A DNA stretch of 33,294 nucleotides from Bacteroidota bacterium (GTDB lineage: Bacteria > Bacteroidota > Rhodothermia > Rhodothermales > UBA10348): assembly GCA_022567305.1 (NCBI GenBank), contig JADFHF010000039.1, forward strand, positions 1 to 33,294, written 5' to 3'. The stretch's first letter is position 1; every line of letters starts with the position of its first letter. Positions 1 through 33,294 of this stretch are shown here, one piece after another. A program made the position numbers and the translations under genes. The notes beneath the pieces were generated by a model, which made no database searches, was not told the origin of the DNA, and was given only the letters and a program-made list of their open reading frames with translations.

Positions 1-15
1 AAAAGGAGAGAGCGT

Positions 16-30
16 CAGTCTAATCGACTG
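16..30. repeat. Short hairpin, first of two related copies
   Basis: CAGTC and GACTG form a 5-bp stem around a 5-base loop. A related hairpin with the same arms lies at 730-746. Aligned as inverted copies, the two share about 19 of 22 bases. Together they bracket the lipoprotein gene at 77-577. This copy lies downstream of that gene, so it could also help end transcription, but there is no T-run on the minus strand. Confidence 0.45.
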
Positions 31-76
31 ATTCGCACAACAGGATGAAGTGGCGTAGCCTTTGGATCAAGGCGTG

Positions 77-577
77 TTAGGCGCCTTCTGACTGTGCTGA
101 AACGTTGTTCCACATATCCTTAGCAACGCACCAGCCACCATCACCGTCCCGACGAAACATGTGTATTCCGAAGCCCTGAATGTTGACTACCTCACTGCCG
201 TCTTTCGGGGTGAGGGTGATGTCGTAGGCATACCGTCGAAACGCCCAATCTCCGCTTACGACTAATTCGGTGGTGTTCGATTCAAAGGCGAAGTTGAACG
301 GCTCGAAGAAACTGCGATAGAGCTGATGGGCATCGGGGCCGTTGACCGGTGCTTGGCCTGGAGCAATTGCCTCAACGTCGTCACATACGAAGCTCAACAA
401 TAAATCTGGGTCGTTTGCGTTCGCCGCGTTGATGTACTGTTCGATCACGCTCTCCACGGCGGCTCTGTCAGCGACGGGATCGTTCTCTGGTCCGTTTGAC
501 GATTGCACGTCGGGGTTTGCGCATGAACTCATGGCTGTAACGATGATTGCCGCAAGAACGGCGCGCGAGATCTTCAT
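77..577 (-). CDS. SnoaL/DUF4440-like lipoprotein
   Basis: This 166-residue protein starts with a short signal sequence ending in a lipobox-like A-M-S-S-C (Cys19), so it is probably a lipid-anchored envelope protein. Residues 38-160 look like a NTF2-like fold of the SnoaL/DUF4440 type: an N-terminal helix with VESVIEQYINAANANDPDLL, then a strand-rich half with the aromatic GFGIHMFRRDGDGGW ending. Members of this superfamily are small cone-shaped domains that act as isomerases or as binding modules, so the substrate cannot be predicted. The stop codon TAA lies inside the heptamer GCCTAAC (minus strand). GTTAGGC sits 35 bases upstream of the start. Both sequences match the boundary boxes of integron gene cassettes. 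Family call is good at superfamily level only. Confidence 0.75.
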   Translation of the reverse strand: MKISRAVLAAIIVTAMSSCANPDVQSSNGPENDPVADRAAVESVIEQYINAANANDPDLLLSFVCDDVEAIAPGQAPVNGPDAHQLYRSFFEPFNFAFESNTTELVVSGDWAFRRYAYDITLTPKDGSEVVNIQGFGIHMFRRDGDGGWCVAKDMWNNVSAQSEGA

Positions 578-612
578 ATGAGTACGTCCGTCTATAAATG
601 CACCAATTGTGG

Positions 613-731
613 GCCTAACATTTGATCGGTGGACGAAAATCGGCGAGCACCCAATGTGCGTCCGTATATCGCCGCAGCTGATTTTCCATAAGGGTAGTCA
701 CTTCACCTAGTTTTATCAAGAGGCGTTAATC
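613..731 (-). other. attC-like imperfect hairpin (possible integron cassette site)
   Basis: Read on the minus strand, the segment opens with GATTAAC (731-725) and closes with GTTAGGC (619-613), which pair at 5 of 7 positions. Inside are three more nested complementary segments: TTGAT (719-715) with ATCAA (626-622), GAAAATC (686-680) with GATTTTC (641-635), and GGCGA (673-669) with TCGCC (646-642). A 6-base one-sided bulge lies at 674-679. The total length of 119 bases is within the usual range for attC recombination sites. GTTAGGC matches the attC consensus GTTRRRY. The left box GATTAAC departs from RYYYAAC at one base. No integron integrase gene is visible in the window, so the call rests on structure alone. 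Confidence 0.4.
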
Positions 732-746
732 AGTCTGATTGACTGA
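730..746. repeat. Short hairpin, second of two related copies
   Basis: TCAGTC and GACTGA form a 6-bp stem with a TGATT loop. It matches the hairpin at 16-30 (same CAGTC/GACTG core). It overlaps the outer box of the attC-like site at 613-731 by two bases. Confidence 0.45.
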
Positions 747-788
747 CAGCTTGACCGGCTTATATGGTGTGATACGGAGGGTGGAAAG

Positions 789-944
789 ATGATTACTCCC
801 GCAACCTTACGGTCTACGGATATGCTGCGCGATCAATTTGAACAAGCGTATATTGGCACACAACTTAACATAACTCATGGCAGCAGAAATGGCTTGTTAG
901 ACGGCACTCACCCGTCAATCGGACGCTCAAAGGTGGCCGTGTAG
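789..944 (+). CDS. Short ORF with strong ribosome-binding site, possible gene stub
   Basis: A 51-codon ATG frame starts MITPATLRSTDMLRDQFEQA and follows GGAGG seven bases upstream, the clearest Shine-Dalgarno sequence in this part of the window. Its last 37 bases overlap the 3' end of the convergent methyltransferase gene, where the reading frame is probably fortuitous. I do not recognise a family. The good initiation signal in front of a very short frame suggests the 5' end of a gene that was cut when the neighbouring segment was joined. It could equally be a chance frame. Confidence 0.25.
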   Translation: MITPATLRSTDMLRDQFEQAYIGTQLNITHGSRNGLLDGTHPSIGRSKVAV

Positions 945-1480
945 TTCCACAGTGGACCCGAGCGTTCGCGAAACATGTAGCCGCACTCTTCAATCAGTAG
1001 TCGCAATTCCGACAACGGAATGCGGTCTGGATCCGGCATGTGTTCATGGACCACAAGCACCCCACCAAGGCGGACAACTCGAAGAAGCTCACGTAGGCAC
1101 TTTTCTGCGCTCGAAACCTCGCCCAGGACGGCCACCATGACCACGATGTCGAACGTTTCGTCCTCGTACGGAAGCGGGCTACTAGCATCTTGGGTAGTGA
1201 AGCCCACATTTTGAAATCCACCTGCCAATAACTTGCGCTTAGCCTTGGCCAGCATTTCCGGTTGCAGGTCTAGTAGCTCGAGTCGGCCACGCGGGACTCG
1301 GCGCGCAAGTTCGACACTGAAGTAACCTGAACCAGGACCGACCTCGAGAATCACGCTGGATTCCATGAGAGGCAGTCGATTGGCCAGTTGCTCGGGCGTG
1401 ACGAGAAGGCGGCGCATCGGATTGTCGATGAGCCAAGACAGCTGATAAGGGAAGTGGCCTCGTCCCAACATTGAGCACAT
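908..1480 (-). CDS. Class I SAM-dependent methyltransferase
   Basis: This is a 190-residue Rossmann-fold methyltransferase of the Methyltransf_11 type. Motif I is VILEVGPGSGYFSVELA (about residues 43-59). It is followed by the acidic end of strand 2 (LELLDLQPEMLAKAK), by DASSPLPYEDETFDIVVMVAVLGE (motifs II-III) and by the LLRVVRLGGVLVVHE segment. The N-terminus, with PYQLSWLIDNPMRRLLVTPEQL, is the usual start of a small family annotated as class I methyltransferases of unknown substrate, so the protein looks full length. Two in-frame ATGs lie close together (1480 and 1471) and either could be used. GGGTTAGC lies about 14 bases upstream of the start on the coding strand, and the same octamer precedes the gene at 2036. 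The methylated molecule cannot be deduced. Confidence 0.85.
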   Translation of the reverse strand: MCSMLGRGHFPYQLSWLIDNPMRRLLVTPEQLANRLPLMESSVILEVGPGSGYFSVELARRVPRGRLELLDLQPEMLAKAKRKLLAGGFQNVGFTTQDASSPLPYEDETFDIVVMVAVLGEVSSAEKCLRELLRVVRLGGVLVVHEHMPDPDRIPLSELRLLIEECGYMFRERSGPLWNYTATFERPIDG

Positions 1481-1553
1481 CTGTTCAGTTGCTAACCCAG
1501 GCAGGTTATCTATATGTAACCTCGGGCGTCCACTACCCGAGCAACTGGCAAAC

Positions 1554-1790
1554 TGGAGTTGACCCGCTTCAGTGGACAGTTAACGGCTTGGTGATTCGTG
1601 GTATTGATTTTCAAAGATAACGGGTGAGATCGTTCCGATCGAGGAGTGGCGTCTTCTCGGATTATACCAGCCTTCGACGTAGTGAAAGACAGCAATCCGA
1701 GCTTCCGATTTATTCCTAAACCCGCCTCTGTTGAAAGTCGGCTATGGTGTTCTAAAGAAAACGTCATCGATAGCGTCACCATTCAAAGTA
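1554..1790 (-). mobile_element. IS3-family insertion sequence remnant (transposase C-terminus and right end)
   Basis: The minus strand, read 1789 to 1580, encodes a decayed OrfB/integrase-core C-terminus. Recognisable pieces are DDVFFRT, then SEARIAVFHYVEGWYNPRRR, then HSSIGTISPVIFENQYH and a stop at 1580-1582. The VEGWYNPRRRHSSIG block is the hallmark of the C-terminal end of IS3-family DDE transposases. One in-frame stop interrupts it after VFFRTP, so it is dead. Just past the stop, 1554-1582 reads TGGAGTTGACCCGCTTCAG and continues with TGGACAGTT, which has the form of an IS3-family terminal inverted repeat. The left end, orfA and most of orfB are missing. The element abuts a recombinase remnant at 1852. 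Confidence 0.8.
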
Positions 1791-1851
1791 ACAAAAGCCA
1801 TAAGTCCAATACAAACAGAACCTATGGCTAATGTATCGTGGAGCTAAGGGT

Positions 1852-1992
1852 ATTACGAGATTCCTCGAGACCGGTGGTACGCTCGAAGAAGCAGCCAACC
1901 TTGCAAACCACGCAGACATGAGAACAACCCCCCTCTATGACAAGCGCGATTGGGTTATACGGCGGACTTCCGTTGAGCGGACTGTGTACTAG
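1852..1992 (+). pseudogene. Tyrosine recombinase 3' end, copy 1
   Basis: These 47 codons translate to ITRFLETGGTLEEAANLANH, then ADMRTTPLYDKRDWVIRRTS, then VERTVY and a stop. They correspond codon for codon to the last 47 codons of the recombinase at 10807-11355, without indels. The segment holds the last catalytic His (NHAD) and the tyrosine nucleophile (LYDKR), but the first Arg, the Lys and the HxxR motif are absent. No start codon or upstream domain is present, so it cannot be a functional recombinase. Homology stops at the stop codon. Other partial copies lie at 7671-7753 and 9494-9526, all on the plus strand. Confidence 0.9.
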
Positions 1993-2002
1993 GCGGCTCT
2001 CC

Positions 2003-2022
2003 CCCACGCACGGTGCTGTGGG
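2003..2022 (+). other. GC-rich hairpin between recombinase tail and next gene
   Basis: CCCACGCACGGTGCTGTGGG folds into CCCAC/GTGGG plus GCA/TGC with one bulged T. It lies 10 bases past the recombinase-tail stop and 13 bases before the next ATG. There is no T-run after it. It may be a relic of an attachment site or of a terminator. GGGTTAGC overlaps its right edge. Confidence 0.4.
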
Positions 2023-2035
2023 TTAGCTTAAACGC

Positions 2036-2440
2036 ATGGACCTAGCACTTCATTTCATACTGTTTCTCTCGCATTTCGGTTTGACGGTCTTCAATCTCAC
2101 GGGATGGATCTGGAAGAAGACCAGACGAATCCATCTCGTAACCATTCTTGTGACAATACTATCCTGGTTTGGGCTTGGAGTGTTTTACGGTTTCGGATAC
2201 TGCCCGCTGGTGGATTGGCAATGGGACATCAAACGTCGTTTGGGAGAATCGAATCTGCCAGCCTCATTTGTAAAATACTATCTGGACAAATGGACAGGAC
2301 ATTCGTGGGACCCGGTACTAGTAGACCATGCCGTACTTTTCCTTGGAGTTACTGCACTGGTCCTATCCGTTGTGTTGAATCTACTCGACCGTCAGAAGGC
2401 TGGAAAGAACAAATCACCTGGCGGATGCAGTGGCTGGTAG
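2036..2440 (+). CDS. DUF2784-family small membrane protein
   Basis: A 134-residue integral membrane protein with about three hydrophobic segments (residues 3-26, 33-53 and 98-116). The middle carries GVFYGFGYCPLVDWQWDIKR followed by SFVKYYLD, a pattern typical of the Bacteroidota branch of DUF2784 (the family signature is a Cys-Pro-Leu followed by acidic and aromatic residues after a membrane segment). Length matches the family. Function is unknown; no catalytic residues are apparent. It stands alone, between a recombinase remnant on its 5' side and the convergent antiporter gene on its 3' side, so it is probably a single-gene transcription unit. The last residues after KAGKNK look unconstrained. 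Confidence 0.7.
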   Translation: MDLALHFILFLSHFGLTVFNLTGWIWKKTRRIHLVTILVTILSWFGLGVFYGFGYCPLVDWQWDIKRRLGESNLPASFVKYYLDKWTGHSWDPVLVDHAVLFLGVTALVLSVVLNLLDRQKAGKNKSPGGCSGW

Positions 2441-2527
2441 GCTCACCGACTGCCCTACCGCGTACCTTCGCGTGATTCTTCGTGCTGGTCCAGTGGCCGA
2501 AAGCCTATTACAACACGTTCTGTTTGG

Positions 2528-2597
2528 GTCAGGTAGTGATTGCCAAATAGGTCGAATCGAGCAACTCCTTCTACGAGTTGGGTGTCACTGACCTGAC
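2528..2597. terminator. Nested inverted repeat between convergent genes
   Basis: GTCAGGTAGTGA (2528-2539) pairs with TCACTGACCTGAC (2585-2597) with one bulged base. Inside is a second perfect 6-bp hairpin, CAACTC (2562-2567) with GAGTTG (2575-2580). It lies between the ends of two convergent genes (2440 and 2647). It lacks T-runs, so a bidirectional terminator role is only an inference. A decayed recombination site is the alternative. Confidence 0.4.
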
Positions 2598-2646
2598 TAT
2601 TAATGCACAGCGTTGCCAATCTGACACTAAGCACTACAGCCTAAGC

Positions 2647-4686
2647 TCATTCTGGTGATGGCCTGCCCGGCGGCTGGTCGATAATACGAGGCTCGGCACG
2701 AAACAGAACAGCACACGCGGCGAAACGCTCTGCCGTACCGACCAAGACGAGTCGGTCTCCGACCTGAACCTTAAAGTCGCCCGCCGGGCTGGCGATCGTC
2801 TTCCCGTCCCGGCGCACGGCCAGTACGGTAAGCCCGTGCTGGCGGCGCAGGGCTAATTCCTCCAGTGTCTTGCCCGCAGCAGGAGCTCCCTCCCGCGCGG
2901 CCACGGCACGAGTATGCATGCCCTCCTCGTCCAGCCCCTGCAGCACCATTAGGTGCGCCTCCTGAATGCTGCCACGCATGATGCCGTAGTCCTGCGCGCG
3001 GATGAACTGGACCTGGCGTTCGACCTCCTCTGGCGGGATCATGTAGGCTCCGAGGACTTGGGTGAAGATGCGGACGGTCGTTTCCATCTCCTCTGGTACG
3101 ACGATGTCGGCGCCTATCTGCTGCAGCTGTTCCATATCAGTCAGATAGCGCGTGCGGGCGATGATCTGGAGCGTGGGGTTCAGGTAGCGGGCCTGATGAA
3201 TGATGCGCGGAGCGACGGCCGGATCGTTAATGACCACCACACATAGCTTGGCTGAAACGACGCGAGCAGCTTTCAGAATATGGGGCCGCGAGGCATCGCC
3301 ATAGATGACGCGCACGCCCTCTCGGTGCATCTCTTTGACGGAGGCTGGATTCATCTCAATGACGACGAAGGGAATTCCTCGATCCTGCAGGACCTGCACG
3401 AGCCGTCGTCCGGCCGGCCCATAACCAACGATGATCACATGGTCTTCGAGGTACTCGGTTTCTTCGGTAGTCGGCTGCTGTGTGGGAGCACTCAGCCTTC
3501 GGAAGAGGGTGCGGGATAAGAAAGCACCAAAGCCGGGTGCGACCTGCATCTGGAGCGGAGTTAGCAGCATGAGCAGCACCGTCGCCGCGATAAACAGCTG
3601 AGAACCGGCTTCACCTAGGCCAGCCGGTGACAGACCAGCGGCACGCCCGGCGCGTTCGAGCACGAACGAGAATTCACCGATCTGGGCCAGGGCCAATCCG
3701 GTGGCCCCCGCGATGCGGATCGGATAGCCGAGGATGAGCACACTGCTCGCCGTCGTTATGACCTTGACGAGGATGACGACGCCTGCCACGACAAGTACGA
3801 GCAAGAGGTCCTCTGCGAGGAAACCAAGGTTGAGCAACATGCCCACTGACACGAAGAAGATTGCACTGAAGATCGTGCGCAGCGGCAGGATCTCGCTCAA
3901 GGCCTGCTCACTGTAGCGGCTCTCGCTTACCACGAGTCCGGCCAGAAACGCGCCTAGGGCCAGGCTGACGCCGGCGTAACTGGACGCGGCAGCCGTCCCG
4001 AAGCAGATCGCCACGACCGTCAGCAGGAACAGCTCCTGCCGCCGAGTGTGCGCAACGTGTTCGAGGATCCAGGGTACTATGCGCCTAGCTAGTACGAGCA
4101 CCGCAGCGATCAGCAGCAAAGCCCTCCCAAGCACCCATAAGAAATCGCCCGCTGTGCCACTCTCTCCGGCGAGCATCGGCACGAGAAGCACCATGACGAC
4201 GACGGCCAAGTCCTGGAAGATGAGGATGGCCAGCGAAAGGCGGCCAACGGGTGTGTCGGTCTCGTCCCGCTCAGCCAGGATCCCCAGGACGATGGCCGTC
4301 GAACTGAGGGCTACTAGACAACCTGTGTAGATGCCAGCCTTCCAGTTCACACCCAAGACTAGAAGCACTCCCATAATGATGGTGATGGTGAGGGCCACCT
4401 GAAGCCCTCCGCCAGCGAAAATAGCTCGGCCGATGCGCGAAAGTTTTTTCAGGCTGAACTCCAACCCGATCGTGAAGAGCAGCAGGATCACACCAACCTC
4501 GGCCAGTATGTCAACGAGCTCCTGGTCGTAAACGAGGCCGAGGCCGTTCGGGCCGATGACGATGCCGGCAAGCAAGAAGCCGGCAATCGGCACAAGGCGA
4601 AGGCGGTAGCACAGGTAGGCGATGACGACGCTCACGATGAAGAGCGCCACCATCTCATTCAAAAAAGGGAGGTTGGCAGCGAGCAC
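2647..4686 (-). CDS. CPA2-family cation/proton antiporter with RCK_N and RCK_C domains (KefB/C type)
   Basis: A 679-residue inner-membrane transporter. Residues 5-385 form the Na+/H+-exchanger domain with about twelve hydrophobic helices; signature pieces are LVPIAGFLLAGIVIGPNGLG (31-50), FTIGLEF (71-77) and the paired Gln-Asp of IFQDLAVV (156-163). Residues 415-530 are a TrkA-N/RCK nucleotide-binding domain with GYGPAGRR (421-428) and an acidic residue ending the second strand (VVIEMN). Residues 585-665 are a TrkA-C/RCK_C ligand domain. The family exchanges K+ or Na+ for H+, usually gated by a nucleotide or thiol adduct bound to the RCK module. The start is GTG at 4686, with AAAGG about 9 bases upstream. 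The coding sequence seems richer in G+C than its neighbours, which hints at separate ancestry. Confidence 0.92.
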   Translation of the reverse strand: MLAANLPFLNEMVALFIVSVVIAYLCYRLRLVPIAGFLLAGIVIGPNGLGLVYDQELVDILAEVGVILLLFTIGLEFSLKKLSRIGRAIFAGGGLQVALTITIIMGVLLVLGVNWKAGIYTGCLVALSSTAIVLGILAERDETDTPVGRLSLAILIFQDLAVVVMVLLVPMLAGESGTAGDFLWVLGRALLLIAAVLVLARRIVPWILEHVAHTRRQELFLLTVVAICFGTAAASSYAGVSLALGAFLAGLVVSESRYSEQALSEILPLRTIFSAIFFVSVGMLLNLGFLAEDLLLVLVVAGVVILVKVITTASSVLILGYPIRIAGATGLALAQIGEFSFVLERAGRAAGLSPAGLGEAGSQLFIAATVLLMLLTPLQMQVAPGFGAFLSRTLFRRLSAPTQQPTTEETEYLEDHVIIVGYGPAGRRLVQVLQDRGIPFVVIEMNPASVKEMHREGVRVIYGDASRPHILKAARVVSAKLCVVVINDPAVAPRIIHQARYLNPTLQIIARTRYLTDMEQLQQIGADIVVPEEMETTVRIFTQVLGAYMIPPEEVERQVQFIRAQDYGIMRGSIQEAHLMVLQGLDEEGMHTRAVAAREGAPAAGKTLEELALRRQHGLTVLAVRRDGKTIASPAGDFKVQVGDRLVLVGTAERFAACAVLFRAEPRIIDQPPGRPSPE

Positions 4687-4731
4687 GGTGGGTGGCCTTT
4701 CGATGAATATGGTGTCTTACAGCTGATCCGA

Positions 4732-4887
4732 ATGGCTGCTCTACGATTAATTCGTATCGTTTCTCTGGGCCTCGTCGGATGGGCAATCTGGGTTGATACC
4801 TGGCAAGCCGGGCTTACTGAGATCGTCGTGATCATTGGCGGCGTTTTATTTGAAAGAATGATCGCACGGGCACTCACGGGTGGGTAG
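4732..4887 (+). CDS. Small two-helix hydrophobic protein (51 aa)
   Basis: An ATG frame of 51 residues begins MAALRLIRIVSLGLVGWAIW and ends RALTGG. It has two hydrophobic stretches (residues 8-24 and 28-40) joined by a short loop with one acidic residue, and basic ends. It is divergent from the antiporter gene, 45 bases from that start codon, so it may share a promoter region with it. I recognise no family. No strong ribosome-binding site is visible. Its membrane-protein-like composition is the only support, and a chance frame is possible. Confidence 0.35.
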   Translation: MAALRLIRIVSLGLVGWAIWVDTWQAGLTEIVVIIGGVLFERMIARALTGG

Positions 4888-4924
4888 ACCGGAAGGCGTT
4901 CGCAAATCCTATCCGCACGGCTTT

Positions 4925-4943
4925 CCTTACTCCTGGGTTTTCA
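4925..4943 (+). repeat. 19-bp direct repeat, copy 1
   Basis: CCTTACTCCTGGGTTTTCA matches 18 of 19 bases at 7765-7783 in the same orientation. The second copy lies 12 bases after the stop codon of recombinase tail copy 2. This suggests that the site at 4925 is the downstream flank of a lost recombinase tail. Confidence 0.7.
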
Positions 4944-5009
4944 AGGAGAGAGCTGCGCGAGATAATATTGAGCAACTGATATTCGGCGCGGTCGCTCGGA
5001 TGGGCGTCT

Positions 5010-5471
5010 CTATTTGACTCGCTCACCTGTTAATCGTCCGCTGAGCTCATCACCGCCTTCGTATACCGCTTCGAAGCGACCCGAAATTGAATCGCCGTGC
5101 ACGAGAAGATAGCTTGTTACACTCTCAGCGGTCACACCCTCGCGGAGAGCGCTTGGGAACGGACCGATCTGTACGACGACGCTGTCGCCTTTCAAGGCAA
5201 CGTTATTCGCCAGAACAGGCTCGTCAATATGCGTGAATATCCACGACCAGCCGTCGGGACCGTCTGTCGCTATAAGTAGGACGGCCACCAGAAGCTCGGC
5301 TCCGTCCATAGAATAAGCCTCTGTCATCCAATCGCCGGCATAAGCGGCGTATGGACTTTCATTAGACGCTTCGTCAGCGGTTGCGTCAGACGACACGTCT
5401 GTCTTGTCGGAACATCCGACGCAAGTTGCCCCAAAAAATAAGACGTACAAAACCGTTTTGAAATTATGCAT
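5010..5471 (-). CDS. Putative lipoprotein of unknown function
   Basis: Taken from ATG at 5471, the protein has 153 residues and opens MHNFKTVLYVLFFGATCVGC, a typical lipoprotein signal with a C-V-G-C lipobox (Cys20). A longer frame to 5537 would put 22 polar residues in front of the signal peptide and is unlikely. The mature part is acidic at first (DKTDVSSDATADEASNES), then shows a strand-rich pattern with VVVQIGPFP, SYLLVHGDSISGRFEAVYEG and SGRLTGER. This is reminiscent of small beta-barrel or lipocalin-like envelope proteins, but no family can be named. It is followed by the APC permease gene upstream on the same strand, with a 97-base gap, so co-transcription is possible. Confidence 0.7.
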   Translation of the reverse strand: MHNFKTVLYVLFFGATCVGCSDKTDVSSDATADEASNESPYAAYAGDWMTEAYSMDGAELLVAVLLIATDGPDGWSWIFTHIDEPVLANNVALKGDSVVVQIGPFPSALREGVTAESVTSYLLVHGDSISGRFEAVYEGGDELSGRLTGERVK

Positions 5472-5568
5472 AGTCGTACACCAAGAGAAATAAGATGTGG
5501 AGTAATCGTATTTAGTTATTGGGGAAAAGTCGCACAAATCCTAATCTGAATCTGGAGTATCAAAGCGT

Positions 5569-7647
5569 TCAGTCCTCTTCATATCGCTTGCGGAGCTGTC
5601 GTAATTCATCGAGATCACCAATGATGGTCAGGTAGTCACCTTCCATCATCACAGTATCGCCCTGCGGTACGATATTCTTTCCGTCCCTCCGAATCACAGC
5701 GATCAAGATGCCGCGCGGCAGCCTTGCTTCTTGGAGGGAGCGTCCAATTAAATGCTCCGTCTTCGTTCCTGTCTTCAGTGCGAGCCGATGGAAATATTCC
5801 CCTCGCAGAAGCACCTCTTTCAACTCTTTCTCGTCCGAAGCCGCAACCCAATCACGCATGAAGTCATCCTCATCTACCCGCGTAGCGATCTCCGCCAGGA
5901 TGCGAAGGTGCTGACCGGGATCGCTATCCAGACTGACAAGGAAAAAGATGGCGTGTACACTCTGTTCACCGAGTGAGTCCCGTGCGCCGAACGCGTACCC
6001 AGACGACTGGCCTGGCTGCTCGATAAGAATTCTCTTCTCAGAGCGTACCAATACCAATTCCGGTTGGTCGATCTCTGCGGCGTAGAAATGAGGAACGGCC
6101 ACGCCGCTGGTTACCAGTGTTGCCCCAAGAAGGGTTCCTTCCAGGAACTGCGCCTGGATATTCTCGGCAGGCATCGGGATTCGCTCCGCTAAAAGCTGAG
6201 CCGCCTGCTCAACGACTTCTTCGAAGCTCACATCGGTCGTTAGATCGATAACGGAGCTGTGCGCGACAACCGCATCGAAGTGGCCTCGCAGTTCGTGTTC
6301 CAGTCGGTAGTCGGCACCTGTCCCGAGGCGCTCGAAAACGTGAAAGATGGCGCCGCGACGATCCACACGTTCATGAGCATAATACCAGTACCAAATCACT
6401 CCCAAGAGCATCAAACCGCCTGTGAAAGCGATCGAGAGCCCACCATTCTTGGTGATCAACCAGAGTGGCGCTCCAATACCGAGTAGCTGCATCCAGGGAT
6501 AGAAAGGTGAATGGAAGCCCGGATCATAAGAGGTAATCCTGCTTTCGCGCATCACAATGACGGCGGAACAACTCATCGCAAACATCAAAAGCTGGAATGA
6601 ACTTGCAAGTTTGGCGATCTTCACCGGGTTGAACACGGTCACCAACAGGAGGATCAGAGCAACCGTTACATATTTAGAGAAGTGAGGCGTCTTCGTTCGT
6701 TTACCTAATTTGCTGAAGATGGCGGGTAGCAGCTTGTCGCGGCTCATGGCAAGCGGGTAGCGCGACGAGCTGAGTATGCCGGCATTGGCAACAGACGAAA
6801 AGGCCAAGATGGCCGCAACCGTCATCAGGATTGCTCCCCAGTGCCCAACCAGCGCTTCAGCAACCGTGGCAACGGGTGTCAAGTCCCCCGCAAGGGTCTC
6901 TGCTGAAACAACACCGACCATAATAGAAGTGCCTATCAGATAGGTAACAAGCGCCGTTCCGAACGCTAGGAACATTCCGAGCGGGAGATTTCGTACTGGA
7001 TTCTTAACCTCTTCGGCTACGCTGGCGATCTTCGTAAGGCCCATGTAACTCACCACCACGAGACCCGACGTGGAGATAATCGAGGAGGTCCCCTTGCTCA
7101 GGAAGCCGCGGAAGAATTCGGCTTTTACCTGTAGGACACCGGTCCCCGAAAACCAGAGAAGCAACAGCAAGAGTCCGATAACGAGAAAAATCTGCGCAGC
7201 ACCTGACTTCTTGGTGCCTACCAAATTGATGATCCCAAACACGATGGCGAAAGCGGCAATGATGGGAGTCATCGGGGCATCCGGAAAAAATATGCCCAAA
7301 TAAGCCCCGACACCGAGCAGTGCAAATGCGGTTTTCAGGATCAGCGAAAACCAGGTCCCGAATCCGCTCATGGTTCCCCACAGAGGCCCCATGCTGCGAT
7401 CTAGGAAAAAGTAAATACCGCCGGAACGCGGCATCGCCGTTGCCAACTCGGCAGCGCACATCAGACCCGGGAGTAGAAAAAGAGCGGCGATAAGGTAACT
7501 GAGCGGCAGTGCCGGACCAGCCCCTACTGCTGCGATCCCGGGAAGAAGGAAAAAACCGGAACTCAGCGTAGCGCCAGTCGCAATCGCATACACATCGAAA
7601 AGCCCTAATTTCTTTTCCAGGCCCTCTGTGGGCATTCGATTGGGCAT
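5569..7647 (-). CDS. APC-family amino-acid permease fused to PTS EIIA-like and RCK_C domains
   Basis: A 692-residue inner-membrane protein. Residues 12-425 form an APC-superfamily transporter: ATGATLSSGFFLLPG (23-37) is the unwound first helix with its Gly-rich substrate loop, and EEVKNPVRNLPLG (212-224) is the usual cytoplasmic loop. Residues 465-615 match the type 2 EIIA fold, with the phosphorylatable-His motif conserved as VAVPHFYA (His520) and with QHLRILAEIATRV (579-591). Residues 620-690 are a TrkA-C/RCK_C domain. The combination suggests a permease whose activity responds to a cytosolic ligand or to phosphorylation. Whether His520 is phosphorylated is unknown, since no other PTS component is visible nearby. 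The substrate is likely an amino acid or amine. The ATG at 7647 is followed by another Met at residue 5. Confidence 0.9.
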   Translation of the reverse strand: MPNRMPTEGLEKKLGLFDVYAIATGATLSSGFFLLPGIAAVGAGPALPLSYLIAALFLLPGLMCAAELATAMPRSGGIYFFLDRSMGPLWGTMSGFGTWFSLILKTAFALLGVGAYLGIFFPDAPMTPIIAAFAIVFGIINLVGTKKSGAAQIFLVIGLLLLLLWFSGTGVLQVKAEFFRGFLSKGTSSIISTSGLVVVSYMGLTKIASVAEEVKNPVRNLPLGMFLAFGTALVTYLIGTSIMVGVVSAETLAGDLTPVATVAEALVGHWGAILMTVAAILAFSSVANAGILSSSRYPLAMSRDKLLPAIFSKLGKRTKTPHFSKYVTVALILLLVTVFNPVKIAKLASSFQLLMFAMSCSAVIVMRESRITSYDPGFHSPFYPWMQLLGIGAPLWLITKNGGLSIAFTGGLMLLGVIWYWYYAHERVDRRGAIFHVFERLGTGADYRLEHELRGHFDAVVAHSSVIDLTTDVSFEEVVEQAAQLLAERIPMPAENIQAQFLEGTLLGATLVTSGVAVPHFYAAEIDQPELVLVRSEKRILIEQPGQSSGYAFGARDSLGEQSVHAIFFLVSLDSDPGQHLRILAEIATRVDEDDFMRDWVAASDEKELKEVLLRGEYFHRLALKTGTKTEHLIGRSLQEARLPRGILIAVIRRDGKNIVPQGDTVMMEGDYLTIIGDLDELRQLRKRYEED

Positions 7648-7670
7648 AGTGGATCAAGGTTTGGTGTAGT

Positions 7671-7753
7671 ACGCAGACATGAGAACAACCAGCATCTACG
7701 ACAAGCGGGGTCGGGTTATCCGACGGACGTCGGTTGAGCGGATTGTGTACTAG
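7671..7753 (+). pseudogene. Tyrosine recombinase 3' end, copy 2
   Basis: The last 27 codons of the recombinase are present: ADMRTTSIYDKRGRVIRRTS, then VERIVY and a stop at 7751-7753. The nucleophilic Tyr codon (IYDKR) is kept. Homology to the copies at 1852-1992 and 11215-11355 begins at 7671 and ends at the stop codon. Nothing of the remaining catalytic domain is present. It sits 23 bases from the start codon of the divergent permease gene, so it lies in that gene's promoter region. Confidence 0.88.
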
Positions 7754-7764
7754 CGGGGGTTTCT

Positions 7765-7783
7765 CCTTACTCCTGTGTTTTCA
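7765..7783 (+). repeat. 19-bp direct repeat, copy 2
   Basis: CCTTACTCCTGTGTTTTCA, one mismatch from 4925-4943. It lies directly downstream of recombinase tail copy 2. The two repeats bracket the lipoprotein and permease genes (2.8 kb). Confidence 0.7.
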
Positions 7784-7882
7784 GCTCCCCAACACCTGCC
7801 TGTCAATAACCACCTGTGAGCCTGCGGCTGCTCGCAATGTATTCGACCAACATGGCGACATCGGATTATCAACTCTCTCGAC

Positions 7883-8260
7883 TTAGCCGTCGTGCATATC
7901 CCTTTCCATTACTTTGTACTCAATAAATGTTACCCTTGTATGTTTTTGGGCATCTCCGGTGTGGACCTTGGAAATTCTCACGGAGGCGTCTTTAGCGATT
8001 AGCCCGTGCTCCTTCAGTAACCTCTCCGCGCCCGCGTTGGTATCAATAATCACATTTGCAAATAAAGCGTAGCATCTCTCATCCGATATAGTGCCTGTTT
8101 CGAGGAGCTCGATTTCGCCCTTTTCCATGTCGTCGTCGTTCTTGCGGACGCCAGCCCTGAACCATAGGATTCCGTCCTGGGTATTCAGCTCTAGAATGCG
8201 GAAAGACCGAGCACTTATTGACGTGACCGGACCGAATCGCAGAATAGAGATCTAAGTCAT
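7883..8260 (-). pseudogene. Hypothetical gene with an early in-frame stop
   Basis: The visible ATG frame from 8128 gives 81 residues (MEKGEIELLETGTISDERCY onward), but the same frame continues upstream with protein-like sequence: FGPVTSISARSFRILELNTQ then DGILWFRAGVRKNDDD. This runs back to a TAG at 8252-8254, which is two codons after an ATG at 8258-8260. The gene therefore reads as about 125 codons with a nonsense codon at position 3, or else it uses a rare non-AUG start downstream of it. No family is recognised. The sequence is mixed alpha/beta and soluble. Sequencing error and a true nonsense mutation both fit. Confidence 0.45.
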
Positions 8261-8322
8261 GAGGGTACTTCGATTATTCAGCCGTCATGGATTTAAGAGA
8301 GCCAGATGTAGGCCTCGAACAC

Positions 8323-8736
8323 CTACAGCAGGGCTCCAATTCCACCCAGGATGGCGGAAAAACGCATGTCACTTTCTTGCCCTGTCATGATTACTTCGAT
8401 CCACCCTCCTTGCTCTGTGCGAGCCTCAATATCGAGCGAGATGGACACTCGTGTAACCCCCGTCTCAATGCCCTGGATCAAAATACGGACCTGACTTCGC
8501 TCATTGTCATATTCCCTTTCTTCGGTCCTGACAGTAGCGACGTAGGGCGCGGCGTCTGATTTGGTCTGGGTGTTTATACCGTAACCGGCATCTTGGAGGT
8601 ATTGAATGGTAGCATCAAATACGTCGTTAAACGAAGAGTTATATGTTTGGATGTTTTCGCCTTCCGATAGAGCTAATGTGCCACAGCCGGCGAGAAATAA
8701 AAGAGAAAAAGAAAAGATGTAAAATGCACCTTTCAT
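8323..8736 (-). CDS. Small lipoprotein
   Basis: 137 residues. MKGAFYIFSFSLLFLAGCG is a clear lipoprotein signal with lipobox L-A-G-C (Cys18). The mature domain runs helix (NSSFNDVFDATIQYLQDAG) followed by strands (PYVATVRTEE, SQVRILIQGIETGVTRVSI, WIEVIMTG), an arrangement seen in small DUF3568/BamC-like periplasmic domains. That comparison is by pattern only, and no function follows. It stands alone on the minus strand, with its downstream neighbour the broken gene at 7883-8260. Confidence 0.72.
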   Translation of the reverse strand: MKGAFYIFSFSLLFLAGCGTLALSEGENIQTYNSSFNDVFDATIQYLQDAGYGINTQTKSDAAPYVATVRTEEREYDNERSQVRILIQGIETGVTRVSISLDIEARTEQGGWIEVIMTGQESDMRFSAILGGIGALL

Positions 8737-8849
8737 GGTTTTGCGGGACTTTTATAGGTTGTGTGTGATCTTCGCCTTTTTCCAGATGGATGGGCACCGG
8801 AAAGATGCACGGTACATTCTGATAGGCTAGAAGCGCTAGTCCTGGCGTT

Positions 8850-8918
8850 CGCTCAGAGGAGCGATAACGGGGCGTAAGTCCGGGATGTTATCCCTGCCCA
8901 GAAGCGGCAAGGCTTCTG
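8850..8918. other. Cluster of three hairpins in a gene-free stretch
   Basis: Within 69 bases there are three perfect hairpins. CGCTC/GAGCG spans 8850-8863, GGGAT/ATCCC spans 8882-8894, and CAGAAGC/GCTTCTG spans 8899-8918. An alternative long-range pair, GATAAC (8863-8868) with GTTATC (8887-8892), competes with the middle one. The last hairpin is 6 bases downstream of the stop of the gene at 8925. No T-run follows in either direction. A structured RNA or a folded recombination site are both possible. Confidence 0.3.
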
Positions 8919-8924
8919 ACAATC

Positions 8925-9368
8925 TCAGATCAGGAGCACTACGGTGGAGAGGTGGAGGACAGACGGTGGGGGCCCAGGATCAGACGTCGGGCCTTGTTCG
9001 GCTACATGTGCCCAACTTGTTAGGCTCGTATCGTGCCGGATCGTAGATGCCGGTATGTGTCGCCTCTTCGAAGCCGGAGCCCGTATAGTTTCCCGTAGAT
9101 CATCTGTCTTAGTTCTCTTGGATTTTCGGTCTACGAGTCCGTTCGGGGCCGCGTCTAACTCATTGTCTTCAACGAGATAGTGAACGTCAGGCGTTGCCGG
9201 GATCTCCGAAATGTCTGTTTCGACATATATGAGTTCAGGATCATCGCCAAAAAGATCGGGTGGCGAAGAAGACGGTTCAATCCCGTAGTTCCACGCGACT
9301 ACCATCACGAGAACAAGGAACAGCGTCCCGTAGCATTGATCATTCCTATGTTTAATAAGAGCTCTCAA
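8925..9368 (-). CDS. Hypothetical protein with one N-terminal membrane segment
   Basis: 147 residues. TLFLVLVMVVAWNYGI (15-30) is a single transmembrane segment. After it comes an acidic, proline-containing stretch (PPDLFGDDPELIYVETDISE, IPATPDV), then a basic region and a hydrophobic tail. The N-terminal third resembles the start of TonB-type energy transducers in Bacteroidota, where a membrane helix is followed by a sequence like 'ETDIPETP'. The C-terminal TonB domain is absent, and the final 70 residues look like unconstrained sequence. It may be the 5' part of a broken tonB-like gene. Confidence that it is a functional gene is low. Confidence 0.35.
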   Translation of the reverse strand: MRALIKHRNDQCYGTLFLVLVMVVAWNYGIEPSSSPPDLFGDDPELIYVETDISEIPATPDVHYLVEDNELDAAPNGLVDRKSKRTKTDDLRETIRAPASKRRHIPASTIRHDTSLTSWAHVAEQGPTSDPGPPPSVLHLSTVVLLI

Positions 9369-9472
9369 TGTGTTACCGCTATTTGGAATTACTTAAAGCG
9401 ATAGGCCCTAATTACGCAACCTGTATGAGGAAACGCTGATAGCTAACCGCCGGTCACTGGCGCTAAATATAC

Positions 9473-9751
9473 TCACCGAGGTGTACCAGTCAAACGACAA
9501 GCGCGATCGGGTGATACGACGGACGTGTGGGGAAAATCCCGATGAACCCGCCGAATCACTTCCAACCCGTCGAGACCGGGCAAACTTAGACCGGTGATGA
9601 GTACGTCGGAGCGATGTTCTTTGACGAGCTCCAGGGCAGCTACGCCGTCACCACAATCGGCTACAACCTCGTGTTCGGTCGTCTGGGTTAGAAGCGCTCG
9701 AATACCTTCCCGAACAATAGAATGATCCTCTGCGAGAACGACGGTAGCCAT
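9473..9751 (-). pseudogene. Truncated response regulator receiver domain
   Basis: From ATG at 9751 the frame reads MATVVLAEDHSIVREGIRAL and continues to HRDFPHTSVV. This is beta1 to beta4 of a NarL/FixJ-type receiver domain. The acidic pair (E8, D9 of LAEDH) is present. The phospho-acceptor Asp is replaced by Gly: the motif reads DVLITGLSLPGLDGLE where the family has D in place of the first G. The domain is cut inside recombinase tail copy 3 (9494-9526), so beta5, the conserved Lys and the HTH output domain are missing. The open frame extends upstream to 9898, but those 49 residues do not resemble a receiver and are probably not translated. It is a dead stub. Confidence 0.75.
9494..9526 (+). 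repeat. Recombinase 3' end fragment, copy 3 (33 bp)
   Basis: These 33 bases match 30 of 33 in the recombinase gene around 11291-11323, from just before the conserved GACAAGCGCGATCGGGT to the ggacgt. The match includes the codons after the catalytic Tyr. It is joined directly to the receiver-domain stub on the opposite strand. The same core is the only part shared by all four copies in the window. Confidence 0.7.
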
Positions 9752-9957
9752 TCCGGTAGCCTCGGGCGAAGCCTCTTCGACAGTACTATCCGTATCTATA
9801 ACGTAATTACAATTGATATCACGACATTTTGAGATGAAATAACACGCATCTCCCGGGTTTCCCACGAGCACCTTTCCGGAGCTGTCTCTAGGAGCCACGC
9901 ATTATCTCAAATCAACCATGCGTGGGAGACCATGGGTATCCTCCCCACCTCTGGCCG

Positions 9958-10251
9958 TCAACTTTCAAAGATGTCTGGGATGTCTCTTGCTCCGTGGAGC
10001 ACACGAAGAACCTCTATTCCGCCCACAATGACTTCATAGAAAATGATGTAATTCCCTACAGGAAAACTTCTAAGATTTGTTTCAAGGTCGTTGCGTGTGC
10101 GTCCCATCTCTGGGTTTTCTGCAAGTAGAGCCAACGCCTTTTCAATCTTCCGTATAAATGCCGCTGCCCGTTTTTCACTGTCTCCTCCTATGTAATCCCA
10201 GATATCATCAAAGTCTTGAAGTGATGCTGGGGTCTGAACAATTTGAGACAT
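9958..10251 (-). CDS. parE: ParE/RelE-family toxin
   Basis: 97 residues with the compact ParE fold: two N-terminal helices (SLQDFDDIWDYIGGDSEKRA and FIRKIEKALALLAENPEMGR), then strands LRSFPVGNYIIFYEVIV and IEVLRVLHGARDIPDIF. The GNYIIFYEV and VLRVLHGARD motifs are standard for ParE-type toxins, which commonly target DNA gyrase, although RelE-like ribonuclease activity cannot be excluded from sequence. It lies 2 bases downstream of the parD frame, the usual antitoxin-first order. Its presence next to a recombinase gene suggests that it stabilises a mobile segment. Confidence 0.9.
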   Translation of the reverse strand: MSQIVQTPASLQDFDDIWDYIGGDSEKRAAAFIRKIEKALALLAENPEMGRTRNDLETNLRSFPVGNYIIFYEVIVGGIEVLRVLHGARDIPDIFES

Positions 10252-10253
10252 AC

Positions 10254-10514
10254 CTATTGGGTTACGCTAGAAGACTTCAGTCTTTCTCGACCCCTTTTTA
10301 TAATATCCTCTGCATCAAATGGTATGCTTTCTCCGCTCTCTCGACCCTCTTTGATTGCCTCCTTCAATGCCTGAAGCTTTATTTGTCGCAGTTGCTCCCT
10401 CTCGTCTATGAGTCGTAAACCATCACGGACAACCTCACTGGCAGAGGAGTAACGGCCCGTCTTAACGAGCTTCTTTACCATCCCTTCCAGCTTCGATGTA
10501 AGAGATACATTCAT
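10254..10514 (-). CDS. parD: ParD-family antitoxin
   Basis: From ATG at 10514 the protein has 86 residues and begins MNVSLTSKLEGMVKKLVKTG. This is the family's ribbon-helix-helix DNA-binding N-terminus, followed by RYSSASEVVRDGLRLIDERE, the ParD signature. The C-terminal half is charged and would wrap the toxin. Alternative ATGs lie at 10535 and 10571. The 10514 start is preferred because it gives the standard family N-terminus and because the predicted transcription start falls near 10537. The product should repress its own promoter through the palindrome at 10555-10571. Confidence 0.9.
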   Translation of the reverse strand: MNVSLTSKLEGMVKKLVKTGRYSSASEVVRDGLRLIDEREQLRQIKLQALKEAIKEGRESGESIPFDAEDIIKRGRERLKSSSVTQ

Positions 10515-10543
10515 TGTATTTGCTGTTGTATTCATATACGGGC

Positions 10544-10571
10544 AGTATAGCAAATTGACAATTATTGTCAA
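10544..10571 (-). promoter_or_regulatory. parDE promoter with overlapping operator palindrome
   Basis: TTGACAATTATTGTCAA (10555-10571) is a perfect palindrome with 8-bp arms around one base. On the minus strand its first half supplies a consensus -35 (TTGACA, 10571-10566). TATACT (10549-10544) serves as -10 with a 16-base spacer. A ribbon-helix-helix dimer bound to the palindrome would block the polymerase, the standard autoregulation of parDE operons. Confidence 0.75.
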
Positions 10572-10658
10572 TCTTTGCTATCAGACCCTTTTTCAAGGCT
10601 TGAGTTTCGGCCGGAGAAGAAGTAATTCGAATTCCTTGCGCTTAACACTCTTAGAGCA

Positions 10659-10800
10659 TTTAGTGTTTTATACATCAGCACCCTCAAGACCGTCGAATAG
10701 GTTCTCGTGCCGATGATATATAACAGAGCCGTTTATGAACCAAAAACGCTTTTAGTGCTGTATACATATTAAGTGCTTTTTACACCGAGCCCTCTCCCCA
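10659..10800 (+). repeat. Three copies of a TTTAGTGC-TTTTATAC motif
   Basis: Copies read TTTAGTGTTTTATACATCAG (10659-10678), TTTAGTGCTGTATACATAT (10752-10770) and TTAAGTGCTTTTTACACC (10770-10787). The first and third are followed by a C-rich CCCTC stretch. A fourth copy, with the same CCTCTCCC extension, lies at 15788-15819 next to another recombinase remnant. They precede the truncated recombinase and could be its binding sites or element ends. Confidence 0.55.
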
Positions 10801-10806
10801 AAGCAG

Positions 10807-11355
10807 GTGCGCACGCTTCTTGATTCCATCGACACAAGCGCGCTCATCGGTCTGCGCGACCGGGCGCTCATTGGATTTATGCTCTACACGGTTGCCCGTA
10901 TCGGAGCGGCCGCCCGAATGCGCGTGCGCGACTACTACGAGGAAAACGATATGTGGGTATGTCGCCTCCACGAGAAAGCCGGCAAACTCCACCTTGTGCC
11001 GGCGAATCATGTTCTCGAGGGTTACATGCACGAGTATCTGGACGTCGCTGGAATCTGGGAGGAGAAGAACTCTCCCCTATTCCGTTCCATGCCTCATAAA
11101 CAGATGTCCGGTACGCGGCTATTTGAGCAAAATGCTCTCGACATGATTAAGCGACGAGCGAAGAAGGCCGGTCTCCCCGACTGGATTGGAAATCATGTCT
11201 GCAGAACAACCGGCATTACGAGATTCCTCGAGACTGGTGGGACGCTCGAAGAAGCGGCCAACCTTGCAAACCACGCGGACATGAGAACAACCCGCATTTA
11301 CGACAAGCGCGATCGGGTTATTCGACGGACTTCAGTGGAGCGGATTGTGTACTAA
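10807..11355 (+). CDS. Tyrosine recombinase, catalytic domain only (5' truncated)
   Basis: 182 residues covering the whole catalytic domain of a phage-integrase-family recombinase. All expected residues are present: Arg in TVARIGAAARM, Lys in HEKAGKLHLVP, HxxR in NHVCRTTGITRF, His in LANHADMRTT and the Tyr nucleophile in RIYDKRD. The typical N-terminal SAM-like core-binding domain of about 100 residues is missing. The frame is open only back to 10774, where VLFTPSPLPKQ replaces the usual interdomain linker, and TAA lies at 10771. GTG at 10807 is the assumed start. The protein might still act in trans with reduced binding, but loss of the arm and core-binding domain argues for decay. Three partial copies of its 3' end lie to the left. 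Confidence 0.85.
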   Translation: MRTLLDSIDTSALIGLRDRALIGFMLYTVARIGAAARMRVRDYYEENDMWVCRLHEKAGKLHLVPANHVLEGYMHEYLDVAGIWEEKNSPLFRSMPHKQMSGTRLFEQNALDMIKRRAKKAGLPDWIGNHVCRTTGITRFLETGGTLEEAANLANHADMRTTRIYDKRDRVIRRTSVERIVY

Positions 11356-11487
11356 TCGAGCTTCGCATTTACTTTCGTGCTCGGAAATACCGGTGCTGCA
11401 TTGAATTGCTGGTTAATAGGTGAGAGTTGCTAATTGTGATTGTCGTCCGAACAGCGTTTCTTCCAGATGAATCCACCCAGGATCGCA

Positions 11488-11550
11488 ATGATCGGCCAGA
11501 CGGTTTCCCACTATCAGATTGAAGAGCAGCTCGGCCAGGGCGGAATGGGT
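11488..11550 (+). pseudogene. Ser/Thr protein kinase N-terminal stub
   Basis: The 21 codons read MIGQTVSHYQIEEQLGQGGM plus G. This is the standard opening of bacterial Hanks-type kinases of the 'IGQTVSHYRI..KLGGGGMGVVYKA' type, including the glycine-rich loop GxGGMG. Homology stops right after the loop; the following WKRANSKPLTN is unrelated, and no kinase sequence continues in any frame nearby. It is therefore a breakpoint inside the ATP-binding loop. The frame is open to 11700, but the rest does not look like a kinase. Confidence 0.75.
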
Positions 11551-11586
11551 TGGAAGCGGGCGAACTCCAAACCGCTGACTAATCTT

Positions 11587-11690
11587 CGCCTATGTAACCC
11601 CCTTACGCAAGTCACAGTGCTTACGCTTTACTACTACTTTTCTTTTCTACAACAACGATTATTAAAGAGAGTGTCAGGGTTGTTAGGCGG
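11587..11690 (+). other. Imperfect inverted repeat ending in GTTAGGC
   Basis: CGCCTATGTAACCC (11587-11600) pairs imperfectly with GGGTTGTTAGGCG (11677-11689): CGCCTA with TAGGCG and AACCC with GGGTT, with 3 and 2 unpaired bases between. The span of 104 bases and the terminal GTTAGGC recall an attC site, but the left box does not match RYYYAAC. It begins 37 bases after the kinase stub ends. Confidence 0.3.
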
Positions 11691-11773
11691 TTATATATAG
11701 GAGTAGGTTCACAAATTTAAATTGACTCTCTGAGTTCTGACCGATATCTAATCAAGTCCAATCGAGTCAGGAT

Positions 11774-11977
11774 TTGATTTCCCGTCTGAAAGTGGAAGAG
11801 ATCACCGCATTCATCGAACGCTGGAATGGATCAGGGGTGTCAGAACGAGCCCATTTCTAATCGTTCGTTACTGAATTGTGCGGATTGCTGGACATTCCAA
11901 ACCCAGATCAAGCCACTGACGCTACGTCTCTGAGCAACTACACATTCGAACGCTTATTCGCGTCCGGATACATATAA
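11774..11977 (+). pseudogene. MmeI-like DNA methyltransferase N-terminal remnant
   Basis: The plus-strand frame from 11774 reads ISRLKVEEITAFIERWNGSG, then VSERAHF, a TAA, then SFVTELCGLLDIPNPDQATD, then ATSLSNYTFERLFASGYI and a stop at 11975-11977. The order 'FIERW..SG.SERA.F..FvtELC.LLdiP.PDpA...YtFER' is that of the N-terminal domain of MmeI/type IIG-like adenine methyltransferases. The internal stop replaces one residue, and the rest of a protein normally around 1000 residues is gone. This is a trace of a lost restriction-modification gene, ending next to the 3' end of the phosphoesterase gene. Confidence 0.6.
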
Positions 11978-11984
11978 GTCCAGC

Positions 11985-14900
11985 TCAGAATAGAAAGCCG
12001 AAGGCGATCGTAAACGTATTATCGTTCTTCGAGAACGCGAAGGTACTGGTTAACACCATGGCCTCGAACGCTTCGAACCACACGCCTCCCCCATATCCGT
12101 TATGCCATTTATCGGATGTTTCGCCGTCGGTCCAGACTCGGCCCTGGTCGACGAACCCCAATACACCGATATCGCCAAATCCAAGGTACCGGGCAATGTG
12201 GAAGAGCTTTCCACGAACTTCAGTGTTGGTGTAGAAGCTGGTCCTTCCCGCAAATCGAGTGCTCCGAAATCCACGTAGGTTTTGCGCCCCTCCTAAAGTA
12301 CTCGCGGAATAAAATGGAAACTCTCCGATGTTGTGCGCACCGCCGGCACGAATAGCAACGGTCCACTGGGGAGACAGAGACGGAGACAGATAGAGTGTCA
12401 TGCTTGGCGCCAGAGTATAGAATGTCTGACTTGCATTGTGCAAACCGATATTAGCGCTCGTATCGAGTTGCAAACGGATGCCTTGTTTAGGGTTTACACC
12501 GCTATCCACGGTTGAAAACGAAACGTTAATTTCTAGACTGCCAAACCACTGCGGGTCGAAAGAGCTGGGCGAGACGCCTGCTTGCGGCTGCCCGACGAAT
12601 CGATCCCCGTCTTCCTCAACATTAGTATAGTTGAATCGGGATCCGACGCTGAGATTAGCTCCCTGGATATTATCCTCCAGTGCTACCCCGATGTTTAAGT
12701 TTGAAAACTGGGCCTGATAAAATTTCGCATCACCTTCTTCGCTGGTCGTCTCGTTTCCCAGGCCGTAGAAGTTGTGGATCGTGTTGGGTGTTAAGACCTC
12801 GCCGGTTAGCCGAACCCCCCATTCGCCGAGGACTTCTGAATAATGGCCGATATATCGGAAATTAAAAGCCTGTGTCTTCGTTGCCATATTGGCCATTATC
12901 TCATGCGTACTGGCATGTGGATTCTTCCTGAATCCGTGACTTGTGATTTTGACACCACCGCCGATGAAGACCCCGTCATCCTTATTTCGTCCAAAAAAGA
13001 GGGTAGGTCGGGTCAGGTTGTAGCTGAAACTATTGCGCTTGTAGGCGTTAATTTTTGTTTCATCGGACCGATAGACTTTCGTCTCGGGCCCCGTCTGCCA
13101 ATAGTTATTTGCATTGGAGTCGTAGATCCGGGTCATCTTCCGATGCCCCTTTACGCGAGAACTGTCCGTGAAGGAATCTTCTCCGGTACCCCCCACAATG
13201 CGAACCAGTATGCCCTTGTCTACAGAGCCATTCACAATGAATCGATCCTGCCCGCCGAGACCGTAGAGCCTAAGCTCTCTGGTTTCCTTGCCGTGAAACG
13301 TGCGCCGATAGAGTTCGCGCCGAATATCGCCTTCCTTCTTGGTTTTGTAGACCACCACCTCCGTACGATCGCCATCAAGTCGCGTAACCTCGAATCGTTC
13401 GTGCTTGTCACTTCCGACGACATCGACGACGGAGGCGAGGATCTGGTAATGCCTTCTCGCTACATCGGGCAGCTTGTCACGACGTATTTTCAGCACCTCC
13501 ATGGTTTTTTCACCGTGAAGATCGAAGACCTCAGGAGGCAGCTGCCGTACGGCCAGTTCGATCACGTCGTCCGTCAGCTGAATCCGAATACTATCGGCGA
13601 TCATTATCCAGTCGCTCTCTGTCAATCCCGAGGTAAATGGACGATCCTGAGCGAAAGAATTTCTGTTGAGTCCCCGGAGATATCCGTAGTGCTTGCGAAA
13701 ATCTTGATAGTTCGGCTGAAACATTAATTTGCCCACGACGCCGAATAATCCGCTGAATCGGTTGAACGCCAGGTCCCGATCCCGGGGTACAGGACGATAC
13801 GACGTTCCTCCATCATCATTTTCAAATGCAGCCCATCGCCACTGGTCCTTGTGCCGATCCCAATCGCTAATTAACATATCCAGGAGGCGTGCCCGGGCAT
13901 ACATACGGCTGTCGACGCGGTTGTCGTTATCTTTGTCGAGTTCTTTGTAGAGCGTCCGATAGCTGACGATGTCTTCGGAAAATCCCATACTGGCAACGTC
14001 CGACATATCGCCGTCCGGACGTTCTTCGAACAGCATGAGTCGCCCGGCCAACCGATCGCGGTAGATTCCCATTCGGGGGTCATCCGGCACCATCACATAC
14101 TTTGGATTGGTGTGGTACACCCCGATCGCATCAGCGAGCGGAGGCACGATGAAGGCCCCATACGGGTGAAACATGGACATTTGGTCCTGAAGGATGCTGT
14201 GTACAAACGTTTCCCGTAGCTCGTGCGACCACATTTTACCGGCAACCTTGTCGATTGAGCGCAGGACATAATCCTTACCGTTGGTACCCTCGAGGCGAAC
14301 CGTGACTGACTGGCCGCTCCCTCCGAATTTCGTAGGGGTGAGTCCGTTTCCTTCACGTGTGAGGTCCAGGAGCGGGTACGAAACGGGGATGCCCCACAAG
14401 TCCCGGTTGTGGCCACCGAAAATGGCTCGTTTTAGAAAACCGGCTTTTGCGTAACGCGGGTTTGCCGCCTGAACCATCGTGCTGTCTTGATAATCTGGAT
14501 ACGATTCTTCGACCGCTAGGACATTAGGGTCCACAATCTCCGGAACCGACTCTTTCAACTGATCGCGGAAAAGCAACCGACCATTGCCTTCCTCATCTCG
14601 TGGCGCCCAGGCCTCCATCCAGATCGAATGGTTTCTATAATAGAGCAGCTTCATGAATCCGGACTCTGAGGCCGTGAAGGCTGCACCATTTTCCGAGGCA
14701 ACAAAGTCAGCGCCAGAGCCGGCCCCGCTAACGAGGTGATGCTGATACCCACGGAACGTTCCTGTTTCGAAATACTGCAGGCTGCGGTCATGGCTGGAGG
14801 CATAAATGAGGTCCTCCTCATCCTTAAAAATCAGCCCCATCTCTTCACGAAGTTCTTTGTACTTCACATGAGCCATGTCCTGCCGTGTACCGATGAATCG

Positions 14901-15713
14901 TCTGTACAATGGGACGACGGAGCCAATCACGGGCAGTGGAGTCAGGTGTGTTTGTGCCGAAAATCTTCCACCGTACTGCCCATTTGAGTGCAGGGGATGA
15001 TGGCCGATCACGAGCAGATCTTTCTTCCGGTTCTTCAAGATTGCATCTTTCAGCTCACGCAAAAAATCGCCCGCTTCATACACGTTGTATTCCCCTGTGT
15101 CTCCGAACGACTTCTCCCCTTGCGTCATCCACCACTGAGTGTCGATGGCCAATAACGTAATCTCTTTCGTCAATTTCACTTTGACCGGACCTGGAAAACC
15201 ATTGTCCGGCAGAAAAACGTTCCCACGGTCGAGGTACGTCTCGACGAACTCTTCCTGATTGTGAAGACGACCAAGGCCACCAGATCGGCCGTTGTCCCAA
15301 TCCAGATTTCCCGGTACAAAAAAGACGTTTCCCCGGAAATTCTTTACCGCCTCCAATTGCGGGATCAAGAGTGCTTCGGCCTTTGCTCTATTTACTGACG
15401 CCGAATCGGGAAAACCAAAATTACCGACCTGATTACCCAAAAATAGAACGGTGCTTTGTTCACCGGCCACGTCAAGTTGAGCTTTGAGTAACGCCAGGAC
15501 GGAAGCGCCTTCCCGAGTTGCCCCACCCGTATTTCCAATCAAAAAGATTCGATAGACGACGTCGGAACCCGGAGGGGGCAACGCACCTCTTGCGCCTCGC
15601 CAATCGTCACGTGCCTCGTCGTCGACAGACATTTTTGTCGATGAGCACGAAGCGAGTAATAACGTACAGCCCAATACATAGGACAGCCGGTAGAAGAATC
15701 TCATGGAATCCAT
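11985..15713 (-). CDS. Lipoprotein with degenerate metallophosphoesterase domain fused to an outer-membrane barrel
   Basis: 1242 residues; a second Met at residue 4 (15704) is an equally good start. The signal ends in lipobox L-A-S-C (Cys23). Residues 52-345 align with a Bacteroidota calcineurin-like phosphoesterase type, but the metal-ligand motifs are altered: GDxG is GNTG (60-63), FLGDN is FLGNQ (91-95), PGNHDW is PGNLDW (134-139), and SGHEH is SSHDR (306-310). Only GHHPLHSNG (237-245) is intact. A long middle region follows (to about 880, with GLGGQDRFIVNG and VRIVGGTGEDSF repeats). The C-terminal 330 residues form a BamA/surface-antigen-like barrel ending in alternating hydrophobics (TFAFSKNDNTFTIAFGFLF). 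The protein should be an outer-membrane protein with a periplasmic or surface domain that has probably lost hydrolase activity. Confidence 0.88.
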   Translation of the reverse strand: MDSMRFFYRLSYVLGCTLLLASCSSTKMSVDDEARDDWRGARGALPPPGSDVVYRIFLIGNTGGATREGASVLALLKAQLDVAGEQSTVLFLGNQVGNFGFPDSASVNRAKAEALLIPQLEAVKNFRGNVFFVPGNLDWDNGRSGGLGRLHNQEEFVETYLDRGNVFLPDNGFPGPVKVKLTKEITLLAIDTQWWMTQGEKSFGDTGEYNVYEAGDFLRELKDAILKNRKKDLLVIGHHPLHSNGQYGGRFSAQTHLTPLPVIGSVVPLYRRFIGTRQDMAHVKYKELREEMGLIFKDEEDLIYASSHDRSLQYFETGTFRGYQHHLVSGAGSGADFVASENGAAFTASESGFMKLLYYRNHSIWMEAWAPRDEEGNGRLLFRDQLKESVPEIVDPNVLAVEESYPDYQDSTMVQAANPRYAKAGFLKRAIFGGHNRDLWGIPVSYPLLDLTREGNGLTPTKFGGSGQSVTVRLEGTNGKDYVLRSIDKVAGKMWSHELRETFVHSILQDQMSMFHPYGAFIVPPLADAIGVYHTNPKYVMVPDDPRMGIYRDRLAGRLMLFEERPDGDMSDVASMGFSEDIVSYRTLYKELDKDNDNRVDSRMYARARLLDMLISDWDRHKDQWRWAAFENDDGGTSYRPVPRDRDLAFNRFSGLFGVVGKLMFQPNYQDFRKHYGYLRGLNRNSFAQDRPFTSGLTESDWIMIADSIRIQLTDDVIELAVRQLPPEVFDLHGEKTMEVLKIRRDKLPDVARRHYQILASVVDVVGSDKHERFEVTRLDGDRTEVVVYKTKKEGDIRRELYRRTFHGKETRELRLYGLGGQDRFIVNGSVDKGILVRIVGGTGEDSFTDSSRVKGHRKMTRIYDSNANNYWQTGPETKVYRSDETKINAYKRNSFSYNLTRPTLFFGRNKDDGVFIGGGVKITSHGFRKNPHASTHEIMANMATKTQAFNFRYIGHYSEVLGEWGVRLTGEVLTPNTIHNFYGLGNETTSEEGDAKFYQAQFSNLNIGVALEDNIQGANLSVGSRFNYTNVEEDGDRFVGQPQAGVSPSSFDPQWFGSLEINVSFSTVDSGVNPKQGIRLQLDTSANIGLHNASQTFYTLAPSMTLYLSPSLSPQWTVAIRAGGAHNIGEFPFYSASTLGGAQNLRGFRSTRFAGRTSFYTNTEVRGKLFHIARYLGFGDIGVLGFVDQGRVWTDGETSDKWHNGYGGGVWFEAFEAMVLTSTFAFSKNDNTFTIAFGFLF

Positions 15714-15787
15714 AGACTAACGTCATATAGAAATACATTTCGGGCAACCTGACTTCCGAATGTCAATCTCCGATATTCATTCCGTGC

Positions 15788-15819
15788 TTTTAGTGCGTTT
15801 TATACCAACTCCTCTCCCG
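15788..15819 (+). repeat. Fourth copy of the TTTAGTGC-TTTTATAC motif
   Basis: TTTTAGTGCGTTTTATACC (15788-15806) is followed by AACTCCTCTCCCG. This matches 20 of 26 bases with the copy at 10774-10799, including the CCTCTCCC extension. It lies between the phosphoesterase gene and a second truncated recombinase. Confidence 0.55.
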
Positions 15820-15858
15820 TTTGTCTCCGTTATCATCATGTCCTTTCGATAGACAAAA

Positions 15859-16164
15859 TTATGCGATAGTTCGTTCGAGTGCTGAGATTAATTCCTCATC
15901 GAATCTCCTAGCTCGCATCCTCTGGATGTAGACCTCGGTCGTGGAGCGATCGCCATGCTTGAGAACATCCTGAATTGCTCCGAGGTCGAAGCCGAATCGG
16001 TCGAGCTGATGCGATAGCGCGTGTCGCGCAACATGGTATCGTTCCTTTCCGCCTCTTTCTTCGTATTGCCCATTGAACTCAGTCTCAGCTACGGTTAAAT
16101 TATAGACAAGATTCTGAGGGCAGATGAACTGGGCGTATACGGAATTGCAATCTGTGCGTATCAA
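15859..16164 (-). pseudogene. Second tyrosine recombinase, C-terminal remnant
   Basis: The last 65 codons read ERYHVARHALSHQLDRFGFD, then LGAIQDVLKHGDRSTTEVYI, then QRMRARRFDEELISALERTI A. This is the C-terminal part of a XerC/D- or phage-type integrase, with HxxR (HVAR), the second His (LKHGD) and the Tyr nucleophile (EVYIQ) in place. The first catalytic Arg, the Lys and the whole N-terminal domain are missing. The preceding 36 residues to 16164 do not resemble an integrase and are probably chance. It is not a copy of the recombinase at 10807. It lies 88 bases from the left tRNA-derived repeat, as expected for the integrase end of an island, but it points away from the repeat. Confidence 0.75.
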
Positions 16165-16230
16165 CTGCGTATCACGAACTTTCGCCAGTCCCGTGACTGA
16201 TTGAGAGACAGGATACTAACAACACCTGTG

Positions 16231-16278
16231 TTGTGACTCTGGATCAGGAGGTTCCAGGTTCGACTCCTGGTAGGGCAA
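16231..16278 (+). repeat. 3' part of a tRNA gene, probably tRNA-Gln(CUG); left direct repeat
   Basis: The segment contains an anticodon loop CTCTGGA (16237-16243, anticodon CTG at 16239-16241) and the 3' half of its stem, TCAGG. A 5-base variable loop follows, then a perfect T-arm (CCAGG TTCGACT CCTGG, 16254-16270) and the 3' acceptor strand TAGGGCA plus A73 (16278). The D-arm and 5' acceptor strand are absent, so it is not a functional tRNA. Bases 16252-16278 recur exactly at 20919-20945 in the same orientation. Gln is assigned from the anticodon position and is not fully certain. Confidence 0.75.
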
Positions 16279-16282
16279 CCTG

Positions 16283-16611
16283 ATGACGTTGCTTGTCTGG
16301 TTGGTAATGGTTTGGACAAATGCAGCGTTCGGCGAGGAGATGTCCTGTCGAGGTGATTCGATGCTGCGGCTTGCCGAAGTGGTCGGTGAAGGGCACTGGG
16401 CCTGGAGAATGCCACTGGCCCTGAGCACCATCTTGTTCGGATTCGGGCATCTCCATCAAGGCGTCGCGGGTGTCATGGGCGGCGTGATCGTCGGGTTGCT
16501 CCTTGGGATCCTGTACTTGGTCAGTGGGCGCACCTTTGGCTACCCATTCTCGCACACGGTACGTGGGATATCATCGGATTGGTGTTTCTGTACTTGGCGC
16601 GACTCCGGTGA
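16283..16611 (+). pseudogene. CPBP-family intramembrane metalloprotease, truncated and frameshifted
   Basis: The frame begins at or just after the tRNA repeat and reads WTNAAFGEEMSCRGDSMLRL, then FGFGHLHQGVAGVMGGVIVG and LLLGILYLVSGR. These are the EExxxR and FxxxH motifs and the helix that follows in CPBP (Abi/Rce1-like) proteases. After SGR the match continues in another frame: LWLPILAHGTWDIIGLVFLY, then LARLR and a stop at 16609-16611. One base is missing near 16533. The first 100 or more residues of the family are absent, cut at the repeat. Active-site residues are present, but the gene cannot make a complete protein. Confidence 0.8.
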
Positions 16612-16752
16612 ACGACTCGAGACTCTTGCGGCCCGACTACATACAGCCTTTCGAATTGTTTGGAGACCTGATGGCAGCCATACGGGACTTCGGTGCCACG
16701 CTTTCGCCGGAGAATCTGTTTGATTGCTTCACCCGATCGTTGACTGGTCGGA
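16612..16752. other. Short gap with no assignable gene
   Basis: A plus-strand frame through this stretch reads VNDSRLLRPDYIQPFELFGD, LMAAIRDFGATLSPENLFDC and [13 protein letters not shown]. It has protein-like composition but no start of its own and no recognisable family. It may be the 3' end of a lost gene. No T-rich terminator for the rib operon is visible here. Confidence 0.3.
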
Positions 16753-17226
16753 CTATCCCGCCTCGATAGCCGAAATCAGATTGACCATCTCAATGGCCGT
16801 TACGGCCGCCTCGAATCCTTTATTTCCCCCTTTGCTGCCGGATCTCTCGATGGCCTGCTCAATTGTATCACATGTGAGGACGCCGAAAGAGACGGGAATA
16901 CCGCTTTGAAGCCCCACTTGAGCGATGCCCTTTGACGCTTCGCCTGCGATGTAGTCAAAATGAGGGGTTGCCCCGCGGATGACCACACCTAGACAAATCA
17001 CGGCCTGGTAACGCCCGCTCTCAACCATCTTTTTTGCGCCTAACGGTATCTCAAATCCACCAGGCACGTAAGCGATATCGATGTGATCGTCATCCACTCC
17101 ATGTCGAACGAGCGCGTCTACGGCTCCTTCCACCAGTTTTCCGACCATGAAATCATTCCACCGGGATGCGACAATCCCGATCTTCAGTGCGTTTCCGTTT
17201 AACACGCCCGAAAAAACCTGACTCAT
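16753..17226 (-). CDS. ribH: 6,7-dimethyl-8-ribityllumazine synthase
   Basis: 157 residues, full length. It condenses 5-amino-6-ribitylaminouracil with 3,4-dihydroxy-2-butanone 4-phosphate to give the lumazine, the last precursor of riboflavin. Diagnostic segments are [15 protein letters not shown] (21-35, the Trp that stacks on the pyrimidine), [14 protein letters not shown] (54-67), [17 protein letters not shown] (80-96, with catalytic His89) and [19 protein letters not shown] (129-147). The enzyme forms pentamers or 60-mers in the cytosol. It is the last gene of the rib operon, 34 bases after ribBA. The next gene downstream is a broken protease on the other strand. Confidence 0.97.
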
Positions 17227-17260
17227 AGAATACTCCGTATAGTTTGTGGTAGGGACGAGA

Positions 17261-18472
17261 TCAGAGATCTTCGACGAATAAGTGATCCAATTTTGTTGCT
17301 TTGGTTTTCAAATAGCGCATGTTCTCGGGACTCGATTCTATTCGGAGTGGTACGCGTTCGACCACCCGTACTTGATTTGCCTCCAGATCAGACACCTTGT
17401 CTGGATTGTTCGTCATTAAGCGAACGCTTGAGATTTCCTGATCCCGGAGAATCGCTGCCGCGACCGCATAACTACGTTCATCCGGTGAAAAGCCCAAACA
17501 CACATTCGCATCGACGGTGTCCAACCCTTTGTCCTGCAGCGCATACGCTCTAATTTTGTTGATGAGACCAATCCCGCGTCCTTCCTGACGCAAATAAACC
17601 AGATATCCTTCGCCTTCATCCACGATCCTTGCAAGCGCGCTGTGCAGTTGCTCTCCACAGTCGCAGCGAATCGACCCCAACACGTCGCCAGTCAGGCACT
17701 CCGAATGCAATCGAACTAATGGGGAATCCGTTTGCCGACGGCCATGACTGAGGAACAGGTGTTCATTGTTGTCTCGGTCTCGATACGCGGTGACGGTGAA
17801 GTGGCCGAAGCGAGTGGGCAAGGCCGCCGAGTCAACACGCGTGACGGCTTCTTTTGCGGTATGATGAAGACGGTACTGCACAATATCTTCGATCGATATC
17901 ATTCGAAGATTATGGACGCGGGCAAACTCACTTAGCCTCGGCCGTCGGGCCATCGTACCATCGTCGTCCAGTATCTCGCAAACAACCGCAGCCGGAGCCA
18001 GGTCAGAAAGCATCATTAGATCAATTCCGGCCTCCGTATGACCTCTTCTTGCCAGCACCCCCTGTGGATGGGCGCGCAACGGGAATACGTGCCCCGGCAT
18101 CACGATATCATCAGACGTACTGGTTGTGTCGACGAGCGTTTTGATGGTTCGCGATCGATCATGGGCGGATATGCCCGTCGTCACTCCTGTTTTCGCTTCC
18201 ACTGATACCGTGAAGGGGCTTCCATATCGCGTTCCGTTCTCCTTTCCCGAAACCATCATCGGAATCCCCAGACGGTCCAACACCTTTCCGGTCATGGCGA
18301 TGCAAATGAGTCCGCGCGCTTGGCGAGCCATGAAGTTGATGATCTCCGGCTCGGCAAACTGGGCTGGGACGAGCAGATCGCCTTCGTTCTCTCTATCATG
18401 ATCATCCACAACGATTACGGGCTTAGCTGCCTGTAAATCGCTAATGATTTCGTCTATCGTATTGAATTTCAT
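17261..18472 (-). CDS. ribBA: Bifunctional 3,4-DHBP synthase / GTP cyclohydrolase II
   Basis: 403 residues. The N-terminal half (1-203) is RibB, which turns ribulose 5-phosphate into DHBP and formate. [11 protein letters not shown] (23-33) and [20 protein letters not shown] (127-146), with the catalytic acidic residues and His, are intact. The C-terminal half (205-400) is RibA, which opens GTP to the pyrimidine. Zinc ligands are Cys259, Cys270 and Cys272 in [18 protein letters not shown], and [15 protein letters not shown] (296-310) holds the catalytic Arg. Both active sites look functional, unlike some lineages where one half has decayed. It supplies both branches of the pathway. It lies 8 bases after the ribE stop and 34 bases before ribH. 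Confidence 0.97.
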
Positions 18473-18480
18473 GGTTAATT

Positions 18481-19125
18481 TTAGTTGTACCCGTGTTCGG
18501 ACAGAAATTTCTGGCTGATGACACCGTCAGTGTCGAAACGGCGGGAGATCATCTTTTCGACATACTTCGCTAGTATGTCGACTTCGACATTCACACGATA
18601 TCCGATGCGCCGACCGCCGAGCATCGCGTGCTTTTGCGTATAGTCAATCAGCATGATTGAGAAGCCGTTCTCGAAGACGTCTACGACCGTCAGGCTAATG
18701 CCGTCGAGTGCGATGAATCCTTTGGGCACGATCCACCGCAACAGCGCCTGGTCAACGTGGACCGTAACCCAGAGTGAATCCTGTTCCGGGCGAAGCGCCA
18801 CGAGCACGCCCGTTGCGTCGATGTGTCCTTGAACAAAATGTCCTCCCATCCGGCTCGTAGGCGTTAGCGATCGTTCCAGGTTCACACCGTCTCCCACTTC
18901 CGCGCTACCAAGATTCGTACGCGAGAGCGTTTCGGGCGCAACGCAGACAGAAAACGCGTCGGAAGTTAGCTCGGTGACGGTCAGGCAAGTGCCGTTAACG
19001 GCAATGCTGTCTCCGAGTCTGCATCCATCGACAACCGACGGGGCTCGGAACGTCATCTGGTATCCGGCGTCTGTTTTCTGGATGCGCTTCGTCGTGCCTA
19101 TCGCTTCAACAATTCCCGTGAACAT
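18481..19125 (-). CDS. ribE: Riboflavin synthase, alpha chain
   Basis: 214 residues from ATG at 19125. This start is chosen because the family invariably begins MFTGIVE; a longer frame to 19143 adds six non-family residues. The protein has two related barrels. The first has CRLGDSIAVNGTCLTV (35-50), the second has PKGFIALDGISLTVVDV (134-150), and GGHFVQGHIDATG (94-106) lies at the junction. It dismutates two molecules of 6,7-dimethyl-8-ribityllumazine to riboflavin plus the aminopyrimidine. In the second barrel, where many members have 'IPHT..HTTLG', this one reads IDYTQKHAMLG. The start lies inside the 3' end of ribD (20-base overlap), so the two are translationally coupled. Confidence 0.95.
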   Translation of the reverse strand: MFTGIVEAIGTTKRIQKTDAGYQMTFRAPSVVDGCRLGDSIAVNGTCLTVTELTSDAFSVCVAPETLSRTNLGSAEVGDGVNLERSLTPTSRMGGHFVQGHIDATGVLVALRPEQDSLWVTVHVDQALLRWIVPKGFIALDGISLTVVDVFENGFSIMLIDYTQKHAMLGGRRIGYRVNVEVDILAKYVEKMISRRFDTDGVISQKFLSEHGYN

Positions 19126-20248
19126 TCTCGTTCTCCGTTCCATTTGATTGCATGATGTAACCTCTAATCAGAACGTCTTCCCCGAATTTTTCCAGACTTG
19201 TTTTAACCAGACGCGTGGCCTCAGCAGGCCGCGGAACGCCGTTGCCGTGAACAGGAGTGAGTGCCGCAGAGCCACCTATAATGATCGGAGCGACGAATGC
19301 CCATAACTCCTGTACATGTCCTTCGTCGAAAAAACTGCCAAGTGCCTCCGCCCCGCCTTCGACCAGAAGGCTCCTGGTACAGCGATCACTGAGCTCATCG
19401 AGGAGAGCCGATAGTTCAACTTTACCGGTAGCGGTCGCAGGAAAAGTCCATACTTCGACACCCCGTTCTTCGAGCGTGCGCCTGTGCTCGTCGGACATGG
19501 CATCGGTCGTGGCCACAACCGAACCGCCGGACATCTCAGAATCAAACAGAGCGGATTCAATCGGCACGCGGCCCTGACTATCCAGCACGATTCGTCTCGG
19601 TTGAGAACCTTCGTATGCCGTTATTCGCACGGTCAGGTGCGGATTGTCCGAAATGGCCGTGCCGGCCCCTACGAGGACCGCATCAACGACACGCCGAAGA
19701 TTGTGAACTTCAGCGCGGGAGGCAGCTCCCGTTATCCACTGGCTCTCGCCGGTATGCGTGGCGATTTTCCCGTCCAGGCTCATCGCGAACTTGGCTACCA
19801 CGTAGGGCCGTCCGGTCCGAACCGCATGGAAGTAAAAGCGGTTCAGGTGCCGTGCTTCTTCCCCGCACAGACCCTCGTGAACGACGAGTCCGGCATTCTC
19901 CAAATACTCATGTCCACCCCCGGACACTGACCGATTAGGATCCCGCACTGCGTAATTCACTTGAGCGACACCGGCTTTTACAATCGCCTCCGTACAGGGC
20001 GGCGTCCTGCCCGTATGGTTACAGGGCTCGAGTGTCACATACAGGGTCGCATTCAAAGCGAGATCCCCGGCTTCGCGAAGGGCTTCGACTTCAGCGTGGG
20101 GAGCGCCGGCCCGGGTGTGATACCCCTCACCTACGACTCTGCCGTCTCGAACGATGACGGCACCGACAGCCGGGTTGGGACTCGTCTGCCCTTCCGCCAG
20201 CCGCGCAAGCGCCAGCGCTCGTCTCATATGTCGTTCCTGCATGGACAT
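19106..20248 (-). CDS. ribD: Bifunctional deaminase/reductase of riboflavin synthesis
   Basis: 380 residues from ATG at 20248, preceded by GGAG at a 9-base spacing. A frame to 20323 would add 25 residues not found in the family. The N-terminal deaminase (1-145) has the zinc site HAEVEAL (His51, catalytic Glu53) and PCNHTGRTPPC (Cys76, Cys85). The C-terminal reductase (147-375) has VVAKFAMSLDGKIAT, WITG and the LLVEGGAEALGSFF motif that binds NADPH and the ribityl substrate. It converts the RibA product to 5-amino-6-ribitylaminouracil phosphate in two steps. It is the first gene of the operon, downstream of an FMN riboswitch and terminator. Confidence 0.96.
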   Translation of the reverse strand: MSMQERHMRRALALARLAEGQTSPNPAVGAVIVRDGRVVGEGYHTRAGAPHAEVEALREAGDLALNATLYVTLEPCNHTGRTPPCTEAIVKAGVAQVNYAVRDPNRSVSGGGHEYLENAGLVVHEGLCGEEARHLNRFYFHAVRTGRPYVVAKFAMSLDGKIATHTGESQWITGAASRAEVHNLRRVVDAVLVGAGTAISDNPHLTVRITAYEGSQPRRIVLDSQGRVPIESALFDSEMSGGSVVATTDAMSDEHRRTLEERGVEVWTFPATATGKVELSALLDELSDRCTRSLLVEGGAEALGSFFDEGHVQELWAFVAPIIIGGSAALTPVHGNGVPRPAEATRLVKTSLEKFGEDVLIRGYIMQSNGTENENVHGNC

Positions 20249-20404
20249 AAAAAAACGCTCCAAAGAGACCTTCGGAACGTGAGAACGTGGCGGGATGAAC
20301 CGGATGCGCGGCTGCCAATGCACCGAGCATCCTGATAAGACGCGCCTGACGCCGGTCCCTCGAACTGAACCTTCAAATTCGAAAGTAGCGTCAGATGTTG
20401 ATTA

Positions 20405-20447
20405 GAAAAAGTGGCGGATACATTCTGTCCGAAGCCACCTTTTCGTT
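20405..20447 (-). terminator. Intrinsic terminator, riboswitch expression platform
   Basis: Read on the minus strand, GGTGGCTTCGGA pairs with TCCGCCAC across an ACAGAATGTA loop and is followed at once by TTTTTCT. It lies 8 bases downstream of the riboswitch aptamer and about 160 bases before ribD. This is the classic position for FMN-dependent transcription termination. Confidence 0.75.
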
Positions 20448-20454
20448 CGTCTTA

Positions 20455-20642
20455 ATCTTCTCCCATCCGGACTCTACCGTCGGCTTCGGCTTCTCACCGA
20501 ATCCACCTCATACCCTTATCGCGAAGCGTTCGCATTCATAGAGCTTGAGGGTCACGGGCTCAACTTACCGTCAATGCAAGTTTTACCGTCGGTCTGGAAT
20601 TGGCTGACCTCGTCGATGTCAACCTCACCATGCCCCGAAGAT
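20455..20642 (-). ncRNA. FMN riboswitch (RFN element)
   Basis: The minus strand contains all landmark pieces of the RFN element in order. They are ATCTTCGGGGCA at the 5' end (20642), then AATTCC and GACCGACGGTA, then GAGCCCGTGACC, then GGATTCGGTGAGA, then AAGCCGACGGTAGAGTCCGG and ATGGGAGAAGAT at the 3' end (20455). The outer ATCTTC/GAAGAT stem closes it. When FMN binds, the downstream terminator is expected to form and shut off ribD-E-BA-H. One oddity is a 7-bp stem (GGTTGAC with GTCAGCC) inserted in the second helix region, which makes it longer than the shortest members. Confidence 0.95.
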
Positions 20643-20918
20643 CAATACGTGTGTATGGTTGCGTGGCTCTTGATTCGTACACAGCCGAATAAGAGCCTCG
20701 CTACATCTCCTCCTGTAAATTTCGTGGTTAATACCGATTGAAATGTACGGGTTCCCCGGGAACCGGTTTTCAAGATGCCGTGAATAGGTTTTTATTCTTC
20801 AGGGTCGAGTAAAGGATTCATTTCACCTGGAGTCGGCGCTGGCCACGAACCGCCGCCGCAGATGACCCGTATGATATCTGGAAGGCCTCTTACTCACCCA
20901 GGGTCCCTGAGATGGCCA
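20643..20918. other. Gene-free leader region between riboswitch and right tRNA repeat
   Basis: No gene is visible. The rib promoter should lie here on the minus strand, close to the aptamer, but I see no convincing consensus. A perfect palindrome GGTTCCCCGGGAACC (20750-20764, 7-bp arms) sits in the middle, and it could be an operator or a weak terminator facing plus (TTTT follows after GG). Confidence 0.4.
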
Positions 20919-20945
20919 TTCCAGGTTCGACTCCTGGTAGGGCAA
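20919..20945 (+). repeat. tRNA 3' end fragment; right direct repeat
   Basis: 27 bases identical to 16252-16278: TT, the whole T-arm (CCAGG TTCGACT CCTGG), the 3' acceptor strand TAGGGCA and A73. Upstream sequence is not tRNA. With the left copy it brackets 4.6 kb containing the riboflavin operon and its riboswitch. Identity ends exactly at the tRNA discriminator base, as in integrase attachment sites. Confidence 0.8.
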
Positions 20946-21006
20946 TTAACCTGGCTTAGCGACCCCGTGCGGTTGGAGATCCTGGCGGGGAGAGGAGGAA
21001 AGCGGC

Positions 21007-22149
21007 TCAGAGCAGGATCCTCATGAGGTTCCCCAAAGCCAACCCAAGGTAGTTCCCGATTGCGACACCGATGATCCCAACGGCGACTCCTGGAAGGATG
21101 CGGCTGTTGTAGCCCCGCGAAGTGGCAATGGCCATGGCATGCGCCGCGCCCCCGATATTCGCCTGTGAAGCAACAGCCAGGGTTCCAGCGTCGATCTTCA
21201 TCAGCATTCCCACGCCAAAAATCACCAGGCCATGGATCGCCACGGTGCCCGAAGCGAAGTAGAAGACTTCCGGGCCTACCTCCACGATTTTGGCGATCAC
21301 CGATTTGGCTCCGTTGCACGCGAGGAATAGCATGATGAGGTAATTCCCCATGACGGTAGCGCCTGCGAGGCGTTTCACGGGGGGAAGTTGGGCCAGGACT
21401 AAAATCAGAGTCGTCAGCCAGAACACTTCGGGAATTAAAGGAATGAGATCGGAAAGAAGAGAGGAAACCCAGACGGCCGAGACTGTGATGGTCACAATGG
21501 CTCCCAGATCACCCAGGGTTACTGCCTTTCCGCTGCTATAGAGAGCCTTCTCCAGAGTGTGGCCAGAACCTCCTGATTGGAGGTCTTCGCGCGTGCCTTG
21601 ATCCCTGTTACGCGGTTCAGATCTCAGGAGGACTGGAGCGGCCAAACAAGCCACAAGCCAGAACGCAGTGATAATGACATCAGCCGCAATCCCCGCCGTA
21701 AACAGCTCTCCAGACGTTCCAAAGGCCTGACCTATGGCGGCAAAGTTCATTCCCCCACCGACGTACGTCGCTGCGAACTGCCCTGAAAGCTTGTAGGTGT
21801 CCTCCCCCAGGGATGGATAAAGGAAAAATCCCATGGTCATCGCCCCGACCATCGACCCCACGGCCCCTATGAAAAATGCCTTGGTCATGGTGGATCCTGC
21901 GGCCTTGATGGAGCCGAGGTCCACACCCAGAAGTATGAGCACGGTACCGGCCAGGACGCCGTACCCGGTGAAGAAATCATAGACAGGGGACTCACCAGGG
22001 ATGAGTCCGATGTTTGACAAGACCATGACGAAGAGGATGGATGCAGCGGCGGCTCCAAGTTTTCGAAAGCTCGGGTATCGCTCCAGCCAGATCATGCCAA
22101 ACACGACTATGGACAGAATGCTGAAGATGGCCACGGTGTTCGTAATCAT
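21007..22149 (-). CDS. DUF819-family integral membrane protein
   Basis: 380 residues with about ten to eleven hydrophobic helices. Family features seen are LLGVDLGSIKAAG (73-85), the GQFAATYVGGGMNFAAIGQA segment (123-142), with the Gly-rich unwound helix shared by DUF819/YjcL proteins, and KIDAGTLAVASQANIGGAAH (317-336), a second copy of the same type. The two pseudo-symmetric Gly-Gly-Asn loops suggest a two-inverted-repeat transporter, but no substrate is established for the family. The start ATG at 22149 is the only good one. Just upstream on the same strand is the stub of a 2-hydroxyacid dehydrogenase gene, which may once have formed an operon with it. Confidence 0.88.
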   Translation of the reverse strand: MITNTVAIFSILSIVVFGMIWLERYPSFRKLGAAAASILFVMVLSNIGLIPGESPVYDFFTGYGVLAGTVLILLGVDLGSIKAAGSTMTKAFFIGAVGSMVGAMTMGFFLYPSLGEDTYKLSGQFAATYVGGGMNFAAIGQAFGTSGELFTAGIAADVIITAFWLVACLAAPVLLRSEPRNRDQGTREDLQSGGSGHTLEKALYSSGKAVTLGDLGAIVTITVSAVWVSSLLSDLIPLIPEVFWLTTLILVLAQLPPVKRLAGATVMGNYLIMLFLACNGAKSVIAKIVEVGPEVFYFASGTVAIHGLVIFGVGMLMKIDAGTLAVASQANIGGAAHAMAIATSRGYNSRILPGVAVGIIGVAIGNYLGLALGNLMRILL

Positions 22150-22194
22150 CCGGAAGCACTCCTCAATCGAGTCGGTTTAGGTCAAGGACGTGGA

Positions 22195-22350
22195 TCATGG
22201 GTTGCCCGTGTACGCCGCACGGCGCGGAGGTCGAAGCAGATCGAATTTGTAGATCACCTCGATACGAGGATCCATGTTAGATATGAGACGGACGAGTTCC
22301 TCCTCAAAGAGGCTGGCGATGAGATTCGTGACGTTCTCACGGCCAGTCAT
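22195..22350 (-). pseudogene. D-2-hydroxyacid dehydrogenase N-terminal stub
   Basis: An ATG frame of 51 codons reads MTGRENVTNLIASLFEEELV, then RLISNMDPRIEVIYKFDLLR, then PPRRAAYTGNP and a stop. The pattern 'liAs.lEpElVerI...DPRieViYe.DLLpPPRy..d..G.P' is the N-terminus of a bacterial branch of NAD-dependent D-2-hydroxyacid dehydrogenases. The remaining 250 or more residues, including the Rossmann fold and catalytic Arg/Glu/His, are missing. It is a remnant lying 45 bases before the DUF819 start, on the same strand. Confidence 0.6.
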
Positions 22351-22623
22351 CGCAGTTCGCTTTTATTCATGGGCAGAAATGGAGTAACCGGGTCGTGCCG
22401 CCCTGCACATCCGTGGCGACAGAGGTCAATATACCGAGTCCCTTGAAGAGACCCATTTCCATCGCTGCCCCGGAGGCCAGCACATGGGATGCCGAAGTTC
22501 AGAATCAACAAACGCGAGTTGAAAGCCGACGAACTGGGTCAGATCATACGATTCTAATCGTCTTTACCGCTATGTCCTGCCTTGGCAAGAATGTGATGGA
22601 CTAACCACCCATGTAATTGACCG
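22351..22623. other. Gene-poor stretch with possible protein relic
   Basis: No complete gene is visible. On the minus strand, 22510-22367 encodes HVLASGAAMEMGLFKGLGIL, TSVATDVQGGTTRLLHFCP and a stop, with a TGA upstream. It looks like a piece of a real protein, but I cannot name the family. It lies between a dehydrogenase stub and the tandem repeats, so it may belong to the same decayed locus. Confidence 0.3.
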
Positions 22624-22731
22624 AATGGTACGATTCCTTTACTAATTGCTACCGATAGTACGATCCAGTACTAATCACTACAGATAGTACGATCCAGTAC
22701 TAATCACTACAGATAGTACGATCCAGTACTA
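22624..22731 (+). repeat. Array of 29-bp tandem repeats (iterons), about 3.7 units
   Basis: The unit is GATAGTACGATCCAGTACTA plus ATCACTACA (29 bp). Two exact units lie at 22654-22682 and 22683-22711. A degenerate 30-base unit precedes them (22624-22653) and a partial unit follows (22712-22731). Each unit holds an inverted repeat TAGTAC(GATCCA)GTACTA, so it presents a dyad at a regular period. The array ends 148 bases before the molybdenum-hydroxylase operon and is a plausible cooperative binding site for a dimeric regulator. Confidence 0.85.
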
Positions 22732-22879
22732 TCCCTGCGATGACACGGGTAGGAACAGCGCTCCTTCTTCTTTACCGCTCCACCACATTTCTTGAGGATT
22801 CGAACCTTCGATTCTTTTCTGAGAAAATGATACCTTACGCAGCCCTGGTAATTCAACCCTATCTCTGGCTCAGCTCATT

Positions 22880-23341
22880 ATGTCTATTTTCGATCTGACC
22901 GTCAACGGAAAACCACATCAGGTTGATGTCGTCTCGGATACCCCGATGCTGTGGGTATTGCGGGAGCATTTGAATCTGGTGGGCGCCAAATATGGATGTG
23001 GAATCGCCCAGTGTGGGGCTTGCACGATCCATCTTGACGGCATCGCCGTGCGGTCCTGTTCAGTGCCCGTGTCCAGTGTGGGCAATCGGGCCGTCACCAC
23101 CATCGAAGGCCTTTCGCCTGATGCCAGCCATCCGTTGCAAGAAGCCTGGCTGGAACATGACGTCCCCCAATGCGGCTATTGCCAGACCGGCCAAATCATG
23201 AATGCAGCGGCGCTCTTGCGGAAGAACCCTAATCCCAGCGACGATGAAATCGAGCGAGGCATGCAGGGTAATCTCTGTCGGTGTGGCACCTACATCCGCA
23301 TACGAGCAGCCATCAAGACGGCTGCTGCTAACATGGGCTAA
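22880..23341 (+). CDS. 2Fe-2S subunit of a xanthine-oxidase-family molybdenum hydroxylase (IorA-like)
   Basis: 153 residues, full length. The N-terminal ferredoxin-like domain binds one cluster with Cys40, Cys45, Cys48 and Cys60 ([16 protein letters not shown]). The C-terminal four-helix domain binds the second with Cys98, Cys101, Cys133 and Cys135 (QCGYCQTGQ and NLCRCGTY). It passes electrons from the molybdenum centre of the partner subunit to an external acceptor. The next gene begins 27 bases later and encodes the partner. Isoquinoline 1-oxidoreductase and aldehyde oxidases are the nearest named types, and substrate cannot be told apart from sequence. The subunit has no export signal and would be carried across the membrane bound to its Tat-exported partner. 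Confidence 0.93.
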
Positions 23342-23368
23342 TCCCTTTTCATTCGTACGAGAAAAACC

Positions 23369-25582
23369 GTGGCGATCATCAATTCGACTTACAACAGACG
23401 GTCCTTCTTAAAGGCTTCTGCGCTGGCCGGCGGCGGCATGATGCTTGGCTTCAACTGGTTGGCCGGATGCAATCCTTCGCCCGTAGCCGTCAAAGGCATG
23501 CCTGAGACGTGGAGTGGCATCAATGCCTTCTTGAAAATTGGAGAGAATGGCCTTGTGACCATCATGTCTCCCAATCCTGAAATCGGACAAAATGTAAAAA
23601 CATCCATGCCCATGATCGTGGCCGAAGAATTGGACGTGGATTGGAAGGACGTGATCGTTGAACAGGCGGGCCTAGACACCCAGAACTTTACACGTCAACT
23701 GGCCGGCGGAAGTCAATCGATTCGTCGGGGATGGCAAAGCCTCCGGATGGCAGGGGCGACCGCACGGAGAATGCTCCTCGAAGCGGCTGCTAAACGGTTG
23801 GATGTACCTGTGGGAGAATTGACGACAGACGCCGGAGTCATCAAACATGAACCGAGCGGGCAAACGCTCGGGTACGGCGACGTTGCATCCGATGCTGCCT
23901 ATGTCAGCGTCCCCAAAAACGTACAGTTGAAGGATCCCAAAGATTTCAAAATTATCGGGTCGGACAGAAAAAATGTTGACGCGCCAAAAATTGTGAGAGG
24001 AGAGCCACTCTTCGGGCTGGATTATCATAAGGAGGGTATGTTGATCGCGATGATCGAACATGCCCCTGCTTTCGGGATGAAGCTGAAGTCGCTGGACGCG
24101 ACCGAAGCGAAAGCCCTGCCCGGGATCAAAGATGTGATCACCATCAACGCGGCGCCGGAAGGATTCAATCCGCAGTGGTCTGACGTGAATGCTTTCCCGG
24201 AGAAGGTGGTCGTTGTCGGCCGATCTACCTGGGAGGTCATGAAAGCCAAAAAGGCCCTACGTATTGAATGGGAAGTGGACACCAGACTCGAGAGCAGTGC
24301 CGACCATGTGCTCGGCATGAGCCAATTGTTAAGAGATGCCAAGGTCGAGCCTTCACGTAAAGACGGTGATCCTGACGCGGCCTTTCAAAATGCGGCGACG
24401 GTCATCGAGCGAACGTATAGCGCCCCCTTCCTCGCGCACAATACCATGGAGCCGATGAACTTCTTCGCTGACGTGAAAACGGAATCGGCAGAACTCGTAG
24501 GCCCTATACAAACCCCGGAATATTTGCGCACGTCGGTGTCAAGACTACTCGGTCTACCGGAAGAGAAGATTTCCATCCAGATGACGCGGATGGGAGGAGG
24601 TTTTGGACGTCGATTGTATGGGAATTTCGGTGTAGAGGCGGCTCTCATTTCCCAGACGGTTAGGGCCCCGGTAAAGCTGGTTTACACCCGCGAAGACGAT
24701 ATGACGCAGGGTACGTATCGCCCGGCCTATCGGGTAACCTATCGCGCAGCGTTAAACGAAAGCAATGAATTAATTGGCTTCCACGTCAGAGGGACCGGAG
24801 TTCATGGTAGTCCCGTGTTTGCTAACCGATTCCCAGCCGGCACGGTCGATAATTATTTGGCGGAGAATATCACTTTCGAATCCAATATTTCAACGGGTGC
24901 GTGGCGTGCGCCCCGGTCCAATTTTATTGCCGGCGCCGAGCAATCGTTCCTGGACGAAGTGGCGGAGGCAGCCGGTAAAGATCCCATCGCCTTCAGATTG
25001 GAGCTATTCGATAGAGCGATCACCGACCCCGTCGGCGAGGACAATGATTATGACGCAGCGCGCTACGCGGGAGTGCTCGAGTTAGTCAGAGAAAAAGCCG
25101 ATTGGGGAGCGGAAATGCCAGGGGTTCACCGCGGAGTCTCCGCTTATTACTCTCATAATACCTACGTCGCACAGGTCGTGGATCTCGTCCTTGAAAACAA
25201 TCAGCCCAAGGTGCGAAAAGTATGGTGCGCGGTGGATTGCGGGATTGTCATCAATCCGGACGGGGCCCGAAATCAGATTGAGGGCGGTATTGTGGACGGC
25301 ATCGGCCATGCGATGTATAGCGCGCTGTCGTTCGAGAATGGTAAACCGGATCAGAATAACTTTAATCGCTACCGGTTAATTCGCAATCCTGAAGCGCCGA
25401 AAGAAATCGAGATCCATTTTGTGGACAACGGAATCGACCCGACCGGCTTGGGAGAGCCATCCCTGCCTCCCATCTCAGCCGCCGTCGCTAATGCCGTGGC
25501 CCAGGCCACCGGGAAGCGCCTATACGAGCAGCCGTTTATTAGCAACGAGACGGTCTTTGAGCTGAGAGAAGTAACCGGATGA
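23369..25582 (+). CDS. Molybdopterin-binding subunit of a Tat-exported aldehyde/isoquinoline-type oxidoreductase (IorB-like)
   Basis: 737 residues from GTG at 23369. NRRSFLKASALAGGGMMLGF (9-28) is a twin-arginine signal, so the enzyme should act in the periplasm. The rest is the xanthine-dehydrogenase-family molybdopterin domain in the single-chain IorB arrangement: TRMGGGFGRRLYGNFGVEAA (about 402-421) binds the cofactor, VWCAVDCGIVINPDGARNQI (about 617-636) is conserved, and GLGEPSLPPISAAVANA (about 697-713) carries the catalytic Glu. It hydroxylates an N-heterocycle or oxidises an aldehyde using water oxygen. No FAD subunit and no cytochrome c subunit follow, since the next gene is convergent 30 bases away; the electron acceptor must be encoded elsewhere. 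Confidence 0.93.
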   Translation: MAIINSTYNRRSFLKASALAGGGMMLGFNWLAGCNPSPVAVKGMPETWSGINAFLKIGENGLVTIMSPNPEIGQNVKTSMPMIVAEELDVDWKDVIVEQAGLDTQNFTRQLAGGSQSIRRGWQSLRMAGATARRMLLEAAAKRLDVPVGELTTDAGVIKHEPSGQTLGYGDVASDAAYVSVPKNVQLKDPKDFKIIGSDRKNVDAPKIVRGEPLFGLDYHKEGMLIAMIEHAPAFGMKLKSLDATEAKALPGIKDVITINAAPEGFNPQWSDVNAFPEKVVVVGRSTWEVMKAKKALRIEWEVDTRLESSADHVLGMSQLLRDAKVEPSRKDGDPDAAFQNAATVIERTYSAPFLAHNTMEPMNFFADVKTESAELVGPIQTPEYLRTSVSRLLGLPEEKISIQMTRMGGGFGRRLYGNFGVEAALISQTVRAPVKLVYTREDDMTQGTYRPAYRVTYRAALNESNELIGFHVRGTGVHGSPVFANRFPAGTVDNYLAENITFESNISTGAWRAPRSNFIAGAEQSFLDEVAEAAGKDPIAFRLELFDRAITDPVGEDNDYDAARYAGVLELVREKADWGAEMPGVHRGVSAYYSHNTYVAQVVDLVLENNQPKVRKVWCAVDCGIVINPDGARNQIEGGIVDGIGHAMYSALSFENGKPDQNNFNRYRLIRNPEAPKEIEIHFVDNGIDPTGLGEPSLPPISAAVANAVAQATGKRLYEQPFISNETVFELREVTG

Positions 25583-25612
25583 CGATAGGGGATTCGGATG
25601 ACGAAACGGATC

Positions 25613-26884
25613 TTATCGGGCCAGCTTGACAAATTTCACCTGGCTCGAGAGCGATCCCGTCGATACGCGTACGAAGTAAATTCCCGCCGGAAGGCTCCGC
25701 GTATCTACGCGAATCCTCGTTTCGGCCAATCTGTCGGGCCAGACATGCACTGACGACTGTTTTCTTCCGAGAACATCGTATACCTCGACAAGCAGAGCCT
25801 CAAACGTGACCGTTTTGACCGTGAATTCGAGTTGATCCACGGTGGGATTTGGATATAGATTTGAAATTCGTAATCGCGTAGGGATCTCGTCCGCCCGATC
25901 GGTGCCTGTGTTTGTGGGGAATATGAACCGAGCATACACAGGCATATGATCGGAGGTCGTATTTACATAGTTGGGAATTTCAGTAAGGACGGACTCGAGG
26001 CGGGCAACAGAGCCTGCCTCATAGTGTGCAAAAAGTTCGTCCGTGATGAGAATATGGTCGATCGTAGAACCGCCCGAGCACGTTGGACTACTGAAGCAAA
26101 ACGTACTGATATTTTGTTGATCCAGAGGCAGACTCGTGAAATCGAAATCGCTCGGATCGTCGGAGAAATTTTCATAAGGGGACGGGCTTCCGATTCGGAT
26201 TGAGGCCAATAGTTCATCATTGAAATCGCCCGCGATAATGACCGATTCGCTCGCAAGCGATGTAAAATCGATGTGTATTTTGAGTCGCTCTGACGCTTTA
26301 ACTCTTCTTTCATACGACGATGAATCAGAACAGCATTTCATGTGAACAGTAATCACCGTCGTTCTAACGGTCGTATCCGGAAGATTTACGTCTATTTCTA
26401 TTTGTAGCGGTGGTCGCCCTGCGAAATAATTTAGCGGTTGATTGGTGCTTGTAGAGAACGACTCCAGAATATGTTTTGGTGGTTTACGCAGCTGAACGAC
26501 GTCCGTGTTGAAAATGAAGGCGATGCGCTGCGTCACAAGCGTCGTAGCGAGTAAACCATCCCATGGACCTCCCAACGAATCCAGCAGCTCCTGAAACTGG
26601 CGCGTGTCCGAGATTTCCTGCAAGGCCCATAAGTCGATACCCGATTCCCGAATGACTTTTTCAACGTTTTCCCGCTGTTGATCGACGTCCGACGGCCCAT
26701 TTCCGGAACCCGTATTTCCAAACCACTCGATATTCCAGGTGGCCACGTCGAACGTTTCGGCTGAACCAACAGGTGTGATGGACTGAGAATGGGCTGTGGG
26801 AATCCACGAAAAAGTCAGGAAAACGACCACAATCGTCGCGAATATCAACTGCGGTCGACCATGAGAGCTCATCGTGCTTCTCAC
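25613..26884 (-). CDS. Secreted endonuclease/exonuclease/phosphatase-family protein with type IX sorting domain
   Basis: 423 residues. A signal peptide covers about residues 1-34 (IFATIVVVFLTFSWIPTAHS). Residues 43-322 form the EEP (DNase I-like) fold with catalytic motifs WNIEWF (50-55), LQEI (88-91), AGDFNDE (218-224), IDHILI (275-280) and SDHMPV (311-316). All metal and catalytic residues of the family are present. Residues 343-423 (LYPNPTVDQLEFTV to SSQVKFVKLAR) are a type A C-terminal sorting domain of the type IX system, so the protein is exported to the surface or medium. Substrate could be nucleic acid or a phosphodiester or lipid. The start is GTG at 26884 in a GTGA overlap with the previous stop; ATG at 26872 is an alternative. 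It is the last gene of the coupled operon. Confidence 0.92.
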   Translation of the reverse strand: MRSTMSSHGRPQLIFATIVVVFLTFSWIPTAHSQSITPVGSAETFDVATWNIEWFGNTGSGNGPSDVDQQRENVEKVIRESGIDLWALQEISDTRQFQELLDSLGGPWDGLLATTLVTQRIAFIFNTDVVQLRKPPKHILESFSTSTNQPLNYFAGRPPLQIEIDVNLPDTTVRTTVITVHMKCCSDSSSYERRVKASERLKIHIDFTSLASESVIIAGDFNDELLASIRIGSPSPYENFSDDPSDFDFTSLPLDQQNISTFCFSSPTCSGGSTIDHILITDELFAHYEAGSVARLESVLTEIPNYVNTTSDHMPVYARFIFPTNTGTDRADEIPTRLRISNLYPNPTVDQLEFTVKTVTFEALLVEVYDVLGRKQSSVHVWPDRLAETRIRVDTRSLPAGIYFVRVSTGSLSSQVKFVKLAR

Positions 26885-28188
26885 TCGAAGTCTGTATTCA
26901 GACGAAATCGGGAAATGCGGTTGTTGCCCGTGTCAGCGACGTACACGATTCGATCAAAATAGGCAACACCGAGCGGTCGATTGAACTCAGATGCTCCATC
27001 TCCGGATCCGCCAAACGAGACGACGACCGGTTTTGTGGATCGAGAGCCCGGCGGCGGCGCCACGCCTTCAATACCCGCCGCTGTGAACACGAATAAGCTG
27101 TCGTTTCCCGCGTCCAGTACAAACAGGTAATTGGTTTCATCCGCAGCGACGGTTATGTCGGTCGGATTGGAAAACTTAAACTCGTCGTAGAGAAACCCGT
27201 CCCCTCGATCCGGATTGGCAGCGACTTGTAACTTCTCCGGGTCAGATTGATAAACGATTCCATCCGTTGTCAGCACTGCTCTAATTGAGAGCAGAGAAAA
27301 TCGGAGAGGTGAAATCGGCGGTTCTCCACCACCAATCACGTCATTTGCAATCGGCGATTGTGCGAGAAGAAAATGTAGCGTTTGTGAAAAGAACGATCGC
27401 TGAGGTGGTTGAACAAACGTGGCAATATCGGTAGGATAAAGCGCACTCCTGAGGCTTTCTCTGGTTGGATGCAAAGAGGGAATGGCCTGAAGATTTCTTC
27501 CTTCGGGAGTGAACTCGAGTACCGCATTATGAGGCAGAATGACTGACGAACGAACATTTACAGGCCCGCGACGACTCACAAAAATATGGTTGTTGTATAG
27601 AACACCCACGCCCGTGAATGAAACCTCTTCGTCCGTGTCAATGGGATCGGGTTTACTGAATTTTCTCGAGTCCTCGTCAAACGGGTGCCAGATGATGTCG
27701 GCCAGCACGGCCGTGCTCCCCACGAGTTGATCGTAATGAAGCACCACGGGGAGATTCCAGTTTCGACCATTCAAAAAAGTGTCGCGCTTCGCCGTGACGT
27801 AAACATGCAGACGGCGATCTTGAACAACTGAGGTTCCACCTCCTGGGATCTCATAGAAGGCGCTCCCGCGTCCGGCTCGATCTAACACGTGCAAGCCGCG
27901 ATTGTCTACGATGTAGATTAATTCGTCATACCCGACGTAAACGTCCTTTGGCTGGTCCAGAGGCGCTCCATCTGCTCCGTTGGAGAAGAACGGAAAAAGG
28001 GGGACGTATTCGACCTCGTTGATGAGCCCGGGCTCGCGGCGACCCGCCTCGAAGATTTCCTCTGTTGTCGCGTCCTGCTTTGAACCAATCAGGTCATCAC
28101 ACCCTGTCATTAGATATCCAACAGCAAAGAACACAATCACTCCGACGCGGGACATCCCAGTAATTCGATATCTCTGCTGGCTTGCCAT
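26881..28188 (-). CDS. NHL-repeat beta-propeller lipoprotein
   Basis: 435 residues from ATG at 28188. The signal ends in lipobox L-M-T-G-C (Cys30); an internal ATG at 28155 would give a more standard signal length. The mature protein has repeated blades of the NHL/6-bladed propeller type. The clearest are DVYVGYDELIYIVDNRGLHV, DITVAADETNYLFVLDAGND (with SLFVF) and PLGVAYFDRIVYVADTGNNR (with ISRFRLN). Such propellers bind ligands or partner proteins and sometimes act as lactonases; no catalytic residues can be assigned. Its ATG overlaps the stop of the preceding PorV-like gene (TGATG), and its stop overlaps the nuclease start. Confidence 0.88.
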   Translation of the reverse strand: MASQQRYRITGMSRVGVIVFFAVGYLMTGCDDLIGSKQDATTEEIFEAGRREPGLINEVEYVPLFPFFSNGADGAPLDQPKDVYVGYDELIYIVDNRGLHVLDRAGRGSAFYEIPGGGTSVVQDRRLHVYVTAKRDTFLNGRNWNLPVVLHYDQLVGSTAVLADIIWHPFDEDSRKFSKPDPIDTDEEVSFTGVGVLYNNHIFVSRRGPVNVRSSVILPHNAVLEFTPEGRNLQAIPSLHPTRESLRSALYPTDIATFVQPPQRSFFSQTLHFLLAQSPIANDVIGGGEPPISPLRFSLLSIRAVLTTDGIVYQSDPEKLQVAANPDRGDGFLYDEFKFSNPTDITVAADETNYLFVLDAGNDSLFVFTAAGIEGVAPPPGSRSTKPVVVSFGGSGDGASEFNRPLGVAYFDRIVYVADTGNNRISRFRLNTDFE

Positions 28189-29249
28189 CAAAACGCGAGG
28201 TTTAATCCAAATCGATGTACGTCGCCCAAACGCTGTAACTGATTGAAGGCGTAGTCAATTCGATAATTTGAACCTAGATATGGAATGTGGAGACCGACGC
28301 CCAGGCTGGGTATCGTAAACTCTTCGACTCCAAAACGATAACCCACCCTGAAAACGATGATGTCGTGCCACCCGTATTCGAGGCCCATATTGAAATTTTC
28401 CGAATTGTCACTCGGATTATTGAGCTGGGCGGACACCAGCAAGGAGTTGTTCGGATTGTCTTGTAAAACCTCATAGACGGTTCCGAGGTGAAACGTAGTG
28501 GGCGGGGTAATCCTTTCGAAATCGGTTTCTGTCTTTATTGGATCATCCGCGATGACGATGCGCTCAATACTTCCATCCGGTCGGCCATCAAACCCAAAAT
28601 TCCTCACCGAGACGGCCATTTTCGCACCCGTCGTACCAATTTGATAGAAAATACCCATATCGAATACGACGGTACTTGAAGAAATTCCTGCAACGCTTTC
28701 GCGAACGTATTTAGAAGTGATGCCGTAGCTGAACAAGTCGGTCAGGCGCTGAGATATCGTCAGACCGGCTGCAATATCCGTGAGTCGAAACGTTTGGCCC
28801 GTTCCAAATGGTTGAAACTCAGTCGTCACATCCATCTCTCCCGAGTTCAAGGTCTGAAGACTGGCGCCCACCGTGATATTGGAACCCGGTAGCGGATAGG
28901 AAAGAGCCACAAATTCAAGATTTACATCGACGAAATAGGCTGTATGATAAAACCCTACCTGGAGTCCATCCAATAATGAGACTAGCGCCGGATTCCAGAA
29001 CAGAGTACTGGCGTCCGATGCCGAAGCCACGACCGATTCGCCGAGAGCCGCTGCGCGCGCGTCCACTGGAATTTTAAGAAACTGAAATCCTGACGTGCCT
29101 GAACGCTCGTTACCCAACGCGGGAAGAAGCTGCGCATATACTGCGCTATCTGAAAACGTAACTAGACTGCAGAAAAGAAAGACGACCCACCCGATATGAG
29201 CTCTCTGCTCGTCGCTTCCTGATCGATATGTCCTGCTAGAATACATCAT
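28188..29249 (-). CDS. PorV/PorQ-family outer-membrane protein
   Basis: 353 residues with a signal peptide to about residue 40 (ending SAVYAQ). The family signature is the start of the mature part: GTSGFQFLKIPVDARAAALG, then ESVVASASDASTLFWNPA. This is the pattern of PorV/PorQ proteins of Bacteroidota. The remainder alternates amphipathic strands (VGASLQTLN, GITSKYVRES, FRVGYRFGVEEFTIPSLGVG) of a FadL-like barrel and ends RFGLNLAF. Characterised PorV shuttles type IX cargo to the surface; this one is embedded in a TonB-receptor operon and may be dedicated to it or to the nuclease encoded downstream. It starts immediately after the receptor's stop codon. Confidence 0.9.
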   Translation of the reverse strand: MMYSSRTYRSGSDEQRAHIGWVVFLFCSLVTFSDSAVYAQLLPALGNERSGTSGFQFLKIPVDARAAALGESVVASASDASTLFWNPALVSLLDGLQVGFYHTAYFVDVNLEFVALSYPLPGSNITVGASLQTLNSGEMDVTTEFQPFGTGQTFRLTDIAAGLTISQRLTDLFSYGITSKYVRESVAGISSSTVVFDMGIFYQIGTTGAKMAVSVRNFGFDGRPDGSIERIVIADDPIKTETDFERITPPTTFHLGTVYEVLQDNPNNSLLVSAQLNNPSDNSENFNMGLEYGWHDIIVFRVGYRFGVEEFTIPSLGVGLHIPYLGSNYRIDYAFNQLQRLGDVHRFGLNLAF

Positions 29250-32216
29250 TCAAAATTGGAACGACAAGCCGAAAATGATGTGACGCTGAGGCAGGAAGCG
29301 GGCGGGATTGAATGGGGGTAGACCGCCCGAATTCGGATCATCGTAGCGAGGATCTCTCGTGCCCATCTCCACATCATATTCCGAATTGCCTCTCAGTCCC
29401 GTGAAATCTGTTGTGGCCACATTCACATCGGGGTAGGCCTCTCCCGTAACCGGGTTTACAATGATGCTGTTCTTTTGATTGAACAGATTCGTGATTTCCA
29501 AGGTCAGTATTACATCCGTTCCAGCGACGCGGACCGTACGCAGAAAATTCATATCAAACCACCACCAGGCCTTCCCGATCTCCGAGAGTCTTTTTGCAGG
29601 ATCAGAAACCCTTTCATAAATGGGTCGCCAGTCCGATTCCCCCGAAAATGGATTGACCTCATTCCCGCGGAATACGACCGGCGTATATCGCTGTCCACTT
29701 CTGTAGGTGGACGCGAGGTAAACCTGGAACTGGTTCAACCCCGGAATTCCGAGTAAGGGTCTCGCCTTTTCGTGTGTGAACGTAACACTGGCTTTCACGT
29801 CGACGGGACGATCCCAGGCAAGAGGCGTTTCAAAGGTGTTATCGATATCCCCGTTAGCCAGGAACTGACTCAGCGCGTCATTATTGGTAGAACTCAGTCC
29901 CGTTGCTCGAGAGAAAGAGGCCGAAACTTGACCTTGGAACCATCTTCCTACCCTTTTCAGATAACTGGCTTCGACGCCTCGAACACGTGCAAAATCAGCG
30001 TTGATACGAAAAGCGCGGGATACGTCGCGTCCAGTGGGGTCCTTTACAATCACGCGCTGGACCGTAATAAAGTCGAATTTGTCGCGCCAGAACGCCGTAA
30101 GGTTCAGAACATCGTTACCGGTGAACTGCGTTCTCAGCCCAAGTTCGTACGATATGTCGACTTCCGGGTCCAGATTTGGATTACCCAGGTCCGAGAAAAA
30201 TGATCGGTCCTGGAAAAACGGATCGAGGCCCGTGTAAACAAACGTCGGATGCGGAATTTTGGTAGAGTGTCCGTAATTGAAAAACAATACTCGATTCTCT
30301 TTGATCGGAAATGAAACGCGAATTTTCGGAAGTAATCTGAATTTGGTGCGCAGTCCCAATAGACCAATCGTAGCATCCTTGTATGCTTCTCTGACGGTGT
30401 CCAAAATGGGGGCTTGCGGGTCATCGATCAGATCGTCCACGTAACGACCCGGAGACCACGATTCCAGACGCGCACCCAGATTGGCGATAAGACCCCGATG
30501 ACGGATCTGGTGAGTACCGAACAAGGCAGCTCTTCTCGGTTTTACGCGCCAGATATCTGAACTCGCTCCGAGTCGATTTGAGCTGGCGCCCTCGGTGTCC
30601 GTGCCGATTGGAGCACCTACCCACGGGCGGATCACATCAATCCACTGATAGTCGTTGAGCTTTAATTCAAAACCGACCTCTGATCGACCGTTCATGCTCT
30701 CTGTGAATCGTGTGTAGGATCCTCGGATCGTTATTTCCTCAGCAAAATGGTCGTGGAAGCGCGTCGCTATTCCGCCGTTATTGAAAAGGCCCGGTCCGGG
30801 TAGAATGAAGAGCGCGTTCGGATCCAGCGGATTTCCACTGTTGTCGACGAACACGTTTGCCGGAAACGTCACAATACTCTCAGGGTTGAGCTCCGTGTCG
30901 ACATTATCCGGTCTCCAGTCTCGACCATTTGCATCGGCCCGCAACTTGGTAAACAATCGACTTACCTGGACGTCGTAGAAAGACCGGTCGTTTAGAACGT
31001 GGGACCACTTCAAAAATGTGATAATATTGTCATGCGCATAGGTATTGGCATTTTCCGGCTGAAGGATAAACGCGTATTGAAATCCTGGAGCAACCACTGC
31101 ATCGTTTCCGGTCACCTGCAACATCCGCGTATTCTGATTTACGGTGAACGAACGCTGATACGATCCTTGAAGCCGCATCCCCGGTTTGACTTCGTAGGTC
31201 AGCTTCGAAATTCCATTCCAGCGGTTCCCCGTTCTAGGCATAAAAAAGGAACTCTCCAGCAGAGAGGTGCGCACCTGCTCAGGCGTGGCCGTCTCCCGCG
31301 TGAACCCGTCCGAAAGTTGAACCTGACCCGAGAGGAAGAATCGAAGTTTTCCACGAACGATGGGACCCCCCAAGTTGAACTCGAAAATCTCTTCCATGAA
31401 ATTCGAATCCGCGCTGCCATTAAATCCCAGATTGTCTCGTTTGTGCGAAAAGAATCCACTTAAATTGTCCGTGCCGTCCCGGGTTCGCACAGCAACCACG
31501 CCGGAGGTTACATCGCCCACCTCAGCGCCAATACCCCCGGTTGTTACTTCAATATCTCGAAAGGCATTCGATCCAATATCTAGGCCGAATCCGGTCCCGG
31601 CGAGAGGGTCTTTGGCCGATACACCGTCCACAAAAAAGCCCGTTTCATCTGCACGGCCGCCTCGGATATAGAGTCCGGTTGGATCTCTGACCACTCCTAC
31701 CTGCGTAGCAACGGCGGCCTGTACATCGCGAAGGGGTGCTACGGCTAGTTGTTCGCGCGAAATCGTTGTGCGGGACGCTGAGTTTTCTACGTCAACGAGT
31801 GGTCGATCGCCAATCACGATAATTTCATTGTCGGTAGAAAGGACAGCCTGCTTCAGTGTCACCTCCAATGAAGTCGTTTGTCCGTCCTCGACGAAAATTC
31901 CTGTGAACAGCTTGGTCGCGAAACCGATGTAAGAAACGCGGACCGAATACTCCCCGGAAGCGAGATTACTGATCGTAAATCGGCCATCTAGATCAGTGGC
32001 GCTACCGAGTGATGTACCTACGACGATGACGTTAACACCGATGAGCGATTCGGTCGTCTCTTCGTCATGTACCGTTCCGGCAATGTGGCCCTGTGCGAAG
32101 GCTTTACTGAACGGCAACGCAATGAACATCAGTGCGATGAGGAGGGCCCGTGTCTGTGAAGGCCACCCTCGGGTACCGTGATATATGCGATATGTGCGGA
32201 ATCGGTGGTGCATCAT
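29250..32216 (-). CDS. TonB-dependent outer-membrane receptor with carboxypeptidase-regulatory-like domain
   Basis: 988 residues. The signal peptide ends near KAFAQ (42). Residues 43-125 are a carboxypeptidase D regulatory-like beta-sandwich (GHIAGTVHDEETTESLIGVN, TDLDGRFTISNLASGEYSVR). The plug follows at about 140-250 (QVGVVRDPTGLYIRGGRADE, FFVDGVSAKDP, VEVGDVTSG-like end). The rest is a 22-strand barrel, ending in HIIFGLSFQF with a C-terminal Phe. Family members import siderophores, cobamides, oligosaccharides or peptides using TonB energy. There is no SusD-like partner here, which speaks against a classic glycan locus. The start lies in an ATGA overlap with the upstream stop; a second ATG follows directly. 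Confidence 0.94.
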   Translation of the reverse strand: MMHHRFRTYRIYHGTRGWPSQTRALLIALMFIALPFSKAFAQGHIAGTVHDEETTESLIGVNVIVVGTSLGSATDLDGRFTISNLASGEYSVRVSYIGFATKLFTGIFVEDGQTTSLEVTLKQAVLSTDNEIIVIGDRPLVDVENSASRTTISREQLAVAPLRDVQAAVATQVGVVRDPTGLYIRGGRADETGFFVDGVSAKDPLAGTGFGLDIGSNAFRDIEVTTGGIGAEVGDVTSGVVAVRTRDGTDNLSGFFSHKRDNLGFNGSADSNFMEEIFEFNLGGPIVRGKLRFFLSGQVQLSDGFTRETATPEQVRTSLLESSFFMPRTGNRWNGISKLTYEVKPGMRLQGSYQRSFTVNQNTRMLQVTGNDAVVAPGFQYAFILQPENANTYAHDNIITFLKWSHVLNDRSFYDVQVSRLFTKLRADANGRDWRPDNVDTELNPESIVTFPANVFVDNSGNPLDPNALFILPGPGLFNNGGIATRFHDHFAEEITIRGSYTRFTESMNGRSEVGFELKLNDYQWIDVIRPWVGAPIGTDTEGASSNRLGASSDIWRVKPRRAALFGTHQIRHRGLIANLGARLESWSPGRYVDDLIDDPQAPILDTVREAYKDATIGLLGLRTKFRLLPKIRVSFPIKENRVLFFNYGHSTKIPHPTFVYTGLDPFFQDRSFFSDLGNPNLDPEVDISYELGLRTQFTGNDVLNLTAFWRDKFDFITVQRVIVKDPTGRDVSRAFRINADFARVRGVEASYLKRVGRWFQGQVSASFSRATGLSSTNNDALSQFLANGDIDNTFETPLAWDRPVDVKASVTFTHEKARPLLGIPGLNQFQVYLASTYRSGQRYTPVVFRGNEVNPFSGESDWRPIYERVSDPAKRLSEIGKAWWWFDMNFLRTVRVAGTDVILTLEITNLFNQKNSIIVNPVTGEAYPDVNVATTDFTGLRGNSEYDVEMGTRDPRYDDPNSGGLPPFNPARFLPQRHIIFGLSFQF

Positions 32217-33294
32217 CGCCTGGGAAATCCAAGACTCTCGAGAATTAGTTTGATGGCGTCTTTCGGTGCTTCTGGATTTCCGTCGGCTCCCGTCAAAACC
32301 TGGATTCCCGACTGGTCATTGATCATCGGAAGAGCAAAAAGTGCGACCCGCTGGTCCGCGCTGATGGACGCGATGGTAGCCGGGCCAAACCAAGGTCCTT
32401 GACGAGTGCCAATTCGGGTGATATACGTGTATTCCGCGCTATATAGGGCGATAGAATTGGCCCCCTGAATGACATATGGGAGCGTGTTAAGAATAAAAGC
32501 ATCGGTTTTCAGGGCTGGTAAGGGCGTTGAGACCGACGGAAGAGGAGAACTCGATGTAATGCCTGCATTTGTAACAAGACGTAGGGACTGCCGAAGTGAA
32601 TCGGGGAACGTAATCATTTCCGAAAGCGGCAGAAGAAGGATCGCAGCATTGCCGAGATTCTCTTCGGGATTTGCCGGTAGCGAAACCGGACTATGGACCA
32701 TCATCTTCCCTCCGTTCTCAAAAAACAGATCGGTGACCGAAGCCGCGAAAGGAAGGTTATTACTGGTGATTTGATCCGTGGTGTTCGTGGAGACCCAGTA
32801 GATGTATCTGAAGTTCTCGAGCATCCGTCGCAGCGTAGGGTTCGCATTCGGCGGCAACAGGTTGGATCGTGGTACGTTTCCTCCCGAGCCGGATACAAAG
32901 GGGGTTGTGATGGTCCAGACATCGATCGGCTCGTTCGCGCCTACGTACTCATGAAGCAGATCCAGATGAAACGCCTGCACCGTCGGATTACTGGCTAACC
33001 GGAAATCGTTCACGTACAGAATATCACTGGTTTGCCGTTTCGTAAACCAGGTGAACTCTTGTCGAACGCTTGTCGTATCCGTTGCGTCAACGGCGCGGAG
33101 ATAAAGCGTATTCTCTGCATCCAGTCGCCAGCCCGGCACGAAAATGGAGGTGCTTTCGTAACCCCTGCCAAGAAATACGCGGCCTTCGACTTCGACTTGA
33201 GAGGCGTCATTGATGTCAACTTCTCCTCTAAACGTGGCGAATTCTGTATCCGGAGGAAGGCTTACGAACGACGTACTATCGTTGAAGCTGACAT
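32213..33294 (-). CDS. Large secreted or periplasmic protein, GATase-like domain, 5' end outside the window
   Basis: The frame is open to the right edge, so at least 360 residues are visible and the start is missing. The first visible part looks like Ig-like or fibronectin-type strands (FATFRGEVDINDASQVEVEG, RVFLGRGYESTSIF, NTLYLRAVDATD). From about TSDILYVNDFRL the pattern changes to alpha/beta: TVQAFHLDLLHEY, a short PIDVWTI, LENFRYIYWVST, then VTDLFFENGGKMMVHSP. This order is like the glutamine-amidotransferase-like domains of Bacteroidota surface proteins, but no catalytic triad is evident. I do not recognise a named family. It is the upstream member of the coupled operon and overlaps the receptor gene by 4 bases. 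Confidence 0.8.
   Translation of the reverse strand, partial: VSFNDSTSFVSLPPDTEFATFRGEVDINDASQVEVEGRVFLGRGYESTSIFVPGWRLDAENTLYLRAVDATDTTSVRQEFTWFTKRQTSDILYVNDFRLASNPTVQAFHLDLLHEYVGANEPIDVWTITTPFVSGSGGNVPRSNLLPPNANPTLRRMLENFRYIYWVSTNTTDQITSNNLPFAASVTDLFFENGGKMMVHSPVSLPANPEENLGNAAILLLPLSEMITFPDSLRQSLRLVTNAGITSSSPLPSVSTPLPALKTDAFILNTLPYVIQGANSIALYSAEYTYITRIGTRQGPWFGPATIASISADQRVALFALPMINDQSGIQVLTGADGNPEAPKDAIKLILESLGFPRR

Follow-up and report, generated by a model that had tools for sequence, protein, structure and literature searches.

We describe a conserved operon of Rhodothermales and Balneolales, G1-G2-A-B-C-D-E, whose products may build a cell-surface complex that captures and imports extracellular nucleic acid, either as food or for transformation. 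The structure of the operon is well supported, while the nucleic-acid substrate is proposed tentatively, at slightly short of an even chance.

Extent and conservation of the operon

The window analysed here is one entire contig of 33,294 bases, on which all five open reading frames, A to E, lie on the minus strand (Table 1); gene A runs past the contig end and is therefore incomplete. As read from the sequence, A and B overlap by a shared ATGA (32213-32216), B and C abut as TGA-ATG (29250/29249), C and D are joined by TGATG, with an alternative TTG start of D at 28191, and D and E overlap by a shared GTGA (26881-26884). Because the spacings A/B (-4), B/C (-1) and C/D (-4) are repeated in many genomes, these tight junctions are not due to chance; the D/E spacing is variable (-8 to +119). 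The junctions point to co-transcription and coupling of A to E, as a preliminary description of this DNA had held, although taken alone they do not show the fixed stoichiometry that it derived from them. Its five-gene operon likewise consists of real genes with overlapping or abutting junctions, but in relatives the order is G1-G2-A-B-C-D(-E), with G1 and G2 upstream of A, so that the gene set comprises seven and the count of five arises only because the contig stops within A. Contig C69 was rejected as the missing upstream piece, since it carries its own full-length A and start of B, which at the DNA level are 80% identical to the end of the window.

Table 1. Positions of the predicted genes and features in the window
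Feature	Positions	Strand	Description and basis
Gene A, 3' part, 359 aa	32213..33292	-	Surface lipoprotein; truncated by contig end
Gene B, 988 aa	29250..32216	-	TonB-type outer-membrane receptor: CarboxypepD_reg domain, TonB-box-like EIIVIG, plug
TonB-box-like motif EIIVIG of B, residues 131-136	31809..31826	-	Conservation; putative TonB box
Gene C, 353 aa	28188..29249	-	PorV/PorQ-family beta-barrel
Gene D, 435 aa from ATG 28188	26881..28188	-	NHL/beta-propeller lipoprotein
Gene E, 423 aa	25613..26884	-	Secreted EEP (DNase I-like) enzyme, T9SS type A tail
EEP catalytic domain of E, residues 48-313	25946..26743	-	Pfam and alignment
T9SS type A sorting tail of E	25625..25858	-	TIGR04183, 48.3 bits

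The seven-gene order is kept across Rhodothermales and Balneolales and is absent, by loss, from several families of Rhodothermales; the possibility raised at the outset that the cluster might be confined to a single strain is thus dismissed. A shared task of the genes, also proposed from the window, is corroborated by this conserved order together with the distribution of E, which in 60 genomes follows that of C almost perfectly (C+E+ 44, C+E- 1, C-E+ 1, C-E- 14, the latter including G012, which carries an E fragment; Fisher p about 1e-11 before correction for shared ancestry). E is single copy and accompanies C even where it lies elsewhere in the genome (f9, G056) or upstream of G1 (G037), and one E homologue was found in each of the 22 Balneolales genomes tested (270-337 bits). 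In Bacteroidia the C-D pair alone is retained, with A, B, G1, G2 and E all missing, and must therefore have a use of its own. Orthologues of D are single-copy in 72 of 394 genomes of the phylum (E <= 1e-20), its most conserved partner being C and not the receptor B.

Predicted functions of the gene products

Family models recovered the four components originally named, namely a TonB receptor, a PorV-family barrel, an NHL propeller lipoprotein and a type IX-secreted EEP enzyme. B matches the Pfam families CarbopepD_reg_2, Plug (30.9 bits, cut-off 23.9) and OMP_b-brl_3 (50.6 bits, cut-off 27), and the region of its EIIVIG motif is conserved as dEiV.vGerPLvDVE; plug, barrel and TonB-box-like motif together identify it as a predicted TonB-dependent receptor, unusually conserved at 61-80% identity across Rhodothermales families. 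Its score against the SusC/RagA model TIGR04056 (58.5 bits) lies below the cut-off of 368.25. As the preliminary description had noted, SusD is missing: no operon protein matches it, and the one SusD_RagB match of the genome lies on another contig.

The PorV-like character first ascribed to C holds at the level of the PorV/PorQ family (NF033709, 180.8 bits, cut-off 90; PDB match to PorV, 6h3i), but C is not the PorV of the type IX secretion system. It scores below the cut-offs of both T9SS_OM_PorV (67.6 bits, cut-off 250) and PorQ (98.1 bits, cut-off 220), and the PorV of this genome (292.5 bits) adjoins PorU on contig C107; the PorQ (260.3 bits) is also located away from the operon. The assignment of D draws on an NHL match of 30.3 bits, profile matches to NHL propeller chains and the lipobox TGCDD.

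No Pfam family scored above its cut-off for gene A. Its full-length relatives, of about 540 residues, carry a lipobox cysteine, FN3-like domains and, by alignment and fold comparison, a C-terminal class-I-amidotransferase-like alpha/beta domain; in the predicted structure (AlphaFold mean pLDDT 85.9), residues of about 269-540 resemble HisH/GATase chains with Z of about 12 and rmsd of 3.4-4.1 over 185-208 aligned residues. FN3 domains dominated the Foldseek matches of A, the amidotransferase-like domain emerging from a second comparison.

E is a putative EEP nuclease with an intact catalytic site. It matches Exo_endo_phos (57.5 bits, cut-off 24.5) and Por_Secre_tail (38.9 bits), and residues N51, E90, H181, D220, N222, D312 and H313, presumably catalytic from what is generally known of EEP enzymes, are invariant in 20 orthologues. 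Against the MnuA subfamily model it reaches 27.5 bits, below the cut-off of 185, and a PDB search with E gave a chance match only. The products of G1 and G2 are two further surface proteins. The model of G1 (pLDDT 72) found no convincing structural match, whereas G2 ends in a type A sorting tail above cut-off (34.5 bits). Given these tails and the presence of a type IX system in the genome (SprA 1887.6 bits, PorU 992.1 bits), E and G2 are predicted to be type IX secretion cargo. DUF5689 scored above cut-off in G2 of two Balneolales, and LTD in that of another; it was not above cut-off in the Pfam scan of Rhodothermales G2, where the assignment therefore rests on profile-profile comparison with the DUF5689 region of E (hhalign P 7e-9, 176 columns). 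All three Balneolales E proteins scanned combine DUF5689, EEP and a T9SS tail. Extracellular EEP nucleases of the ExeM/MnuA type carry OB/LTD domains; the operon likewise brings an EEP domain together with OB-like and LTD modules, but in Rhodothermales these are on separate polypeptides, G2 and E.

A recurrent class of putative uptake loci lacking SusD

Sequence comparisons show that B, G1 and C descend, as deep paralogues, from a multi-copy TBDT-G1-PorV module whose cargo varies. Each of the 20 loci examined that hold a PorV paralogue has the order TBDT, G1-like, PorV-like, and as a rule a type IX cargo gene adjoins; the gene order of the present operon differs from it. B aligns with the module TBDTs over 842 columns (P 1e-95), C matches the module PorV-like proteins at 151-230 bits and G1 the G1-like proteins more weakly, at 33-99 bits. 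The cargo varies by copy, including amidase, glycoamylase, LTD/LamG and starch-binding proteins, and consists in the A-E operon of the OB-fold/DUF5689 protein G2 and the putative EEP nuclease E. The operon would thereby belong to a recurring, SusD-less and apparently undescribed class of uptake loci. Like SusCD polysaccharide-utilisation loci and utilisomes, it gathers a TonB receptor, surface binding lipoproteins and a surface enzyme, and it has several paralogous loci with differing enzymes; unlike them, it has a G1-like protein and a barrel of the PorV family in place of SusD, and its enzymes would exit by type IX secretion. A receptor locus linked to organic phosphorus has been described among phosphorus-regulated loci of Bacteroidetes (PMC8115612), which are SusCD-like and in this differ from the operon; for the latter, no regulatory connection with phosphate emerged.

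Proposed nucleic-acid uptake and its alternatives

In the mechanism that we propose, G1, G2 and E would exit the cell via the type IX system and be held at the surface, beside receptor B, by the PorV-family barrel C and the propeller lipoprotein D. G2, with its OB-fold/DUF5689 modules, and lipoprotein A would bind the polymer, E would cut it, and B would take in DNA or oligonucleotides on TonB energy, the product serving as food (nucleotides, phosphorus) or as transforming DNA. We infer the physical complex, the type IX export of G1, the ligand and the direction of transport. The use of extracellular nucleic acid or other phosphodiesters, already suggested from the window, gains independent support from the OB/DUF5689 domains that G2 and Balneolales E carry and from the recurrence of a barrel, DUF5689 and EEP trio in another Bacteroidota lineage; the ligand may be DNA, RNA or some other phosphodiester. 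EEP enzymes include phospholipases and other phosphodiesterases, which counts against nucleic acid.

A narrower reading, which we consider unlikely, is that the operon is specifically the outer-membrane DNA-uptake device of Rhodothermia competence, feeding ComEA/ComEC, with E only trimming or nicking DNA. In Riemerella anatipestifer, the barrel/DUF5689 pair RA0C_RS04915/RA0C_RS04920 is essential for natural transformation (PMC8459023), and the TonB mutants tonBA and tonBB are impaired in it (PMC8383284); these findings speak for nucleic-acid uptake in general as well as for the narrower reading. The operon partly resembles this pair in encoding a CarboxypepD_reg outer-membrane barrel with a DUF5689 surface protein (DUF5689 being above cut-off only in Balneolales G2), and an EEP gene often adjoins the R. 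anatipestifer-type loci examined. In the loci read, however, the DUF5689 protein is a lipoprotein and not type IX cargo, and no PorV-like barrel, propeller lipoprotein, G1 or A was found beside the pair. B and the transformation-type barrel are related over CarboxypepD_reg and plug only (215 columns, against 842 for the module TBDTs), so full-length orthology is unsupported and the trio need not have been inherited as a single system. ComEA-like proteins occur in 55 of 60 relatives, but also in genomes lacking the operon (f4, f13, f14, G042); they do not track it and are uninformative as a test of competence. A nuclease made with a receptor suits degradation at least equally, and we found no report of competence in Rhodothermales or Balneolales in the open-access literature searched.

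The retention of C-D as the sole part kept in Bacteroidia, the PorV/PorQ affiliation of C and the high conservation of B would also fit a general surface-assembly unit, in which C and D would be a PorV-type pair that anchors or shuttles type IX cargo, and B an accessory barrel that helps to maintain the envelope and imports no nutrient. We regard this as rather improbable, because B retains CarboxypepD_reg, a TonB-box-like motif and a plug, the enzyme cargo of the module varies from copy to copy, as fits nutrient loci, and several Rhodothermales families have lost the operon. Far less probable still is an identity of C and D with BamG and BamH, the pair in the Bacteroidota BAM complex that likewise consists of a surface lipoprotein and the FadL-family barrel to which it is bound (PMC12611786, PMC12578637). 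The BamG model NF053685, present in the library searched since it lists weakly for other PorV-family proteins, does not retrieve C at E <= 0.1; D is an NHL propeller, BamH being described as crescent-shaped; and BamG/BamH are reported as phylum-universal. This identity was rejected on the family models and the absence of C/D from several Rhodothermales families.

BtuG has a propeller fold, and the operon resembles BtuB-BtuG in encoding a TonB receptor with a beta-propeller surface lipoprotein. This vitamin B12 arrangement (PMC10404256) and weak hits of B to models of haem and siderophore receptors would suit another ligand (iron chelate, haem, vitamin or phospholipid head group), E and G2 clearing biofilm DNA or attacking phospholipid and being merely co-transcribed. 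We judge this quite unlikely: the haem and siderophore matches fall far under every curated cut-off, D tracks C even without a receptor, unlike BtuG, both cargo proteins point to nucleic acid, and no cobalamin riboswitch or other Rfam element was found upstream of the operon, only tRNAs occurring in the 142 kb searched.

The operon bears on two questions: how DNA passes the Bacteroidota outer membrane without a known pilus-based uptake device, and how specific uptake loci are assembled in SusD-poor lineages, of which we found no description. Its conserved combination of OB-fold and nuclease cargo with a TonB receptor occurs in cultured genera such as Balneola and Gracilimonas, which makes both questions directly testable. 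It is possible, though we hold it at clearly less than even, that Rhodothermia possess a SusD-less family of uptake loci whose TonB receptor acts together with a surface protein of the G1 type and with a PorV-family barrel, the barrel holding substrate-specific type IX cargo at the surface, and that the present operon is its ancient single-copy nucleic-acid member, a pilus-free DNA route over the outer membrane that the transformation genes of other Bacteroidota would in principle share. Should the TBDT-G1-PorV module prove real, the type IX cargo would make the substrate of many unannotated receptor loci predictable.

Extent and gene order of the operon

Mechanical ORF calling, used throughout, and a reading of the junctions confirmed the preliminary description of five genes and their junctions: A (surface lipoprotein), B (TonB-type receptor, TBDT), C (PorV-family beta-barrel), D (NHL/beta-propeller lipoprotein) and E (secreted EEP, DNase I-like, enzyme with a type IX tail). 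The proposed five-gene operon is only the 3' part of a longer one, since A is truncated by the end of the contig (G000:C31, 33,294 bases, identical with the window). The same order had been proposed for a search in related genomes, and it recurs: profile searches of about 40 neighbourhoods of relatives and 80 named genome loci recovered a single order, G1-G2-A-B-C-D (G1 and G2 being two further surface proteins), in Rhodothermales and Balneolales, with E 3' of D in most Rhodothermales. Among the carriers with names are Roseithermus sacchariphilus, Rhodothermus MAGs, Gracilimonas mengyeensis and several Balneola. Tight junction spacings recur among relatives (A/B -4, B/C -1, C/D -4), and identity to the window copy within the order is 61-80% for B, 50-69% for C, 46-72% for D, 33-62% for A and 37-53% for E.

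D is a single-copy gene; a search of 394 genomes of the phylum gave matches at E-values of 1e-20 or lower in 72. Bacteroidia retain C and D alone, adjacent in 28 of 30 loci, and in many of these genomes the pair forms a two-gene unit without the rest of the operon (L134-L163). From C-D alone in Bacteroidia and the full order in Rhodothermales and Balneolales, C-D is the most ancient unit and G1-G2-A-B-C-D that of Rhodothermia, and E is more mobile than any other member.

A second contig of the source genome (L168, the whole 4,774 bp of G000:C69) carries a second A, complete in length, and the beginning of B, its A/B region having 80% DNA identity to window 31984-33294; the N-terminal part of its G2 is replaced by unrelated sensor-like sequence. 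It may be a contig of a close relative or a second copy, possibly chimeric.

Window genes beside the operon
Feature	Position	Strand	Remark
1242-aa protein with C-terminal Omp85 domain	11985-15713	minus	
Riboflavin genes: RibD, lumazine-binding protein, RibBA fusion	17261-20323	minus	RibD and lumazine-binding ORFs overlap
Two-subunit molybdenum hydroxylase: 2Fe-2S and MoCo subunits	22880-25582	plus	End 30 bp from the end of gene E, convergent

Gene E and the upstream surface proteins

Of 60 relatives, 44 have both E and C, 14 have neither (G012, with a fragment of E, is counted here) and two have one without the other (Fisher p ~1e-11, treating these related genomes as independent); orthology cut-offs (E-values below 1e-90 for C and 1e-60 for E) were set after seeing the score gap, and presence/absence calls are uncertain in fragmented genomes. 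Losses in the groups f4, f13, f14 and f15 and in genome G042 suggest several separate events. E orthologues are single copy, and their EEP catalytic residues are invariant in an alignment of 20 Rhodothermales sequences. E lies elsewhere in the genome in f9 and G056, and directly upstream of G1 in G037. All 22 Balneolales genomes tested contain an E homologue (270-337 bits), frequently at a distance from the operon, and several f17 and f19 genomes have the two no more than ~20 kb apart; the three scanned with Pfam combine DUF5689 (just under cut-off in one), EEP and a type IX tail. E belongs to the operon. One exception to the otherwise consistent co-occurrence is G045 (L204, G045:C24:41408-42568), which has an E orthologue without a C orthologue.

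G2 has a type IX tail and OB-like modules; DUF5689 scored above the Pfam cut-off in two Balneolales G2 proteins and a lamin-tail domain was found in another. A profile built from the DUF5689 region of E in Balneolales matched G2 along 176 columns (P 7e-9). A has FN3-like domains and an amidotransferase-like alpha/beta domain (best rows Z ~12, a shared fold only), which is probably not catalytic because the alignment contains no conserved cysteine outside the lipobox. G1 matched no Pfam family in the Pfam scan, and structure comparison gave no convincing fold match.

A multi-copy TBDT-G1-PorV module family

The conserved seven-gene surface operon belongs to a multi-copy family of TBDT-G1-PorV modules with type IX cargo. 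The source genome has eight PorV-family genes, three of which were identified as PorV, PorQ and, scoring narrowly below the cut-off, a PorV2-like protein; C and two others adjoin a TonB receptor. The order receptor, G1-like protein, PorV-like barrel was found in 20/20 PorV-paralogue loci from seven other genomes, chosen as the best-scoring on long contigs and so not sampling PorV-family genes at random, and a type IX cargo gene adjoins nearly all of them. None of the type IX PorV, PorQ and PorV2 genes is part of such a module. Given 24-48 receptors per genome, a receptor would fall within three genes by chance with p ~0.07 per locus; 20/20 is far outside chance, with the caveat that related loci are not independent. 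The similarity of B to receptors of the modules extends along the full protein (P 1e-95). We found no description of this module in the open-access papers searched.

Cargo varies among modules: Amidase_2, glycoamylase PF10091, LTD plus LamG, CBM_20 (just under cut-off) and PPC. This variation follows the same logic as polysaccharide loci, and SusD proteins are few in these genomes (0-7). The module with Amidase_2 (peptidoglycan amidase type) cargo, present in several families (L185, L186, L190), is a candidate peptidoglycan-scavenging locus, and a putative copy of it in the source genome (L078) has the same gene order. In L191 and L200 the type IX cargo of the module is a putative glucoamylase (PF10091), which makes for a putative SusD-less polysaccharide locus.

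Proposed substrate and the parallel with transformation genes

In a transposon screen for natural transformation of Riemerella anatipestifer, the only open-access mention of DUF5689 found, both a CarboxypepD_reg beta-barrel and its DUF5689 neighbour proved essential (PMC8459023). Mutants in tonBA or tonBB of this species are impaired in transformation, the tonBB effect being ascribed to iron (PMC8383284). Judged by domains and adjacency, 20 DUF5689 loci of other Bacteroidota would be orthologous to that pair: a barrel of ~850-950 aa adjoins the DUF5689 lipoprotein in nearly all, and a motif search placed an EEP gene close by in 12, with zero occurrences in 849 kb of control loci. Since the similarity of this barrel to B is confined to CarboxypepD_reg and plug (215 columns), the trio of barrel, DUF5689 protein and EEP is a functional parallel to the operon, not a demonstrated common origin.

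By analogy with polysaccharide loci, the OB/DUF5689 protein and EEP nuclease that form the cargo of the window operon point to nucleic acid as the substrate. No riboswitch was found upstream of the operon, and ComEA-like proteins do not discriminate between nutritional and transformation use. We infer a surface complex that would bind, cut and import nucleic acid, for nutrition or transformation.
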